Shown in pieces: positions 1 through 64,000 of a stretch of 64,000 bases of DNA. The notes beneath the pieces were generated by a model. That model made no database searches. It had not been told where the DNA came from and saw only the letters and a program-made list of their open reading frames with translations. The number at the start of each line of letters is the position of its first letter. The first letter of the stretch is position 1. The position numbers were made by a program, and so were the translations under genes. The stretch is taken from NCBI RefSeq assembly GCF_016859125.1, contig NZ_CP069338.1, positions 10,047,501-10,111,500 on the forward strand, read 5' to 3'. The DNA is from Archangium violaceum (GTDB lineage: Bacteria > Myxococcota > Myxococcia > Myxococcales > Myxococcaceae).

Positions 1-10
1 GGAGTGAGGC

Positions 11-727
11 ATGGGGGACCGCATTATCTTGCAGCCGTGGCGGCAAGGCGAGTGTTGTCCCTCCGTGGCACGGGGGGCGAGCGCGGCGGTGGGAGAGCTG
101 GAGCCCTCACGGCGGCTCGCCTTCATCCAATCGCACCTGCACGAGGACGCGCGGCGGGCGCGAATCTGGACGGGCGCATGGGGCGCCAGTTACTCCGTGC
201 TGACATTGGGCCAGCTCACGCTGGCTCCCCTCTTCGCTCCGGCGGAGCAGCCGGACTTCTACGTGGGCGCGATCTCCTCGGTGGGGGGCGTGGCGGCGCT
301 GCTCGCGGTGCCCCTGGCCGTGATGGAGGACTCGCCCACGCTCGACGCACTGGCCGCGCGGCAACAGGGGCCGGTGGACTGCGAGGTGCTCGCCGAGGCC
401 GAGCGGCTGCTCGTCCGGAGTGCCCGGAGCGAAGAAGAGGGACGGAGCTGGGTGATGCACGGAGCCAACGTCCTCTACAACGTCCTCACCGGGCTGGTGC
501 TGGGGCTGTTCTTCGACCGCTGGCCCTCCGCCGCGATCACCGCCGCCACCGGGTGGCTGCTCGGTGAGGTGATGATTCTCACGCAGCCCACCGGAGCCCA
601 GGACGCGCTCCGCGCCTACCGTGAGGGAAAGGCGCTCTCCGAAGAGGGCCAGGCCGCGCTCGACTGGCACGTCAGCGTGGCGATGGCGCCCCACCACGTC
701 GGCCTGCGGCTCCGGCTCGCCTTCTGA
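11..727 (+). CDS. Hypothetical multi-pass membrane protein
   Basis: This is a 238-residue protein whose ATG follows a GGAG ribosome site six bases upstream. Four hydrophobic stretches can be seen, near residues 56-73, 84-105, 157-175 and 177-193. They are separated by a charged middle part (about 110-150) rich in Glu and Arg, which suggests an integral inner-membrane protein with a cytoplasmic loop. I do not recognise the family and see no catalytic motif. The next gene is convergent and ends 60 bases downstream. Whether it belongs to an operon to its left cannot be seen because the window starts here. Confidence 0.7.
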   Translation: MGDRIILQPWRQGECCPSVARGASAAVGELEPSRRLAFIQSHLHEDARRARIWTGAWGASYSVLTLGQLTLAPLFAPAEQPDFYVGAISSVGGVAALLAVPLAVMEDSPTLDALAARQQGPVDCEVLAEAERLLVRSARSEEEGRSWVMHGANVLYNVLTGLVLGLFFDRWPSAAITAATGWLLGEVMILTQPTGAQDALRAYREGKALSEEGQAALDWHVSVAMAPHHVGLRLRLAF

Positions 728-786
728 GTGGGAGGCCCTCCGCCCTCCCCGCCCGCGGCCTGAGCGGGCGTGTGCCCAAAGCGGGC

Positions 787-3700
787 CTACGGGAGCTGGA
801 GCTCGAACGCGCCGATGTCACACCGCGCGCCCGACGGCCTCGGAAGCCCGCGCTGATCGGTCGAGAGCAGAACGCCGGTTGCATCGACGCACCCCGCGGG
901 ATCGCCGCCGTCGACGGCGGGGCTCTCCGGCTCGATCGGCAGCGACGGGACCGGACCGCCGTGGTCTCCGGATGCGCCGAACAGGGGATCGTGCCCGACG
1001 AGGTCGGTCGAGGCGAGCGTCATCCCGACGCACGCGGTGACATCGCCGAACAGGTTGTGGCCAGACGACGTCGTCGTGGACAGCGGCCCCCGCAGCGGAC
1101 AGTCCGCACCGCCCGGCGCGTCGTTCCGAGCGAGGATCGTGTTCCGCAACCGGACGACGGCCGCCCGGTAGGATGGCGACGTGGGCGGCTCGCCAAATTC
1201 GAAGATCGTTCCGAGCGGTCCGTTCGTCTGGTTGAGCGCGAGCGTCGCGTTGCTCAGGTCGACGAGCACGTCGCTCCCATCGCGGTTGAACAGGTTCAGG
1301 ATCCCGCCGTTCACCGCCGACCGGGCCTGAACCACGTTCTCGGAGATCGTGCTGTTCGTCGCGGAGAGCGTGAACAGGCGTCCCGCGGCGTGCCTCGGCA
1401 CGTACAGCATGAAGAGACCGCCTTGCACGGCGTCGGTCGCGAGCGAGGTCCCGACGCGGTTGCGGCTCACGTCCGTGCGGACGAACGCGATCTCGCCGTC
1501 CGGATCCGGGTCACCGGAAGATCCGGACGTGGACGCCAGGTAGAGCAGGCCGCCATGGACGACGCCCGGATTCATCGTCGACCCGCCGTCGACGCCGGAC
1601 GTGATCGTGTTGGCGCGCAGGACCGAGTCCACGATCGCGACGTGTCGGGCCTCCTCGAGATGGAACAATCCGCCTTGCGTCAGGCCTCGCGAGCTGGCAA
1701 CGGCGTTGTCCACGAACGTGGAGCTCGCGAGCGTGACGACGACGGGCGAGGTCCGCGCGAGATACGCGTAGAGAAGCCCTCCGGACACGCCGTTCGTGCT
1801 GGCAACGGTGTTCCCCTCCACGCGCGTTCCCTCGACCGCAAGCGCGCCAGGCAGGAGCGGCGTCGTTGTCGCGCGGCTCCAGTAGAAGTGCACCAGCCCG
1901 CCCTTCGAGCCGTACTGCGCGGCCGACGTGACGGCGTTCGAGTGGATGTCGCAGTCCTTGAGCCGCAGCGTCCGGACGGCCGAGAGCAGCCCGCCGTCGA
2001 GGTTGTCGCTCGTCGTCACGACGTTCTCGGCGATGGTCACGTCTTCGAGCTCGAGCGACTCGTCGACCTCGGACGGGGACGCGTACTCGTCCACGCGCAC
2101 GAGCCCGCCCTGGACCCACCCGTTCCGCATCGTGTTCCCGATGAGCTGCCCACCGGACATCTTCAGCGTGCCTTCGCGGACGTACAGAACGCCGCCAAGC
2201 AGCTGGCCGCCGGAAGACGCGGTGACCTCGAGCCGGTTGTTCGCGAGGCGATTGCCCGCGAGACGGAGCGAGGTCTGCTTCGCCATCACCGCTGCCCCGC
2301 CGACCCAGATCCCCGCCTTGCCGACGTTTCCCTCGAACGTGACCCCGTCCGCGTGGAGCTGCGCGTGCTCCTGGAGGTAGATGCCCGCGCCGTACGCTTC
2401 CGACTCCGCGACGAGTTCGTTGAATGAGACCTCCGAGTCCGCGGAGAGGGTCACGGTGGAGCCCCACGCGGCGATGCCGCCGCCGTGGGCACCGCTCCCG
2501 GCGTTCTCGACGCGGTTCTGGTGGATGCGGGAGCGGCGGACGTCGATCGCACCGCCGGCACTGAAGACGCCGCCTCCCTCCATCGAGCCGGCGACGCGGC
2601 TCCCATTCGACGCCCGGTTACCGGCGATCTCGCTGTCCTCGATGGTCACGCTGCCGCCGTCGTTACAGACGCCGCCGCCGTAGTTGAGGCCCGTCGAGCT
2701 CGCCTCGTTTCCCGTGATCGCGCTCCCGCCGACATAGAGCTCTCCGGAGTTGTAGATCGCGCCGCCGAAGGCACGGGGCCCGCCGCGGTTGACGTTCTCG
2801 GAGATGATCGACGAGCGAATCTCCATGCGATGCTCGTTCATGATCGCGCCGGTGTTGAGTCCGATGTTCCGCGTGACGGCGACGCCGTCGAGCGTGGCCG
2901 TTCCCCGGTTGTAGACGGCGGAGCCGGCGAATCCCGGGGCGCCGGGCACTCCGGCGTTGCCACGGATGGTGAGGCTCGTGATGCGCAGCGTCGCGCTGGG
3001 CTCGATCTGGAACGCTGGCGGTCCGCCGCTCTCGACCACGGAGCCGTCGAGGGACGAGCCCCGGACCTCCACGGCGCTCTTGCCGCCCATCCGGGCGAGC
3101 TCGACGCGGATGGGGCCACGAAAAAGGCCTTCCGGCAGCGCGACGACTTCGCACGCCGGGTTGTCGACGAGCGCCTGCACCGTCTCGCCCGCGCCAAGGG
3201 GGCACGTTCGGCCCGAGCACGCCACGCGGCCCGTCGTTCCTCCCGTGCACCGGTTGCAGGTATCCACCTGCGCGGTGCCGCCCCAGATCCCGGCGCAGTC
3301 CTGGGTACAGGCGGTCTGGCCGGTGGTGCCGCCCGTGCACACGCCGCAGCGGTCGACGGAGGCGGTGCCGCCCCACACGCCCGCGCAGTCCTGCGCGCAG
3401 GCCGTCTGGCCGGTGGTGCCGCCCACGCACGCGCCGCAGCGGTCGACGGAGGCGGTGCCACCCCACACGCCCGCGCAGTCCTGGGTGCAGGCCGTCTGGC
3501 CGGTGGTACCACCCGTGCACGCGCCGCAGCGGTCGACGGAGGCGGTGCCGCCCCACACGTCCGCGCAGTCCTGAGTACAGGCGGTCTGGCCGGTGGTGCC
3601 GCCCACACACGCGCCGCACTGGTCAGTGGAGGCGGTGCCACCCCAGACCCCCGCGCAGTCCTGCGCGCAGGCGGTGTTGCCGGTGGTGCCGCCCACGCAC

Positions 3701-4215
3701 GCGCCGCAGCGGTCGACGGAGGCGGTGCCGCCCCACACGCCCGCGCAGTCCTGCGCGCAGGCGGTCTGGCCGGTCGTGCCGCCCGTGCACACGCCGCAGC
3801 GGTCGACGGAGGCGGTGCCGCCCCAGACCCCCGCGCAGTCCTGCACGCACGCGGTTTGGCCGGTGGTGCCGCTCACGCACGCGCCACACTGGTCGACGGA
3901 AGCGGTGCCGCCCCACACGCCCGCGCAGTCCTGCACACACGCGGCCTCACCCGTCGTCCCGCCGACGCAGCGGCCGCAGTGGTCGCGAACCGCTTCGCCG
4001 CCCGCGACGCCGGCGCAATCCGTGGCCGGCGCCTCGACCCTGCAAGCTGCGTCGCACCCGTCGCCATCGCGCCGGTTGCCGTCGTCGCACGCCTCTCCGC
4101 CTTCGATAAGGGCGTTTCCGCACAAGGCGTCGTCGCCTCCGTCGGAGGAGCACGCGAACGCGAACAGGGTGATTCCGCAGAGGACCGCGAGCAGCGGCCG
4201 GGACGTGAAGCACAT
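787..4215 (-). CDS. Lipoprotein with DUF4215 motif, nine Cys-rich repeats and a parallel beta-helix
   Basis: The chosen start is the ATG at 4215, preceded by a GGGGGG ribosome site; it gives 1142 residues and an excellent lipoprotein signal with lipobox FAFAC at residues 17-21. A longer frame upstream would hide this signal. Residues 30-60 match the Myxococcus Cys-rich (DUF4215) pattern CGN..EGGEACDDGN..DGDGC. Residues 66-335 are nine 30-residue repeats of the form DCAGVWGGTASVDRCGxC. The rest is a long repetitive segment rich in GGG, N and S typical of a right-handed parallel beta-helix, with a C-terminal D..GLPRP..CDIGAFEL motif as in choice-of-anchor Q proteins. It is probably an outer-membrane or surface lipoprotein; its ligand is unknown. 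Confidence 0.88.
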   Translation of the reverse strand: MCFTSRPLLAVLCGITLFAFACSSDGGDDALCGNALIEGGEACDDGNRRDGDGCDAACRVEAPATDCAGVAGGEAVRDHCGRCVGGTTGEAACVQDCAGVWGGTASVDQCGACVSGTTGQTACVQDCAGVWGGTASVDRCGVCTGGTTGQTACAQDCAGVWGGTASVDRCGACVGGTTGNTACAQDCAGVWGGTASTDQCGACVGGTTGQTACTQDCADVWGGTASVDRCGACTGGTTGQTACTQDCAGVWGGTASVDRCGACVGGTTGQTACAQDCAGVWGGTASVDRCGVCTGGTTGQTACTQDCAGIWGGTAQVDTCNRCTGGTTGRVACSGRTCPLGAGETVQALVDNPACEVVALPEGLFRGPIRVELARMGGKSAVEVRGSSLDGSVVESGGPPAFQIEPSATLRITSLTIRGNAGVPGAPGFAGSAVYNRGTATLDGVAVTRNIGLNTGAIMNEHRMEIRSSIISENVNRGGPRAFGGAIYNSGELYVGGSAITGNEASSTGLNYGGGVCNDGGSVTIEDSEIAGNRASNGSRVAGSMEGGGVFSAGGAIDVRRSRIHQNRVENAGSGAHGGGIAAWGSTVTLSADSEVSFNELVAESEAYGAGIYLQEHAQLHADGVTFEGNVGKAGIWVGGAAVMAKQTSLRLAGNRLANNRLEVTASSGGQLLGGVLYVREGTLKMSGGQLIGNTMRNGWVQGGLVRVDEYASPSEVDESLELEDVTIAENVVTTSDNLDGGLLSAVRTLRLKDCDIHSNAVTSAAQYGSKGGLVHFYWSRATTTPLLPGALAVEGTRVEGNTVASTNGVSGGLLYAYLARTSPVVVTLASSTFVDNAVASSRGLTQGGLFHLEEARHVAIVDSVLRANTITSGVDGGSTMNPGVVHGGLLYLASTSGSSGDPDPDGEIAFVRTDVSRNRVGTSLATDAVQGGLFMLYVPRHAAGRLFTLSATNSTISENVVQARSAVNGGILNLFNRDGSDVLVDLSNATLALNQTNGPLGTIFEFGEPPTSPSYRAAVVRLRNTILARNDAPGGADCPLRGPLSTTTSSGHNLFGDVTACVGMTLASTDLVGHDPLFGASGDHGGPVPSLPIEPESPAVDGGDPAGCVDATGVLLSTDQRGLPRPSGARCDIGAFELQLP
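3211..4020 (-). repeat. Nine in-frame 90-bp tandem repeats encoding DCAGVWGGTASVDRC units
   Basis: Within the lipoprotein gene, nine consecutive 90-bp units encode 30-residue modules with four conserved cysteines each. Internal units are close to identical at the DNA level, while the first (GVAGGEAVRDH) and last (GIWGGTAQVDT) have diverged. This is the pattern expected of an array that expands and contracts by recombination, so copy number may vary between strains. Confidence 0.9.
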
Positions 4216-4279
4216 CGGTTTTCCCCCCGGTGAAACGAGGTCGGTTCGAGCCAGGCGCGCAACGTAGCACCAATGCCGA

Positions 4280-4860
4280 TCAGATGGCCCTGCCCAGCGT
4301 ATGGCCGAGCAGGTTGAAGCCCAGGAACGCGGGCGTCGCGTCCGGAGGAATCTGGAGCGACTCCACGTCCAGCGCGTGGACGACGATGTAGTAACGGTGC
4401 TTACCACTCCCCGGAGGCGGTGCCGCTCCAAGGTAGCGCTTCATCCGCGCATCGTTCGGAAGCTGGAACGCACCCGGAGGCAACTTCGAGCCGTCTTCCG
4501 TGTCGGCCCCCGTGGGAAGGCTCGTCACGCTCGCGGGAATGTTGACCACGGCCCAGTGCCAGAAGCCGCTCGCCGTGGGCGCGTCGGGATTGTACATGGT
4601 GACAGCGAAGCCGCGCGTGTTGACGGAAAGCCGCTCCACGACAGTTGAGGGGAAACGTCCTGCCCCCCACCGCCGAAGATGCCGCTGCGCTGTGCCTCGG
4701 GCATCGGCTCACCGTCACGGACGTCCGTGCTCCGCAGGGTGAAGCTCGCGGCGGCGGGAAGGGCCGCATGGGGATTCGTCTTCAAGGGGATGCCTCCTGG
4801 GTTGAGGCCGGTGCACGCGCTCGTGCACGCGGCGACCAGCATGAATGAAACAGCGAACAT
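4280..4860 (-). pseudogene. Frameshifted PEBP (YbhB/YbcL, Raf-kinase-inhibitor-like) lipoprotein
   Basis: The two halves of one phosphatidylethanolamine-binding-protein fold lie in different frames. The upstream half begins at the ATG at 4860 with a lipoprotein-like signal (MFAVSFMLVAACTS) and runs through FTLRSTDVRDGEPMPE and GQDVSPQLSWSGFP. The downstream half resumes with RGFAVTMYNPDAP, HWAVVNIPA and ends PAFLGFNLLGHTLG. These are consecutive, characteristic PEBP segments, so a one- or two-base indel lies near 4610-4635, next to a CGCGCG run. Either the gene is broken or the base call is wrong. PEBP proteins of bacteria are periplasmic or cytoplasmic and of uncertain function. Confidence 0.8.
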
Positions 4861-4976
4861 CGTAGGGAAAGGCCGCCGGGGCGGTCGTGGTGGTGGTGGG
4901 GCAACCCATCCAGCAACGACACTGGGACGGGCCCCGTTCCCAGTCCGAGGGCCCGTACCTGGCCCATCAGCTCCGG

Positions 4977-5265
4977 ATGAGGAGGTCGCTCCTCGCTCTG
5001 GACCGTACTCCTTCTGCTGGGGCTCTCCTGCGAGAAGATGCCTCGCCAGGAGGAGCACGTGAGGTGTCAGGGAGGCCGCATCCAGACTGAGTGCATTCCA
5101 CCTGGACAGCTCCTCCAGGGCTCGAAGTTCCCGGCGACGGTTGACATGAGTGGGTGCCAGGTACGCGAGGAAGTATCCAACTCCTGCTGTGAGAAGGCGC
5201 AGAGCGGCCCCACGATGATGGATGACCCGTGCTGCTACGTCTTCTGCGCGGGCTCCTGCGGCTAG
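4977..5265 (+). pseudogene. Small Cys-rich lipoprotein, apparent frameshift in the signal peptide
   Basis: Translation from the ATG at 4977 gives MRRSLLAL in one frame; the next frame continues WTVLLLLGLSC-EK and then a roughly 75-residue Cys-rich tail (CIPPGQLL, SCCEKAQ, DDPCCYVFCAGSCG) to the stop at 5265. Joined, the product would be a short lipoprotein with lipobox LGLSC and nine further cysteines. The shift needed is one inserted or two deleted bases around 4990-5000. An internal ATG at 5038 would lose the export signal. The family is not recognised. It is divergent from the PEBP gene, which is also frameshifted. Confidence 0.55.
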
Positions 5266-5368
5266 CGGTCATCTCACCGCCGCAGAGTGACCAGGATCAC
5301 AGACAGCACTCCCCTTCGCTTTCAACATGCGCCCTACCTCGTCACCCCTAGCCTGGGAGCGCACGCCC

Positions 5369-6802
5369 ATGTCCAGTGCCTGGTCACAGCTTGAAGATGT
5401 TGGAATCACGGTCGTCACGAAGAGCGACGCGGAGTACGGCAAGGCCCGGAGGAACTACAACACCCGATTCAGCCGCTATCCCGCCGCCATCGCCTTCTGC
5501 GAGAACGCCGAGCAGGTGAGTGCCGCGCTCATGTTCACGCGGAAGAACCAGATGCCTTTCCGCGTCCGCAGCGGACGGCACAGCTACGAAGAGCTGTCGC
5601 TCATGGACGATGGCTTGATCATCGATGTCAGCAAGCTGAAGCAATTCAAGGTGAACCAGACCGAGCAAGGCAACTACGCCGTCGTCGGCGCGGGGATGCG
5701 GCAGGACGAGGTCTACCAGCACGTCAGCGCGGAGGGCTTCGTCTTCCCCGCGGGTACCGCCCCCAGCGTTGGCGTGTCTGGAGTCGCCCAGGGTGGCGGC
5801 ATCGGCATGCTGAGCCGGGCCTTCGGTCTGACCCTTGACAACATCGTGAGCATCCAGCTGGTCAAACCTTCCGGAGCAATCGCCGTGCTCACCGCCGATT
5901 CCCCGGTGCCAGACAAGGAGCTGTTCTGGGCCCTGCGCGGGGGAGGTGGTGGCAACTTCGGCATTGTCACGGCGTACACCTTCAAGCTCCACCAGGTCCC
6001 GGAGCTGACGGTCTACGAGATGCGCTGGAAGTATGATCAGTTCATCGACGTCATGCGCTACTGGCAGCAGTGGGCGCCTGACACCGACCGTAACCTGACC
6101 TGCCAGCTCACCTTCGAGCCCCGCGATACCTTGGACGAGAACGGCAAGCCACGGGAGGTCCATTCGGAGGGTCTGTTCATCGGGAGCCCCGAGGCGCTGG
6201 CGAACCTGCTCGAGCCCTGGGTCGAGACCGTGCCTCCGCTGGACGGCTACCCCCTCATGGAGCGCAAGAGCTTCCATGAAACCACCGAGTTCTTCGCCGC
6301 CTTCGACAGCGCGCCGCACCCCTTCAAGACGACCGGTGCCTTCGTGTACGACAACCTGCCAGAGGAATCGCTGAAGACAATCGTCGACCGCCTCGACAAT
6401 GCTCCCAGCAAGCAGTGTGCGCTCTGGATGCAGAGCTTCGGGGGCGCCTTCGCGGACCCAGCCCCCGAGGACACCGCCTTCTTCCACCGGAAGGCCCGCT
6501 TCATCCAGGAGTACGTGGGCGCTTGGACCCCCGACACGCTCCTGGGCATGAAGTGTGCCCGGTGGGCCGAGGGCTTCCGCAGCGCGCTGGCGGAGTACAC
6601 CCGGGGCACGTACGTCAACTTCATCGACCTGAGCCTCTCCACGCCTGGAAAGGAGAAGGCCCAGCAGCCCTACCTGGAGCTGTACTACGGCGGGAACGTG
6701 CAGCGGCTCCGGGAGATCAAGACCCAGGTGGATCCCGACAATGTCTTCGATTTCCCGCAGAGCATCCCGCCCCTTCCGAGAGAGCCGGACGGCTCGCGGT
6801 AA
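5369..6802 (+). CDS. FAD-binding oxidoreductase, berberine-bridge-enzyme-like
   Basis: The ATG at 5369 is preferred over one at 5327 because GGGAG lies eight bases before it; the product has 477 residues. The N-terminal half is a PCMH-type FAD domain with RSGRHSYE, whose His is the usual covalent FAD attachment site, and VGVSGVAQGGGIGMLSR. The C-terminus has the BBE signature YLELYYGGN..RLREIKTQVDPDNVF. Family members oxidise alcohols, amines or sugars with O2. The second covalent FAD residue, a Cys in the GxC..VG motif of two-link enzymes, is replaced here (GTAPSVG), so a single 8-alpha-histidyl link is predicted. No signal peptide is seen. Adjacent oxidase and ThDP-enzyme remnants suggest a decayed metabolic cluster. 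Confidence 0.9.
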   Translation: MSSAWSQLEDVGITVVTKSDAEYGKARRNYNTRFSRYPAAIAFCENAEQVSAALMFTRKNQMPFRVRSGRHSYEELSLMDDGLIIDVSKLKQFKVNQTEQGNYAVVGAGMRQDEVYQHVSAEGFVFPAGTAPSVGVSGVAQGGGIGMLSRAFGLTLDNIVSIQLVKPSGAIAVLTADSPVPDKELFWALRGGGGGNFGIVTAYTFKLHQVPELTVYEMRWKYDQFIDVMRYWQQWAPDTDRNLTCQLTFEPRDTLDENGKPREVHSEGLFIGSPEALANLLEPWVETVPPLDGYPLMERKSFHETTEFFAAFDSAPHPFKTTGAFVYDNLPEESLKTIVDRLDNAPSKQCALWMQSFGGAFADPAPEDTAFFHRKARFIQEYVGAWTPDTLLGMKCARWAEGFRSALAEYTRGTYVNFIDLSLSTPGKEKAQQPYLELYYGGNVQRLREIKTQVDPDNVFDFPQSIPPLPREPDGSR

Positions 6803-6825
6803 CAGTCTCCCCCCTGTGAGCCAAC

Positions 6826-7024
6826 CTCTCCGGGGTGTACGCCGCGTGGCGCCTCAAGCAGGCCTACCCGGAGAAGAAGATCGCGCTGTTCGAGTACAGC
6901 AACCGCATTTTCCCCATGGAGGCCGACGGCGGGAGCAACAACCTGATGTACCTGCGGCACCGGCAGCTCCGGGTGAAGGACTTGAATGACCCGGCCAAGG
7001 TGCCCTACCTGCTGAACCCCGAGC
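6826..7024 (+). pseudogene. Remnant of a flavin amine oxidase (NAD(P)-binding Rossmann start)
   Basis: The frame reads SGVYAAWRLKQAYPEKKIALFEYSNRI, the dinucleotide-fold start of flavin-dependent amine oxidases, and then jumps to GGSNNLMYLRHRQL..DPAKVPYLLNPE, which in such enzymes normally lies several dozen residues later. The glycine-rich GxGxxG start and everything after LLNPE are missing. It begins only 24 bases after the stop of the BBE-type oxidase. It is a non-functional, internally deleted fragment. Confidence 0.65.
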
Positions 7025-7027
7025 TCA

Positions 7028-7472
7028 GGCGGCCTGGAACTCCATCGGCTACACCACCGGGGCCTGCCTCGGCGTGGGATTCGGGGATCCAACCCGGCGC
7101 GCGGTGGTGTTCACCGGGGATGGAGGATTCCAGATGGTGTGACAGGCGCTCTCCGACGTGGTGCGCGCCCGGCACGGCACGATCGTCTTCATCTTCGACA
7201 ATGGGCTGTATGGCATCGAACAGGCCTTCGTGAACGTGAAGTTCTTCACTCGGCGCGAGGCCCCGGAGGACTTCAATCTGCTGCACGGGTGGAACTACGC
7301 CAAGCTTCCCGAAGTCCTTGGCGGAGGCTGGGGCACCACCGTGCACACGATGCCGGAGTTGGAGGCCGCCCTGGAGAGAGCCAAGGCGAACACGGGACAA
7401 CGCTCTCTCATCGCGCTCAAAATTCCCCGCGACGACATCACCCGGCAAATGCTGCAACAGGCCGGAGGCTGA
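7028..7472 (+). pseudogene. Remnant of a thiamine-diphosphate enzyme, C-terminal domain with nonsense codon
   Basis: The frame AWNSIGYTTGACLGVGFGD, VVFTGDGGFQM and FIFDNGLYGIEQAF is the ThDP-binding C-terminal domain of pyruvate/indolepyruvate decarboxylase-like enzymes; GDGGFQ begins the metal-diphosphate motif. A TGA at 7140-7142 replaces the Cys or similar residue after FQMV, and the catalytic N-terminal and central domains are absent. It is fused out of frame to the amine oxidase fragment at about 7025, near a GAGCTC site, so a deletion has joined two former genes. Confidence 0.7.
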
Positions 7473-8046
7473 GTGGCGCGTCCGCTCGGAGTACGGTGCG
7501 CACGGTCCGCCGCCTGGACAAGGTTTGAGGCCCGTCCCACCCGCCTTGAGCGACATCAACGCGGCGGGCAACCTCTATTTGGAGGCGGCGGGAATCGAAC
7601 CCACGCCGGGCGGTGCGAAACTTCCAGCAGAATCGCGCCCTTACCCCGTAACCGCCCGGAATGATTGGGAGTCGATATCCCGCCGCGTCCCCTCCTGTCC
7701 CGCCCCGTTCCGGCCCATTCCGCACGCTCCTGCGACATACGTGCAACATGGCAGGCCCCTGCGGGAACCGGTCAGCCGCCCAGGACGCAAACGGGGGATG
7801 TGTCGGGCCCGACGCTCACCCGGGCATGCGATAACGCCACGAGCCAATTCCGGCAGGGGGACATGTGCCTCCCCAACAGCCGAGCAGTCGCAGGATGCTG
7901 GACCTGGAATTGGCGCGACCGGCGGCTCCGAGAGGTGTCCAACAGCCTCTTAGGAAAGATGGAGGCGCTCTTTGGGGTGGCCGGCGAGTGCACCAACCCC
8001 GAAGAGGGACGCTTCGGTGACTAGATGCGGACGAACCTAGTCTTCA
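7473..8046. other. Gene-free 574 bp containing attachment-like repeat A
   Basis: No convincing coding sequence is present. It holds the tRNA 3'-end-like repeat listed separately. Beside that repeat, GGGCGGT near 7607 can pair with ACCGCCC near 7650, giving a long imperfect hairpin. Base composition falls towards 8000, where the low-GC nuclease gene begins. Confidence 0.6.
7581..7602 (-). repeat. Attachment-like direct repeat A (tRNA T-arm/acceptor 3' half)
   Basis: Twenty-two bases, GGAGGCGGCGGGAATCGAAC followed by CC, are identical to copies at 34427 and 48709, all in the same orientation. Read on the minus strand it is a T-arm (GGTTCGATTCCC) followed by the CGCCTCC half of an acceptor stem. 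No matching 5' half is found, so it is not a complete tRNA. Integrases of the Arm-DUF4102 type use such 3' ends as attachment sites. Confidence 0.6.
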
Positions 8047-9723
8047 TCAATGCAAGGAAATGAATTTAGCCATGTCGATGCCTGGGAGTAAACTCTCGGC
8101 GGCAGGGCGCAAATGCTCCAGAGTGGGTGGCGTCTGAATTACAGCTTGCGAGCGGATAAATGTCTCCAGCATCTCGCCGTGCTTCCTGTAATACCACTTC
8201 GCTTGAATTAGGAATGCGAGTTGAGGGGCCTTCAGCGTGGCAAAAAACATCTCAAGATTCTGAAGACTAATTGCCTCTGCCGGACCAAGCCCAAGCTCTT
8301 GCAGTAGGCCTGCATGCTCGGCGTAATCATTGAAAGCAGCCCCATCGGGACAGAAGATCTCGTCGAAGCAGACAATCGAAACGAACTTTTTGGCCTTTGA
8401 GAGACCTGGGGTCTTGGTCCATATGTCGCTACTGATCGTGTGCGCACATTGCCGATAGGCTGAGTAGATTCGCGACCAAATTTCAACAAGATCTTCCGGG
8501 GATACAACCGACTTGGCAAGAGCGCTCCCCAGCGATGTCTTCGACTCGATGACGATTGCGACCTCGCCCGCCATCACAATAAAGTCGGCATGTTTCTTGG
8601 AACCATCTGCAATTTCATCCAGTTTGTAGACATTTTCCTTCCCGCACGTCAGCGTCAGGAAGTCAAAGATGTAGTCGGATAGGCAATCTCCAAGATCTGC
8701 GCGAGGATCTTTCCCCTGCTCAGGAGCGAGGCCGCATATGGCATCAATACAGGACGATTGAATCCTCCAAAGCAGATGAGGCGGCGACGGGCAGAGATAG
8801 CCTTTGGCAGACGTTGGCCAGCCACGAAAGGAAGTGTCTAGCTGTATCAAAGGGAGAGACACAAGGGGGTGGGGAGCGTACTTTCGGTACGGCTCTGGGA
8901 AATCGCTCAACACGCCTCGATGCCAATCAGTGAAGCCTGTGCAGCCCCGAGAGACTCTATTGGTGACGAGAGCCAGTGCATCAGTGTCGAGATTGAGAGT
9001 TCGCGCGACCTCGGCATCAACGAGGAGGGATTGCTCGCTTATGAGGCCAGGAGTCTTGTTGTCCCCTGTGGCGAGGATGGCAAAGCCAGCACGCAGTTGA
9101 TCCCTCAGTTCGATGTTCATCGCACGCCGAAGGCGATCTAGCAACCCTCTGCCGTACTTCTCGTCGAGACGCTGAGCAAGGATCCAGGTGCGCAGTACGC
9201 CTTTCAAATCCACTGACTTGAAATCCCACTGAGAACGCAAGGTGCGTATGAACGTCAACCTTGCTGCATGTCCGCGAATGATTTCGGGTGGCGGAATGTG
9301 GCTCTTGAAATCTTCATCGTTCTGAAGAGCATTGGTGAACCGTGGCAACTCTTCCTGGTTGAAGAAGGCTGGGTCAGACACACTGTCCGTGACGCCTAGA
9401 AATTCCCCGGCAAGTTCAAGAAGTTCATCGTCCGTGATTGCGACTCGATCGCTCGTGGCCTGACAGAGGCCTGCCGCAATTGCTGAGATTCTTCCCAGGT
9501 ACGCTCGGCCGATGTAGTAATCATTTTCTCTTCCTTTAGGGGGGGCTTCGCCCTTCCACAAAGTCCAGAGAATTTTGGATGCGCCAAGCAAAAGACTGGT
9601 CTTATCTCTCCTTGCGATGGCGTCGGAGAAAGCCTCGTACGTTAAGTTCTTGTGGGGTCGCGACTGGCCCACGGCGACGCCCAAAATGTTCTGAATCGTG
9701 CTGTTGTCGTCTTCAATGCTCAT
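8047..9723 (-). CDS. Putative PD-(D/E)XK-type nuclease, likely defence-associated
   Basis: The start is the ATG at 9723, with GAGTGG upstream; a GTG three codons earlier is possible. The 558-residue product is not recognised as a named family. Around residues 380-400 it has KKHADFIVMAGEVAIVIESK, in which D..(I/V)ESK fits the D-ExK core of PD-(D/E)XK nucleases after a beta-hairpin. The rest is mainly alpha-helical, without membrane segments. Its codon use and GC content are clearly lower than those of all neighbours (ATT, AAA and TTT are common), pointing to recent transfer from a lower-GC donor. It stands alone, just inside attachment-like repeat A, with no methylase next to it. Confidence 0.6.
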   Translation of the reverse strand: MSIEDDNSTIQNILGVAVGQSRPHKNLTYEAFSDAIARRDKTSLLLGASKILWTLWKGEAPPKGRENDYYIGRAYLGRISAIAAGLCQATSDRVAITDDELLELAGEFLGVTDSVSDPAFFNQEELPRFTNALQNDEDFKSHIPPPEIIRGHAARLTFIRTLRSQWDFKSVDLKGVLRTWILAQRLDEKYGRGLLDRLRRAMNIELRDQLRAGFAILATGDNKTPGLISEQSLLVDAEVARTLNLDTDALALVTNRVSRGCTGFTDWHRGVLSDFPEPYRKYAPHPLVSLPLIQLDTSFRGWPTSAKGYLCPSPPHLLWRIQSSCIDAICGLAPEQGKDPRADLGDCLSDYIFDFLTLTCGKENVYKLDEIADGSKKHADFIVMAGEVAIVIESKTSLGSALAKSVVSPEDLVEIWSRIYSAYRQCAHTISSDIWTKTPGLSKAKKFVSIVCFDEIFCPDGAAFNDYAEHAGLLQELGLGPAEAISLQNLEMFFATLKAPQLAFLIQAKWYYRKHGEMLETFIRSQAVIQTPPTLEHLRPAAESLLPGIDMAKFISLH

Positions 9724-10226
9724 GATGACCACTCGTTGTGCAAACAGGGAGGTACAGCCTGGTCGTCAGTTGGCGTCTTCTTGGGCGATTGTGCATCGAA
9801 GAGTGAGAATTGGCGAGGCTCTGCGGTCGAATGTCCCAGCGTTGCCCGCGAGAGCGCGCCCGCTGGCCCCGCTACCGCCCTGCGAGTCCTCCACAGGCCC
9901 GAGCTGCGGCTGCCGTGTGCCGCTCCCGCATTGTCCCGAGCCCCAGCAGCCGCGCCACTGGGGCGCCTGGCGCGCTCCAGGTGCGCGCCTCACCGTTTCA
10001 CCGGCCCGGGACACGGGGCGTACAACCTAGCGCCCTGTTGCCTGCACCACGCGCGAGGATGAACTGCCCGCTGCGTTGGCGCTCGCCCTGGCCCGAGCTG
10101 CGGCTGCGGCACCCGTCCCCCTTCCGTGCCCCCGGCGCGCTCGTTCGTAGCTATCGGGGCGCGCTGTCATACTCCGACCGGCCCCACCAGGACCCGCTAG
10201 GTCCTAGCTCCAAGGGAGGACCGGCC
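9724..10226. other. Gene-free 503 bp between divergent genes
   Basis: No supported ORF is present. The sequence returns from low to high GC around 9850, and a 16-base motif beginning CCCGAGCTGCGGCTGC occurs twice, near 9898 and 10093. It must hold the promoters for the two divergent genes, but no promoter motif is convincing. Confidence 0.5.
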
Positions 10227-11150
10227 ATGCGTCTCCGAGCGTGCTTCGCACTTCTGCTCTTTCTCTCAGCCTGTACGACGACCCCCCCAAGCCCAAGAGA
10301 GCCAGCGGCCCGCGACCCGAGGCTCGCCAACCTCCAGCGAGCGGCGAAGCTGCCCTGGACGGACGGGGGACAGTGTGCCGTCCGCGAAGCTTCTGAGCCC
10401 TGGCCCGTGCTGGCGGAGCGGTGCTTTTATGCCCTCGACCATGACCGGGTTCGGTTTCGGGACATCACGGGCAGATGCGCCGTCGCCTCCGCAGGTGCGG
10501 CAGTGGGCGTCGGACTCTGTGTCTTGGCGGCACCGGAGATCATCGTGGGAGCGGTGATCGTCGCGGGCGTGGTGGTGGTGGGATTCGCCATCAAAGAGGC
10601 GCTGGATGCGCATGCGCTGGATATGGGCCACCCCGAGGTAAGGCCCGCGCCAGAAACGCGGCCCGTGCCTGAAACAGCGCCCGCCCCGCAGAAACCCTCG
10701 CCGGAAAAAAGGCCCAAGCCGGAGCCCAAAGGGCCGGACTTCCCTCCCGTGGGGCCAACCGACATCTCTGAACGAGAGCGACGTCGCAGGTGCGAGCCCA
10801 TACCGGAACCGCATGCGGGCGAGGATGACGCGCATAACAGGTGCGCCGACCAATTTCCGCCCAACCGTTATCCCGGAATGGATGTGTTCGTGGGCGGCGT
10901 GAGTTTCGATGCACTGCAAGTCGGCGTGCGTGTGCTGTGGGAGATCAAGACTCACCGATTTGACGCATACCCTGACTTCATTCAAGACAAGGAAATCAAG
11001 AAGGAAATGAAGCAATTACGCAAGCAGCGCGACGCTGCGCGAGACTGCGGATACGACTTCGTTGTTGGGGTCAGCACCGAGGAGCATAAGGCCGCGCTGC
11101 TGCGAGAGGATCAGTTCCTTAAAATCGTCGTCACAGGATGCAAACGATGA
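10227..11150 (+). CDS. DUF6310-type lipoprotein with restriction-nuclease-like C-terminus
   Basis: The ATG at 10227 follows AAGGGAGGA at good spacing; 307 residues. The N-terminus is a lipoprotein signal with lipobox LFLSAC (Cys at 16). A glycine/valine/alanine-rich segment (about residues 92-122) could span a membrane. A proline-rich, charged linker (PAPETRPVPETAPAPQKPS) leads to a C-terminal domain of about 110 residues with VLWEIKTHRFD, resembling the E-x-K core of restriction-fold toxins, then QRDAARDCGYDFVVGVS. I recall this arrangement as DUF6310 of myxobacteria. The following gene overlaps it by 13 bases, a toxin/immunity-like order. Toxin activity is inference. Confidence 0.72.
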   Translation: MRLRACFALLLFLSACTTTPPSPREPAARDPRLANLQRAAKLPWTDGGQCAVREASEPWPVLAERCFYALDHDRVRFRDITGRCAVASAGAAVGVGLCVLAAPEIIVGAVIVAGVVVVGFAIKEALDAHALDMGHPEVRPAPETRPVPETAPAPQKPSPEKRPKPEPKGPDFPPVGPTDISERERRRRCEPIPEPHAGEDDAHNRCADQFPPNRYPGMDVFVGGVSFDALQVGVRVLWEIKTHRFDAYPDFIQDKEIKKEMKQLRKQRDAARDCGYDFVVGVSTEEHKAALLREDQFLKIVVTGCKR

Positions 11151-11902
11151 CTACGCGAAAGAAACTCGGCATTATCGTCTATGCTCCTGCTCTAGTGGGC
11201 AACGACAGTCGCACGCTCGCTATTGTCCAGGGAATGGAACGAGCGCTCCCCGATTTACGCATGGAGTGGGAGGTTTCTGAAGATGGGCGCCTCATCTCGT
11301 TGCCGCAGCGCGATACATGGCTCATTGAGGGGACCAAGGACGGGGAATTCCCTCTGGTGTGCAACGGCGATGAGAGCTTTCCGGTGACGGTTTATGGGTT
11401 ACAAACATCCGCCCGCCACTCCCCTGGCGGTCAACCGCTGCTCGATGTCCACGCAAAGCTGCCACTAGACGCAGCCGTTATCGCGGCAGCGGCGGAGATG
11501 CTGGAGGGCATAGCGGAGGGTGCTTGTGCATTCTGGGGGCGTGCGACGCCAGACGACGCTGCGGGGGACATCGCGCACCAGACAGCCCCCACGCTGGAAG
11601 GGCCGCCGTCCCCACGTCGGGGACTTCCTGCCCTCAAGCTCCCAGAACAGATCCGCTCGCCCGAAATTCCCTATTACCTCGGGTGGCTGAACTACTGGTC
11701 GCCCGCTTCCGCAAAAGCCATCGGCTTTCCGGACCCGGCCCGCGACGCGGAGCTGCTGTCACGCGCACGGCGTACCGCGACGGGCGGGTGGGTCGTGCAA
11801 CTCACCGATGCGCCGCTCGACCTGGACAACCCTGCTCACCTGGACGCGCTTAAACGGGCCTACGAGCGCTTCCCGGAGATCGGCGGGCGCGCAGCCCCTT
11901 GA
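11138..11902 (+). CDS. DUF5953/Imm52-like protein, possible immunity partner
   Basis: The ATG at 11138 lies inside the end of the DUF6310-type gene, in another frame, indicating translational coupling; a second ATG is three codons on. The 254-residue soluble protein has YAPALVGNDSRTLAIVQGMERALP at the start, PYYLGWLNYWSPASAKAIGFPD near residue 185 and a C-terminal TGGWVVQLTDAPLDLDNPAHL. I associate this pattern with DUF5953, found beside DUF6310-type genes in myxobacteria and similar to Imm52 immunity proteins. There is no signal peptide, so it would act in the cytoplasm. Confidence 0.65.
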   Translation: MQTMTTRKKLGIIVYAPALVGNDSRTLAIVQGMERALPDLRMEWEVSEDGRLISLPQRDTWLIEGTKDGEFPLVCNGDESFPVTVYGLQTSARHSPGGQPLLDVHAKLPLDAAVIAAAAEMLEGIAEGACAFWGRATPDDAAGDIAHQTAPTLEGPPSPRRGLPALKLPEQIRSPEIPYYLGWLNYWSPASAKAIGFPDPARDAELLSRARRTATGGWVVQLTDAPLDLDNPAHLDALKRAYERFPEIGGRAAP

Positions 11903-11930
11903 GGCTCGGCACGGCTCGCGCTGGCCGTGC

Positions 11931-12884
11931 TCAGGGCCCCTTCGCTTTGCCCTCGGGGAACGTGACGCTCTCAAGGGTGACGGTGCGCGGCCCGGTTGCC
12001 TCCCACAGCTTGAGGGTGCAGGGGCAGCCGAGCTGCGCGCGCTCCCCCTCGATGCCCACCACGACGGCACCGGCCCCATTCGCGGGAATGGGCGCCTCTT
12101 GCCACCGGGCAAGCTCCACCTCTTCCCCCGCCTTGTCCACCAGCGCCGCCCCTGCGAGCGTCCAGGGCTCGGCACCGGGGTTCTTGAGGGCCAGTCGCAC
12201 AGCCACGCTCACCGGGCGGGTCTCGTCGCTGAGCGTGTAGCTGAAGCTCTTCGTCGCTTCCAACCCGAGCGCGTTTCCCGGCTGCTCCCTCACCGACCCG
12301 AAAAGCGGCCTCGATGCGAGGGTCCCGGCACGCTCCAGCCATGCGACCCCCATGAGCCCCCCCGGCTCCTCACGCTCGGCCAGAAGCCGCGCTTTGTCCT
12401 CCTGGCACTGGCGCGCTTCGGCCTGTGCCTCGTCACGCTCATTCTTGAGCACGTCGGGCGGGCGCGGCTGCCGGAACACCACCACCCGGCGCGTCCCTCT
12501 TGACGCATGACCCACGAGCCAAAAGCTCGCGCTCGCCGGTGCCGCGCCATCCGCGAAGCGCACCGTCACCTTTACCCGCTCCCCCGGCAGATAGTCCGCC
12601 TTGGGAGTGGCGTAGAGACTCAGCCCGTCTTGCCCGAGTGCCCAATGCGCGAGGCGTTCCCCTGGCTGAAACTCCACTGCCCCCACAGCAACGCGGGAAT
12701 CAAAGACGAAGGTCGTCGTCTCGTCCGCGCTAGCGCACACCTCCGGCGCTCCCTCCGGGGCCGCTGCCGCCAAGTCAAAGCGAGCTGTCGCTGCGCAGCG
12801 GGGACGGGGGGGCGGTTCTGCGGCTTGCGCGGCGCCAGCGAGCAGGGAGACCACCAGGACGGCAGCGGGAGAAGAGGGCAGCAT
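11931..12884 (-). CDS. DUF2381 family secreted protein
   Basis: A 317-residue protein that starts with a clear signal peptide (MLPSSPAAVLVVSLLAGAAQA, cleavage near 21). Two immunoglobulin-like halves follow: VVRVKVTVRFADG and FWLVGHASRGTRRVVVFRQPRP, then a charged helical linker (NERDEAQAEARQCQEDKARLLAE), then VSVAVRLALKNPGAEPWTLAGAALVD and KLWEATGPRTVTLESVTFPEGK. This is the myxobacteria-restricted DUF2381 pattern. Its start lies 28 bases after the end of the kinase gene at 12913, so the two form an operon. A homologous kinase/DUF2381 pair occurs at 55258-57918. Confidence 0.85.
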   Translation of the reverse strand: MLPSSPAAVLVVSLLAGAAQAAEPPPRPRCAATARFDLAAAAPEGAPEVCASADETTTFVFDSRVAVGAVEFQPGERLAHWALGQDGLSLYATPKADYLPGERVKVTVRFADGAAPASASFWLVGHASRGTRRVVVFRQPRPPDVLKNERDEAQAEARQCQEDKARLLAEREEPGGLMGVAWLERAGTLASRPLFGSVREQPGNALGLEATKSFSYTLSDETRPVSVAVRLALKNPGAEPWTLAGAALVDKAGEEVELARWQEAPIPANGAGAVVVGIEGERAQLGCPCTLKLWEATGPRTVTLESVTFPEGKAKGP

Positions 12885-12912
12885 GGGATCTCAGCCTCAG
12901 AGCGGGGCAAGC

Positions 12913-14985
12913 CTAGAACCGGGTCGGCCAGTGGAGTTGAAAGCGCGGGTATACCTTGGCATTGCCGGGCTTGCTTCCGGGGTCGAGGCAGACGCCCAAG
13001 CCAGAGCCGCAAACGTAAATCTTGCCGCGTTCGTCCACAAAGGGCGTCTCAAGATCCAGGCCAATGACCAGACACACGGGCACAGTCCCCGCGCCGGGAA
13101 TCTGCGCCTGGGTGAAGGTACCGAAGAGGCGCTCCTCCCCAAGCTGCAACGTGCCAAGAAGCAGCGTGTTTTCGGGTAACCCATCCACGCTCTCCACTCG
13201 GAGGGTAGCGGGACCCTCTTTGACCCTGGCCACCTCCCCGGGCTCGTGCTTGTACCCCTTCAACGTGGCAAGCCCCCGTGACTTGACGTGAAGCCTCTCG
13301 TGGGTCTCCTGCCAACCCTCGGGGCAGGAAATCGCGGGGGGCTCGGGGCGCACCTGGGAAGCGGGCGCGGTGCATCCCCCATCGAGCAGCGCACAGACCG
13401 CCACGGCTGCGGGCTTCACCGGCAGGCGGAACCCTGCACCTTGCGTCTGCGTTTTCGTCGTTTCGTTCTTGGGCGTCTGAGCGGACGTGCGAGCCATAGC
13501 GTTAGCGGTAGACGCGGGAAGTTGAGCCCCAACGGGTGCCGCGTCTCCTCCAGGGAGAGATTCCAGCGGCTTTGCATCGGGCGCCACTTCACGACCGCTC
13601 AAGCCTGCGTCGGTCGAGATGGGGGCGGGTGACGTGGACGGTAGCGCCTCGCTCATGCGGCTCGAAGAGCCAGGCCCCCACAAGTCCGCGCCAACGGACA
13701 GGGCAACGACGGCCACCGTCAACACTGCCCCAACGACCCCGAGACGCCACGCTGCGCGTTGAGGGGGTGGATCTGCTGCAGGCTCGAGTTCGCGTGCTGG
13801 CGGCACCGGGGCGCTCATTACGGGCGGCTCGTGCTCCACTGGAGCCGGGTCCACGCGCGGCGCGTCCACCTTGGGGCGTTTGTCCTGGTTCGCGGCTGCG
13901 GCCGGGGGCCGGGGGCCTGCTACCGCAGCAGGCACGACGAGCACGGGTGCCGCGTTCGGCGAGGGCTGCCCGCGCCGGGGGCGCCGCTTCACCAGCTTTA
14001 GAAACATGCGCCGCTGTTCGTTTGGCTCCTGCTTTGCCGGGTCATCGAGCGTCGTGGTCGTCTGCGGATCAAGCGGATCCACGAGCGGCGGCTCCCAAGT
14101 AGCGGCGTTCTCAGCGTTGGACAGGGACTCATTCAGAGCCGCACACAGTGTCGCAACCAGCGGGAAGCGGTCCTCTGGCTGCTCCGCGAGCATCTTCATG
14201 CACAGCAGCGAGGCGGCCAGCGGCACGCGGGGGTTGATGACGTGCGGCGCTTCGGGCCGCTGAGTCAAGATACGCTCGCGCAGTCCGTCCAGGCGCCCTT
14301 CATCCGTGCGCTCGCCAAAGGGCAGCGCATCCGTCAGCAGCCAGTAATAAGTCACGCCCAATGCCCACATCTCATCAGCGGGCCCGTACTCGTATTGACC
14401 CGTGCCGTCCGGGTTGGCGCGCTGAAAGCGTATCTGCTCGGGAGAGCGGAATTCCTCTGTCCCGGGCGGGAGCTGCGAGCCGGTGACAGTCGGGGCACTG
14501 GCCAGAGAACCAATCCCGAAATCAATCAGGATCGGGCGCTCGCTCCCTTCCCGAATGACGATGTTCTCCGGCTTCACATCGCGATGAAACACACCTGCCG
14601 CGTGTACCTCCCCGAGCGTCAATGCCGCGTCCAGGATGATGCGCGTCGCCTTCCGCGCCGATGGGTTTCGCTTGTAGGCAAACGTCCAAAGCGTGTCCCC
14701 CGGCACGTATTCCATCACGATATAGGGATGGCCGATAACCGGGTCCGGCCAGAAATCCGAACCCACGTAGCGGACGACGCCGGGGTTCTCCAGGTGAATG
14801 AGAATGCCGATCTCACGCTTGCCCCGCCCGTCCAGCTTGGGGATTAGAAGGAGCTTCAACGCGAAGAAGCAGCCCCCGCGCTCGACCTTGTAGACGATGC
14901 CGAGGCCCCCCGCGCCCAAGAACCCCACGACCTTGTAATCTCCGATCATCTCGCCGATGTCCGGGTGCCTGAGTGTCAGTCCCAC
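12913..14985 (-). CDS. Eukaryotic-like Ser/Thr protein kinase with transmembrane segment
   Basis: This 690-residue protein has an N-terminal kinase domain (about 15-290): GAGGLGIVYK glycine loop, FALKL lysine, HRDVKPEN catalytic loop and DFG. A proline/alanine-rich linker leads to one membrane helix near residues 415-440 (LGVVGAVLTVAVVALSVGA). The C-terminal extracytoplasmic part carries four cysteines and a roughly 130-residue domain (CPEGWQETHERL..PVCLVIGLDL..VYPRFQLHWP). The equivalent tail is found in the second kinase of this window. It probably phosphorylates cytoplasmic targets in response to an envelope signal sensed by that tail, with the downstream DUF2381 protein as a partner; that role is inference. 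Confidence 0.9.
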   Translation of the reverse strand: MGLTLRHPDIGEMIGDYKVVGFLGAGGLGIVYKVERGGCFFALKLLLIPKLDGRGKREIGILIHLENPGVVRYVGSDFWPDPVIGHPYIVMEYVPGDTLWTFAYKRNPSARKATRIILDAALTLGEVHAAGVFHRDVKPENIVIREGSERPILIDFGIGSLASAPTVTGSQLPPGTEEFRSPEQIRFQRANPDGTGQYEYGPADEMWALGVTYYWLLTDALPFGERTDEGRLDGLRERILTQRPEAPHVINPRVPLAASLLCMKMLAEQPEDRFPLVATLCAALNESLSNAENAATWEPPLVDPLDPQTTTTLDDPAKQEPNEQRRMFLKLVKRRPRRGQPSPNAAPVLVVPAAVAGPRPPAAAANQDKRPKVDAPRVDPAPVEHEPPVMSAPVPPARELEPAADPPPQRAAWRLGVVGAVLTVAVVALSVGADLWGPGSSSRMSEALPSTSPAPISTDAGLSGREVAPDAKPLESLPGGDAAPVGAQLPASTANAMARTSAQTPKNETTKTQTQGAGFRLPVKPAAVAVCALLDGGCTAPASQVRPEPPAISCPEGWQETHERLHVKSRGLATLKGYKHEPGEVARVKEGPATLRVESVDGLPENTLLLGTLQLGEERLFGTFTQAQIPGAGTVPVCLVIGLDLETPFVDERGKIYVCGSGLGVCLDPGSKPGNAKVYPRFQLHWPTRF

Positions 14986-15400
14986 GCTCTACCTCACCTC
15001 GTAGATGGGGGAGCGTACCATGACCGCAAGGATGCGGCTTTCCCGGCGGGACCGGGGCGGCAGGTGGACCCCTCCAAAGCTCGCGACCGCTCCAAACAAG
15101 TCGGAAACAAATATTGCACGGGTCTTCGGTACGTCGAGTGGGCAGGGTCGAGGAACCGAGGCCGTGCGCACGGGGAGGACTTGGGGTTCAAGGGTGTGCG
15201 GAGCCGCGCGATGGCCATGGGACGCAAGTCCCCGCGAGAGTTCGAGGCATGAATGAGACAGGGGCACGACCTGGGGTGCCAGAAAGCCGCGGCTGTGCAT
15301 GACAGGGCGCCTGGCTCCGCTGCCCTGCTGGCCGGGTTGCAGTCGAATCTGTCGGCGCTCCGGAGCTCGGTCCCCAGCTGCCTGCTTCTACTGCGAGGGG
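14986..15400. other. Gene-free 415 bp between kinase promoter and ISL3-type element
   Basis: No coding sequence is supported on either strand. The region should contain the kinase promoter and the right-hand part of the ISL3-type element, but I could not define inverted repeats. Confidence 0.45.
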
Positions 15401-16608
15401 CTACGCCGCTACTGGCAGAGGCGGAGTGAACTCCATGCCTCCGCAGCACAGCAGTATCATCGCCCTGAATGCCTTGGGATTGCGGAAGCCATAGGCGCGA
15501 CGGGTGAGGGCTCGAATCTTGTTGTTGATTCCCTCCACCACTCCGTTGCTCAGCCCCGTCTCGACATAGGCGAGAATGCCGTCCTTGTGCCGCTGGACTG
15601 TCTTCGCCAGCTTCGCGAAGGGGGCGAGCCTGGAGTGGCTGGCCCACTGACACCACTTGTCCAGGTGCTCCGAGGCCCGCTTGGGCTGCACGTAGTCCAT
15701 GCCCCGTGCCAGGCTCTCCTTGAGCAGATAGGCCCGGTAGAGCGTCTGGTTCGTCTTCTTCAACTCGCTGAGCTTCTCTCCCTGGCCCACCGTCAGGTTC
15801 CACGGATTCTTCAGCAGCGCCCAACGGCTGTGCGTGAGCGCCTTGCCCTCCTGGCTCCCCGCCTGCTCCCGCACCTGCTGCCGGCGCACCGTGTCCAGCG
15901 CTTCGTTCGCCAGCTTCTGCACGTGGAAGCGGTCGAACACCTTGCGCACGTGTGGGGCCCGGTTGCCCACCGCCTTGCTGAAGGCCGCCGACAGGTCCAT
16001 CGTCGCGTGCGTCAACTCCTTCGTCCTCTCCTCTCCCAGCTCGTCGAAGAAGCCGTTGAGCGTCTCTTCGTTCTTCCCCTCCGCCACCCAGACGACTCGC
16101 GAGCGCAGGTGGTCCACCACCAGACTCACGTACTGGTGCCCGGCGCGCCAGCCCAGCTCGTCCACCCCAATGACTTGCAGCCCCTCCAGGCGCCCAGGCG
16201 ACAGGCGCTCCTCCACCAGTCGCTCGATGATGGTGCCCACCGTGCGCCAGTTGATGCCCAGCAACCGGCAGATGGACGACTTGTCCAGACGTTGCGCCTG
16301 CCAGGCCACCAGCTCCTCGAAGGCGTGCGTGAAGCTCGAGCCGTGCGCCGCCCAGGGCACCCGCTCCACCCTCACTCCATGCTCCCGGCAGCGCACCCGG
16401 CGCGGGGCGTACCGCAGCCAGAAGATGGTTTCTCCCAGCGCCAGGTGCCGCCACAGTCGCCCAGGTTTCGTGTCGTAGCCTGGGGCGGGCCGGCCGCACA
16501 CTCCACAGCGCGGCTTGCGCTGGCGGGGGCGCACCTGCACCACCAGTCCCCCGGCCCCATCTGCACCCCGCGCACGCTCATCCCCTGGATGCGCAGCACG
16601 CGCCCCAT
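15401..16608 (-). CDS. ISL3-family transposase with apparent N-terminal frameshift
   Basis: The zinc-ribbon (CGVCGRPAPGYD...VRCREHG), helix-turn-helix (SSICRLLGINWRTVG) and DDE domain (VIGVDELGWRAG, ATMDLSAAF, GVVEGINNKIRALTRRAYG) are those of ISL3 transposases. The main frame runs to 16765, but its upstream part is not homologous. The natural beginning MGRVLRIQG..SVRGVQMG (ATG at 16608) lies in the next frame and joins the main frame only if the GGGG run at about 16550 had one more G. Either a one-base deletion inactivated it or the run was miscounted. It lies antisense to long shadow frames. Confidence 0.85.
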
Positions 16609-16799
16609 CACCTCCCCCACACTCGGCCCCGCCACTCCCCGCCTCCCCGCCAGCACTCGCAGGGGCGGCACGCACTGCAACTCCGCGACCAGGGCTCTTG
16701 CGAGAGTGACAGCCACCTCTCCGCACTGCCCCTCTCCTGTCTCTCACCGGAGACCCTCCGTCCATCGACGAGCGCCCATCTCAGCTACAGAAGATCCGG

Positions 16800-16990
16800 T
16801 GCGGCGCAGCAATCCATCCGGTGGGAGGGGGCGTGGTGCTGCACGGGCACGGCAAGAGAAGCCGGCAGGTGCTGGGCCCGAGGAGCCAGGGGGTACCCCC
16901 AGGCAGCAGGAGGTGCAGGTGCGGCGCTACCGCTGCCAGGCGTGCGGGGCCACGTGCACGGTGGCGCCGCAGCTGCGCTCGGCGGCCGAG
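16800..16990 (+). pseudogene. Zinc-ribbon fragment of a second transposase
   Basis: Pieces in two frames read GGGVVLHGHGKRSRQVLGP and then TPRQQEVQVRRYRCQACGATCTVAP, the N-terminal zinc-ribbon start of transposases common in Myxococcota. No catalytic domain follows, so it is a remnant stranded beside the ISL3-type element. Confidence 0.5.
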
Positions 16991-17039
16991 GCAGGCCCAG
17001 AGGACGTCGCGGGCGCCGTCGCCAGAGGTGTTCGGCGAG

Positions 17040-17175
17040 GTGGCCAAGCCCGGCCGAAGCTCAAGCCGGGCCATCGGATGGCGCTGCGGGCGGTGAAGCT
17101 GGACGAGACGACCCCACGGGAAGTGCTCAACCTGCTGGCGAAGCTGCAGCGCGAGCTGCAGAAGGCGGAGGGTTT
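17040..17175 (+). pseudogene. Fragment resembling the C-terminal tail of MutS
   Basis: One frame reads VKLDETTPREVLNLLAKLQREL, matching VDEMTPLEALNLLAKLQREL at the end of the mutS gene in this same window. The last 24 bases of the alignment are identical between the two places, while the rest differs at several positions, so it is a diverged piece of a mutS-like 3' end and not a recent copy. It lies between transposase debris and the DUF2169 gene and has no upstream MutS domains. Confidence 0.55.
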
Positions 17176-17643
17176 CCGGACGTGCCGCATTGGGTCTCGC
17201 TCGTGCTCGCGTGAGGTCTCGTTTGGGGGAGCGCGACCTCTCTGTTTGACACATTCGTCTGGAGTTTCTTAACGTTGAGCAAATGTGGGGGCTGAGGAAC
17301 CGCACGGCTTACGCTGCGGAACGAAACTGGACGCGCGACAAGGACGGGGTGCACTGGTGGCTCGTCGCGGTCAGGGCAACGTTCGTCATCGCTCCCGGGG
17401 GACGGCTCATCCTGGCGGACGAGCAACTACCCCCGGTGCTGGCGCCAGAGTATTTCGGCGAACCAGGCCGGTCGAGCTTGCGCTACGACTCCGATCTCCT
17501 CGCGGCGAAGCCGGGCACGGACGTGCTGGTCATCGCGCACGCACACGCGCCCCATGGGAGGCCTGCTCCGACGGTGCCGGTCTCGCTCCGTGTCGGACAG
17601 CTCCACAAGGAGCTGCTCGTACATGGAGAACGCCTCTACGACC

Positions 17644-19324
17644 CAGGCTTGATTCAAAGTCCCACGGGAGAGGTCATCCCACCCGGGCCTACGGCTGAAG
17701 TATAGTCCCGCCTACAGGCGCCCACCGGAGGCGAGCAGCCGCGGGCAGATCGCGAGGGGGAGCGCCAGCACAGAGCCGGAGACGGGCCGGACAGGTCCGG
17801 GGAGAAGAAGGATGAGTGGGAAGAAAAACCGGGGCGGGAGGACTGGCGGGCCATCCACACCCCAAGCGGGAAACGGGAAGGGGAAGAAGGACGAGCAGGA
17901 AACCCCCTCCCGCGTGCAGAGGATGATGGCGAGCCTGGGGCTGACATTCAAGGAGGTAAAGGACCCCCGGGCCCGCCGGGGACAGAGGCACCCGCTGGCG
18001 GCGATGTTGATGCTGCTGGTGCAGGCGATGGCGGTGGGGCGGCGGGTGTTGAGGCATGCCGAGGCGCTGGGGAGGACATGCTGCGCGAAGGCACGGCGCC
18101 CGAGGGGCTGAAGCGGCCGGTGTCCGACACGACGTTGGATAGGCTGCTGGGGAAGTTGGAGCCAGAGGGGTTGGAGCAGGAGGTGCACCAGATGGTGCAC
18201 CGAGGCCTGGAAGTGGGGCTGATACGCCATGAGCTCTTCGCCCGGGGCGTCGTCAGCATTGACGGGAAGGCAGGGGAGAGCACGCCGGGGCAGCCGCCGT
18301 GCGAGCCGAGCCACACGACGAAGGATGAGCAGGGGCGGGAGTACTGGTACCCGTACGCGCTGCGCGCCAGTCTCACCAGCAGCGCGGCCCAGCCGGTGCT
18401 CGACCAGAAGTTGCTGGAAGGCAAGCAGGGAGAGGCGACGGCGTTCCCGGAGTTGTTCAAACGGGTGGTGGAGAAGTTCGGGCGGCATTTCGAGTACGTG
18501 ACAGTGGACGCGGGAATGACGAGCGCGGCCAATGCGCGGGTGGTGAGGGAGGCGGGCAAGCACTACCTGATGGCGCTCAAGGAGAACTTCCACCGGCTAC
18601 ATGACAAGGCGTGGGTGGCGCTGGCGGTGGCGCCAGTGAAGGTGCGCACGCGCGAGCGGACGAGCGGGGAGTGGGTGGAGAGGGAGTTGAGGGTGGTGGA
18701 CAAGCCGCCAGAGGAGGACTTTCCCGGCGCCCAGCAATGGGTATGGGTGAGGCAGACGCGAACCAGAGACGGCGAGCTGCCGAAGGTGGAGACGCGGCTG
18801 TTCCTCACCTCCATTCCCACAGGGCAACTGTCCCCGGAGCGGATGCTGACGCTGGTACGCCGGCACTGGGGGATTGAGAACGGGCCCAACTGGACAGCGG
18901 ACGTGGTGCTGGAGGAGGACAGCGCCTCGCCCAGCCTGCGAGGCAATGCACCCCTGGTGCTCAGCTGGCTGCGTTTGCTGGCCTACAACCTGCTGGCCCT
19001 GGTGCGCACGCACCTGCCGACTCGCGACAAACGGCCCCAAAGCTTCGCACGCACCATGGAGGTGCTCTACCAGGGCCTGTTGGGTCTGGCCGTGCTGCCC
19101 GAGAGTCTGGCCACACTTGCCTGAGCGCCCGCCAGCTGCTCCCGCTCCGGCCTTCCCGCGCCTCTTCTCCCCTGGCTGTTCGGCCTGTGTACCTTCACTC
19201 CTGTCCTTCCACGGCGCCCCTCTTTCAGGCGCCGTCCGGAGGGATGCTCCCTCTTTGCCTGTGAATGTCTGGACTTGCTCTCCGCCTCTTCAAAACCTCT
19301 CCTATGGACTTTGGATCAATCCTG
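17644..19324 (+). mobile_element. ISAs1-family insertion sequence, 1681 bp, with target duplication
   Basis: The ends are imperfect 19-bp inverted repeats: CAGGCTTGATTCAAAGTCC on the left and, reversed, CAGGATTGATCCAAAGTCC on the right (17 of 19 match). They are flanked by the direct repeat CCTCTACGACC at 17633-17643 and 19325-19335, a 10-11 bp target duplication. The clean duplication and the uninterrupted host frame show a recent, simple insertion. Confidence 0.92.
17812..19124 (+). CDS. ISAs1-family transposase in two overlapping frames
   Basis: The first frame (17812-18111) gives the N-terminus MSGKKNRGGR...VQRMMASLGLTFKEVKDPRARRG..PLAAMLMLL. The second (18078-19124) gives the catalytic part with VVSIDGKAGES, YVTVDAGMT and the family signature RRHWGIENGPNW..DVVLEEDSA. 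They join as AEALGEDMLREG if the GGGG run at about 18066 had one more G. ISAs1 transposases are normally one frame of roughly 370-430 residues, so a deletion or a miscounted run is likelier than programmed frameshifting. Confidence 0.88.
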
Positions 19325-19981
19325 CCTCTACGACCGGGGGTTGCTCAGCGTGACGGTGACCCGGCCGCAGCCGTTCACCACGCGCCCGATTCGATACGAG
19401 TTCGCGTTCGGTGGCAGCGATCTGTCCGACCCTGATCCCCAGAAGCACCGCATCGACGAGCGGAACCCGATCGGGCGCGGCTTCGCGCGACGAGCAGCTC
19501 ACGTCGTTGGGGAGCTGGCCCACGCGATAGAGTATCCACGTGGCGAGCCAGCGGAGATGGGGCCGGCGGGGTTCGGCCCCATCGATTCCTCGTGGATTCC
19601 ACGGCGGAAGCTCGCCGGAACATACGACGCGCGGTGGGAGCAATCGAAGAAGCCGTTGCTGCCAGATGACTACGAGCCCGCCTTCGCACTGAGTGCCCCC
19701 ACGGACCAGCGAACAGAGAAGCCCCTCGTCGGCGGAGAGCGTGTCGAGATCCTGAACATGACCCCCGAGGGTGTCCTGCGCTTCGAGCTCCCGCGCATGT
19801 CGCTCGACTTCACCACGCGCATCGGCACACGGCGCGAGCAGCACGGCGCGCGCCTGGTGACGGTGCTCGTGGAGCCTGAAGAAAAGCGCCTGTCCTTGGT
19901 ATGGCAGAGCGTGCTGCGCGTTCGAGCCCCCGAGGCGGACTATCTCGACGAGACGGAAATCGTCGAACGAGGGGGCACGAC

Positions 19982-21031
19982 GTGAACGCCCAGGTCGAGG
20001 TGGTGGCTGTCGCTGCGCGGACCCCTGTGGGCCTCACCGCTGAGAGCAGCGCGGCCTCCGTGCGCGCGGGCATCTGCCGGTACGCCGAGTATCCCTTCAT
20101 CGACCCACGCGGCGAGCCGGTCGTGGTCTCCGCCGACCGGCTGCTCGAGCCCAAGCTTGAGGGACGAGATCGTCTGGTACCCATGGCCCAGAGTGTTCTC
20201 GAGGAGATCGAGGCGAAGATCGATCAAAAGATCCTCTACGGGGGCAAGCTCAGCGTGTTGCTCGCGCTTCCGGAAACCCGCCCGGGGTTCTCCGAAGAAG
20301 ACGCGGCCTGGGTGGCGGATTCGGTGGCCGCGCGCCTCCGGTCGAAAACGTCCAGCGCGCGCGTCGAGATTGCCGGACGTGGACACGCCGGGGCGATTCG
20401 GGCAGTCGAGCAGGTGGTGCGGGAGTGCTCCGAAAGCAGGGACAATCTCTTCCTGGTGGTTGGCGTTGACAGCTACCACCACGCGGACACGTTCATGTGG
20501 TTGGAGCGCAGCCGCCGGTTCGCACAGTCGGGGATTCGCAACGGGTTCACCCCTGGCGAGGGAGCTGGATGCCTCGCACTGATCAGCGCGGGGCTGCGCC
20601 GTCGCTTGCGCCTCCCTCAACTGGCCATCGTGCGAGGGGCGCGCACCGCACAGGAACGACTCCTGCGCGACAGTGACACAGGCTCGTTCGGTGTTGGAAT
20701 GACGCAGGCCGTGCAGGGCGCCGTCGCCGGGCTCGACCTTCCGCGCGAGGGCGTCGATGAGCTGTACACGGATATCAATGGCGAGCGTTACCGCAGCGAG
20801 GAGTGGGGCTTCGTCGCGCTGCGGGCGCCGTCGGTCTGGAGATCAGCCAGGTACAAGGCCCCGAGCGACTGCTGGGGGGACGTGGGCGCCGCGTTTGGGG
20901 CCCTCGGGGGAGTGCTGGCGGTCCGGGCCTTCGCGAGAGGCTACGCGCGGGGCCCGCGGGCACTGGTGATGGCCGGTTCCGATTCCGGGCTGCGGGGTGC
21001 GATGCTCCTGCAGGCTCCGCAGGTTCCATGA
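19982..21031 (+). CDS. Ketosynthase-fold protein of a type VI secretion cluster, probably inactive
   Basis: The GTG at 19982 overlaps the DUF2169 stop and has GAGGGGGC upstream, giving 349 residues. The sequence has beta-ketoacyl synthase landmarks (DNLFLVVGVDSYHHADTFMWL, FTPGEGAGCLALI near residue 190, and a C-terminal GDVGAAFGALGGVLAVRAF), but the strand that should carry the active-site Cys reads VGVDSY, so condensing activity is unlikely. Such proteins are recurrent neighbours of DUF2169 and DUF4150 genes. Their role is not established; a scaffold for effector loading is conceivable. Confidence 0.78.
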   Translation: MNAQVEVVAVAARTPVGLTAESSAASVRAGICRYAEYPFIDPRGEPVVVSADRLLEPKLEGRDRLVPMAQSVLEEIEAKIDQKILYGGKLSVLLALPETRPGFSEEDAAWVADSVAARLRSKTSSARVEIAGRGHAGAIRAVEQVVRECSESRDNLFLVVGVDSYHHADTFMWLERSRRFAQSGIRNGFTPGEGAGCLALISAGLRRRLRLPQLAIVRGARTAQERLLRDSDTGSFGVGMTQAVQGAVAGLDLPREGVDELYTDINGERYRSEEWGFVALRAPSVWRSARYKAPSDCWGDVGAAFGALGGVLAVRAFARGYARGPRALVMAGSDSGLRGAMLLQAPQVP

Positions 21032-21045
21032 GGGGGGAAGTCCCA

Positions 21046-22281
21046 ATGTCGAAAGTCACAGTGAATGGTCCGAAGACCCCGGTGACCGAGGGGAGCAACG
21101 GGGTCGCCGCGGCGACGGTTCCCAACGTCTGCAAGATGCCGGGGCCGCCGGCTCCGTTTGTCCCGACCCCGCTGCCCAACATCGGCAAGAGCGGAACTGA
21201 CCCGAAGAACTACTCCAAGAGCGTCACGATCGGAGGGAAGAGGGTGGCGATCAGGGGCGCCACCTTCGGTTCCATGGGGGACGTGGCCAGCAAGGGGACC
21301 GGAGGCGGAATCGTCTCCTCGAACGTGGAAGGACCCACGAGCTTCGTGGGCCCTGGCTCCATGAACGTGAAGATCGAGGGGAAGAACGTCCAGCTGCTCG
21401 GCGACCCCATGCTCAACAACTGCGGACCGAGCGGCAGCCCGGCCAACGCGGCAACGCTGATGGGGGTCATCCAGGCCCCCGGCTGGATGGTCACTCTCGT
21501 CACGGGGGAAGAGGAATGCCCCCTTTGCAAGGAGGCACATAAATCCAAGGGCGCGCTGAAAGAGACGGACAAGACTCGGGCGGATGCCAAGCAGCTTGCG
21601 AAAACGCTCACCAAGCACAATGAGGGTGCTGCACCGGCCAAGAAGTTCCCCAAGGGCAAGCATGACTCGGGGAGGATGCTCGGCGTGGTCCGGTGCATCT
21701 GCGATCAGACGTATGCAGACCACTCGGGCGGGACGGAGACTGTGTTCCGCGAGCTCGTCAAGAAGGAGCATGGATGGCACGTGCCGCAGGATGGTGGCAC
21801 CCACACCTCCATTGCCGTCCTGAACAAGGAAACCGGGAAGAAAGAAAACGTCCGGGTCAGGAAGGTCGAGGAGTTTACCAAGAAGCTCTGCGCTGACCAA
21901 GGCAACGACCCGGAGCTCCTCAAGAAACAATGGAACAAGGCTGACCGTCTCTTCGATGAGTGGCGCAAGGCCGGGGATCCCTCACTCCCCGTCCGCTTTC
22001 CGCCAGGGGTCTGTGCTGGCCCCAAGGCCCTCGCGCTGGCGCTGGAAGATGGGGCCCTGCTCAGTGGCATCACCGAGCGGTGGTTCCACAGCGGCAAGAG
22101 GCGGACCGAAGGAAAGGTCGAGCATTTCCGGAGTGACCGGGAGGCGCCCATCACCAAATCCTTTGGCCACGGAGAGAGCGTCCCGCCGTGCGGTTCCTGC
22201 AACATCATTCTTCCTTTGATGCTCTGCACCAAAGGCAAGGAAGGGGAAGAGAAATGCCAGCACCAGAAGAGCAAGGCGTAG
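21046..22281 (+). CDS. DUF4150 (PAAR-like) protein with C-terminal deaminase-like toxin domain
   Basis: The ATG at 21046 follows AGGGGGG; 411 residues. Residues 1-155 form a PAAR-like DUF4150 domain that would sit on the type VI spike (VCKMPGPPAPFVPTPLPNIG, SMGDVASKGTGGGIVSS, LLGDPMLNNCGP). From about 160 the sequence changes to a Cys-rich, charged region, with CAGPKALALALEDG and, near the end, SVPPCGSCNIILPLMLC. A C/H-A-x...PCxxC pairing is the zinc-binding pattern of nucleic-acid deaminase toxins, although the usual catalytic Glu after CA is a Gly here. The following SUKH-type gene overlaps by 28 bases and fits an immunity gene. The C-terminal part is repeated downstream at 23044. Confidence 0.75.
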   Translation: MSKVTVNGPKTPVTEGSNGVAAATVPNVCKMPGPPAPFVPTPLPNIGKSGTDPKNYSKSVTIGGKRVAIRGATFGSMGDVASKGTGGGIVSSNVEGPTSFVGPGSMNVKIEGKNVQLLGDPMLNNCGPSGSPANAATLMGVIQAPGWMVTLVTGEEECPLCKEAHKSKGALKETDKTRADAKQLAKTLTKHNEGAAPAKKFPKGKHDSGRMLGVVRCICDQTYADHSGGTETVFRELVKKEHGWHVPQDGGTHTSIAVLNKETGKKENVRVRKVEEFTKKLCADQGNDPELLKKQWNKADRLFDEWRKAGDPSLPVRFPPGVCAGPKALALALEDGALLSGITERWFHSGKRRTEGKVEHFRSDREAPITKSFGHGESVPPCGSCNIILPLMLCTKGKEGEEKCQHQKSKA

Positions 22282-22996
22282 AGGCCGCGATGGAAGAACT
22301 GCTGCTCAGAGTCGTGCCTGGACTCGCGCAGCAGTGGAAGGGCGCCACACCCGACGAGATCGCCCAAATCGAGCGGATTGCGGGCCGCCCCTGCCGCCCT
22401 TCTATCGCTGGTTCCTCAGCCGCATGGGGCAGAGCATGGGACCTCTGGCCTATCCGACTCTCGACTTCTCGGCGCAGCGTGTGCTCGAGCGTTACGCCGA
22501 GGAGTGGGTCGAGCCTCATCCCCGGCTCCTGCTGATCGCGCATGACTCACAAGAGATGATGCCCACGTCCCTGTTCTACGACCTCGACGACACAGCACGC
22601 GGCGATGCGCTGGTGGTGACGAAGGAGGAAGGCGCCGATGACGGTGAGCTCTACGAAAGCTTCGAGACCTTGCGCGAGATGCTGGCGTGGGGCGCGCTGT
22701 TCCAGTTCCGACTGGGCAAGATGCCACAGCGGTGCGGTGGCACTTTCAGTGGCGACCAGTCAGACATCCTCTCCCTCGTCGAGCCGGTGATGAGCAGCCT
22801 TGGCTTCAAGCAGCCGATCTCCACTGGCCCCTTCTGCGGACTGTATGAACGAGCTGATGCGGCCATGATCTGCAAGGGAATGCCGAGGCATGGATTCGAC
22901 GAGGCGCGGTCCTTCTCCTTCGGGGGCAGCGACGCCGGAGTCCTCAGGAAGATCCTGGGTGAAATCGCAGCGGCGTCCTCGCTGAATGTCGAAGTC
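21618..22996 (+). repeat. Copy 1 of a 1.38-kb tandem duplication (toxin C-terminus plus immunity gene)
   Basis: This segment is repeated at 23044-24423 with a constant offset of 1426 bases, becoming 1427 after a one-base gap near 22391. Only a handful of differences were seen, so the duplication is recent. It starts inside the toxin gene, about residue 192, and ends about nine codons before the immunity stop. Confidence 0.93.
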
Positions 22997-23023
22997 GACG
23001 AATGGACTCCGGCGCTGTCGTGA
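22254..23023 (+). pseudogene. SUKH (SMI1/KNR4) immunity gene, copy 1, frameshifted
   Basis: The ATG at 22254 has GGAAGGGGAAGAG before it. The reading frame is normal for about 46 codons (TPDEIAQIERIAGRP) and then shifts: this copy has CCCCTG where copy 2 has CCCCCTG, one C fewer near 22391. The rest is open in another frame to 23023 and is identical to copy 2 until the last few residues (VDEWTPALS against VTEWTPPLE). As sequenced it cannot make a full immunity protein; an assembly error in a C run is possible. Confidence 0.85.
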
Positions 23024-23043
23024 CGTGCCAGGGCCGGTGAGTG

Positions 23044-23707
23044 CAATGAGGGTGCTGCACCGGCCAAGAAGTTCCCCAAGGGGAAGCATGACTCGGGGAG
23101 GATGCTCGGCGTGGTCCGGTGCATCTGCGATCAGACGTATGCAGACCACTCGGGCGGGACGGAGACTGTGTTCCGCGAGCTCGTCAAGAAGGAGCATGGA
23201 TGGCACGTGCCGCAGGATGGTGGCACCCACACCTCCATTGCCGTCCTGAACAAGGAAACCGGGAAGAAAGAAAACGTCCGGGTCAGGAAGGTCGAGGAGT
23301 TTACCAAGAAGCTCTGCGCTGACCAAGGCAACGACCCGGAGCTCCTCAAGAAACAATGGAACAAGGCTGACCGTCTCTTCGATGAGTGACGCAAGGCCGG
23401 GGATCCCTCACTCCCCGTCCGCTTTCCGCCAGGGGTCTGTGCTGGCCCCAAGGCCCTCGCGCTGGCGCTGGAAGATGGGGCCCTGCTCAGTGGCATCACC
23501 GAGCGGTGGTTCCACAGCGGCAAGAGGCGGACCGAAGGAAAGGTCGAGCATTTCCGGAGTGACCGGGAGGCGCCCATCACCAAATCCTTTGGCCACGGAG
23601 AGAGCGTCCCGCCGTGCGGTTCCTGCAACATCATTCTTCCTTTGATGCTCTGCACCAAAGGCAAGGAAGGGGAAGAGAAATGCCAGCACCAGAAGAGCAA
23701 GGCGTAG
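23044..23707 (+). pseudogene. Orphan duplicate of the toxin C-terminal domain with nonsense mutation
   Basis: This is the duplicate of toxin residues 192 onwards without the PAAR-like delivery domain. The frame is interrupted by TGA at 23387-23389, where copy 1 has TGG (Trp, in LFDEWRK), and then continues to the stop at 23707. It resembles the orphan toxin-tip modules found downstream of polymorphic toxin genes, which can recombine with the full-length gene. Confidence 0.85.
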
Positions 23708-24450
23708 AGGCCGCGATGGAAGAACTGCTGCTCAGAGTCGTGCCTGGACTCGCGCAGCAGTGGAAGGGCGCCACACCCGACGAGATCGCCCAAATCGAGC
23801 GGATTGCGGGCCGCCCCCTGCCGCCCTTCTATCGCTGGTTCCTCAGCCGCATGGGGCAGAGCATGGGACCTCTGGCCTATCCGACTCTCGACTTCTCGGC
23901 GCAGCGTGTGCTCGAGCGTTACGCCGAGGAGTGGGTCGAGCCTCATCCCCGGCTCCTGCTGATCGCGCATGACTCACAAGAGATGATGCCCACGTCCCTG
24001 TTCTACGACCTCGACGACACAGCACGCGGCGATGCGCTGGTGGTGACGAAGGAGGAAGGCGCCGATGACGGTGAGCTCTACGAAAGCTTCGAGACCTTGC
24101 GCGAGATGCTGGCGTGGGGCGCGCTGTTCCAGTTCCGACTGGGCAAGATGCCACAGCGGTGCGGTGGCACTTTCAGTGGCGACCAGTCAGACATCCTCTC
24201 CCTCGTCGAGCCGGTGATGAGCAGCCTTGGCTTCAAGCAGCCGATCTCCACTGGCCCCTTCTGCGGACTGTATGAACGAGCTGATGCGGCCATGATCTGC
24301 AAGGGAATGCCGAGGCATGGATTCGACGAGGCGCGGTCCTTCTCCTTCGGGGGCAGCGACGCCGGAGTCCTCAGGAAGATCCTGGGTGAAATCGCAGCGG
24401 CGTCCTCGCTGAATGTCGAAGTCACCGAGTGGACGCCGCCGCTCGAGTGA
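23680..24450 (+). CDS. SUKH (SMI1/KNR4) family immunity protein, intact copy
   Basis: The ATG at 23680 overlaps the toxin duplicate by 28 bases; 256 residues. The SUKH core is visible at residues 28-55: TPDEIAQIERIAGRPLPPFYRWFLSRMG, an amphipathic helix followed by LPxxYRxFL. A second half (GLYERADAAMICKGM..GFDEARSFSFGGSDAGVLRKIL) is unlike short SMI1 proteins and may contact the toxin. SUKH proteins are widespread immunity proteins to nuclease and deaminase toxins. It is the only intact immunity copy here, because copy 1 is frameshifted. Confidence 0.8.
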   Translation: MPAPEEQGVEAAMEELLLRVVPGLAQQWKGATPDEIAQIERIAGRPLPPFYRWFLSRMGQSMGPLAYPTLDFSAQRVLERYAEEWVEPHPRLLLIAHDSQEMMPTSLFYDLDDTARGDALVVTKEEGADDGELYESFETLREMLAWGALFQFRLGKMPQRCGGTFSGDQSDILSLVEPVMSSLGFKQPISTGPFCGLYERADAAMICKGMPRHGFDEARSFSFGGSDAGVLRKILGEIAAASSLNVEVTEWTPPLE

Positions 24451-24850
24451 TTCCAGGGGGCAGATTCTGTGCCACCGGGGAGCAGCTGGCCTCGGACCTG
24501 AGCCCCTTACCGGACGTCGAGGCTCAGCCGGTGATGCACCAGGAGGCGGGCTTCCCCCAGTCGTTCTCGGGCTTCACGGGAGCGGGGACGGAGCCGAAGC
24601 AGCAAGAGGCGAGAGAGCCGCCTGAGATAGCAGCAAGGGCAGAGCTGAAGAAAGAGCGGATGCCGTCTGCCGTGGCTGCCACCAGCGCCGGGAGCAGCAT
24701 CACCTCCACGTGGCGTGACGCGCTGGGGCGCCGACGCGCTCACACCATCAAGGACGGCGGGCCAGGAGGCCCCCAGGAGACGGGCGACGCGGCTACGTGC
24801 CCCACCGACGTCGCGAGCACATCCCTGCCCTGACGCACCCACCTGGAGAG
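24451..24850. other. 400 bp without a supported gene, end of the type VI cluster
   Basis: Open frames exist on both strands (for example 24524-24709 minus, MEVMLLPALVAATADGIRS) but none has recognisable homology, good ribosome sites or favourable neighbours. The left end of the phage-like element must lie here, yet no copy of the attachment repeat was found. Confidence 0.45.
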
Positions 24851-25060
24851 TTACGCCTTCCAGGTAGGCGCGGCTTCGACGTTATCCCCGAGGAAGCACG
24901 TCGTAGCGCATGGCGCGTTCGGGAACGTCACAGTCAACGCCCAGCCGTCCGCGTAGCGCTCACGATCGAGCACAACGCCGACTTCTCCCGGCTGCGCGCA
25001 AATGCGGCCCTCGTCGGTGATTTGTTTGATGGCTCGAACACTGCTGAGATAGGTCGTCAT
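24851..25060 (-). CDS. Small hypothetical protein at the end of the phage-like element
   Basis: A 69-residue protein with an ATG at 25060 and GAGG at good spacing. It reads MTTYLSSVRAIKQITDEGRIC..EVGVVLDRERYADGWALTVTFPN, with an alternating hydrophobic C-terminal half that suggests a small beta-rich fold. The family is not recognised. It is the last gene of the minus-strand series. Confidence 0.5.
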   Translation of the reverse strand: MTTYLSSVRAIKQITDEGRICAQPGEVGVVLDRERYADGWALTVTFPNAPCATTCFLGDNVEAAPTWKA

Positions 25061-25171
25061 GTTCTATGCCTCGTGGGAGTACAGCGACAAAGTGTTAGGT
25101 GGTAATGCTGTGCACGAGGAGCCCGGCGCCGGAAGGTGTCGGGCCCCTCTCGCTTCCAGGGGGGTCGCAGG

Positions 25172-26095
25172 TCACACGGATGGGCGCACTGCGGTCATGG
25201 TGTAGCCCACGCGGACACCGCGCACCTGGAGACCGGCTCCCGCACCGTTGATGCTCGGGGGCAACGTCAACGCGACGTGCAGGTAGCCGCTCGTAGGCAT
25301 GATGAACGGGCCCGGTGCCAGGGGCATCTGGTACCACGCGAACCCCGAGCTGCCCGCGACCGTGAACGTGGAGCCCGGGGAACCCGACAGGTGAATCTGC
25401 GCCTGGGTCTCGGTGTTCGTTGCCACGCTCTGGCTCACCAACCAGCCGTTGGGATAGACCGTCTGCGTCTGCGTGCCGCTCATGGACGCGATGTGCCAGC
25501 GGATCTCGGTAATGGTCGCGCCTTCCGGCAGGCGAACCACGGTGGCGATCTCCGCGGACGTCGAGTCACCAGCTCGCCAGTACGGCCGGCCGTTGCCGGA
25601 GTTGATGACCATCACCGGGCCACCCGTCGCGCCGGTGGAGACCGTGCACGCGAACGCCGTTGCAGGCGTGTAGATCGCGTGCGCCTTCGCCGTCGAGAAG
25701 CCGTAATCCTCCCCGGTCCCGGTGATGCGCGGGCCCTTCGCGAACGACGCGCCTCCGCCCGCGGTGAACGCGCCATCCACCTGGAGATCGTTCTCCGCCA
25801 GAACCTTCCCCGAGAAGTCGGCACCGCCCTGGACGGTGATGCCTTTCGCGAAGGTTTGCAGCTCCGCCCAGGTGTTCGCAGTGGCGAGGCGCCCAAACAG
25901 CACCTTCAGCGCCTGGAGCAACTGCGTGTTGTCGTTCTTGTCGAGCGGGATTCCCGCAGCCTCGATGGGGCTGATGATCTCCTCTTGAAAAGCATTCAAG
26001 TGGTCCGGGCTGATGACCGTGGCGGGGGTGGGCGTGATGGGATCCCCGCCGTAGTACATCCCATTGACGTTATCGGGTGCGTCAGTCCTGAACAT
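25172..26095 (-). CDS. Phage tail-fibre-like protein
   Basis: A 307-residue protein with GAGGTGAACG before its ATG. The N-terminal part (TPATVISPDHLNAFQEEIISPIEAAGIPLDKNDNTQLLQALKVLF) is the helical attachment module common in tail fibres, followed by short repetitive beta segments (GITVQGGADFSGKV, LQVDGAFTAGGGASF) typical of fibre shafts, and a beta-rich C-terminal tip (residues about 150-307). No catalytic motif is seen. The upstream gene overlaps it by 14 bases. In a satellite setting it could change host range; in a prophage it is an ordinary fibre. Confidence 0.72.
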   Translation of the reverse strand: MFRTDAPDNVNGMYYGGDPITPTPATVISPDHLNAFQEEIISPIEAAGIPLDKNDNTQLLQALKVLFGRLATANTWAELQTFAKGITVQGGADFSGKVLAENDLQVDGAFTAGGGASFAKGPRITGTGEDYGFSTAKAHAIYTPATAFACTVSTGATGGPVMVINSGNGRPYWRAGDSTSAEIATVVRLPEGATITEIRWHIASMSGTQTQTVYPNGWLVSQSVATNTETQAQIHLSGSPGSTFTVAGSSGFAWYQMPLAPGPFIMPTSGYLHVALTLPPSINGAGAGLQVRGVRVGYTMTAVRPSV

Positions 26096-26300
26096 CGTTC
26101 ACCTCTTCGGTCTGCGCGGTGTGCTGCGCAGGGCTCGAGCCATCCAGGAAGTCACCCGCGCGGAACCCGACGCGGAGAATGCCTTTCACCAGCGGGTGAA
26201 TCGGCCTTCCAACCTGGCCGACACTCCCGGTTCGCGGGCGCGGCTGATCGGCGTTGGCAGTCGTCTCGGTTGCTTCGGTCGTCTTGGTCTGTGAGGTCAT
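26082..26300 (-). CDS. Small hypothetical phage protein
   Basis: A 72-residue protein from the ATG at 26300 (another ATG two codons upstream is possible) with CAGGGA before it. A Thr/Ala/Glu-rich start (MTSQTKTTEATETTANADQPRPR) precedes GRPIHPLVKGILRVGFRAGDFLDG. The family is unknown. It lies between the capsid and fibre genes, with its end overlapping the fibre start. Confidence 0.5.
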   Translation of the reverse strand: MTSQTKTTEATETTANADQPRPRTGSVGQVGRPIHPLVKGILRVGFRAGDFLDGSSPAQHTAQTEEVNDVQD

Positions 26301-26628
26301 ATGCATCCCTGCCGAAAGAAAAGGTGTGGCGGCGCCTCCTTCCCTGATGCACCTGGGGAGCAATCCAGGCCGGGGACGGGATAGAAGGCTCGAAAGGGCG
26401 CCGCCACGCGCCCCCTACGGAGTGTCCCCGCTCGAAAATCATTGGAGCCCGCCAGGGGTTCGCGGGCTCTTGGGGCTCAGCTCGCCGAGCCCGAGAGGAG
26501 GACCGCGCCAGTGGGTGCGGCGCTCGCCGCCGCCTGGATCGCCCAGCCGCTCCGGGCGTTGCTTCTGGTCACAGCCCCAGCTGCGTCACGGATTGCCCGG
26601 GTTCTTGCTTGAGGCGTGCCGCCGTAAG

Positions 26629-27798
26629 TCAGGCGCCCGCATTCGTGACAGCGGCGCGGTGGTCAATGAAGGCGACACCATAATCCAGGACGACGCGCCA
26701 GCTGATGCCGTCGACCTCGAAGCCCTTCCGCATGTCGAGCCGCGGTTCCGAGCCGCTCTCCTCCAGGAATGCGACCTCGATTGCCGCGGCGATGTTCGGA
26801 TCCGCGAACAGGTAGCGGCGCGTGCCCTCTAGGCGCGGCGTGTCGACGATGTCGCGGAACAGACCGCGAACACTGTTGGGCTTCTGGAACGTGTTCGCGG
26901 TCGTGTCGTACTGCGCGTCATTGATGACGCGGGCATCACCCCCCAGACCGATGGGGATCACGAGAACGGCGGGGCGCAGGTCGATGAACTCGTTCCCGCT
27001 CGGGTCCTTCTGCTGTGCCATCACCACGCGATCCGCGTTGATGCCGGCCACGCTCAGCGCGGAGCTCGTCGCGTTGATGTTGCTCCTGGAGGCATGAAAG
27101 AACGGGTTCCCATCGGGCTGCGTCGGGCCCAACCCGCTGTTCTTCCGCAGCTCCCTGTAGACGTGCTCCTCGATGGTCAGCGCGGCGGCGCGGCCGAACT
27201 TCGTTGCCAGGTCCTGAAAGACGCCCATGTCGTCGTTGATGAGAGCGACGCGCGAGATCGAAATGATGTTGCCCTTCGTGCCGATGCTGATCTCGACCTT
27301 CTCGCCGTCGGGAATCGCCTTGTTCTTGATCTCGCCGCTCTCTCCGACGTCGTCCAGCACGCCGAACGATCCCGTGCGGTAGCGGCCGGACGCGCGGAAG
27401 TCCTTGACGGTGCCCTGCCGACAGAACCGTTTCCAGGTGTCCGCAGTCAGCGCGTACGCACCGAGGAGCAGCTTGTGCAGCGCGTTCTCCAGGACGAGCG
27501 CGAAGTCGCTGGACGTCTGGTAGCCGGTACGAAGGTTGAGAGCCCGACTGAATAGCTCGGACCTTTGCATCCGGCGGGCGTCGACGCCGCGCCGCTCGAG
27601 GCACTCGCGCGCCAGGTCGGCCAGCGTCATGCCACGGAACTCACCGGGATCGAGCTCGATTCCCGCGGACCCGTAGGCGCCCAGCTTCGCTGCACGCTCG
27701 ACCTCGGAAGCGTGCCCGGAACGGCGAATGAGCCATGCGCCCGTTCCGCGGATGAACTTATCCTGCGCGTCGTCGGTCACTTCGATATGCGAATACAT
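26629..27798 (-). CDS. Phage major capsid protein (lacking a fused protease domain)
   Basis: The ATG at 27798 has GAGAGG upstream; 389 residues. The core TADTWKRFCRQGTVKDFRASGRYRTGSF, SIGTKGNIISISRVALINDDMGVFQDLATKFGRAAALTIEEHVYREL and GLRPA..LVIPIGLGGDARVIND matches the capsid half of prohead protease/major capsid fusion proteins. The N-terminal 90 residues (AYGSAGIELDPGEFRGMTLADLARECLERRGVDARRMQR) correspond to the linker of those fusions; the ClpP-like protease half is not encoded here or nearby. It would form the procapsid shell. Confidence 0.8.
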   Translation of the reverse strand: MYSHIEVTDDAQDKFIRGTGAWLIRRSGHASEVERAAKLGAYGSAGIELDPGEFRGMTLADLARECLERRGVDARRMQRSELFSRALNLRTGYQTSSDFALVLENALHKLLLGAYALTADTWKRFCRQGTVKDFRASGRYRTGSFGVLDDVGESGEIKNKAIPDGEKVEISIGTKGNIISISRVALINDDMGVFQDLATKFGRAAALTIEEHVYRELRKNSGLGPTQPDGNPFFHASRSNINATSSALSVAGINADRVVMAQQKDPSGNEFIDLRPAVLVIPIGLGGDARVINDAQYDTTANTFQKPNSVRGLFRDIVDTPRLEGTRRYLFADPNIAAAIEVAFLEESGSEPRLDMRKGFEVDGISWRVVLDYGVAFIDHRAAVTNAGA

Positions 27799-27885
27799 GA
27801 TTTTGCCTCTCGTGCTGTTTGACTGTGACTGTCTTTCTCGCACGGCCCCCGTAGTGACATGCAAGACGGGGGGAGATGACACTAG

Positions 27886-28413
27886 TTACCGGGTCAGGAT
27901 ACGGAGCACCTGCCTGCGGCCTGGATAGCGCCCGTTCGGTCCGTACGTGATGGCGTCCCGCACGAGCACACCAACCGGGTTTTCCGAGTCCGGCATTCGC
28001 CCTTTCCGCAGCGCTGCGAGCTCGGCGTTCAGGCGCTTCGCCTTCGCCCAGGTCGTGCCACCCGCCACGTTTGCGGCCTGGAGAAGTAGCTGATCTCGGA
28101 CCTCGAGGCGTTCTGACGAAGTGGCTCGGCTGAAGAGGAACGCGAGGAGCGCGTCCCCAAGACCGCGGCTGACATCACCCGAAGCCACTGTGTCACGGAG
28201 CTGCATGACCATGCCGCTGAAGCCGGTCGGGCCAAGTGAATGCACGCTCGTAGGCAACTGCGCCTCCGGGGGAGCACTACTGCCCGTGACAGCATCTCGC
28301 GGATGGGGTCGTAGTTCCGCCAGCGCCGTGCGAATCAGCCGGTCCAGCAGCGCGGCTCGGTCCCGGGCAATTTCCGCTTCGACACGGGCAATCTCCACTT
28401 CAACGTCACTCAT
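27886..28413 (-). CDS. Hypothetical phage protein between terminase small subunit and capsid
   Basis: The 175-residue protein starts at the ATG at 28413, which overlaps the end of the TerS gene by eight bases. It opens with a charged coiled-coil-like helix (MSDVEVEIARVEAEIARDRAALLDRLIRTAL), followed by FSGMVMQLRDTVASGDVSRGLGDALLAFLFSRA and a basic C-terminus. No family is recognised. Its position suggests a role in packaging or head assembly, which is only contextual. Confidence 0.55.
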   Translation of the reverse strand: MSDVEVEIARVEAEIARDRAALLDRLIRTALAELRPHPRDAVTGSSAPPEAQLPTSVHSLGPTGFSGMVMQLRDTVASGDVSRGLGDALLAFLFSRATSSERLEVRDQLLLQAANVAGGTTWAKAKRLNAELAALRKGRMPDSENPVGVLVRDAITYGPNGRYPGRRQVLRILTR

Positions 28414-28939
28414 GTGGTTCAAGCCTCCCTCCCTGTTCCCGTGTTGTATTCGCCCCCTCCCCGGCCAGATCCTCGAGCGCCTCGCGGATGAGCCGGTCAA
28501 ATTCGCCGATGTCCGCCACGGTAAGGTGTGGCAAGAGTTGGCGTGCGCGGCTCGGCACACCCAGGAGCTTGGTCCGGCAGCGCCTGAACACGTCCTCGAG
28601 CTTTCCGCGCACGTCCGCGGCTGGCACCAGTTCCGCCTTTCGCTCCCGGACCTCGAGCTCTCGTAGGTCGGCGTCCGCAACCGCGCGTCGTCGCAGAGCC
28701 TCCGCACGGCTCTCCCCCTGTGCGACCTCCAGCGCCGCGCCTCTCCCTGCCAAGGGGGCCGGGCCATATTCCGCGCGGGTATTCCGAATCCATTCCGCTC
28801 GCGCGGTCTCGACATCCGCGACCTTCCCGTCGGGGGTCGCCGTCACCCGCCCACTGGCAATGGCCGCTTGGAGCGAGGAGAGTGAGACCCCCAGCTGTCG
28901 CGCCACGCTCCGGAGCGACGGGGCTTTCGTCTGTTTCAT
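28406..28939 (-). CDS. Phage terminase small subunit (Nu1/TerS-like)
   Basis: A 177-residue protein. Residues 8-45 form a helix-turn-helix (SLRSVARQLGVSLSSLQAAIASGRVT), followed by a long charged helical region (ALRRRAVADADLRELEVRERKAELVPAADVRGKLEDVFRRCRTKLLGVPSRARQLLP) that is characteristic of Nu1-type small terminases. TerS chooses the DNA to be packaged and normally works with a large ATPase-nuclease subunit; no TerL gene is found in the window. Satellites that carry TerS alone redirect a helper phage's TerL. Confidence 0.75.
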   Translation of the reverse strand: MKQTKAPSLRSVARQLGVSLSSLQAAIASGRVTATPDGKVADVETARAEWIRNTRAEYGPAPLAGRGAALEVAQGESRAEALRRRAVADADLRELEVRERKAELVPAADVRGKLEDVFRRCRTKLLGVPSRARQLLPHLTVADIGEFDRLIREALEDLAGEGANTTREQGGRLEPHE

Positions 28940-29082
28940 GCCGCACGACCTTTCACTCGTGACCTAATATTTTCGGACCTTTGTCTGGCTGAACGTCGCG
29001 GTCTGCGCACCCTCACGTTCCCCTCCCTCCCGGAAGGACCCACACGCGCGGGGGGGGGGGGATGTAGGACACTGACCAGCCC

Positions 29083-29328
29083 TCACAGGTCGCTCTCGAG
29101 CAGCTCACCAGCGAGCCGATCGATGCGAGTGGCCGTTCTGGCGATGAGGGCTCCAATCCGGTCAGGAGGCACGCACCCAGTGGCACGCGCCTGGCACAGC
29201 TGCAGCAGGAGCCCCACATCTGCCGTGAATTCCGCCTGTACAGCCTTCCGGCTCCGCGTGCGACGAGTAGCGGTTACTGCGGTATCTGCGGTTGATTTCG
29301 GCCCGTTGTTTTTTGATGACACCTTCAT
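29083..29328 (-). CDS. Small basic hypothetical protein
   Basis: An 81-residue protein from the ATG at 29328, with GGAGAAAGGG before it. A basic start (MKVSSKNNGPKSTADTAVTATRRTRSRK) is followed by a helical part (FTADVGLLLQLCQARATGCVPPDRIGALIARTATRIDRLAGELL). The family is unknown. Its first codons overlap one arm of the iteron-like repeats. Confidence 0.5.
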   Translation of the reverse strand: MKVSSKNNGPKSTADTAVTATRRTRSRKAVQAEFTADVGLLLQLCQARATGCVPPDRIGALIARTATRIDRLAGELLESDL

Positions 29329-29420
29329 TTGACCCTTTCTCCGAGAATGACCCTCTTTAGAAAAACTTTGATCGCTACAGTCTGCGTTCAGAATCAACCG
29401 CACTAACCGCATCAACCGCA
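29269..29420. other. Iteron-like inverted repeats around an AT-rich core, candidate replication origin
   Basis: TGCGGTTGAT occurs at 29287-29296 and, reversed as ATCAACCGCA, at 29393-29402 and 29411-29420, with related TGCGGT or AACCGCA copies between and beside them (29278, 29405). The roughly 90 bases between the clusters are far richer in A and T than the surroundings (TTGTTTTTTGATGACACC, TTTAGAAAAACTTTGATC). Repeats flanking an AT-rich core directly downstream of a primase-helicase gene resemble origins of P4-like satellites. Part of the repeats is coding, so codon bias could also contribute. Confidence 0.4.
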
Positions 29421-31852
29421 GTTCCGTGCCGTTCAACCCACCACCGTGCCGCGTGGCCGTGAGCATCCGCCTCCCCTTCCAGGCGAAAGCCTGCAACGAT
29501 CCGCCCCTTGTGTCGGGACAGCCATTTGCCGAAGGTGCGCGCATCCGGACGCCCCCGATTGCTGGCCACCGCCAGGACGGCTTCCTTGAGTGCCGGGAAC
29601 GTGTCCGCAGCGTCGAACCCCTCGGCGATGCGCAGCACGTCAGCGGCAGTCCTCGCCGTCGCGCGTCCCGTTCCGAAGTGAGCCGCCCAGCTGCCGAGCG
29701 CCGCGCGCAGCAAGGCCATCAGCGGGTCTTCAGCCCGGGCAGCTTCCATGGTGGCGACCGGGTCCGCGCAGCCCAGCCAGATCAACGAGCTCCGGACGGT
29801 GTCGCTCCACCCCTCGAAGCTCGCGAGCCTCGGTGCCCGGCCCGGACTCCCGGCGGCCACGAAGGCGCGTACCACGGTCAGAGCAGCGGCCACGTACCGC
29901 CCGCGGTCGGCGAGCACCGTGGCGACCGGGTTGCTCTTGAACTGCCGGAGCTCGGGGCGCTCCATGTTCGCATCTAGCCGGACGAGCAGGACACGGCGGG
30001 TCGCGTCGCCGAGGATCTGCAGGTTGTTCCCCGTGACGAAGACGGTCGCCCGAGACTCCACGCGGGCGAGCTCAGAGCGACCGAGAATCCGCACGTCCAC
30101 GACGGGGCGCTCGATAACCTGGCAGAAGGCATCACCGCCGATTCCGCCGTTCACGTTGTCGAGAGCGACGACGGGCTGCCCGGCTATGACCGCCGCCCCG
30201 AGCCGCTTCTCGGACTCCTCCTCGGTGCGTCCGGCCGCCATGACGGGCATCGGCTGGCCGATGCAGATCGCCGCCGAGGTGTCCCACAGGAAGCTCTTGC
30301 CGGTGCCCGGCGTGCTGACGCTGGCAGCGTGCCCCGGCGCGACGGAGAACGCGCCGCGGACCACAGGGGTGATCAGCCCGCTCAGGGCAACACTCCGGCA
30401 CGCGTCGTCGACGAACGGGAACTCCTCCAGGAGCGCCGACAGGAGCCTGAGCGCCTGCTCTGCATCTCGGCGGGTTGGGGCGTTCGGGATCGCGGGCATC
30501 GGGGGCGGCGCCATCAGGACGAGCCGCGTGGCAGGGTCGAACCCCGGCTGGTCGAGGATCGTCCCGTCCGGCCGCATCGTCTGCGTGGTGATGACCCCCG
30601 CGAGCGGGTGGAACCGCCACTCGCCGACGCGCGAGAGAATGGTCTGCGCGACGACCTGCGGCGGATCGGCCGTGAGCCACTCGCCCGACTTCGCGTTGAA
30701 CCGCTGGAAGCAGACATGCCGCGACAGCAGATCGCACGTGTACGTCGCATCAAGCTTCGCCAGGCGCGCGACCTTGGTGCGCCGACCATGGGCCGCGTCC
30801 ACCTCTTCCACCACGGGGCGCACGAGAGCTCCGCCGCGCGAGAACACCGGAACGCCCGCGCCGACCAGGGCCAGCTCCGCTTGCGTAGCGATCTCTGAGA
30901 GCTTGCCGGCCACCAGATTGATTGCGGGCTTGCGCCGGCAGCCGTACTCCGCCTTGCCGTACTTGCCCCCGCCCCGGAGCTTCGCGCGTAGGTCCGTCTC
31001 GTCCCACGGCGGGACGCACGTCTCGTTCCACTCGAACAGAAGCGGCCAGGCTTCGTCGTCCGTGAGAGCGAAGTCGTGCGTCAGGATTGCCGCGGCCATG
31101 AACGTATGCGTGTCGCCCCCCTGGCCCACGATGGCCGGGCCGTGCTGCGCCAGGGCCTCGCGGGCCTGCTCGAGCACTTCGGGCGAAGCGGGCGGGAAGT
31201 AGCCGCGCCGGAGGTCAGCGTCTGGAGCTTGAGCCGGGGCCATGCGCCGTAGTCGCTCGAGCAACCAGACCGGAGCGTCGGCCGGCGGCGTCTCCCATGG
31301 CGGGCGCACCCACCGGTAGCGCCCCGCCGTCGTCTGCGAGGGCGCGACGACGAACTGTCCGCCCTCGGCGCGGATGTCCAGGCCGGGGCCCAGCTTGCCC
31401 GCGCTGTTCGTGAGGCCCGGGACGGCCTTGAACACGTAGTGGAAACCGCCCGAGGGCGTAGCCTGTAGTGCAGTAAGCGGCAGAGGCCCATGCTCCGCTT
31501 CGAGCGCGGCGAGCGACTCGCGCCCGCCGCTGCGGGGGTCCACATCCAGGACAAAGACTCCCGACTGCGAGCCGGTCACCACACCCACGTTGGCGTCAGG
31601 CCATATCCGCCACCACGCAGCGATCTGCTCGGGGTCCGTCGTGGCCTCTGTCGTCCAGTCCTTCAGGCGCGGATGCTTGCCGGCGCTCCGGCAGTCGTCC
31701 CCCTTGGGGCAGGAGCACGCGCCACCAGATTGTACGAAGTGCAGCGGCACGACGCGCCAACCGAGCTTGCTTGCGTAGATGACTGCCACGCGCCCGAGCT
31801 TGGAAATGGCGGTTGCTTTTGCGTCTGGGTTTGCGGTAGATTGGTGTTGCAT
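29375..31852 (-). CDS. Bifunctional primase-polymerase with C-terminal helicase-like ATPase
   Basis: Starting at the ATG at 31852 (or 31894) it has 825 residues. The N-terminal prim-pol domain has YASKLGWRVVPLHF, SAGKHPRLKDW, WWRIWPDANVGVVTG, the metal-binding VLDVDPRSGG, TPSGGFHYVF and GLDIRAEGGQFVVAPS. A linker domain with Cys residues follows. The C-terminal part carries a Walker A (STPGTGKSFLWD, about residue 515) and VVALDNVNGG as probable Walker B. This fusion primes and unwinds the replication origin of phages, satellites and integrative elements. Confidence 0.85.
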   Translation of the reverse strand: MQHQSTANPDAKATAISKLGRVAVIYASKLGWRVVPLHFVQSGGACSCPKGDDCRSAGKHPRLKDWTTEATTDPEQIAAWWRIWPDANVGVVTGSQSGVFVLDVDPRSGGRESLAALEAEHGPLPLTALQATPSGGFHYVFKAVPGLTNSAGKLGPGLDIRAEGGQFVVAPSQTTAGRYRWVRPPWETPPADAPVWLLERLRRMAPAQAPDADLRRGYFPPASPEVLEQAREALAQHGPAIVGQGGDTHTFMAAAILTHDFALTDDEAWPLLFEWNETCVPPWDETDLRAKLRGGGKYGKAEYGCRRKPAINLVAGKLSEIATQAELALVGAGVPVFSRGGALVRPVVEEVDAAHGRRTKVARLAKLDATYTCDLLSRHVCFQRFNAKSGEWLTADPPQVVAQTILSRVGEWRFHPLAGVITTQTMRPDGTILDQPGFDPATRLVLMAPPPMPAIPNAPTRRDAEQALRLLSALLEEFPFVDDACRSVALSGLITPVVRGAFSVAPGHAASVSTPGTGKSFLWDTSAAICIGQPMPVMAAGRTEEESEKRLGAAVIAGQPVVALDNVNGGIGGDAFCQVIERPVVDVRILGRSELARVESRATVFVTGNNLQILGDATRRVLLVRLDANMERPELRQFKSNPVATVLADRGRYVAAALTVVRAFVAAGSPGRAPRLASFEGWSDTVRSSLIWLGCADPVATMEAARAEDPLMALLRAALGSWAAHFGTGRATARTAADVLRIAEGFDAADTFPALKEAVLAVASNRGRPDARTFGKWLSRHKGRIVAGFRLEGEADAHGHAARWWVERHGTAVDAVSAVDSERRL

Positions 31853-31916
31853 TCGTTGACCGGGAATCGCGAGTGCAAGAGGGCGCTGCTCCATCGGGGT
31901 CGGCGCCCTTCGTTAT

Positions 31917-32168
31917 TCAGAGCTCGATGTCTGCGATCGAGCCGCCAGCGCGCCGCTGCCGCTTCGGAACGCTCGGGGCTCCGGAAGCAGCCGGCACCTC
32001 TCCGCGGCGCGCAAGCTCCTCGAGCTGCTCGCGGGGGATGTACTGCCGCCCCAGGATGGTGACCGGTCGCAGGAGGCCCCGGCGGCTCAGCTCGAGGAGT
32101 GCCTTGTTCCGTCCCAGGCCGATCGTCCGGGCGGCTTCTCTGAATCTGCAGAGAAGCGGGCCACTCAT
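31917..32168 (-). CDS. Excisionase-like helix-turn-helix protein
   Basis: An 83-residue protein: CRFREAARTIGLGRNKALLELSRRGLLRPVTILGRQYIPREQLEELARRG is a winged helix-turn-helix of the MerR/Xis type, and the C-terminus is basic (PKRQRRAGG). Its ATG overlaps the stop of the preceding HTH gene by four bases. It is likely to control excision or the promoter of the replication genes. Confidence 0.7.
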   Translation of the reverse strand: MSGPLLCRFREAARTIGLGRNKALLELSRRGLLRPVTILGRQYIPREQLEELARRGEVPAASGAPSVPKRQRRAGGSIADIEL

Positions 32169-32356
32169 GACTGGCCCTCACAGGCCTTCAGATAGCGTTC
32201 GAGTTCCTCGCGGGAGACGAAGGACCGGCGACCATCCTTCGTAAGCCTGATCAGCCCCTTCTGGACACGATCGTAGAAGGTCGAGCGGCTGTACCCGAAA
32301 ACACGACAGGCTGCGGGAACCGAGTAGCGGGCTGGTTCGGGGAGTTGGTCTTTCAT
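32165..32356 (-). CDS. AlpA/excisionase-like DNA-binding protein
   Basis: From the ATG at 32356 (an earlier one at 32368 is possible) it has about 63 residues: YSVPAACRVFGYSRSTFYDRVQKGLIRLTKDGRRSFVSREELERYL, a compact winged helix-turn-helix of the AlpA/MerR class. AlpA-like genes next to an integrase and primase are the core of P4-like satellites and many integrative elements. It is co-transcribed with the next HTH gene. Confidence 0.7.
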   Translation of the reverse strand: MKDQLPEPARYSVPAACRVFGYSRSTFYDRVQKGLIRLTKDGRRSFVSREELERYLKACEGQS

Positions 32357-32449
32357 GGGCGTCTCCAAGCGTTGACACCCACTGTTGTACAGCTCGCCAC
32401 GATGACGGTCAGGTGGCGCAAATCCACGCGTCGCGCTGAATTACGCCAC

Positions 32450-33001
32450 CTAGCGGCGAGTGAGAGCAGAGATCACCGCCAGGTGCACGTCTTCAACGGG
32501 TGCCCCAAGGAACCGGAGCAGCATTTCGATGGTGCGCTCGAAGTGCCCGTCCCGCGTCTTCTTCCGGTGCTCGGCGGGGTAGGCGTTCCAGACGACCGTG
32601 ATCAGCTCGTCACGCCACGCCTGTTTACGCGGGCGACCGCGGCGCCTAGCCGGTTGCTGCTTGGCCCAGAACGTGGCGCTCTTGTGGAGATCCGCCAGCA
32701 TGGCGTCGAACTTCCCCCACCCGAAGGTCTCCACTCCATCGTCATCTTCCCCCATAAATGGGCGTGCCTTGTCGAGCGCGGCTTGTAGTGCCTTCGCGGC
32801 GCGCGCCACCCTGGCCATGTCGCGCCGCTCATCGTCCAACGGCACCTCGATCAGACCCACCAACGGCAACTGTTCCTCGATGACAACCATCAGCCGGCGG
32901 ATCTCCGCGAGTTGCAGCCCGTCGCTCAAGTGGTCCATCAGCGCCTTGCGCTGATGCGGCCCCAGCCCTCTCGCCTTCGGCCGCTTCGGTTCGCGCCTCA
33001 C
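32450..33001 (-). CDS. Hypothetical protein downstream of the integrase
   Basis: The GTG start overlaps the integrase stop (GTGA), so the two are co-translated; 183 residues. A basic start (RREPKRPKARGLGPHQRKALMDHL) is followed by a helical middle, then a basic RRRGRPRKQAWRDEL motif that resembles an AT-hook, and a C-terminal FERTIEMLLRFLGAPVEDVHLAVISALTRR. I do not recognise the family. DNA binding is plausible from the RGRPRK core. Confidence 0.55.
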   Translation of the reverse strand: MRREPKRPKARGLGPHQRKALMDHLSDGLQLAEIRRLMVVIEEQLPLVGLIEVPLDDERRDMARVARAAKALQAALDKARPFMGEDDDGVETFGWGKFDAMLADLHKSATFWAKQQPARRRGRPRKQAWRDELITVVWNAYPAEHRKKTRDGHFERTIEMLLRFLGAPVEDVHLAVISALTRR

Positions 33002-34251
33002 AGTGCACCCCGCTCAGCACGCACGAGCTGTTCACACCACCAGTTCGCGAGCTTGATTCGCCCCTCGAGCCGCTCGCCGCGGTCGTAGGCGCGAACGACG
33101 TCGTTGTCGTGGATGTGGTCGAGAGCGATCTCCACCACATCGCGCTCGAAACCTCCGTCCCGGGCGAGCGTGGAAAACGCCGCGCGCCAGCCGTGGGGCG
33201 AGTGCTTGTCCTTGAGGCCCAGCGTCACCCGGTACGCCTTTTCGATGGACTCATGCGTGATGTGCTGCCCTTCCCCCGACACAGAAGGAAACACGTACCC
33301 CATGGAACCGCTCAGCGAGCGCCAGGTGCGGAGCTCGGCCGCGATGGCGGGCCCGAGGATGATCTTGTGATCGTGGTGCCGGTCCTGCGCTTTCATCTTC
33401 GCCCGCGGGATGACCCACAGGGGGACTTCGGCGTCCAGGTCGAACTCGGACCACTCCGCCCGGATGACGTTCCCTATTCGCGCCGCAGTGAACGCGCAGA
33501 GACGATGCGCCATCCGTACTGCAGGCGAGAGCCGCACCACGTTAGCCCGGCGCAAAACGTCTCCGAGCTGGGACCACTCAAGGAACGCAGGCCGCCTCCC
33601 GGCCTGCTTCTTCCGGGGAAGCACCTCGCGCACCGGCACCGCAGGGTTCTCGCGACATAGGCCCCGTGCCTGAGCTAGCCGGAAGATGCTCTCGACGCTC
33701 CAGAGCACCTTGCCCGCAGTGTCGATGGCCTCGCGCGGCGGCTTGACGATCTCCTCAACCACCTTCGCGACCATGGCCGGGGTGATGTCGGCCACGGGGA
33801 GAGACCCCAAGAGGGGGAGCACGTCCCGTTCAATGGCCCGGCTCGTCGTGTCGAAGTGGATCTGGCTCCAGCCTTGGCGCTTCCTCTCAAGCCAGTCCTG
33901 AGCAACGGTCGCGAAGGTGTTGCCCGAAGACGCGACGGCCGCTGCTCGGCTCAGCTTGCGAGCCTGCACCGGGTCACTACCCATCCGCAGGCGGTCCTTC
34001 ACGGCCGCGCGCTCTGCCCGTGCGGCCTTGAGCCCGATCTCTGGGTACGAGCCGATCGCGAAGAGGCGCTCGTTACCCCCATACCTGTACTTCACTCGCC
34101 ATACAGGCGTGCCGGCCGGGGTACGCATCAGGAACAGCCCACCGCCATCGGAGAGCTTCTTCGTTGCTGCGTTCGAGCCGGCCTTGATCCAGGCCTTGAT
34201 CTCCAGGTCGGTGAGCCTGTCCGTCCCTCGGGCCGCGATACCCCCAGCCAT
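32998..34251 (-). CDS. Tyrosine recombinase/integrase with N-terminal DUF4102 arm-binding domain
   Basis: The ATG at 34251 has GGAG nine bases upstream; 417 residues. The N-terminus LTDLEIKAWIKAG..KKLSDGGGLFLMRTPAGTPVWRVKYRYGG..FAIGSYPEIGLKAARAE is the DUF4102 arm-type domain of P4-like integrases. A SAM-like core domain follows. The catalytic part shows LCAFTAARIGNVIRAEW (Arg I), HGWRAAF (His-x-x-Arg) and IHDNDVVRAYDRGERLEGR (Tyr). Such enzymes usually insert into tRNA or tmRNA 3' ends, and a T-arm/acceptor sequence lies 176 bases upstream, as expected for the attachment junction. Confidence 0.92.
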   Translation of the reverse strand: MAGGIAARGTDRLTDLEIKAWIKAGSNAATKKLSDGGGLFLMRTPAGTPVWRVKYRYGGNERLFAIGSYPEIGLKAARAERAAVKDRLRMGSDPVQARKLSRAAAVASSGNTFATVAQDWLERKRQGWSQIHFDTTSRAIERDVLPLLGSLPVADITPAMVAKVVEEIVKPPREAIDTAGKVLWSVESIFRLAQARGLCRENPAVPVREVLPRKKQAGRRPAFLEWSQLGDVLRRANVVRLSPAVRMAHRLCAFTAARIGNVIRAEWSEFDLDAEVPLWVIPRAKMKAQDRHHDHKIILGPAIAAELRTWRSLSGSMGYVFPSVSGEGQHITHESIEKAYRVTLGLKDKHSPHGWRAAFSTLARDGGFERDVVEIALDHIHDNDVVRAYDRGERLEGRIKLANWWCEQLVRAERGAL

Positions 34252-34367
34252 GCATGCATCTCCAGTTCGATTTCGATTGAGTACCCCAATCGTACCCCCA
34301 CCGTAACCGGATGCAGCCGGACAGGACAAGATGCCCCCGGACGCCTAAACCCCTGAAATAAAAAGAA

Positions 34368-34391
34368 AACGGCACCCTTGCGGATGCCGTT
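34368..34391 (-). terminator. Rho-independent terminator next to attachment repeat B
   Basis: AACGGCA and TGCCGTT form a seven-base stem around a ten-base loop; on the minus strand it is followed by TTTTCTTTTTATTTC. It lies just downstream (minus strand) of the tRNA 3'-end-like repeat B. Confidence 0.7.
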
Positions 34392-34426
34392 GTATACTGC
34401 GGGACGCCCGTGGACGTCCTTCATGT

Positions 34427-34455
34427 GGAGGCGGCGGGAATCGAACCCGCGTCCG
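34427..34455 (-). repeat. Attachment-like direct repeat B next to the integrase
   Basis: Twenty-nine bases identical to repeat C (48709) and matching repeat A (7581) over 22 bases, all in the same orientation. On the minus strand it is a tRNA T-arm plus acceptor 3' half. It is placed where the attL/attR of the DUF4102-type integrase would be expected. No 5' half of a tRNA or tmRNA is found within the next 370 bases. Confidence 0.7.
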
Positions 34456-35198
<743 letters not shown>

Positions 35199-35203
35199 TC
35201 ATC

Positions 35204-37555
35204 ATGACGAAGAGGACACTTGAAGCCCTGAGGGGCTGGTTCGACGGCAAGGACGGGCTACGGGAGTTCCTCGCCGAGCACGCGCCAGACCGGGTCGAGC
35301 TGCTCGACGCCGGCCTCAAGCGAATCGAAACCCTCGAAGCGCTGCGCAAGGATCCGCTCCCGGTCTGTTTCCTCGGGGGCGCCGGCGTGGGCAAGAGCAC
35401 GCTCCTCAACGCGGTCGTGGGCGGAACCCGCTCTCTCCTCCCCGCTGGCGGCGTGGGACCCCTCACCGCGCTCGCCACGCGGGTTGCCTTCGCCGAGAAG
35501 CCGTTCTTCGAGGCCCGCTATCACGGAAAGGACAAGGTCAACCAGGTGCTCTTCGCCCTGGAACGGGCCTTCACCTCGGACGGGGCCGCGGCCACCAAGG
35601 ACAACGGAGAGGGCGACCCCGCGTCCGCAGGCGCCGGTACCGAGAAGCGTAACGCCTACACCCAGCTCGCCGCGCTCCTCATCCGGGGCGATCAATTCAA
35701 GAATCAGGACGTGTCCTACCTGATGGACGGACTTCGCCGGGTGTTGGGCGCGGAGCCGCGCTGGAACGCCACCCTCGAGCCCGAGGACCTCCGGCGCATC
35801 GAGCGCCTTGCCGAGGTTCTCGCCAGTCCGGATCGGACCCGTCGGATCGAGCTCACTCCGGGTGCCGAGGCCGCGTTCTACCGGGAGCTCCACGAGCATG
35901 CCGCCGGTGCGCTGGCCCCGGTGATCCGGGAGCTGGAGGTCGGCTACAACAGCCCGATCCTCAAGAGTGGCCTCATCCTCGTCGATCTGCCCGGCGTCGG
36001 AGTGGCGAACGACGAGTACCAGGAGGTCACGGCCGAGTGGATCCGCAAGGCCCGGGCGGTCGTGCTGGTGGTGGATCGCGCTGGTTTCACCAAGGCCAGT
36101 GCGGACCTGCTCAAGGAGACCACGTTCCTCAACAGCCTCCTCCACGACTCGCCTGACGAGCCGGATTCCGCGCGGCTCGTCGTGGTGGCGACCAAGCTCG
36201 ACCAGCCCGCTGCGGAGGAGCGGCAGCGGCTCAAGGATCTGGATCCCGGCAGCGCCCAGCCCTTCCTGCACTACTTCGAGGATGTCTGCCGCCGCGCCGT
36301 CGAGGTCATGCGCAACCAGGTGGAGACCCAGCTGGTCTCCTTCGTGGAGGACGGCGCATTGGCCACGCGCGATGCCCGCGACGAGGTGGTGAAGCGGGTG
36401 GTGGCCGGGCTCTCCGTATACCCCCTCTCGGCCACCGAGTACCGTGCCCTCCTCCTCGAGGACGACGACGTCCCGAGGCGGCTGAAGCGAATCGAGGAGT
36501 CCGGCATTCCCGCCTTCCAGGAGAGCCTCCGCGCGATGGCGGCCTCCCGCTTCGACAAGTTCGAGGCCCGGATCTCCACCCAGGAGGGGCTGTGGCTCTC
36601 CCAGGCGCGCACCGCTGTGGAGATGGTCGTCGCGAAGTGGGAGGAGGACAACCGGGCCGAGGAGGAGGCGCAACGCCTCAAGCAGGAGCTTGAGGAGTTC
36701 TCCAGCAGCCTTCGAACCGAGCTCGCCAACCGGGAGGGGGCCTTTCGCAACTTTCTCAGCGAGACCATGCCCTCGATGATCGAGGCCGAGCTCGAGCGTG
36801 CTGCCCAGGAGGCCGAGAAGGCGATCCGCGCGCGGCTGCGCAAGTACAGGAACTTCAACTATAGGACCCTGCAGGCGGCGATCAAACGGGGCGGGACCTT
36901 CCACGGTGCGAAGAAGGTCGAAATCCCCGTGGAGATCACCCTCGAGTTCGAGGAGCCCCTGGCGGTGGTGTGGTCGAAGAAGCTGCTCGTCGAGCTCCGT
37001 CGGCGGACAAAGGAGATGGGCGAGAATCACGTCCAGCTCGTGGAGCCCATCGTGGGATGGGCTCGGAACCAGGGCGCCCGGGTGAAGCCGCGGATGGTGG
37101 AAGCCCTCCACGAAGACCTCAAGACGGGCACGGCCGCTCTTGGTCAGGTGGGGAAGGAGGCCATCGACGAGCTCAAGGAGGCCGTCAAGCTCGAGCTCTA
37201 CAAGCAGGTGGAGAAGGCGGTTCGCAGCCGCTGCCAGGCCTTCGTCAAGAGCGGCGAAGCCGAAGGTGCCGGCGTGCTCAGCCGGATGATCGAATTCCTG
37301 GACGACAATCTCGGACCGTCGGTGGTGGAGGCCGCGAAGCCCAAGGCCAAGGAGGTCCTCCTGCACAACTACGAGAAGGTGCGTGACGACATCCGCGCCG
37401 TGTTCCGCCAGCGCGCCAATCCCATCCAGCTGGCAGTGGGCGCACTCGTCGACTCGCACGAGGAGCACGTGCGCCGCAGCGACGCCCAGCGGCGTAAGGT
37501 CGTCCTCGCCCGCGGCCACAAGATCCTCGACGCCTGCCCGAAAGGTTCCGCATGA
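35204..37555 (+). CDS. Dynamin-like large GTPase
   Basis: The ATG at 35204 has GAGGGGG before it; a TTG-like earlier start at 35174 is less likely. 783 residues. GTPase motifs: G1 LGGAGVGKSTLLN (about residues 57-69), G3 LVDLPGVG, G4 VVATKLDQP. The roughly 300-residue G domain is followed by a long, mostly charged helical region (SQARTAVEMVVAKWEEDNRAEEEAQRLKQELEEF) as in dynamin-like proteins. There is no signal peptide and no clear membrane segment. The stop overlaps the next ATG (ATGA), so it is translationally coupled to a SNF2-type helicase. Dynamin-like proteins in bacteria remodel membranes, and some act in phage defence. Confidence 0.85.
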   Translation: MTKRTLEALRGWFDGKDGLREFLAEHAPDRVELLDAGLKRIETLEALRKDPLPVCFLGGAGVGKSTLLNAVVGGTRSLLPAGGVGPLTALATRVAFAEKPFFEARYHGKDKVNQVLFALERAFTSDGAAATKDNGEGDPASAGAGTEKRNAYTQLAALLIRGDQFKNQDVSYLMDGLRRVLGAEPRWNATLEPEDLRRIERLAEVLASPDRTRRIELTPGAEAAFYRELHEHAAGALAPVIRELEVGYNSPILKSGLILVDLPGVGVANDEYQEVTAEWIRKARAVVLVVDRAGFTKASADLLKETTFLNSLLHDSPDEPDSARLVVVATKLDQPAAEERQRLKDLDPGSAQPFLHYFEDVCRRAVEVMRNQVETQLVSFVEDGALATRDARDEVVKRVVAGLSVYPLSATEYRALLLEDDDVPRRLKRIEESGIPAFQESLRAMAASRFDKFEARISTQEGLWLSQARTAVEMVVAKWEEDNRAEEEAQRLKQELEEFSSSLRTELANREGAFRNFLSETMPSMIEAELERAAQEAEKAIRARLRKYRNFNYRTLQAAIKRGGTFHGAKKVEIPVEITLEFEEPLAVVWSKKLLVELRRRTKEMGENHVQLVEPIVGWARNQGARVKPRMVEALHEDLKTGTAALGQVGKEAIDELKEAVKLELYKQVEKAVRSRCQAFVKSGEAEGAGVLSRMIEFLDDNLGPSVVEAAKPKAKEVLLHNYEKVRDDIRAVFRQRANPIQLAVGALVDSHEEHVRRSDAQRRKVVLARGHKILDACPKGSA

Positions 37556-40293
37556 CCCGGCTCTATCGGCATGACGGAGTGCCGATGGCGCTGTTGCGCG
37601 AGGTCGACGACTTCGGAATCAGCGCCCTCGATCTCGCCCGGGCACCCGGGCGTTTCTGGGGGGACGAGGGGACGAAGCTCCCGCTCCTCACCTCCAGCGT
37701 CGATGCGCGCCGGGTCACCGCCCTCCCCACCCCGGCCGAGCTGCTCGCACTCCCGCCCGACAAGGGGGACAACTGGCTTTCCCGGAGCCGCAGGTCAGTG
37801 TCGGCGGCCTTCGCTTGGTTCCTCCTCGCTGAGGATCCCCAACGACGGCTCGATGTCCGCCCCGTGGTGACCCTGGCCCATCAAGCCAGCCTGGTGAGAC
37901 ACGTGCTCGACCAAGCGAACCTGCGGCGCGTCCTGATCGCCGACGAGGTCGGCCTCGGCAAGACGATCGAAGCGGCCCTTATCATCGGCGAGCTGCTTGA
38001 GCAGCAGCCGACGCTCCGGATCCTCTACCTGGCACCCGCTCGACTCGTCGGCAACGTGATGCGCGAGTTCCGGCGGCTCGCGCTTCCCTTCCGCGCTTGG
38101 GTGGCGGGAGAAGACGGTGACGCGCGCCTGGTCGGCAAGGACGGGGATGCCTGCGTGGTGGCGAGCATCCACCGGGCCGTCCACCCCAGCCACATGGACA
38201 AGGTGTCGCGCACCCGGTGGGACGTGATCATCGTCGACGAGGCTCACCACCTCTCGGACTGGGCGGAAGGCGGCGGCAGCCCCGTCCGCAAGTACAAGCT
38301 GGTGCAGGAGCTCGTGAGCCAGCTCAGCCCCGAAGGCAGGCTCTTCCTCCTCACTGGCACGCCGCACCAGGGGCACGCGGCCCGCTTCGCGAACATCCTC
38401 CAGCTCCTCAAGAGCCCTGGCGAGTCCATAGATGCCGTGCGCGGCCGGGTCATCTACCGCACCAAGGAAGACGTCCGGGACTGGGACGAGCGACCGCTCT
38501 TTCCGCTCCGCCGCGTTCGGGAACCCGTCGCGGTGGACCTCGGAGGGGCCCACCGGCGCTGGCTCGAGAACATCCATGACTTCTTCGAGCCAGAGCGCAA
38601 CGACCGGCCGGAAGATGCCAGACAGCGGGCCGCGACGTGGCGCTGCGGGCTCGCCCTGCAGTGGGCCACCTCCAGTATCCAGGCGGGCCTCGGGTTCCTG
38701 GTGCGCCAAGCCCTCCGCAGCGGCGCGACCCAGAAGATGCGGGGGCTCCGGCGAGCCCTGGAGCTGCTCCGTCCCTATCGGGATGGAGAGCCCGACGAGC
38801 CCATCTCGCGCCTGTTCGAACGGATGAAGCGCGATCTCGTTCGTCAAGAGCAGACGTGTTCGCTGGAGGATCTCGAAGCACTCGACCCCGAGCACCCCGC
38901 CGTGGTGCACCTCGACCAGCTCTCGAGCCTCCTCGAAGAAGGCTGCGCCCTTCTCGAACAGAATCCCGACAAGAAGTGGGAAATCCTCTTCGAGCAGGTC
39001 CTCCATGATCTCAGTGAAGAGAAGGTGGTCCTCTTCGCCCAGCCCATCGAGACCGTCACGGCGCTGTGCGGCTACATCGAGCGGAAGACGGGCCAGCGTC
39101 CGGCGAAGATCATCGGCGCGCAGAGCGAGCACCTGCGTACCGAGCAGATCGAATCCTTCTGGCGCCCCGATGGGCCGCAGTTCCTGGTGTCATCCCGGGC
39201 CGGCGGCGAGGGCCTCAACCTGCAGGTGGCCAGGCGCCTCGTCCACGTGGACGTGCCCTGGAACCCGATGGAGATGGAGCAGCGGGTCGGTCGCGTCCAT
39301 CGATTCAAGTCCAGGCGCACCATCCTCGTGGATACGCTCGTGGTGAAGGACAGCCGCGAGGTAGATACCTACCGGGTGGCGCGAGAGAAGCTGCGCAGCA
39401 TCGCCCGCACGGTCGTGGCCCCCGAGCGCTTCGAGGAACTCTATTCCCGGGTAATGGCGCTCGTCCCTCCGGAGGAACTCCAGGACCTGATGGGAGAGCG
39501 TCCCCTGGGTCCTCTCGACCGGAACGAAACCGATCGGCTCAACGCGCTCGTCACCGAGGGTTTCGAGCAATGGCGCAGGTTTCATGACCAGTACGCGGGG
39601 AACCAGCGCAACGTCAGAGCGCTCGATCCCGGTCAGGCCCGCTGGAGTGATCTCGAATCGCTGCTCACCCAAGAGTTGCAGGCCTGCCCACTGCCCGACT
39701 TCGAGGTCCTTCGCTTCCGCACGAGCGAGGAAGAGGTCGTCGAAGCCTCCGAAGCCGCGAGGGTCTTCGAGATAGCCGGCCGCCCCCGCGCTTGCGGCGA
39801 CTATTCCGGCATGCCCGTCACTGGGAGGAGCGGGGCTTCAGCCGAGCCCATCGGCATCAACAGCCCGGAGTTCTCCGCCATGCTCCGGCGCCTCGCCTTC
39901 CCCGAGCGCCCGAGCGGTGCCGCCGTCCTGCGCTGGCCCACGGGCCGACCGCTCCCCGCCAGAACCGGCGCCTTCGGGCTCGTGGTCCTGGTCAGACAGT
40001 CGCTCCGGCAGCAGCAAGGCGCGTGGGTCGAGCACCGGCTCGAGCTGGAGGGGAGCCTCATCCACCCCGATGGTGCCCATCAACTCCCGACGGCCGAGCT
40101 GGCGGAACTCCTGCGGCAACTGCGCGGCACCGTCGCGGTCAAGGACCCCACCGTCGATGCCGGACTGGCTGGCGCCATCAAGGGTGTCGAGTCGCAGCGT
40201 TCACGCGAACTCCGGCAGCCGAGTGACACCGACCTCCATAACGGAATCCGCCACGTTGTCTGGCCCATCCTCGCTGCAGTGCTCGTGGCCTAA
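37552..40293 (+). CDS. SNF2-type helicase-like ATPase
   Basis: 913 residues. Motifs: I ADEVGLGKTIEAALI (about 131-145), II VDEAHHLSDWAEG (about 229), III TGTPHQGHA, V/VI VSSRAGGEGLNLQVARRLVHVD and EQRVGRVHRFKS. This is the SWI2/SNF2 order with an insert between the lobes, similar to defence helicases such as those of DISARM. The C-terminal 250 residues are not recognised. It is coupled to the dynamin-like GTPase by a four-base overlap. After the TAA at 40291 the same frame stays open for 25 codons (KAALGEISDAMRDVFGEHREH), so the stop may be a recent nonsense change or an error. Confidence 0.88.
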   Translation: MTRLYRHDGVPMALLREVDDFGISALDLARAPGRFWGDEGTKLPLLTSSVDARRVTALPTPAELLALPPDKGDNWLSRSRRSVSAAFAWFLLAEDPQRRLDVRPVVTLAHQASLVRHVLDQANLRRVLIADEVGLGKTIEAALIIGELLEQQPTLRILYLAPARLVGNVMREFRRLALPFRAWVAGEDGDARLVGKDGDACVVASIHRAVHPSHMDKVSRTRWDVIIVDEAHHLSDWAEGGGSPVRKYKLVQELVSQLSPEGRLFLLTGTPHQGHAARFANILQLLKSPGESIDAVRGRVIYRTKEDVRDWDERPLFPLRRVREPVAVDLGGAHRRWLENIHDFFEPERNDRPEDARQRAATWRCGLALQWATSSIQAGLGFLVRQALRSGATQKMRGLRRALELLRPYRDGEPDEPISRLFERMKRDLVRQEQTCSLEDLEALDPEHPAVVHLDQLSSLLEEGCALLEQNPDKKWEILFEQVLHDLSEEKVVLFAQPIETVTALCGYIERKTGQRPAKIIGAQSEHLRTEQIESFWRPDGPQFLVSSRAGGEGLNLQVARRLVHVDVPWNPMEMEQRVGRVHRFKSRRTILVDTLVVKDSREVDTYRVAREKLRSIARTVVAPERFEELYSRVMALVPPEELQDLMGERPLGPLDRNETDRLNALVTEGFEQWRRFHDQYAGNQRNVRALDPGQARWSDLESLLTQELQACPLPDFEVLRFRTSEEEVVEASEAARVFEIAGRPRACGDYSGMPVTGRSGASAEPIGINSPEFSAMLRRLAFPERPSGAAVLRWPTGRPLPARTGAFGLVVLVRQSLRQQQGAWVEHRLELEGSLIHPDGAHQLPTAELAELLRQLRGTVAVKDPTVDAGLAGAIKGVESQRSRELRQPSDTDLHNGIRHVVWPILAAVLVA

Positions 40294-40437
40294 CCAAAAG
40301 CGGCGCTGGGCGAAATCTCGGACGCCATGCGCGACGTCTTCGGCGAGCACCGCGAGCACGTGGTGCGCTGAGGAAACATCCCCCCCGCCCCCTCTCCCGG
40401 GAGTGGGCGGGGCATCCCGGCTCCCCCAAGCAGGAGA

Positions 40438-40702
40438 CGAGGGGGCGAGCGTGGCGCCTGAGACAGCGGCCAGGAAGGAGCCGATGAAGGAGAGGACATC
40501 GGGAGTGGACTGGGCGGCGGTGCTCAGGAGGACGTTCGACTTCGACGTGTTCGTCTGCGTGAGGAGTGGAGGCAGGCGGAGTGTGTTGGCGTATGTGAAG
40601 GAAGGGGGAGGGGGGCGCGCGATTTTGGAGCACCTGGGCCTGCCCACGGCAGGTGCGAGCCTGGCCCCGGCGCGAGGGCCACATAAGGCCGCGTGGTGTT
40701 GA
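40438..40702 (+). pseudogene. C-terminal fragment of an IS91-family transposase
   Basis: The frame SGVDWAAVLRRTFDFDVFVCVRSGGRRSVLAYV and GGRAILEHLGLPTAGASLAPARGP is the C-terminal end of IS91-type transposases, which usually read VDWA.LLRR.F..DVF.CPRCGGR. The second Cys is a Ser here. With the N-terminal fragment at 34738 it brackets the GTPase/helicase operon; the catalytic middle, including the Tyr motif, is missing. Confidence 0.75.
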
Positions 40703-40996
40703 GGCTCAAGCCGCCCCAGTCAAGAGAGCCCCTGCCCCTGCCGCACACCTCGTGGGAGGGCGGCCAGGGCCGGCGTGTACCCCAAAGGGGCTGCGCGGCT
40801 TGTGCACCGCCCTGGAGCACTGCGCACTTCTCGGGCGACCCCCGTCAGCGGCCCTCCTCAGCCCCTCCGCTCCAGTCCGCCACCTCTCAATAGGCCTTCA
40901 ATCCTTCCTATGCTCCAGGCGCAGCACCCGGTGGCGCCCACCTTCAGACCGGACATGGTGCGCCCTTTCAGAGCGCAGTAGGATTTGGAGCCGCGC
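40703..40996. other. 294 bp between IS91 remnant and the STAND gene
   Basis: No gene is supported. It should contain the promoter of the NACHT-WD40-SIR2 gene; no clear promoter elements are seen. Confidence 0.4.
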
Positions 40997-43900
40997 ATGG
41001 TCGGCGAAATCATCGACTTCGACTCGGAGGTGCAGCGGCACGAGGATCTCCTTGGCCGAGAGGACATCCTGTCGAAGTTGAACGAGCTTCTGCTGGGGGA
41101 TGGGGCACGGGGCTGGGTGCTGGTGAAGGGAGGGCCAGGCCTGGGCAAGAGCGCGCTGCTGGTGGAGTGGAGGAAGCGCAACGCGGGGCGCGCGGGCCTG
41201 GGTATGGCGGAGCACTTCCTGCGGCGCGGGGAGGAGCAATGGGAGCGGCCGGAGGTGGTAAGGCGCAACCTGGCGGCGCAGGTGGAGAGGCTTTACCCCT
41301 CGGAGGCCGACCCGGAGGCTCGGCCCGAGTCTCGCCTGCGCGAGCTACTCCAACGTGTTTCCCGGCAGGTGCTGGAGCCAAGTGGGGAGCGGCTGGTGCT
41401 GGTCGTGGACGGGCTCGACGAGGCCGAGGTCGGCCCGGACGGCTCAAATCCTCTGCCACGCTTTCTCCCGGACTTCCTGCCTCCGGGCGTGCTGGTGCTG
41501 TGTGCATCGAGGCCCACGTATCCGTACCTGAGCTGGCTGGAGGGGCTCGCGCAGGCTCGCACGCTCGACCTGGATGGAGAGGTCTGGCAAGGCTCGAATG
41601 CGTCGGTGGTCCGCAAGTGCTGGATGCGAGCGGCGCGGGGCGACACGGCGCTATGCTCACAGGCCTTTCTCGATGGGCTGGTGAAGCGCTCGGAGGGGAA
41701 CGCACTGTACACGGTGAAGCTGGCGGCGCGGTTGACAGGCCCTGACGCCGCGCAGTGGCGAGCCCGGTTGCTTGAACGTGGGCCGGAGGTGCTACCGCAG
41801 GGTCTGGAGAAGCTGCTGGATGAGATGTGGGCGCGGCTGTTGCGGTTGCCCCAGGAGTTGCGACGAGTCGTGATGGATGGGCTGTGGATTGTCGCGGCGG
41901 CGCGCGAGGCCTTGCCGCTGTCTGTGATCGCCAGGGTGGCGGGCTGGAGTCAGTATGGGGATGAGCTTCAATTCCTGCGGGAGGCACGCCCCTATTTGCT
42001 GGAGAAGCCCATTTCAGGTGGGGGCGAGGTGGCGTGGCGGCCTCACCATGACTCTTTGCGAAGCTACGTGTTGAGAATGCTGGGGCGGGAGAGGGAAAAG
42101 GAGCTGCACCAGCGGCTGGCGGAGCATTTGTGCAGGTGGCCTGGGGACGAGGGGGATGATGACTGGCGGCGAAGCTATGCGTTGAGGCATGGGGTAACAC
42201 ATTGGCTGAACGCTGGCCGGTGGCAGACGGCTCGGAAGCTTTACACCAATGTGGACTACCTGACCGCGCAGTGCCAAGTGGCAGGAGTGCTCGTGCTGGA
42301 GGAGGATCTGGGCCAAGCCGCAGAGCGGGTTCCTCAAGCGGAGAGAGACATTCCACGAGACCTGCGGCGAGCCATTCAGGCGGAATCCCACGTCTTGAGG
42401 AAGGATCCCACGGTGCTGGCGAGGAGCCTTCATAATCGGCTCTTGTGTATGGGTTGGAGTGCGGAGGAGGTTGCGGGGGTGCTGTGCTTTCCAACGGGAC
42501 TTCCCGCACTGCGATTGAGAAGACCGATAAGGACAGACGGCAGCACTCGCACACTCCAGGGCCACAGCGGGCGGGTAACCGGGTGCGCAGTGACGCCGGA
42601 TGGGCGCCGCGTAGTGTCCTCCGCAGACGACAACACGCTCAAGGTATGGGAGCTGGAGACGGGAAGAGAACTGGCCACGCTCCAGGGCCATAGCGGGCCG
42701 GTAACCGGGTGCGCAGTGACACCGGACGGGCGCCGCGTGGTGTCCTCCTCAGACGACAACACGCTCAAGGTATGGGAGCTGGAGACGGGAAGGGAACTGG
42801 CCACGCTCCAGGGCCACAGCGGACGGGTGACCCAGTGCGTAGTGACGCCGGACGGGCGCTGCGTGGTGTCCTCTTCCGGAGACAACACACTCAAGGTATG
42901 GGAGCTGGAAACGAGGCAGGAATTGGTCACGCTCCGGGGTCACCACTCGTATGTGACCGGGTGCGCGGTGACGCCGGACGGGCGCCGCATGGTGTCCTCC
43001 TCTTGGGACAACACGCTCAAAGTATGGGAGCTGGAGACGGCACGGGAGCTGGCAACGCTTGCGGGCCACCCCTGGAATGTGACCGGGTGCGTAGTGACGC
43101 AAGATGGACGACGCGTGGTGTCTTCTTGCGAGGACAACACGCTCAAGGTGTGGGAGCTGGAGACGGGGCGGGAACTGGCCACGCTCCAGGGCCATCTCTG
43201 GAGTGTGACCGGGTGCGCGGTAACGCCGGACGGACACTGCGTGGTGTCCTCCTCCTGGGACAACACGCTCAAGGTGTGGGAGCTGGAAACGGGGCGGGAG
43301 CTAGCCACACTCGAGGGCCACAGCGGGCGGGTGACTGGGTGCGCAGTGACGCCGGACGGGCGCCGCATGGTGTCTTCCTCCTGGGACAACACGCTCAAGG
43401 TGTGGGAGCTGGAGACGGGGCGGACACTGGTCACGCCCCAAAGTCATGGGGGGAGTGTGACTGGGTGCGTAGTGACGCCGGACGGGCGCCGCATGGTGTC
43501 CTCTTCTGACGACAACACGCTCAAGGTGTGGGAGCTGGAGACGGGGCGGGAGTTGGCCACGCTTGAGGGCCACAGCAGGCGGGTGACCGGATGCGCGGTA
43601 ACGCCGGACGGGCGCCGCGTGGTGTCCTCCTCTGACGACAACACGCTCAAGGTGTGGGAGCTGGAAACGGGGCGGGAGTTAGCCACGCTTCGGGGCCATC
43701 CGTGGACCGTGACCGGGTGCGCAGTGACTCTGGACGGGCGCCATGTAGTGTCCTCCTCTGGAGATGACACGCTCAAGGTGTGGGAGCTGGAAACAGGGCG
43801 GGAGTTGACCACGCTCCACGGCGACCGCTCATTTGGGTCCAGGTTAGTGGTGACGCCGGACGGGCGCCGCGTAGTGTCCTCCTCTGAGGGTAACACGCTC

Positions 43901-45217
43901 AAGGTGTGGGAGTTGGAGACCAAGCGGCATCTGGCCACGCTCAAGGGCCACCGCTTGTATGTGAATGGATATGCGGTGACGCCGGACGGCCGCCTTGTTG
44001 TGTCATCCTCGTCGGACAGGACGCTTAGGGTGTGGGAGCTAGAAACTGGGCGGGAAGTGGCCACACTCCAGGGTCACCCATGGACCGTGGCCGGATGCGC
44101 GATGACATTGGACGGCCTCTTGGTGGTGTCTTACTCCGACGACAACACGCTCAAGGTATGGGACCTGAGCTCCGGTGAGTGCCTACACACGCTCTATGGG
44201 TATGGCGGTTTTTCCGCGATCGTCGTCACATCGACGCTCATCTGTGCAGGTGATGCGCTCGGGAACATTTGGTTCATGGAGCCTAAGCTCGGTGCACCCA
44301 TGACAAAACAAGACAACAAGCCCATTTCTCCGCCAGGAGCCCCCTTGAGCCTCTCGTTTCCCAAGCCGCTCGTCAGCGCCTGTCAATCCAAGAAGCTTGC
44401 TCTGTTCATCGGGTCCGGTCTCTCAATGGGAAAGGATGTCAAAGGCAAATTCCCATCATGGACCCAGCTCCCTCAGCGTCTGCTCGACGCCTGTGAAAAA
44501 CTCGGGAAGCTCTCCGGCCCAAGGCTCAAACTGAAGCGTGAGATGTTCGAGGAAAGCATGTCGCTCAAGGAGATGCTCGCGGAACTGGGCACGCTCCGAA
44601 CAATCCTGGGTCAGCAGTACCAACAGGTGCTCAACGAAATCTTTCGCCCCCATGACGAATCAGAGCCCGGCGAGGCGCACAAAGCCGTGGCCAAGCTAGG
44701 GGTCCAGACCATCTTGACCACCAACTATGACCAGCTCATCGAGTCTCTCCCGGAGAAGCCTCGCCGACAGCCCTATACCTGGCTGGACGCGCCCAAGGCC
44801 CTCGGGGAGCTGGATGGGAGCCGCAGGTTCCTCCTCAAGGTGCACGGCTCAGCAGAGCATCACGAGTCCATTGTCATGACGGAGGGCGAGTACATGCGGG
44901 CGCACTCCAACGACTCGTACCAGAAAGTGCTAGGTCTTCTGCTCCAGACGCACGCCTTTCTGTTCATTGGCTATGGGATGAATGATCCGTTGGACCTCGA
45001 TCTGGCGCTGGAAGGAAACGCGGCCGCCTTCAAGACCGCGGCCCGGATGCACTACGCCCTCATAAAGAAGTCCGACGACCCGGTGAGAGACCAGCGAGAG
45101 TGGGAGCGCTACCTGAACGACTACAACGTCCAAGTGCTCCCCTATGACGACCATGCACTGCTTCCCCAGATTCTCGACGGACTCAGCCATGCCGCCACGA
45201 CGGGAACGGGCAACTGA
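40997..45217 (+). CDS. NACHT-type STAND ATPase with 13-14 WD40 repeats and a C-terminal SIR2 domain
   Basis: The ATG at 40997 follows GGAG six bases upstream; 1406 residues. Residues 20-330 are a NACHT/AAA-type ATPase: LLGREDILSKL, Walker A KGGPGLGKSALL (about 45), Walker B LVLVVDGLDEAE (about 135), then a winged-helix region. Residues 516-1094 hold thirteen 42-residue WD40 repeats plus one degenerate, enough for two seven-bladed propellers. Residues 1120-1395 are a SIR2-like domain with LALFIGSGLSM, ILTTNYDQLIES, LKVHGSAE (catalytic His) and FLFIGYGMNDP. The expected role is that of an NLR-like sensor: WD40 binds a ligand, NACHT oligomerises, SIR2 consumes NAD+. Having the effector at the C-terminus is unusual. 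Confidence 0.92.
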   Translation: MVGEIIDFDSEVQRHEDLLGREDILSKLNELLLGDGARGWVLVKGGPGLGKSALLVEWRKRNAGRAGLGMAEHFLRRGEEQWERPEVVRRNLAAQVERLYPSEADPEARPESRLRELLQRVSRQVLEPSGERLVLVVDGLDEAEVGPDGSNPLPRFLPDFLPPGVLVLCASRPTYPYLSWLEGLAQARTLDLDGEVWQGSNASVVRKCWMRAARGDTALCSQAFLDGLVKRSEGNALYTVKLAARLTGPDAAQWRARLLERGPEVLPQGLEKLLDEMWARLLRLPQELRRVVMDGLWIVAAAREALPLSVIARVAGWSQYGDELQFLREARPYLLEKPISGGGEVAWRPHHDSLRSYVLRMLGREREKELHQRLAEHLCRWPGDEGDDDWRRSYALRHGVTHWLNAGRWQTARKLYTNVDYLTAQCQVAGVLVLEEDLGQAAERVPQAERDIPRDLRRAIQAESHVLRKDPTVLARSLHNRLLCMGWSAEEVAGVLCFPTGLPALRLRRPIRTDGSTRTLQGHSGRVTGCAVTPDGRRVVSSADDNTLKVWELETGRELATLQGHSGPVTGCAVTPDGRRVVSSSDDNTLKVWELETGRELATLQGHSGRVTQCVVTPDGRCVVSSSGDNTLKVWELETRQELVTLRGHHSYVTGCAVTPDGRRMVSSSWDNTLKVWELETARELATLAGHPWNVTGCVVTQDGRRVVSSCEDNTLKVWELETGRELATLQGHLWSVTGCAVTPDGHCVVSSSWDNTLKVWELETGRELATLEGHSGRVTGCAVTPDGRRMVSSSWDNTLKVWELETGRTLVTPQSHGGSVTGCVVTPDGRRMVSSSDDNTLKVWELETGRELATLEGHSRRVTGCAVTPDGRRVVSSSDDNTLKVWELETGRELATLRGHPWTVTGCAVTLDGRHVVSSSGDDTLKVWELETGRELTTLHGDRSFGSRLVVTPDGRRVVSSSEGNTLKVWELETKRHLATLKGHRLYVNGYAVTPDGRLVVSSSSDRTLRVWELETGREVATLQGHPWTVAGCAMTLDGLLVVSYSDDNTLKVWDLSSGECLHTLYGYGGFSAIVVTSTLICAGDALGNIWFMEPKLGAPMTKQDNKPISPPGAPLSLSFPKPLVSACQSKKLALFIGSGLSMGKDVKGKFPSWTQLPQRLLDACEKLGKLSGPRLKLKREMFEESMSLKEMLAELGTLRTILGQQYQQVLNEIFRPHDESEPGEAHKAVAKLGVQTILTTNYDQLIESLPEKPRRQPYTWLDAPKALGELDGSRRFLLKVHGSAEHHESIVMTEGEYMRAHSNDSYQKVLGLLLQTHAFLFIGYGMNDPLDLDLALEGNAAAFKTAARMHYALIKKSDDPVRDQREWERYLNDYNVQVLPYDDHALLPQILDGLSHAATTGTGN
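42548..44186 (+). repeat. Thirteen tandem 126-bp WD40-coding repeats
   Basis: Each unit encodes 42 residues of the form GHSGRVTGCAVTPDGRRVVSSSDDNTLKVWELETGRELATLQ. The framework is nearly invariant at both protein and DNA level, while a few positions vary between units: the two residues after GH (SG, HS, PW, LW, SR), and the residues before the conserved D/N-NTLKVWE (SAD, SSD, SSW, SCE, SSG). Homogenised frameworks with variable ligand-facing positions indicate exchange between repeats and selection. Confidence 0.9.
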
Positions 45218-45337
45218 GCGCGACGGATATCGCGGGCGTCGTGCAACTCTATGGTGACGCGCTGTCGAACCGGGGGTTTGGCTACAACCAGGGCTGGCGC
45301 GTGGAGTACCACCCGCGCACCGCGGCGGACGTCAATG
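45210..45337 (+). pseudogene. Fragment of a secreted metallopeptidase, 5' side of IS21 insertion
   Basis: The frame reads LSATDIAGVVQLYGDALSNRGFGYNQGWRVEYHPRTAADVN, the C-terminal end of a metzincin-type peptidase domain (DIAGVVQLYG) and the start of an FG-GAP-like segment. It overlaps the last bases of the NACHT-WD40-SIR2 gene and has no beginning. The continuation after ADVN lies beyond the IS21-family element, at 48525. Confidence 0.65.
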
Positions 45338-45536
45338 TGTCGATGATCACCGAGAAGCGCGGGAATTTGGACGAGCCGAGCGTGGCGGCCTGAAACTGGC
45401 GGGCAGAGGTAGGAGGAGGTAGCGCAGAGAGCCGGGACGAGGGCGCCAAAAAGAAGAGGGCCCGGAGCTGGTACCTCCGGACCCTCAGGCCGAATCACGG
45501 GGACGCGATGCGGGAGGAGCACGCTCGCACGAGGCC

Positions 45537-46127
45537 GTGAGGCGGTCCAGTTTCCAGGCGTCTCGAGCCTGGGGACGCGTGGATTCACTGCGGATGGCGC
45601 AGTGCGCGCTCGGCACCTGCCGGGCACTCTTCTACCTGTGCCGTCGGCACGACCGGGGCCAGCGCTACTGCTCGCGTGAGTGTAGTGCGCAGGCGCGGCG
45701 CCAGAGCCAGAGGGAGTCGGGGCGACGCTACGCTCGCGGCTTCGCGGGCCGGTGGGCCGCGGCCAGGCGCCAGGCCCGGAGCCGTGAGCGGCGAGCACGG
45801 AAAGTCACGCATCAGGGTAGCCCGCCACTGGAGGGCGCGGGCACCTTGGCGCCGCCGACGCCAGAGGTCGCCCTGGAGGCCACCACTTTTCGCGTCGGCC
45901 AGGAGCCGACTGATGCGGACAGACGGGAAGAGAAGGACACCGGGCGAGTGCCCGGTGCCGAGGCGGACGAGGGACGGGCTGGCGAGGGCGCTGTGGCGAG
46001 CGTGCGAGCCCCTGCCAGTGCCGGGAGCGGTGCACGCTGCGCGGTGTGCGGATGCCGTGCGGACTTCGTCCGTCATGGGCCCTGGGAGCCACGCCCCGGG
46101 CCCCGGGCCAGGAGGGCGCCATGGTGA
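45537..46127 (+). CDS. IS21-associated accessory protein with Cys clusters
   Basis: A 196-residue protein from a GTG at 45537: VDSLRMAQCALGTCRALFYLCRRHDRGQRYCSRECSAQARRQSQRESGRRY has a C-x4-C...C...C-x3-C zinc-binding pattern followed by a basic helix, and the C-terminus has a second pair (CAVCGCRADFVRHGPW). Homologous ORFs are often found upstream of istA in myxobacterial IS21 elements. It overlaps the istA start by seven bases. Its role in transposition is unknown. Confidence 0.7.
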   Translation: MRRSSFQASRAWGRVDSLRMAQCALGTCRALFYLCRRHDRGQRYCSRECSAQARRQSQRESGRRYARGFAGRWAAARRQARSRERRARKVTHQGSPPLEGAGTLAPPTPEVALEATTFRVGQEPTDADRREEKDTGRVPGAEADEGRAGEGAVASVRAPASAGSGARCAVCGCRADFVRHGPWEPRPGPRARRAPW

Positions 46128-47611
46128 CTGACGAGCAGCGCGCCCGCATCCGCCGCCTCTACTTCGCCGAGCACTGGAAGGTGGGCACCATCGCCGCCGA
46201 GCTGGGCGTGCACCACGACACCGTGAGGGGAGCCCTGGAGGTGGAGCGCTTCGTGCGCACCACCGCCCGGGTGAGGCCCACCATGCTTGACCCCTACCGG
46301 GATTTGATTGCCCAGACACTGGCGCAGCACCCCAAGCTGCGCGCCACGCGCTTGTACGAGATGCTCCGTGCTCGCGGCTACCAGGGCAGCGCCCTCCAGG
46401 TGCGGCGCTACGTGGCCCGGCACCGGCCGGTGTCCTCGGCCGAGGCCTACTTGCGGCTGTCCACGCTGCCGGGTGAGCAGGCCCAGGTGGACTGGGCCCA
46501 CTTCGGCCGGCTGCGCATTGGCGGGGCCGAGCGCCCCCTGTGCGCCTTCGTCCTGGTGCTCTCCTGGTCGCGCGCTCTCTACGCGCGCTTCGTCCTGGAG
46601 CAGTCCCTGGAGAGCTTCCTGCGCTGCCACACCCTGGCCTTCCAGGCGCTGGGCGGGGTGCCGCGCTCCCTGCTGTATGACAATTTGAAGAGCGTGGTGT
46701 TGGAGCGGGTGGGCGACCACATCCGCTTCCACCCCAAGCTGCTGGAATTCGCCGGCCACTACCACTTCGCTCCCAAGCCCTGCGCTCCCTACCGCGGCAA
46801 CGAGAAGGGCAAGGTGGAGCGCTCCATCCACTACCTGCGCCACTCCTTCTTCGCCGCACGTACCTACTCCTCTCTGGATGACCTCAACTCCCAGTTGTCG
46901 CGCTGGATTGAGGACACCGCCCACGCACGCCCCCTCCCACAGGACACCTCTCGCCGCGTGCACCAGGCCCTGGAGGAGGAGCGGCCCCGACTGCTTCCCC
47001 TGCCAGGGAATGCCTTCAGCTGCGACGTGGTGCGCACCCTCCACAGCGGCAAGACGCCCTACGTCCGCTTCGACGGCAACGACTACTCCATTCCCCACAC
47101 CCTGGTGACAAAGCCTCTCACCCTGGTGGCCAGTGACTCGCTGGTGCGCCTGCTGGATGGCACCCGGGAGGTGGCCCGCCACACGCGCTGCTGGGACAAG
47201 GGCAAGACTCTCGAATGCGAGGAGCACCTGGCCGCCCTCGCCGCCCACAAGCGCCACGCCCACGAGCTGCGCGGACGCGACAGGCTGCGCCAGTCCTGCC
47301 CCAGCGCCGACGCCTTCATCGCCGCGCTCGCCTCGCGTAACGCCCACCTCGCAGGCCATACCTCGCGCCTGCTCAAGCTGCTCGACGCCCATGGCCCCGA
47401 GGCCCTCGAGTCCGCCCTGTCCACCGCGCTCTCTCGCGGTGCCATCGGCGCCGAGTCCGTCGCCCACCTCCTGGAGCACTCCCGCCGCCAGCAGCACCTG
47501 CCTCCCGTCCTCTCAGTCTCCCTCCCCGACGACCCCCGCGTGCGCTCTGCCCGCGTCCAGCCCCACTCCCTCTCCGACTACGACGCCCTCTTGCGAAAGG
47601 ACTCCCCGTGA
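46121..47611 (+). CDS. istA: IS21-family transposase IstA
   Basis: The ATG at 46121 follows GGAGGG; 496 residues. A helix-turn-helix (KVGTIAAELGVHHDTVRGAL) is followed by the rve-type DDE core: QAQVDWAHFG, SLLYDNLKSVV and GNEKGKVERSIHYLR supply D, D and E. A C-terminal beta-barrel-like region (VRFDGNDYSIPHTLV) ends the protein. The stop overlaps the istB start (GTGA). It appears intact, so the element may be active. Confidence 0.93.
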   Translation: MVTDEQRARIRRLYFAEHWKVGTIAAELGVHHDTVRGALEVERFVRTTARVRPTMLDPYRDLIAQTLAQHPKLRATRLYEMLRARGYQGSALQVRRYVARHRPVSSAEAYLRLSTLPGEQAQVDWAHFGRLRIGGAERPLCAFVLVLSWSRALYARFVLEQSLESFLRCHTLAFQALGGVPRSLLYDNLKSVVLERVGDHIRFHPKLLEFAGHYHFAPKPCAPYRGNEKGKVERSIHYLRHSFFAARTYSSLDDLNSQLSRWIEDTAHARPLPQDTSRRVHQALEEERPRLLPLPGNAFSCDVVRTLHSGKTPYVRFDGNDYSIPHTLVTKPLTLVASDSLVRLLDGTREVARHTRCWDKGKTLECEEHLAALAAHKRHAHELRGRDRLRQSCPSADAFIAALASRNAHLAGHTSRLLKLLDAHGPEALESALSTALSRGAIGAESVAHLLEHSRRQQHLPPVLSVSLPDDPRVRSARVQPHSLSDYDALLRKDSP

Positions 47612-48372
47612 CTTCCTCCCTGGCTCATTCCCTCTCCGGGCTCGGCCTGCACCGCACCAGCGCCGAGCTCGATGACCTCGTCGCTCGCGCCACCAAGGCC
47701 CGCCTCTCTCCCACCCAGCTGCTGGAGCAGATTGTCCAACTGGAGTCCGACGAGCGCGCCCGCCGCTCCCTGGAGCGCCGCACCCTGCGCAGCCGCCTGG
47801 GCCGCTTCAAGCCCATGGCCGACTTCGACTGGAGCTGGCCCAAGTCCATAGACAGGCCCCTGGTGGAGAGCCTGCTGCGTCTGGACTTCCTCCAGGACGC
47901 TCGCAACGTCGTGCTGCTCGCCGCCCAGGGCCTGGGCAAGACGATGATTGCCCAGAACCTCGCTCACGAGGCCCTGCGCTCCGGCCACTCCGTCCTCTTC
48001 ACCACCGCCTCCCAGCTGCTACTCGACCTCGGCTCGCGCGACTCTTCCCGCGCCTTGGAGTCCCGCCTGCGCCACTACGCTCGCGTGGGCCTGCTCATCA
48101 TCGACGAGCTGGGCTACCTCTCCTACGACGCGCGCAACGCCGACCTCCTCTTCCAACTCGTCAACTTGCGCTATGAGAAACGCAGCCTCGTCCTCACCAC
48201 CAATCAGGCCTTCAGCGACTGGCCTACCATCTTCCCCAACGCCAGCTGCGCCACCGCCCTCATCGACCGCGTCATCCACCACTGCGACATCGTCTCCATA
48301 GAGGGCGACAGCTACCGCCGCCGCGAAGCCGAAGCCTCTCTGGAGTCTCGCCGCTCCCGCCGCTCCGGCTGA
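47608..48372 (+). CDS. istB: IS21-family helper ATPase IstB
   Basis: The GTG at 47608 overlaps the istA stop; 254 residues. The AAA+ ATPase core has LLAAQGLGKTMIAQNLAHEA (Walker A), LLIIDELGYLSYDARNADLLFQLVNLRYEKRSLVLTTNQAFSDW (Walker B, sensor 1) and IDRVIHHCDIVSIEGDSYRRREAE. IstB binds target DNA and activates IstA. Full length and apparently functional. Confidence 0.93.
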   Translation: MTSSLAHSLSGLGLHRTSAELDDLVARATKARLSPTQLLEQIVQLESDERARRSLERRTLRSRLGRFKPMADFDWSWPKSIDRPLVESLLRLDFLQDARNVVLLAAQGLGKTMIAQNLAHEALRSGHSVLFTTASQLLLDLGSRDSSRALESRLRHYARVGLLIIDELGYLSYDARNADLLFQLVNLRYEKRSLVLTTNQAFSDWPTIFPNASCATALIDRVIHHCDIVSIEGDSYRRREAEASLESRRSRRSG

Positions 48373-48524
48373 CGCCCTGGGGGACTACATCCCCCAGTCC
48401 CCCTGTGGCTCCGCTCCGGCCCGCCCCCAACTGCGGTGCGGGCCTCCTCGGAGCGCGAGCCCCGCCGCTCCTCGCCCCCAAACCGGCTGGTTCATTTTCC
48501 CGCGCTTCTTCATGTTCAGCGACA

Positions 48525-48596
48525 CAATGGCGACGGCCACGCCGACATCATCGGCTTCGCGCATGGGGGCGTGCACACGCACCTATACTGAAAGAC
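48525..48596 (+). pseudogene. Fragment of the metallopeptidase, 3' side of IS21 insertion
   Basis: Beyond the CAATG target duplication the frame reads NGDGHADIIGFAHGGVHTHLY and stops. It is the second half of an FG-GAP motif whose first residues (ADVN) lie at 45322-45337. The two pieces show that the target gene was already a remnant or was truncated later. Confidence 0.65.
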
Positions 48597-48671
48597 CAGG
48601 AAGCATCCCAGAGAAGGTGCCAAAGGACTTGAACGGCCCCTTGGGCACCGATGCTCCCCGGAAAAACAAAA

Positions 48672-48699
48672 GGCCCCAGGTTCCGGAGAACCTGGGGCC
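48672..48699 (-). terminator. Strong rho-independent terminator downstream of mutS
   Basis: GGCCCCAGGTTC and GAACCTGGGGCC form a perfect 12-base stem with a CGGA loop, followed on the minus strand by TTTTGTTTTTC. It lies 60 bases beyond the mutS stop; attachment-like repeat C sits between the two. Confidence 0.88.
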
Positions 48700-48708
48700 C
48701 TGAAGAGC

Positions 48709-48737
48709 GGAGGCGGCGGGAATCGAACCCGCGTCCG
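48709..48737 (-). repeat. Attachment-like direct repeat C between mutS and its terminator
   Basis: Identical over 29 bases to repeat B (34427). Only about 50 bases separate it from the mutS stop, so there is no room for the 5' half of a tRNA: it is a bare T-arm/acceptor 3' half. It is followed on the plus strand by a run of ten C. It marks the likely right boundary of the inserted islands. Confidence 0.7.
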
Positions 48738-48759
48738 CCCCCCCCCCATCCGCCCTTCC

Positions 48760-51507
48760 CTACTTCAGCTCGCGCTGCAGCTTCGCCAGGAGGTTGAGCG
48801 CCTCCAGCGGCGTCATCTCGTCCACCTTCAGCGTCTTCAGCGCCTCCACCACCTTCTGGTGGCTCGGCTCCAGCTTCGGCCCGGGCTCGGCCACTCCGCC
48901 GAACAGCCCGAGCTGCCCCGGAGACGGCGCACGCGACGTCCGCCGTGCCAGCCTCGGCCGGCCACTGTCATCGAACTCGCCGGACTCCAGGTTCTGCAGG
49001 ATGTCCCTTGCCCGCGTCACCACCTCTGGTGGCAGGCCGGCCAGCCTCGCCACCTCGATGCCGTAGGAGCGGTTGGCCCCACCCGGCACCAGCTTGCGCA
49101 GGAAGAGCACCTTGCCCCCCTGCTCCCGCACCGCGATGCACATGTTCTTCACCCGGGGCTTCTCCCGGGAGAGATCCACCAGCTCGTGGTAGTGCGTGGC
49201 GAAGAGCGTCCGCGCTCCCACCTTGTCGTGGATGTGCTCGGCCACCGCCCAGGCGATGGAGAGTCCGTCATAGGTGGACGTACCGCGGCCGATCTCATCC
49301 AGCACCACCAGGCTGCGCCGCGTGGCGTGGTGGAGGATGTGGCTCGTCTCCGTCATCTCCACCATGAAGGTGGACTGCCCTCGCGCCAGGTTGTCCGCCG
49401 CGCCCACGCGCGTGAAGATCCTGTCGCACAGGCCCACGCGCACCGAGGACGCCGGGACGAAGCTGCCCGCCTGCGCCATCAGCACCGTGAGCGCCACCTG
49501 CCTCATCACCGTGCTCTTGCCCGCCATGTTGGGTCCGGTGATGACGAGAATCTGCTCGTCCCCCGAGTCCATCCGCACGTCGTTGGGAACGAAGGCCTCC
49601 CCCGCCCCCAGCATGCGCTCCACCACCGGGTGGCGCCCGCCAGTGATGGACAGCACCTCGGACTCGTCCACCACGGGCCGCACGTAGCCGTACTCGGCCG
49701 CGCACCGCGCGAACGACAGCAGCGCGTCCGCCGTGGCCACCGCCTCCGCCGCCGAGCGCAGCCGCGGCGCCTCCTTCACCACCTGGGCCCGCAACTGCTC
49801 GAAGAGCTCCAGCTCCAGCGTGCTCCGCCGCTCCTCCGCCGTGAGCACCTTCTCCTCGTACTCCTTGAGCTCCGGGGTGATGAAGCGCTCGGCGCCCACC
49901 ATCGTCTGCTTGCGGATGTAGTCCGAGGGCACCAGGTGCAGGTTCGCCTTCGTCACCTCCAGGTAGTACCCGAATACCTTGTTGTAGCGGATCTTCAGCG
50001 AGCCGATGCCCGTGCGCTCCCGCTCGCGCGTCTCGATCTTGAGCAGGAAGTCCTTGCCCGACGTGGACAGCTCCACCAGCTTGTCCAGCTCGGCGTGGAA
50101 GCCCGCGCGGATGAAGCCACCTTCCTTGAGGCTCGTGGGCGGATCGTCCACCACCGCGCTCAAGAGCAGCTGCGTCAGCTCCGGCAGCGCCCCGAGCGGC
50201 CCCGCCAAGGACTTGAGCAGCACGGACTCGCAGCGCGCGAGCACCGCCCCCAGCCTCGGCAGCTGTGCCAGCGACAGCCCCAGCGCCCTCAAGTCCCTCG
50301 CGTTGCCCGCGCCCAGCGACAGCCGGCCGCACAGCCGTTCAATATCCCCCACCTCCTTGAGGAGCCCGGTCATCTCCTCGCGCCATACGCTGCGCTGGGA
50401 CAACTCCTCCACCGCGTCCAGGCGGGCGTTGATCTCCGGCAGCGAGCACAGGGGCGCGGCCAACCACCGGGCCAGCTTGCGCGCGCCCAGGCCGGTGGCC
50501 GTCCTGTCCAGCACGCCCAATAGCGAGCCCCGCCGGCCCCCGTCCCGCAGGGTGCGCAACACCTCCAGGTTGGAGCGGGAGGCCTCGTCCATGAGGAGGT
50601 GGCCGCCGCGCTGCTGGCGGCTGAGCCTGTCCACGTGGGCCGCGGGCGTCTTCTGGGTGTCCTTGAGGTAGCGCAGCGCCGCGCCCGCCGCTCCGGTGGC
50701 CAGGGGCGCGTCCTGCAGCCCGAAGGCCTCCAGCGACTGCACCGCGAAGTGGTTGCGCAGGTAGAGCGAGGCCCGCGAGGGCTCGAAGGCGGCCTTCTCC
50801 AGCTCCGCCACCGCCGGAGGCCTCGCCAGCCGCGTCAACACGAAGGAGACGTCCGGGGAGTCCTTCTCCCCCTCGGGCACCAGCAGCTCGCGGGGCTCCA
50901 CCCGGGCCAGCGCCTCCACCAGCTCCTGCGTCGTCTCCGCCTCCAGGGTGAAGAACTCCCCCGTGGAGGCCTCCAGCAGCGCCGCCCCGAAGCCCTCCGC
51001 CCCCGGGTACATGGCGGCCAGGAAGTTGCTCGCCCGCGGCTCGAGCGCCTCCTCGTCCAGCACCATGCCGGGGGTGATGATGCGCGTCACCTCGCGCTTG
51101 ACGAGCCCCGGCCCGCTGCCCGCGTCCTCCACCTGCTCGCAGATGGCCACCTTCAGCCCGTGCTCCACGAGCTTGGCGATGTACCGGCGCGCCGAGTGGT
51201 ACGGCACCCCGGCCATGGGCACCTTCTCCGCGTTCTTCGCCCGCGCGGTGAGGGTGATTCCGAGGATCTCCGAGGCGCGCACCGCGTCCTCGAAGAACAT
51301 CTCGTAGAAGTCCCCGAGCCGGAAGAAGAGGATGGCGTCCGGGTTGAGCGCCTTCGTCTCGAGGTACTGCCGCATCATCGGGGTGAGCGCGCCAATCTCC
51401 CGCGCCCCGGACGGCTCGCCCGCCGTCTCCGCCGGCGTCTCGGCCTCGTCCCCGTGTCCCTTGCCTGCCTTCGCTTGCGTCGCGCCCATCGCCGCCCCTT
51501 GTGTCAT
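48760..51507 (-). CDS. mutS: DNA mismatch repair protein MutS
   Basis: 915 residues, normal for MutS. The mismatch-binding N-terminus is present (PMMRQYLETKALNPDAILFFRLGDFYEMFFEDA, containing the FYE motif), followed by the connector, lever and clamp domains. The ATPase has VITGPNMAGKSTVMRQVAL (Walker A), VVLDEIGRGTSTYDG (Walker B) and FATHYHELVDL, and ends with the helix-turn-helix tail MTPLEALNLLAKLQRELK. It recognises mismatches and recruits MutL. The ATG at 51507 is used; one at 51489 is an alternative. The gene is intact and forms the stable chromosomal neighbour of the accessory region. Confidence 0.97.
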   Translation of the reverse strand: MTQGAAMGATQAKAGKGHGDEAETPAETAGEPSGAREIGALTPMMRQYLETKALNPDAILFFRLGDFYEMFFEDAVRASEILGITLTARAKNAEKVPMAGVPYHSARRYIAKLVEHGLKVAICEQVEDAGSGPGLVKREVTRIITPGMVLDEEALEPRASNFLAAMYPGAEGFGAALLEASTGEFFTLEAETTQELVEALARVEPRELLVPEGEKDSPDVSFVLTRLARPPAVAELEKAAFEPSRASLYLRNHFAVQSLEAFGLQDAPLATGAAGAALRYLKDTQKTPAAHVDRLSRQQRGGHLLMDEASRSNLEVLRTLRDGGRRGSLLGVLDRTATGLGARKLARWLAAPLCSLPEINARLDAVEELSQRSVWREEMTGLLKEVGDIERLCGRLSLGAGNARDLRALGLSLAQLPRLGAVLARCESVLLKSLAGPLGALPELTQLLLSAVVDDPPTSLKEGGFIRAGFHAELDKLVELSTSGKDFLLKIETRERERTGIGSLKIRYNKVFGYYLEVTKANLHLVPSDYIRKQTMVGAERFITPELKEYEEKVLTAEERRSTLELELFEQLRAQVVKEAPRLRSAAEAVATADALLSFARCAAEYGYVRPVVDESEVLSITGGRHPVVERMLGAGEAFVPNDVRMDSGDEQILVITGPNMAGKSTVMRQVALTVLMAQAGSFVPASSVRVGLCDRIFTRVGAADNLARGQSTFMVEMTETSHILHHATRRSLVVLDEIGRGTSTYDGLSIAWAVAEHIHDKVGARTLFATHYHELVDLSREKPRVKNMCIAVREQGGKVLFLRKLVPGGANRSYGIEVARLAGLPPEVVTRARDILQNLESGEFDDSGRPRLARRTSRAPSPGQLGLFGGVAEPGPKLEPSHQKVVEALKTLKVDEMTPLEALNLLAKLQRELK

Positions 51508-51683
51508 GCGTCCGGTCCTGGATCAACAGAACACATGACTTCCGCAGTCCACCCGTCCGCTCCTACTCCGCCGATGGCTAGCACGCCCCCCTGACATCCA
51601 GCCGTCGTGGGCCCGGAAAATCGTCACCTCCCAGCCGAAAACGGTGGTCCGAAGCCGCTTTGACGTGCAACCTGTCGCGCGCC
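51508..51683. promoter_or_regulatory. Divergent promoter region between mutS and nhaA
   Basis: The 176 bases between the two divergent starts must contain both promoters. I could not identify -35/-10 elements with confidence. Confidence 0.4.
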
Positions 51684-53045
51684 ATGGAGACTCGAACCGT
51701 CCCTCCCGTTCCCAAGCTCTTCAAGGTCGCAGTCGCGCCCGTCCAGGCGTTCTTCCGTCTGGAGGCGGGCAGCGGCATCCTCCTGGCGCTCTGCGCCGTG
51801 GTGGCCATGATCTGGGCCAACTCCCCCTGGGCCGACAGCTACGTGGCCCTCTTCGACGCGCCCCTGGCGCTCGGGCTGGGGGGCACCCTCTTCCACTTCA
51901 CCTTCCGTGAATTCATCAACGACGGGTTGATGACGATCTTCTTCTTCCTGGTGGGAATGGAGATCAAACGCGAGCTGGCGGCCGGGGAGCTGCGCAGCCT
52001 GTCCAAGGCGCTGCTGCCGCTCGTGGCGGCGGTGGGCGGCATGGTGGTGCCGGCGGGCATCTACGCGGCGCTCAACGCGGGGACGCCAGCGCTCAAGGGG
52101 TGGGCCATCCCCATGGCCACGGACATCGCCTTCGCGATCGGGTGTCTCACCCTGCTCAAGGGGCGGGTGAGCCATGGGCTGGTGGTGTTCCTCACCGCGC
52201 TGGCCATCTTCGACGACATCGGAGGCATCCTCGTCATCGCCATGTTCTATGGCACGGGGCTGCACGTGGATTGGCTGCTGGGGGCGCTGGCCATCACCTT
52301 GGTGCTGGCGGCCTGCAACAAGTACTACGTGCGCAACGGGCTGGTGTACGCGGTGCTCGCCGGGGCGCTCTGGTACGCCATGCACCACGGCGGCGTGCAC
52401 GCCACCATCGCGGGCGTGGTGGTGGGCATGATGATCCCCGCCAAGCCCTCGCGCCGGGGCCGGGACGTCCTGGATGAGCTGCACGGCTACATCGGCCAGC
52501 TCCTGCGCGAGCCCGAGGACGAGGCCGTGCGCACCGGCCAGTTGCTGCACATCGAGGAGCAGCTGGAGGACATCGAGCCGCCGCTCACCCGCTTCGTGCA
52601 CCTGTGGCACGGGTGGTCCGCGTACGCGATCGTCCCGCTGTTCGCGCTGGCCAACTCGGGCATCTCCGTGAAGGGGATGCACCTGTCGGATCTGCTGGAG
52701 CCGCTGCCGCTCGGGGTGATGCTCGGCCTCTTCCTGGGCAAGCAGGTGGGCATCTTCCTCTTCACCTGGGTGGCGGTGAAGGCGGGGCTGTCGGATATGC
52801 CGGGCCGGGCGCGGGCGCTGCAGCTGCACGGGGTGGCGGTGGTGGCCGGCATCGGCTTCACGGTGGCGCTGTTCGTGGCGGGGCTGGCCTTCGCCAACGA
52901 GCCGCTGCTGCTGGCGGAGGCGAAGCTGGGCATCCTGCTCGGCTCCCTGTTGTCCGCGGTGGTGGGCTACCTGGTGTTGCGTTTTGGACCCATGCCCCGG
53001 CCCGGGACGCAGCCGTCCGCCGAGCCCGCTTCCGGGGCGGCCTGA
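51684..53045 (+). CDS. nhaA: Na+/H+ antiporter NhaA
   Basis: The ATG at 51684 is preferred to an upstream TTG; 453 residues. About twelve hydrophobic segments can be followed. The family hallmarks are present: GSGILLALCAVVAMIWANSPW near the start, FREFINDGLMTIFFFLVGMEIKRELAAGEL, WAIPMATDIAFAIG and the paired aspartates in ALAIFDDIGGILVIA, which carry the ions. A hydrophilic cytoplasmic loop (residues 260-300) and the last segments (GKQVGIFLFTW, GIGFTVALFVAGLAF) complete it. It exchanges Na+ for H+ across the inner membrane for pH and salt homeostasis. Confidence 0.96.
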   Translation: METRTVPPVPKLFKVAVAPVQAFFRLEAGSGILLALCAVVAMIWANSPWADSYVALFDAPLALGLGGTLFHFTFREFINDGLMTIFFFLVGMEIKRELAAGELRSLSKALLPLVAAVGGMVVPAGIYAALNAGTPALKGWAIPMATDIAFAIGCLTLLKGRVSHGLVVFLTALAIFDDIGGILVIAMFYGTGLHVDWLLGALAITLVLAACNKYYVRNGLVYAVLAGALWYAMHHGGVHATIAGVVVGMMIPAKPSRRGRDVLDELHGYIGQLLREPEDEAVRTGQLLHIEEQLEDIEPPLTRFVHLWHGWSAYAIVPLFALANSGISVKGMHLSDLLEPLPLGVMLGLFLGKQVGIFLFTWVAVKAGLSDMPGRARALQLHGVAVVAGIGFTVALFVAGLAFANEPLLLAEAKLGILLGSLLSAVVGYLVLRFGPMPRPGTQPSAEPASGAA

Positions 53046-53109
53046 CCGGACCCAGGAGCCGTTCTTGGGGTTTGCGGGCCGCGCGGGCCCGTGGAAAGGT
53101 GCCGGCCCC

Positions 53110-54798
53110 GTGCTCCTCCAGGATTTGAACCGCGTCCGGCAGATTGGGGTCATCGCAGCGCGCCACGGCTTCGGCGAGTGGCTCGAGCGGGCGGGGGTGT
53201 GGCGTCTGCTCGGGCGGCGGGAGAAGGTGGAGGTCTCACCCGAGTCCCAGCGGGCCTCCACCGCGCACCGCTTCCGGATGCTGCTCAACGATCTGGGCCC
53301 CACCTTCGTGAAGCTGGGGCAGATCCTCTCCACGCGCGCGGACCTGCTGCCGGCCGAGTTCGTCGAGGAGCTGGCCACCCTGCAGGATCAGGTGGAGCCC
53401 ATCCCCCTGGAGGACGTGTACGCGCGCATCCGCGAGTCGCTGGGCCGGGAGGCGACGGAGCTCTTCAAGGAGATCGATCCCCAGCCGCTGGCGGCGGCGT
53501 CGATCGCCCAGGTGCACCGGGCGGTGACGCTGGAGGGGGACGAGGTGGTGGTGAAGGTGCAGCGGCCGGGGATCAGCGAGCGGATCGACTCGGATCTGGT
53601 GGTGCTGCGCTCGCTGGCGAGGCTGCTGGAGGCGGTGGTGGAGGAGACGGGCATCTACTCGCCCACCGGCATCATCGACGAGTTCGACCGGGCCATCCAC
53701 GAGGAGCTGGACTTCGTGCACGAGGCCGCGAACATCCGGGCCTTCCTCGAGAACCACCGCAACCGGCCGTACATGAAGATTCCGCGGGTGTACGCCGGGC
53801 TCAGCAGCCGGACGGTGCTGACGATGGAGTTCATCCGGGGGGTGAAGATCAGCCAGGCGGAGCTGTCGCAGGAGGACCGGCGCGAGGTGGCGGGCCACAT
53901 CCTGGACGCGAGCTTCCGGCAGCTCTTCGAGGACGGGCTGTTCCATGGAGATCCGCACCCGGGGAACATCCTGGTGCTGGAGGGCAACCGGCTGGCGCTG
54001 CTGGACTTCGGGGTGGTGGGCCGGCTGTCGCGCGCCATGCAGGAGACGCTGGTGATGCTGGTGCTGGCGGTGGCGCTGAAGGACAGCGACTCGGTGGCGC
54101 GCATCCTCTACCGGGTGGGCGTGCCGGACGCGCGGGCCAACCTGATGGGCTTCCGCAACGACATCGAGGGCCTGCTCGGGCGCCACCTGCCGACGACGCT
54201 GGGCGAGGTGGACGCGCGCAGCCTCATGCGCGAGCTGTTGGATCTGGCGGTGAAGTACCGGATCCGCATTCCCAAGGAGTACGCGCTGCTGAGCCGGGCC
54301 TCGGTGTCCACCGAGGGCATGATGCGCAGCCTGTACCCGGATCTGAACATCCTCGAGGTGGCCATGCCGTACGCCAAGGAGCTGCTGGCGGACCGGTATG
54401 ATCCGAGCCAGCTGCAGGGGGGGCTGATGCGGACGCTGCTGCGCTTCCAATCGCTGGCGCAGGATCTGCCCACGCAGCTGTCGCAGATCTTGCTGGACCT
54501 GGAGTCGGGGAAGTTCAGCGTGACGGTGCGGGCGGAGCAGTTCGAGAAGCTGAACGAGAACCTGCGCAGCGCGGCGATCGTGATGTTCCTGGGCCTGTGC
54601 GCCTGCGGGTTCATCGTGGGGGCGTTCATCTCGTTCGCGCAGACGCAGTGGCAGTACCACGGGGTGCCGGTGCTGGGGATCCTGGGCGTGGCGCTGTCGG
54701 CGGCGCTCTTCGGGGCGAGCCTCACCTGGTACCTGTTCGGCAAGCGCTTCGGGAAGGTGCGCGTGAGCCGTTGGCTGGCGAAGAGGCGCCCCCGGTAG
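53110..54798 (+). CDS. ABC1/UbiB-family protein kinase-like ATPase
   Basis: The GTG at 53110 with GGAAAGG upstream gives 562 residues. Motifs of the family are complete: LGPTFVKLGQILSTRADLLP (KxGQ), LAAASIAQVHRA (Ala-rich loop), VVKVQRPG, LFHGDPHPGNILV (catalytic loop) and LALLDFGVVG (DFG). Two hydrophobic helices near the C-terminus (AIVMFLGLCACGFIVGAFISF and LGILGVALSAALFGASLTW) anchor it to the membrane, as in UbiB/COQ8. It is thought to support ubiquinone or menaquinone synthesis or lipid handling; the exact substrate is not known. Confidence 0.92.
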   Translation: MLLQDLNRVRQIGVIAARHGFGEWLERAGVWRLLGRREKVEVSPESQRASTAHRFRMLLNDLGPTFVKLGQILSTRADLLPAEFVEELATLQDQVEPIPLEDVYARIRESLGREATELFKEIDPQPLAAASIAQVHRAVTLEGDEVVVKVQRPGISERIDSDLVVLRSLARLLEAVVEETGIYSPTGIIDEFDRAIHEELDFVHEAANIRAFLENHRNRPYMKIPRVYAGLSSRTVLTMEFIRGVKISQAELSQEDRREVAGHILDASFRQLFEDGLFHGDPHPGNILVLEGNRLALLDFGVVGRLSRAMQETLVMLVLAVALKDSDSVARILYRVGVPDARANLMGFRNDIEGLLGRHLPTTLGEVDARSLMRELLDLAVKYRIRIPKEYALLSRASVSTEGMMRSLYPDLNILEVAMPYAKELLADRYDPSQLQGGLMRTLLRFQSLAQDLPTQLSQILLDLESGKFSVTVRAEQFEKLNENLRSAAIVMFLGLCACGFIVGAFISFAQTQWQYHGVPVLGILGVALSAALFGASLTWYLFGKRFGKVRVSRWLAKRRPR

Positions 54799-54917
54799 GC
54801 GCCTGCGTCGAGGGCCCACCGTGGCGGGTGGTCCACCCGGGTGACACCCCAGGTGGTCCTTCAAAGGGGCGGCTCGTTCTGGTTGAAACCGGGAGCGGAC
54901 ATTCCCCCCTTCGCTCC

Positions 54918-55154
54918 GTGCTCATCCTCCCACGCTTCTATTCGACATCCACCACGGCCCGGCTCGAGACCCGGGCGCGGCAGCTCGGCATGCGCCTGGG
55001 CATCGCCTATGGCGAAGGTGACCGCTGCGATCGCTACTTCATCGTCTCGGTGAACGGAAAGAAGCTGGAGCGCATGGTGCCGCTCGGGTGGACCGGCTCC
55101 GAGGCGGAGGAGGGCCTGGTGCAGTACGCGAAGGAGCTCCACTCCTCCAGGTGA
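54918..55154 (+). CDS. Small hypothetical protein
   Basis: A 78-residue frame from a GTG at 54918 (an internal ATG at 54990 is possible): VLILPRFYSTSTTARLETRARQLGMRLGIAYGEGDRCDRYFIVSVNGKKLERMVPLGWTGSEAEEGLVQYAKEL. Alternating hydrophobic and charged residues suggest a small alpha/beta protein. There is no good ribosome site for the GTG. Not recognised. Confidence 0.45.
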   Translation: MLILPRFYSTSTTARLETRARQLGMRLGIAYGEGDRCDRYFIVSVNGKKLERMVPLGWTGSEAEEGLVQYAKELHSSR

Positions 55155-55257
55155 GCCCGCGGGCCCCCTCCTGTTCACCCATCACCCACCCTACCTGTCA
55201 CGTTCGGGAAGATGACCTACCGCTCTGGTAACCTGCGCCGCTTTCGGAGGCGACGGG

Positions 55258-56976
55258 ATGCGCGACGAAAGCGGTGGAAACGGTAGGAATGGAAGTGACT
55301 GGCCGGGCTTCACCCCTGGCACGGTGGTAGCAGGGTTCACCATCGAAGGACTGATCTCCACCGGTAGCTCCGGGGCCGTGTACCGGGCGAGACGGGGGGA
55401 ACAGCTCTTCGCCATCAAGCTGGTGCCCAGGAACCCGCGGGGAGACCGGGAGGTGGACGCCCTGCGCCGGATGCGCCACCCGAACGTGGTGGGCTTCCAT
55501 GGGTATGGCTTCTGGCCGGACGACGAGCCGCGTGCCCTGGTGCTGGCCCTGGAGCTCGTCGACGGCCGCCCGCTGGACGTCTGGGCGCGGGAGGAGAACC
55601 CCTCCGCGCTCGAGCTGGTGAGCCAGGTGCTGCTGCCGCTCGCGCTCACGCTGGCGGACGTGCACGCCGCGGGCGTGGTGCACCGGGACATCAAGGAGCC
55701 CAATATCGTCATGCGCGAGGCAGACGGGCTCCCGGTCCTGGTGGACTTCGGCGCGGCGGGGCTCGAGGACACCCCGCGCCTGACGCTGCGGCTGCCCCCG
55801 GGCACCCCGGAGTACCGCGGCCCCGAGGCGTGGCGCTTCGCCCGGGAGTGGGAGGGCGAACCGTACCCGGCCGGGCCCGGGGATGACCTGTGGGCGCTGG
55901 GCGTCGTCACCTACGCGGTGCTGACGCGCAGACTGCCCTTCGGGGACCGGCGTGACCCGGGGATGGTGCGGGCCATCCTCCATGAACCCCCCCCGGCCCC
56001 GCATGCGCTCAACCCGAGCGTACCCCTGGCCCTGAGCGAGCTGTGCCTGCGGATGCTGGAGAAGGAGCCCGGCGCCCGGTTCGCCAGTGCCCGGGAGCTC
56101 GCGGAGGCCCTGGCGACGGAGTGGGCCCGGGCCGATAGATCCTGGCTCGTGCCGCTGTTCCCGGGAGCCGGGCACGAGGAGCGCCCCGCCCCATCCCTGG
56201 CGAGGCCCGAGCGACAGCCTCCCAGGAGACAGTGGCTGGCCGCCAGCTCCGTCCTCACCATGGCCCTGGCCTTGCTGGCGACAACGCCGACCCAACCTCC
56301 GGAGTCACCCTCCCCGCCCCCACCGCAGCAGGCCAGTACTCGCCAGGAATTGGCCTCCACCCAGGTGACGGGAGAAGTTGTCCCTGACGCGGGACCTCAG
56401 AAGTCACCCACCCCCGCGCCCGTCGCCCCGGCGACGTCCAACGAGGAAACCCAGATGATGACATCCAAGAAGGCTCGATCCCTGGCCGCGGCCACCCTGA
56501 TTACCTGCGTGGGCCCCGGCTGCGCGAGCGTCCAGCGGCGTCAGCCACCGCCGGAGGAGGCGTGCCCCCCCGGATCGGAGGAGACCCTCAAGCGATTCGG
56601 GATTCTCGTGGGGCAGAGCATGTACCTCAGCCTCCAGCTACCCATTCAGGGGATGGTGCCCGTTTCCGAGGGAGGCATCAGCGTCTGGCTCGAGGAGATA
56701 CTGCCGGAAAGGCTCCTCCCCTACAGGAGCATGCTCCACGGAAAGCTGTTGTTCGGAGACAACCGTGTCTACGGCCGTTTCACGAAGCTCCAATTGAAGG
56801 GGAGCGAGGAGTTCCTTCCGATCTGCATCGAGCTCGACGAGATCGTCACCGACAGGAGGTTGAATATGAACATCGGCACCGCGACCGGCGTGTCGGTGCA
56901 TCCGGGTAGCACCCCGGAGAAAGCCATCGTGCGGGGACTCCTCCGTGCCAGCGTGGTGCACAGATTCGGCTTCTAG
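55258..56976 (+). CDS. Eukaryotic-like Ser/Thr protein kinase, paired with DUF2381
   Basis: 572 residues. Kinase domain (about 25-280): STGSSGAVYRARRG glycine loop, FAIKLV lysine, HRDIKEPNIV catalytic loop and VDFGAAGL. A Pro/Gln-rich linker, a probable membrane helix near 325-345 (WLAASSVLTMALALLATTP) and an extracytoplasmic tail follow. The tail contains a lipobox-like ATLITCVGPGC stretch and a domain beginning CPPGSEETLKRFGIL, similar in layout to the tail CPEGWQETHERL of the kinase at 12913. It is 23 bases upstream of the DUF2381 gene. The repeated pairing implies a functional unit of kinase and secreted partner. Confidence 0.88.
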   Translation: MRDESGGNGRNGSDWPGFTPGTVVAGFTIEGLISTGSSGAVYRARRGEQLFAIKLVPRNPRGDREVDALRRMRHPNVVGFHGYGFWPDDEPRALVLALELVDGRPLDVWAREENPSALELVSQVLLPLALTLADVHAAGVVHRDIKEPNIVMREADGLPVLVDFGAAGLEDTPRLTLRLPPGTPEYRGPEAWRFAREWEGEPYPAGPGDDLWALGVVTYAVLTRRLPFGDRRDPGMVRAILHEPPPAPHALNPSVPLALSELCLRMLEKEPGARFASARELAEALATEWARADRSWLVPLFPGAGHEERPAPSLARPERQPPRRQWLAASSVLTMALALLATTPTQPPESPSPPPPQQASTRQELASTQVTGEVVPDAGPQKSPTPAPVAPATSNEETQMMTSKKARSLAAATLITCVGPGCASVQRRQPPPEEACPPGSEETLKRFGILVGQSMYLSLQLPIQGMVPVSEGGISVWLEEILPERLLPYRSMLHGKLLFGDNRVYGRFTKLQLKGSEEFLPICIELDEIVTDRRLNMNIGTATGVSVHPGSTPEKAIVRGLLRASVVHRFGF

Positions 56977-56999
56977 AGCCGCGCTGGAGACACATTCCC

Positions 57000-57918
57000 G
57001 TGCCCCCCTACCCCCACCCTCCTGGCCCTGGTTCTTCTTCAAATCACCACCGTTGTGGAAGCGGCTTCGGCTTGCGAGGATTCACGGCGCATCGAATTGT
57101 CATCACCCGCCACGGCAGCAACCCGGGAGATTTGTGTCAGCCCGGGAATCATGACGGGCTTTCTCTTCGACACGCGTGTCTTCCTGGAGTTGCAGGACGA
57201 AATGCGCTTCGTGGAAGTGCTGCGTGGACGGAGTGGCATCAGCTTCATGCCTCCACGGGACATGGCGATCGGAGAGCGCCTCCGGCTCACGGCTCGCTCC
57301 GGAGATGGGTCGTCCGAGGAAATCGTCACCTTCACGCTCGTAGCCCACCGGGGACTCGCCACGCGGCAGGTGGAGGTGTACCGCGACAGGAGAACCCGGG
57401 AATCCTATTATCAGGAGGCGGAGCAGGAGCGCGCCAACAACCAGAAACTCCGCGAGGAGCTCCAGCGGTTATGGACCCAGCTCGAAGAGAAGCATGGATT
57501 GCGAAGCCTTCTTGCCAGCGGGCTCGTGGACGAAAGGGGAATCCGGGGCACGCCTGCTCAGAAGGATGGCGGCCCAGCGCCAGATACGATCTCCTACACG
57601 AAAGCCACATTCCTCCGGGCGAAGCTGTTCGTGGTCGTGTGGGTGTCGATCAACAACACCACCACAACGCCGTGGATGGCAACGGGGGCGTCGCTCATTG
57701 ATTCTCGAGGTGAGGAATTGCCGGGATTGATCCTTCGACACGATGCGCCCATTCAGCCCTCGGAGAGCCGACCCGTCTATGTGGAAGCCGGAGTTTCGGC
57801 CTGGCAGGCACAAGGCACCATGGTGCTGAAACTCTGGGATCAGAGATCGCGTACCGTCACCATTCCAGGAGTGGTGTTCCCGGAGCTCGAGAAGACAGTA
57901 CGCGAAATCCACAATTGA
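57000..57918 (+). CDS. DUF2381 family secreted protein, start separated from frame by a C6 tract
   Basis: The DUF2381 frame (ICVSPGIMTGFLFDTRVFLEL, FTLVAHRGLATRQVEVYRDRRTRESYYQEAEQERANNQKLREELQ, VVWVSINNTTTTPWMATGASLID, LKLWDQRSRTVTIPGVVFPEL) has no good start: a GTG at 57055 would cut off the signal peptide TLLALVLLQITTVVEA encoded just upstream. The only start with a ribosome site (GGAG) is the GTG at 57000, which is in the other frame. Five instead of six C at 57003-57008 would give M-PPTPTLLALVLLQ in frame. So either the run was miscounted or the gene is phase-variable. It follows the kinase gene directly. Confidence 0.8.
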
Positions 57919-58201
57919 GCCGAAGGGCCCCGGGCGAACTCCTCCCGGGGCCTTCATGGTACCAGATGATGATGCAGGCGATGAGCGCGGGACGTTCCAA
58001 AGCCCGGGGCGGGTCCAAACGCATGACCTTGGTGAGCTCTTCTCTCCACGCGCTCGGCGTTGTTGTCGTGACGGCGCACCCGACGGGGGCCATTGCCTCC
58101 AAGGCGCCCGCGCCTCGCGCGCTCGTGTTCGCCCAGAATCCCGTCCGGACCCCCGAACCCAGCGAGCAGGTGCTCCCGCTCGCCGTCGCCGCTTCGGCCA
58201 C

Positions 58202-58668
58202 CGCCCTGGCGGCCGCTCCCAGGGCTCGGTGACAGACACCACCCGGCGGGCGAAGCCCAGGGGATTGGCGCCCGGCCCATCACTGGGCGCCGACACCACG
58301 ATCTTGCCGGCGTCCCATTGGAGCACCTCCGGGTTGTCGGCCTTCGGGAAGAGCAACCTGTCCGGCTTGACGACGACCGTTCGCGCCTGTGTCTCGGTGG
58401 CGACCTCCACCCCGGGTCGTGGCTGTAGGGTGTTGTAGTCCGGCTCGAAATGGGGCTCCCACTCGAGGTCGCCAAAATCGGGATCCGGCTGTTCTTCACC
58501 CGGCGCGTCCGGCTCCTCCTCGGCCGGTGGCTCCGAGTTCGCGCAGGCGCCAGTGAGCATGAGACAGAGAAGCAGCGCGAGCTTCCGGGAGGAACGTCCC
58601 TCCCTCCAGACACGGCGGCTTCGACCCCGGTAGCGGATGCCGTCCGGGGGAACGGCTGTATCGGACAT
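58202..58668 (-). pseudogene. Lipoprotein with disrupted C-terminal half
   Basis: The ATG at 58668 has CAGGAG upstream. The product starts MSDTAVPPDGIRYRGRSRR followed by LALLLCLMLTGAC (lipobox, Cys at about 41), an acidic linker (EEEPDAPGEEQPDPDFGD) and TRVVVKPDRLLFPKADNPEVLQWDAGKIVVS..GANPLGFARRVVSVTE. In similar myxobacterial proteins this module (RVVSV..) goes on with T or E-rich strands. Here the frame continues as an Arg-rich, non-protein-like sequence beyond about 58230 and would run antisense across the DUF2381 gene. A frameshift near 58230 is likely. Between 57919 and 58201 no gene is supported. Confidence 0.5.
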
Positions 58669-58878
58669 GAGCGCTCCTGATGATTCGAAAGGAGGATGCC
58701 CTGTCTTGCACACCACGTTCCCGTTCATCCGGGAGGAGGAGGCGGAACCCTCGCCCCAACCCGGATGATGTGTCACGGGGCGCCGTTGGCACTTCAATGA
58801 CGTGTCAATGACGCCCCCTCATCAACAGCGGGCGGCTCCAGGGCATGAGGCCCGGAGCCGCCACACGGCGAATTCCGC

Positions 58879-60867
58879 TCAGGGATTCCCGCGGTGCCGC
58901 TCGAGGACGGCGGCCTGCGACAGCGGCTTGAACACCGGATCCAATTCGTAGGCGTTCAGGATGTTGCAGGCGGGCAGCTTCTCCCAGCTCCCGGAGGCCC
59001 ACATCGTCGCGCCCATGCCGATGCCGTCCAGGAACGCGAGGAACTCCTCACCGTCCGCTTCCCAGGCGCCCTTGTCGTTCGGGTGCATCTGCGTGCTGGG
59101 CCAGCCGTACTCACCGATGAAGCCCTGGGTGCCCTGGGCCGCCACCCAGTCGGTGAAGGGCTTCACCCGCGCGATGGTGTACGCGCCCACCGATGCATGA
59201 CCCTTGAGCCGGGCCTCCGCCAGATACACGTCGTGATGTGACTTGTACTTCCCGCCGCCGTCCCCCTCGTACTCGGGGAAGTCGAGGGCGTCCATGTAGA
59301 TGTGCGCGTGATACATGATGTTGTTGTAGCGGTCGGTAATCCACTTGCGCGGGTGGTTCCTCGGCCACTTCTCCGCCGAGCTCCACGAATAGCCCTCCAC
59401 CATGAGGAGCGTGCTGTCGTTGTTCGTATAGCGGAGCTTGTCCACCACCGCCTGCGAGTAGATCTCCCACTGCCGTGGAGGCTTGATTTCACCGGTCCGG
59501 GTGCCCTGGCTCACCTGGTCGACGTAGAAGACGTGAGAGGTGCCGGCAGTCGTCCCGTCCACGATGAACTGGATGCCGATGACCTTGTAGCTGGCCCACA
59601 GTGCCTCGTCGGGGTTGAAGTACACCCGGTTCTCGATGCCCTTGGTGATGGGGAACTCATCGCTGAAGTAGTTCGTCATCCAGTCCATGGAGGACATCAC
59701 CATCCGGGCACGAACCGAGCCGGGCGTCGACGTGGGCACGAAGACCTTCGCCTGGAAGGTCCTCCCGTGGGTGATGGAGGTGGACTTCGTGCTCGAGTAC
59801 AACCGCGCGCCGAAGATATTGCTCTTGCCTTCCTTCGCCGTGGCGACGCCGGAGATCTTCATCGAGCCCTGGCCACCGCGGGCCTCCCGGATGACGCCCT
59901 CCGTGCCCTGGGCCACCCAGCCATCGAGGCCCGACTCGAAGCTCGAGATGGAGACGGCACTCGACAGCGTGCCCTCGACGGCGGGCAGGTCATGGGGCTC
60001 GTTCATGATGTCGTACGCGTAGACGGCCGAGTACGCCGGGGCGTCCGCCTTGATGGCGGCGGCGATCAGGCTCCAGACGTTCGCGTACTGGGTGCTGGTG
60101 GGCCCGCCCGCCTCCCCGAAGGCACGCGTCACCCCGCCGGACGTGTAGCGGCCGTAGTTGTGCATGTCGACGATGACCTTGAGGCCCACCGAGTTCGCGT
60201 AGCGGAGCGTCTGCAGCAGCAGGTTCTTGTAGTCCGTGTTCAGCCCCTTGTTCAGGTCGGGCTGGATGCGCTCCCAGATGAAGGGGATGCGCACGACGTC
60301 GTGGCCGCGGTTCTTCAGGTATCGCAGGGACTCGAGGCTCGGTGCCGAATACGTGGTCCCGGGGATTCCGGGGAGCACGTGGCCGGCATTACCCAGGTCC
60401 ATGAGGTTGATGCCCCGCCGGTAGCGCAGGGGCCCGCTGTTCACGTGGAACGTGTAGTTGTCCACCACCCTCCCGGCCTCGAAGTAGACGACGGTGCCCG
60501 CGACGTTGGTCGCCTTCGTCATCCAGAGGTAGTCACCGGGGACGAGGTTGGAGGGACTCGTACGGGTGTACTGCTTCGTCTCCCCGGCGATGAAGTTCTG
60601 CCCCGTCACGATCTGCTTGTGGACCGCGGAAGGAGAGATGCCACCCGAGGTCGTGTACGGCCGGATCTCGAAGGTGATGGTGACGTTCGACACGGCTTCC
60701 GGCGACTGAATGCCGATGAAGAAGCCAACGCTTTGTCCCGGGGGGACGTCCCTCGGCCCGGCCTGGGCGCCCCGGTTCACGAAGGTAAGGGCACTGGCCG
60801 GCAGCGGCGTGCCCACGAGGAAGAGAATCGACGAGAGAAGAACCCAATGAATGGCACGCAGATGCAA
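58879..60867 (-). CDS. Secreted glycoside hydrolase family 5-like enzyme with inserted carbohydrate-binding domain
   Basis: A TTG at 60867 is the best start, as GGAGAGG lies seven bases upstream and a signal peptide begins at once (MHLRAIHWVLLSSILFLVGTPLPASA); 662 residues. An N-terminal beta-domain (residues about 27-140) precedes the barrel: RRGINLMDLGN, GHDVVRIPFIWERIQP, GLKVIVDMHNYGRY, YAYDIMNEPHDL with the acid/base Glu and, far downstream, TQGFIGEYGWPS with the nucleophile Glu. Between these two, a roughly 140-residue beta-rich insert (SFESGLDGWVAQGTEG..VFYVDQVSQG) looks like a carbohydrate-binding module. GH5 enzymes cleave beta-glucans, mannans or related polymers. Confidence 0.85.
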   Translation of the reverse strand: MHLRAIHWVLLSSILFLVGTPLPASALTFVNRGAQAGPRDVPPGQSVGFFIGIQSPEAVSNVTITFEIRPYTTSGGISPSAVHKQIVTGQNFIAGETKQYTRTSPSNLVPGDYLWMTKATNVAGTVVYFEAGRVVDNYTFHVNSGPLRYRRGINLMDLGNAGHVLPGIPGTTYSAPSLESLRYLKNRGHDVVRIPFIWERIQPDLNKGLNTDYKNLLLQTLRYANSVGLKVIVDMHNYGRYTSGGVTRAFGEAGGPTSTQYANVWSLIAAAIKADAPAYSAVYAYDIMNEPHDLPAVEGTLSSAVSISSFESGLDGWVAQGTEGVIREARGGQGSMKISGVATAKEGKSNIFGARLYSSTKSTSITHGRTFQAKVFVPTSTPGSVRARMVMSSMDWMTNYFSDEFPITKGIENRVYFNPDEALWASYKVIGIQFIVDGTTAGTSHVFYVDQVSQGTRTGEIKPPRQWEIYSQAVVDKLRYTNNDSTLLMVEGYSWSSAEKWPRNHPRKWITDRYNNIMYHAHIYMDALDFPEYEGDGGGKYKSHHDVYLAEARLKGHASVGAYTIARVKPFTDWVAAQGTQGFIGEYGWPSTQMHPNDKGAWEADGEEFLAFLDGIGMGATMWASGSWEKLPACNILNAYELDPVFKPLSQAAVLERHRGNP

Positions 60868-61312
60868 CGTTACACCTCTCCATCTCAGGCGCACTGACGC
60901 GCAGGACACATGGCGACACCGCGTGCCTCATGCGTGAAGCGATCCGGAGCCCGTCGCCAGGGACTCCTCGAGGCGTCCACCAGAAATCCAACAGAAGGCG
61001 GTTGCGCCGCTATAACATGAATTCCATGTTATTAAAAGCGCCCCCCAGCGCGGACATATCGCTATTGGAGTTTGATAAAAAAGCAAAGCCAACCACGGGC
61101 AGGTACTCACATTGCTGGCGAGTCTGCTCGTGGTTGGCTCATTCCGACGCGAAGCTCGAAGTCGGCCGGGCGATGTCAGGGATTGTAGAGCAGCGCCGGA
61201 GCCAAATGCGCCCGCTTTCCTCGAGCCGCTCCACCGTGCTTCCCTGGCCGAGGAAGCGGTAGCACCGTGAAGTGGTCCGTGGCCTTGCGGCCGGACCTAC
61301 CACCTCCACACA
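60868..61312. other. 445-bp divergent intergenic region with palindrome and hairpin
   Basis: It separates the GH5-type gene from a plus-strand membrane protein. It includes an AT-rich stretch (about 61010-61090), a palindrome ATAACATG-AATTC-CATGTTAT near 61013-61033 that may be an operator, and the stem-loop listed next. No protein is supported. Confidence 0.55.
61077..61139 (-). terminator. Stem-loop followed by T-run, terminator-like on the minus strand
   Basis: AGCCAACCACG (61087-61097) pairs perfectly with CGTGGTTGGCT (61129-61139) around a 31-base loop; on the minus strand the stem is followed by TTGCTTTTTTATC. As no minus-strand protein gene lies upstream, it may end a short RNA transcribed from 61140-61310, or simply be a long-loop protein-binding site. 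Confidence 0.5.
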
Positions 61313-62516
61313 ATGCCGGGCATGAGCGACACGGCGACGAGCAGGGCCCGGACCATTCTCACCATCGTAGCGGGCTCCCTGCTGCTCCTGCTGGCACTCG
61401 CCGCGGGTGCGTTCTGGCGCCTGGACCAGCGCGCCCGGAAGGCGGGGGATGAGCTGATCGCGGAGGTCCAGGCCCTCGAGACCCTCCGCGTGGTGCGCCC
61501 CGCGCATACGGACGCGCCCACTCCCGGCTCGCTCGCCCAGACGCTCGGGCCCCTGATGCAGGAGCTCCTCATTCTCCAGAAGGCCGAGCCCAGGCTGGAG
61601 GAGCCGGTCAACGTCCGGTGCCGGGAGGTCCGCGATGGAAAGCGCCCCCTCACGGAGCTGCCCGGGGTGTGCCGCGAGTCCCTCGAGCGGGGCCGTCCAC
61701 TGATGCAGCGCGCGCTGCGGGCCTCGCGTACCGAAGAAGGCGGACTGCCCGAGGGCTTCCATGCCCTCGATGACCCCAACCACCCCTACCAGCAGCGGGG
61801 GTTCATCGCGCTCCAGCACGTCCTCAAGCTCACCGCGCTCGAGATCCGCTTCCAGCTCGAGAGCGGACAGGCCGACGCCGCCCTGGAGCACTGCATCGAT
61901 GGGCTCGCGCTGTCGCGAGACATGGGGCACGGCACTGGCCTGATCGGGGCCATGATCTCCGTGGCCGGGAACACAATCCTCTTCCGGCCCTGTGCGGATG
62001 TGCTCCAGCACGCCTCGCCCGCGAGCCTGAAGCAGGCCACGGTGGCCCTGCGGCGCATCCGTGAGGGTCTGAGCCCCCTCTCGTCCGCCATGCGCACCGA
62101 GCGCCTCTTCTTGCCGCTGAGCGCATTCGGCCAGGTGCTCGCCCCCGAGCAACTCCATGCCCTTCCGGCCGGAGCGCGGGCCCTCTTGGGGCAAGGCCAG
62201 GCCGACCTGGTGGACATCCCCTTCTTCACCCCCGCCTTGATGCACCACGCCCTCGTCGAGTTCATGCGCCTCGCGGGGGAGGTCATGCCGCTCGTCGATC
62301 TTCCGCTCGCGGAACGCAAGGCTCCCTTCGACGCGCTGGGCCAGGAGGCCGTGCGGTCGTGGAACCCGCTCGTCCGCATGGGCCTGCCCGACTTCAGCGG
62401 ATCCGCCGCCCGGGTGGACCTGCAGCGGGCCCGAGGCATACCTCCAGGGACTCTCGGCCGTCCTGGACCCGGAGGTGGCCCGGCTCCAGGAACTGACACT
62501 GACGGCGACGCCCTGA
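61313..62516 (+). pseudogene. Membrane-anchored hypothetical protein with C-terminal frameshift
   Basis: It starts with an ATG at 61313 (a second at 61322). One N-terminal membrane helix (ILTIVAGSLLLLLALAAGAFW) is followed by about 350 residues of helical, TPR-like sequence (GFIALQHVLKLTALEIRFQLESGQADAALEHCIDGLALSRDMGHG). Homology-like composition is lost after VDLQRAR. Another frame resumes AYLQGLSAVLDPEVARLQELTLTATP and stops at 62516, a sensible end. One extra or missing base near 62435 (GCCCGAGGC) explains this. The family is not recognised; similar proteins occur near lipoprotein genes in myxobacteria. Confidence 0.65.
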
Positions 62517-62622
62517 GCACGCGGGACCCAGGGTCACGGCTCACGGCGTGTACTTCACCGCCGTCATCCCCAACCGGTGCGGGCTCCGCGTGTGGAGCCC
62601 CGGGCTCGATGCGCCAGGGGCC

Positions 62623-63288
62623 TCACTTCAGCAGCGGAGCCAGCGCGGGCCAGACATGGTCGCGCAGCTTGGGCTGCACGGCGGCGACGGGGTGGATGTT
62701 GTCGGCCTGGAAGGAGGCGCGGTCCATGGCAATGGGCTCCAGCAGGAATGGGAGCAGGGACACCTTGTGCGCCTCGGCCACGGCTCGGTAGTTGGCCGCG
62801 AAGCCCTCCGTGTAGGCCTTCCCCAGGTTGGGCGGCATGCGCATGCCCACCAGCAACACCCGGGCGCCAGAGGCCTTGGCCGCGCTCACCATCTTCTCCA
62901 GGTGGGTCCGGGTCTGCTTGAGCGACAGGCCCCGCAGCCCGTCGTTGCCGCCCAGGGCGATGACCACCACCGCTGGCTGGTTGCGCGCGAGCTCTCGTTC
63001 GATTCGCGCGGCTCCGCCCGCGGTGGTTTCTCCACTGACGCTGGCGTTCACCACCCGCCATCCAGGCGTCTCCTTGGCCATCCGCTCGGCCGTCAGCGCC
63101 ACCCAGCCCTCCTCCGGCGCGAGCCCGTAGGCGGCGGACAGCGAGTCCCCCATCACCAGCACCGTCCGCACGGGCCCGGCCTCCGCGACCGATGCTCCCA
63201 GCGTGGCCAGCCCCACGGCCAGTGCCACTACCAGGCAACCGAGCACACCGGCGGTCCGGGTGTGATCCCTCTTGTATCCTTGGCTCAT
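62623..63288 (-). CDS. tesA: GDSL-type esterase, TesA/arylesterase-like
   Basis: The ATG at 63288 follows GGAGGAG; 221 residues with a signal peptide (GVLGCLVVALAVGLATLGASVAEA). The SGNH blocks are in order: VLVMGDSLSAAYGL (block I, nucleophile Ser), VNASVSGETTAGG (Gly), VIALGGNDGLRG (Asn) and FQADNIHPVAAVQ (Asp-x-x-His). Length and motifs match TesA, a periplasmic thioesterase/lysophospholipase. It is divergent from an ABC transporter ATPase, as tesA and ybbA are in Escherichia coli and many other proteobacteria. Confidence 0.93.
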   Translation of the reverse strand: MSQGYKRDHTRTAGVLGCLVVALAVGLATLGASVAEAGPVRTVLVMGDSLSAAYGLAPEEGWVALTAERMAKETPGWRVVNASVSGETTAGGAARIERELARNQPAVVVIALGGNDGLRGLSLKQTRTHLEKMVSAAKASGARVLLVGMRMPPNLGKAYTEGFAANYRAVAEAHKVSLLPFLLEPIAMDRASFQADNIHPVAAVQPKLRDHVWPALAPLLK

Positions 63289-63362
63289 CCGCTGCAACTC
63301 CTCCGGGCCGCCGTTACAAGCCTGCTCCGCGAACAGGCGCTCCCCTGACGAAGAACCCAAAT

Positions 63363-64000
<638 letters not shown>

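What the first reader, a model, noticed from the sequence alone, without database searches (positions are those of the whole stretch)
35204..40293. Two-gene operon of a dynamin-like GTPase and a SNF2-type helicase
Seen: the two large genes overlap by four bases (ATGA), so the products are coupled in synthesis. GTPase motifs (GGAGVGKST, DLPGVG, TKLD) and SNF2 motifs (DEVGLGKT, DEAHHL, SRAGGEGLN) are intact. Known: dynamin-like proteins occur in defence systems (for example LeoA types), and SNF2 helicases in DISARM and Zorya, but I know no system formed by just these two. The surroundings are mobile and defence-like. Inference: a candidate unreported anti-phage module joining DNA sensing to membrane action.
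Basis: partly seen in the sequence, partly recalled or inferred. Interest (0 to 1): 0.78.

Follow-up and report, generated by a model that had tools for sequence, protein, structure and literature searches.

The report
Dynamin GTPase paired with SNF2 translocase
A membrane-type motor protein (dynamin) and a DNA-tracking motor (SNF2) are inherited together as a two-gene unit in scattered bacteria, often near anti-phage genes, which makes them a good candidate for an undescribed way of fighting phages.

Summary
A 783-aa dynamin-like GTPase (35204-37555) and a 913-aa RapA-like SNF2 protein (37552-40293) overlap by ATGA, with intact motifs and the expected folds. The pairing is not unique. In 18 of 18 testable homologous loci (Myxococcota, Planctomycetota, one genome from a Pseudomonadota sample) the same SNF2 subfamily follows the dynamin on the same strand, at -8 to +30 bp; 11 of 18 have the exact 4-bp overlap. 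Conversely, a profile of this SNF2 subfamily found 11 strong members in 538 genomes, all 11 beside the dynamin (10 of the 11 had gone into the profile). The pair is rare, not found in five congeners, and sometimes decayed; 6 of 10 scanned loci carry known defence genes (restriction-modification, DISARM, PD-Lambda-1 and others), and two further loci a CBASS operon and a CRISPR-like array. No NCBIfam model of a named system reaches its cut-off, and ten text searches found no description. Most likely it is a two-component anti-phage/anti-MGE system: the SNF2 protein engages foreign DNA and the dynamin is the GTP-driven effector. Membrane action is unproven: no hydrophobic membrane segment was seen in the eight dynamins examined. 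Function is untested.

The parts
35204..37555 (+). dynamin-like GTPase, 783 aa (G domain plus long helical stalk)
   Evidence: Pfam Dynamin_N E 7.7e-11; AlphaFold model pLDDT 84.7, pTM 0.59, best PDB matches SynDLP, BDLP, IniA, Campylobacter DLP pair, mitofusins
37552..40293 (+). RapA-like SNF2 translocase, 913 aa
   Evidence: Pfam SNF2-rel_dom and Helicase_C; model pLDDT 80.4, pTM 0.69; among the 50 VIA-align rows shown, only the two RapA entries align up to residue 913; RapA is also first by Foldseek
37552..37555 (+). ATGA stop/start overlap
   Evidence: exact 4-bp overlap in 11 of 18 pairs
34427..34455 (.). 29-bp direct repeat resembling a tmRNA 3' end, left copy (possible attachment site, but it lies inside a dispersed repeat)
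   Evidence: a copy of the dispersed repeat in L062 carries it with 2 mismatches
48709..48737 (.). same 29-bp repeat, right copy; similarity to congeners resumes at about 48753-48759
34419..34968 (+). piece of a dispersed repeat left of the pair; its part from 34738 reads like a transposase N-terminus (by recall)
   Evidence: copies at about 82-92% identity in the genus; no Pfam match for 34738-34977
40403..40917 (+). piece of a dispersed repeat right of the pair (transposase C-terminus-like by recall)
   Evidence: copies at about 71-92% identity in the genus; no Pfam match for 40403-40699
40985..45217 (+). neighbouring ATPase + WD40 + SIR2 protein, 1410 aa; not part of the conserved pair
   Evidence: not shared by the pair's other loci as far as seen

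Best explanation
A two-gene anti-phage or anti-mobile-element system. The RapA-like SNF2 ATPase binds and tracks along duplex DNA (or transcription complexes on it) and acts as sensor/licensing motor. The co-translated dynamin-like GTPase is the effector: once engaged it oligomerises in a GTP-dependent way and blocks the invader or stops the infected cell, either at the membrane (as proposed for DynA- and Leo-type dynamins) or on the invader's nucleoprotein. Shown here: the conserved pair, intact catalytic motifs, folds, sporadic distribution, mobile setting in the window and defence-type neighbours at many loci. Inferred: the division of labour, DNA as trigger, GTP-driven assembly, and the target. 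My split between targets is roughly 55:45, membrane over nucleoprotein.
For: 18 of 18 testable loci keep gene order and strand with -8 to +30 bp between genes. A profile of the SNF2 subfamily gave 11 strong matches (608-1493 bits) in 343 + 195 genomes, exactly the genomes with the dynamin; nothing scored between 608 and 268 bits, and the hits from 268 down cover mainly the helicase part. Pairwise identities of the two proteins correlate over eight pairs (rho 0.84; 48 of 5040 sampled permutations as high). In the comparison of the first 12 loci I saw no third gene common to them (output cut in the middle), so recognition and effect should lie in the pair or in the host. Rare and patchy: 4 of 195, 7 of 343, 1 of 398 and 14 of 397 genomes, the last including seven partial or distant relatives. 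PADLOC at E<=1e-40 finds defence families at 6 of 10 loci against 1 of 22 control regions (generic kinase, RtcR and dGTPase hits not counted; Fisher p 0.0014). CBASS genes in G1131 and a CRISPR-like array in G1010 lie at two more. Distant dynamins sit beside HmaA-like SNF2 genes in DUF499 (BREX-related-like) loci of G1211 and G987.
Against: No functional data. In the reverse test 10 of the 11 strong SNF2 matches were themselves in the profile (only G262 was not), so the informative part is the lack of unpaired members, and only a few candidates per genome were scored. The enrichment weakens if every PADLOC hit in the controls counts (6/10 vs 3/22, p 0.013; by gene at least 9/77 vs about 12/232, p 0.065); the G116 DrmD is about 12 kb away; one control region is itself an Hma-type island; and locus sizes were not matched. 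I recognised no defence gene at G455, G326, G676 (scanned, but only 25 of 63 matched families were shown) or at G961, G1088, G984, G1251 (not PADLOC-scanned). The pair was not found in plasmid or phage records or viral contigs. The possible attachment-site repeat in the window lies inside a dispersed repeat. No Pfam nuclease domain was found in either protein and no transmembrane segment in eight dynamins, so the blocking step is unidentified.
Confidence: 0.6

Rival explanations
1. Nucleoprotein-directed (Mx-like) mechanism: the SNF2 translocase loads the dynamin onto invading DNA or replication/transcription complexes, where the dynamin cages or condenses them; the membrane is not involved.
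For: No transmembrane or strongly hydrophobic stalk segment in 8 full-length dynamins: the four highest 19-residue windows of the window protein all lie in the G domain. A conserved motif (562-577) lies between two long stalk helices, where a membrane paddle might be expected. The constant partner is a DNA motor. The dynamin of G353 starts with a Cys-rich ribbon-like segment, and G1054 shows a similar start.
Against: The overall fold is that of bacterial membrane dynamins; peripheral membrane binding needs no hydrophobic paddle. Nothing shows contact with DNA or with the partner.
Confidence: 0.25
2. Cargo gene pair for stress or genome maintenance of a mobile element (for example RNA polymerase recycling as in RapA, or membrane repair), not immunity.
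For: The SNF2 protein shares whole-length architecture with RapA, an RNA-polymerase recycling factor; in the window the pair lies in a mobile-looking segment; at several loci no defence gene was recognised.
Against: RapA NCBIfam score 140 against a cut-off of 576. Defence-type neighbours at several loci. Sporadic distribution and decay.
Confidence: 0.12
3. Incidental co-transcription: two unrelated genes that happen to hitch-hike together.
For: None beyond the general commonness of short overlaps in bacteria.
Against: 18 of 18 conserved adjacency down to about 23-26% dynamin identity and across at least two phyla; no unpaired strong member of the SNF2 subfamily seen.
Confidence: 0.03

Closest known systems
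Dynamins/Eleos (LeoA-LeoBC type) defence systems
   Same: Bacterial dynamin-like GTPase as a core component, in islands; PADLOC LeoBC matches weakly (28.3 bits) and the LeoA structure 4aur is found by fold (E 1.2e-5).
   Different: Those are made of dynamins (LeoA, B and C called dynamins in the title and abstract start of PMC4159319, listing; Dynamins and Eleos grouped together in PMC11811056, passages). Bacterial dynamin genes are mostly paired with each other (abstract start of PMC6104087). Here the partner is an SNF2 translocase and I saw no second dynamin.
B. subtilis DynA anti-phage dynamin (PMC8844932, abstract and outline read)
   Same: Dynamin superfamily protein giving population-level phage protection.
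   Different: DynA is reported to delay lysis; no SNF2 partner is mentioned in the abstract, and NCBIfam DynA scores 19 bits against a cut-off of 1600.
SNF2 helicases of DISARM (DrmD), Dpd (DpdE), Hma (HmaA), BREX (BrxHI/HII) and BREX-related (BR) systems
   Same: RapA-like SNF2 core and defence setting; best scores of 128-164 bits.
   Different: Far below curated cut-offs where given (DpdE 164 vs 500, DrmD 160 vs 610). The methylase, ATPase and other companion genes of those systems were not seen as constant neighbours of this pair.
E. coli RapA
   Same: Closest PDB entry by sequence (E 1.8e-24) and by Foldseek (E 3.0e-26); VIA-align Z 22.4, rmsd 8.0, 651 residues aligned (8spg) and Z 20.3, rmsd 7.7, 662 aligned (8t0l).
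   Different: 140 bits against a 576-bit family cut-off; 16-19% identical over the fold alignments; whole-chain TM-score only about 0.4; paired with a dynamin.

Membership tests
Dynamin superfamily | Dynamin_N GTPase domain above Pfam gathering score, with G1/G3/G4 motifs | tested here: met
   42.7 bits vs 27; motifs
Dynamin superfamily | G domain plus extended helical stalk as in bacterial dynamin-like proteins | tested here: met
   model pLDDT 84.7; SynDLP 9em9 Z 22.9, rmsd 5.8, 387 aligned; IniA Z 20.3, rmsd 5.2, 317 aligned; BDLP Z 18.9 but rmsd 52 over 548; whole-chain TM-scores only 0.25-0.36 for these
Dynamin superfamily | GTP-dependent oligomerisation and membrane binding | not testable with these tools
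   needs protein; no hydrophobic paddle found
SNF2 family | SNF2-rel and Helicase_C domains above Pfam gathering score with motifs I, II, V/VI | tested here: met
   51.1 vs 24.9 and 65.5 vs 23.5; motifs conserved in the 11-sequence alignment
RapA (PRK04914) | NCBIfam equivalog cut-off 576 bits | tested here: not met
   140 bits
DISARM (DrmD) | DrmD above NCBIfam cut-off, with drmA/B/C and a methylase | tested here: not met
   160 vs 610 bits; no constant third gene seen. A separate DrmD (1026 bits) lies about 12 kb from the pair in Anaeromyxobacter oryzae
Dpd (DpdE) | NCBIfam cut-off 500 bits | tested here: not met
   164 bits
BREX / BREX-related (BR) | BrxC-like/DUF499 ATPase plus N6-methylase beside the helicase | tested here: not met
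   no such constant genes beside the pair in the loci examined (the table was cut); DUF499 was sought only in G1211 and G987, the distant-dynamin genomes, and found there
Dynamins/Eleos (LeoA-LeoBC) | adjacent dynamin genes matching LeoA and LeoBC models | tested here: not met
   only a weak partial LeoBC match, 28.3 bits; the partner gene is SNF2
anti-phage defence system | protection against phage on expression | not testable with these tools
   no experiment possible
anti-phage defence system | enrichment near known defence genes | tested here: inconclusive
   6 of 10 loci vs 1 of 22 controls, p 0.0014 on a post hoc definition; p 0.013 and 0.065 on stricter counts

The most novel reading that the evidence does not exclude
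Dynamin GTPases and SNF2/RapA-like DNA motors form a recurring immune alliance: a stand-alone two-gene system in Myxococcota, Planctomycetota and beyond, and separately a dynamin added to BREX-related (DUF499) loci. The translocase recruits a dynamin to invader nucleoprotein, a bacterial counterpart in logic to antiviral Mx proteins.
Probability: 0.3. Interest if true: 0.88.

Novelty: new variant of a known kind. Interest (0 to 1): 0.72.

Why it matters
Dynamins in bacterial immunity have been described alone or with other dynamins, and their trigger is unclear. A constant pairing with a DNA-tracking motor gives a direct hypothesis for how a dynamin could be told that foreign DNA is present, and it can be tested with two genes. 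If the dynamin acts on nucleoprotein rather than membrane, it would be a bacterial parallel to Mx proteins.

Tried and rejected
Considered and rejected: (1) unique pairing or annotation accident: rejected by 18 of 18 homologous loci. (2) Housekeeping operon: not found in five congeners and rare in each sample. (3) A disguised DISARM/Dpd/BREX/RapA/Leo member: scores far below curated cut-offs or wrong partner. (4) A third constant component: not seen in the all-against-all comparison of the first 12 loci (the printed table was cut in the middle, and the six loci were not included). Some neighbours are shared by two loci only: a HIT-domain gene by A. oryzae and B. marina, an HNH gene by G461 and G505, a restriction specificity subunit by G153 and G262. 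(5) SNF2 gene truncated in the window (an in-frame continuation follows its stop): the two 86-88% relatives have the same 913-aa length.

Led nowhere: tblastn in plasmids with two dynamins and in phages with one, viral contigs with one protein, ARAGORN for a tmRNA in the window, the repeat loci and congeners, Pfam on the two repeat pieces flanking the pair, PDB search with the DUF1156-like protein of G1211. No model of the two proteins together was made. The VIA-align lists do not exclude other folds.

Rows dropped before the '18 of 18': G196/L011 (dynamin cut by a transposase gene at about residue 127, contig ends), G1054 (contig edge), G992 (192-aa N-terminal relic, no SNF2 found on its 20-kb contig), G1273 (77-aa relic beside an unrelated SNF2), the distant dynamins of G1211, G987, G1047 and G1171, and the weak GTPase hits of G071 and G197. 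Of the 18 dynamins, 14 are full-length open frames; G455 has an in-frame stop, G505 keeps only the C-terminal part, G262 is interrupted by runs of N, G676 runs off its contig. The SNF2 frames of G326 and G1251 run off their contigs and that of G262 holds N runs. In the gap table I took the SNF2 start nearest the dynamin stop, which for G353 and G1131 is a later start than the longest frame, and non-ATG starts for G116, G961 and G1010.

Controls: the first set was 120 genes from 9 regions of six genomes (two of these regions are on the pair's own contig, in G153 and G505), the second 112 genes (at most 9 per region, the longest) from 13 regions of four genomes. Eight frames were dropped (four neighbours, four controls) for partial codons, length, stop or N. 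The alignment-mode output does not name the matching member, so the gene counts 'at least 9' and 'about 12' assume that related models hit the same protein; HmaB, RtcR and MTase_II matches of the first control were not placed.
Full report
What is there. The window lies in a 12.68-Mb single-contig genome at 10.05-10.11 Mb. The two genes are as described: ATG at 35204, a 783-aa dynamin-like GTPase, then ATGA and a 913-aa SNF2 protein to 40293. Pfam assigns Dynamin_N (42.7 bits) and SNF2-rel_dom plus Helicase_C (51.1 and 65.5 bits), all over cut-off. No NCBIfam equivalog cut-off is reached by either: the SNF2 protein scores 164 for DpdE (500), 160 for DrmD (610) and 140 for RapA (576). PADLOC, which gives no cut-offs, shows a 28-bit LeoBC match for the dynamin and at best 154 bits to SNF2 proteins of several systems. 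The dynamin gives one match in its own genome.

The pair is conserved. Close homologues (86-88%) lie in two genomes of the same family and carry the SNF2 gene with the same overlap. The family reaches A. oryzae (29% dynamin, 46% SNF2) and Blastopirellula marina DSM 3645 (40% and 45%), again with 4-bp overlap. Sampling found hits in 4 of 195 genomes of the window's phylum (own genome included; E<=1e-8), 7 of 343 in the phylum of B. marina, 1 of 398 in the phylum of Methylocucumis oryzae, and 14 of 397 in the class of B. marina (G195 again, six new full-length members, seven partial or distant ones). In all 18 loci where both sides of the junction are present, the SNF2 gene follows the dynamin on the same strand: 11 with exactly 4 bp overlap, one with 8 bp, six with 3-30 bp between. 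The loci set aside, and the choice of start codons, are listed in Tried and rejected.

From the other side. A search with an alignment of 11 of these SNF2 proteins found strong matches (608-1493 bits) in 7 of 343 and 4 of 195 genomes, exactly the dynamin carriers; the next hits fall to 268 and 266 bits and cover mainly the helicase part. Ten of those eleven matches are in the profile and score high by construction; G262 was not, and scored 608 although broken by N runs. The informative part is that no unpaired member of the subfamily appeared, within the few candidates scored per genome. Identities of the two proteins across eight pairs correlate (rho 0.84; 48 of 5040 sampled permutations at least as high). 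An all-against-all comparison of neighbouring ORFs in the first 12 loci showed no third gene common to them (table cut in the middle); a few neighbours are shared by two loci.

Structure. The dynamin model (pLDDT 84.7, pTM 0.59; 11-sequence alignment) has the GTPase domain and long stalk helices. Foldseek ranks SynDLP, BDLP, IniA and the Campylobacter dynamin pair first (E 3e-14 to 2e-11, whole-chain TM-scores about 0.25-0.36); LeoA appears at 1.2e-5. VIA-align gives SynDLP Z 22.9 (rmsd 5.8, 387 aligned), the Campylobacter pair Z 22.5 (4.8, 340), IniA Z 20.3 (5.2, 317), with mitofusins at 19-22. The eight full-length dynamins examined have no 19-residue stretch with mean hydropathy above 1.5, and the window protein's four highest all lie in the G domain. 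A short segment at 562-577 between long helices carries a conserved motif (GTFxGxRxIxLP-like in most; G564 and P575 nearly invariant); I take it for the stalk tip, an inference because coordinates could not be inspected. The SNF2 model (pLDDT 80.4, pTM 0.69) matches RapA best by Foldseek (E 3.0e-26, TM about 0.4). In the VIA-align list most rows cover only about residues 100-680, while the two RapA entries align 651-662 residues up to 913. The C-terminal order of elements (strands 790-845, helices 847-888, strand 899-912) resembles the domain that PMC12839542 (passages) describes for RapA and the BREX helicase BrxHII. Pfam finds no nuclease domain in either protein at E<=0.001.

Context in the window. 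Leftwards lie a tyrosine integrase (32998-34329), a Prim-Pol primase (29375-31894) and a phage capsid protein (26629-27882), so a satellite or prophage-like element. Between it and the pair is a tmRNA-like 3' fragment (Rfam E 1.1e-11, below gathering score). A perfect 29-bp copy of its end lies 14,282 bp to the right at 48709-48737, just before the mutS gene where similarity to the five congeners resumes; the congeners lack the repeat there, and the pair was not found in them. Against a simple attachment-site reading: the left copy lies inside a dispersed repeat, one copy of which in a congener (L062) carries the 29-mer with two mismatches, and ARAGORN finds no tmRNA in the window. The segment between the repeats holds the pair, an ATPase-WD40-SIR2 gene and an IS21 element, with pieces of dispersed repeats on both sides of the pair. 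That it is mobile or recently acquired DNA is an inference, supported by its absence from the congeners; its exact ends are not settled.

Context elsewhere. Pfam and PADLOC on neighbours show a type I restriction-modification operon in G153; DrmD (1026 bits, about 12 kb away) and a type IV-like gene in A. oryzae; a PDC-S37/Hhe-like helicase-nuclease in B. marina; PDC-S18 and HNH genes in G461; PD-Lambda-1 and a specificity subunit in G262; HNH, Vsr and an AIPR N-terminal fragment in G505. In G1131 a CBASS CD-NTase (PDB 9woo, E 2.9e-49) and an HNH-SAVED protein (7rwk, E 1.1e-105) lie from about 1.6 kb upstream. In G1010 a CRISPR-like array (58 copies at mostly 72-73-bp spacing in the 4.5 kb searched) lies about 4.5 kb upstream; cas genes were not sought. 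Counting loci with a PADLOC match at E<=1e-40, at least 6 of 10 scanned loci are positive. Of 22 control regions from six of the same genomes, one (G455 700-720 kb, an Hma-type island) holds a recognisable system; I did not count the serine/threonine-kinase, RtcR and dGTPase matches, and HmaB, RtcR and one MTase_II match were not placed. Fisher p is 0.0014; it is 0.013 if three control regions count, and 0.065 by gene (at least 9/77 vs about 12/232). These definitions were made after seeing the hits, and locus sizes were not matched. G137 and G353 had too little flank to judge.

A second association. The distant dynamins of G1211 and G987 (46% alike, 21-22% to the window) follow 1195- and 1208-aa SNF2 genes on the same strand (62% alike; closest here to the HmaA of G455, 341-343 bits). 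In G1211 the frames overlap by 4 bp, taking the first possible start, with the gene order reversed; in G987 about 0.7 kb lies between. Downstream lie a gene resembling a DUF1156 methylase (by recall of its N-terminal sequence; no PDB match) and a DUF499 ATPase (Pfam PF04465 over cut-off in both). This resembles the gene set that PMC12839542 (passages) describes as BREX-related systems; that paper's text holds no 'dynamin' and no 'GTPase'. So the link between dynamins and defence-type SNF2 motors may be wider than this family.

Decay. The dynamin has an in-frame stop in G455 and is reduced to its C-terminal part in G505, while their SNF2 genes are full-length; relics occur in G992 and G1273, and a transposase gene cuts it in a Myxococcales MAG. 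Repeated loss of the dynamin would fit a costly effector, but the numbers are small.

Mechanism. Since only the pair is constant and the SNF2 protein has no recognised nuclease, the simplest model is a DNA-engaging motor that licenses a GTPase effector. Whether the effector acts on the membrane (as for DynA, PMC8844932 abstract) or on nucleoprotein (as Mx proteins do in eukaryotes; recalled) is open.

Literature. Ten searches of the paper library listed no paper whose title or abstract start describes a dynamin-SNF2 system; the library lacks most subscription journals and holds no separate preprint server. Seen: passages of PMC11811056, PMC12839542, PMC7159879, PMC12595487 and PMC12629846; abstract and outline of PMC8844932; listing and abstract start only of PMC4159319 and PMC6104087. 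The composition of known defence systems beyond these is recalled.

Noticed in passing
L114 (G1211) 2406-8341 and L115 (G987) 8031-14762: Distant dynamins placed after HmaA-like SNF2 genes in loci with a DUF499 ATPase and a DUF1156-like methylase; the paper defining BREX-related systems does not contain the words dynamin or GTPase.
   Followed up: partly
window 34427-34455 and 48709-48737: Perfect 29-bp direct repeat resembling a tmRNA 3' end bounding a 14.3-kb segment that carries the pair; congeners lack it next to mutS, but the left copy lies inside a dispersed repeat.
   Followed up: partly
window 26629-34329 (-): Integrase, Prim-Pol primase and phage capsid gene: a satellite or prophage-like element ending near the tmRNA-like fragment.
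   Followed up: partly
window 40985-45217 (+): 1410-aa protein with an N-terminal P-loop ATPase region, many similar 126-bp (42-aa) WD40 repeats and a C-terminal SIR2 domain resembling ThsA/Dsr effectors.
   Followed up: partly
L026 443-3070 (G353), L112 1-1502 (G1054), L117 6754-10230 (G1047): Three dynamins of the family or its distant kin begin with a Cys-rich ribbon-like segment.
   Followed up: no
L116 (G1273) 5634-9062 (-): A 77-aa N-terminal relic of the dynamin (66% identical to Blastopirellula) directly upstream of a different 1027-aa SNF2 gene, possibly a partner swap.
   Followed up: no
L117 (G1047) 6754-13684: A 1158-aa dynamin followed by an ATPase-like gene and a DEAD-box/YprA-like helicase gene, perhaps another dynamin-helicase locus.
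   Followed up: partly
L068 (G455:C1 700001-720000): A control region turned out to be an Hma-type defence island with a Cas6-like gene.
   Followed up: partly
window 46046-48372 (+): IS21-type istA/istB; near-identical DNA (window 45338-48524) occurs elsewhere in the same genome.
   Followed up: no
window 34419-34968 and 40403-40917: The pair is flanked by pieces of dispersed, degenerate repeats found many times in the genus (IS91-like transposase ends by recall; no Pfam match).
   Followed up: partly
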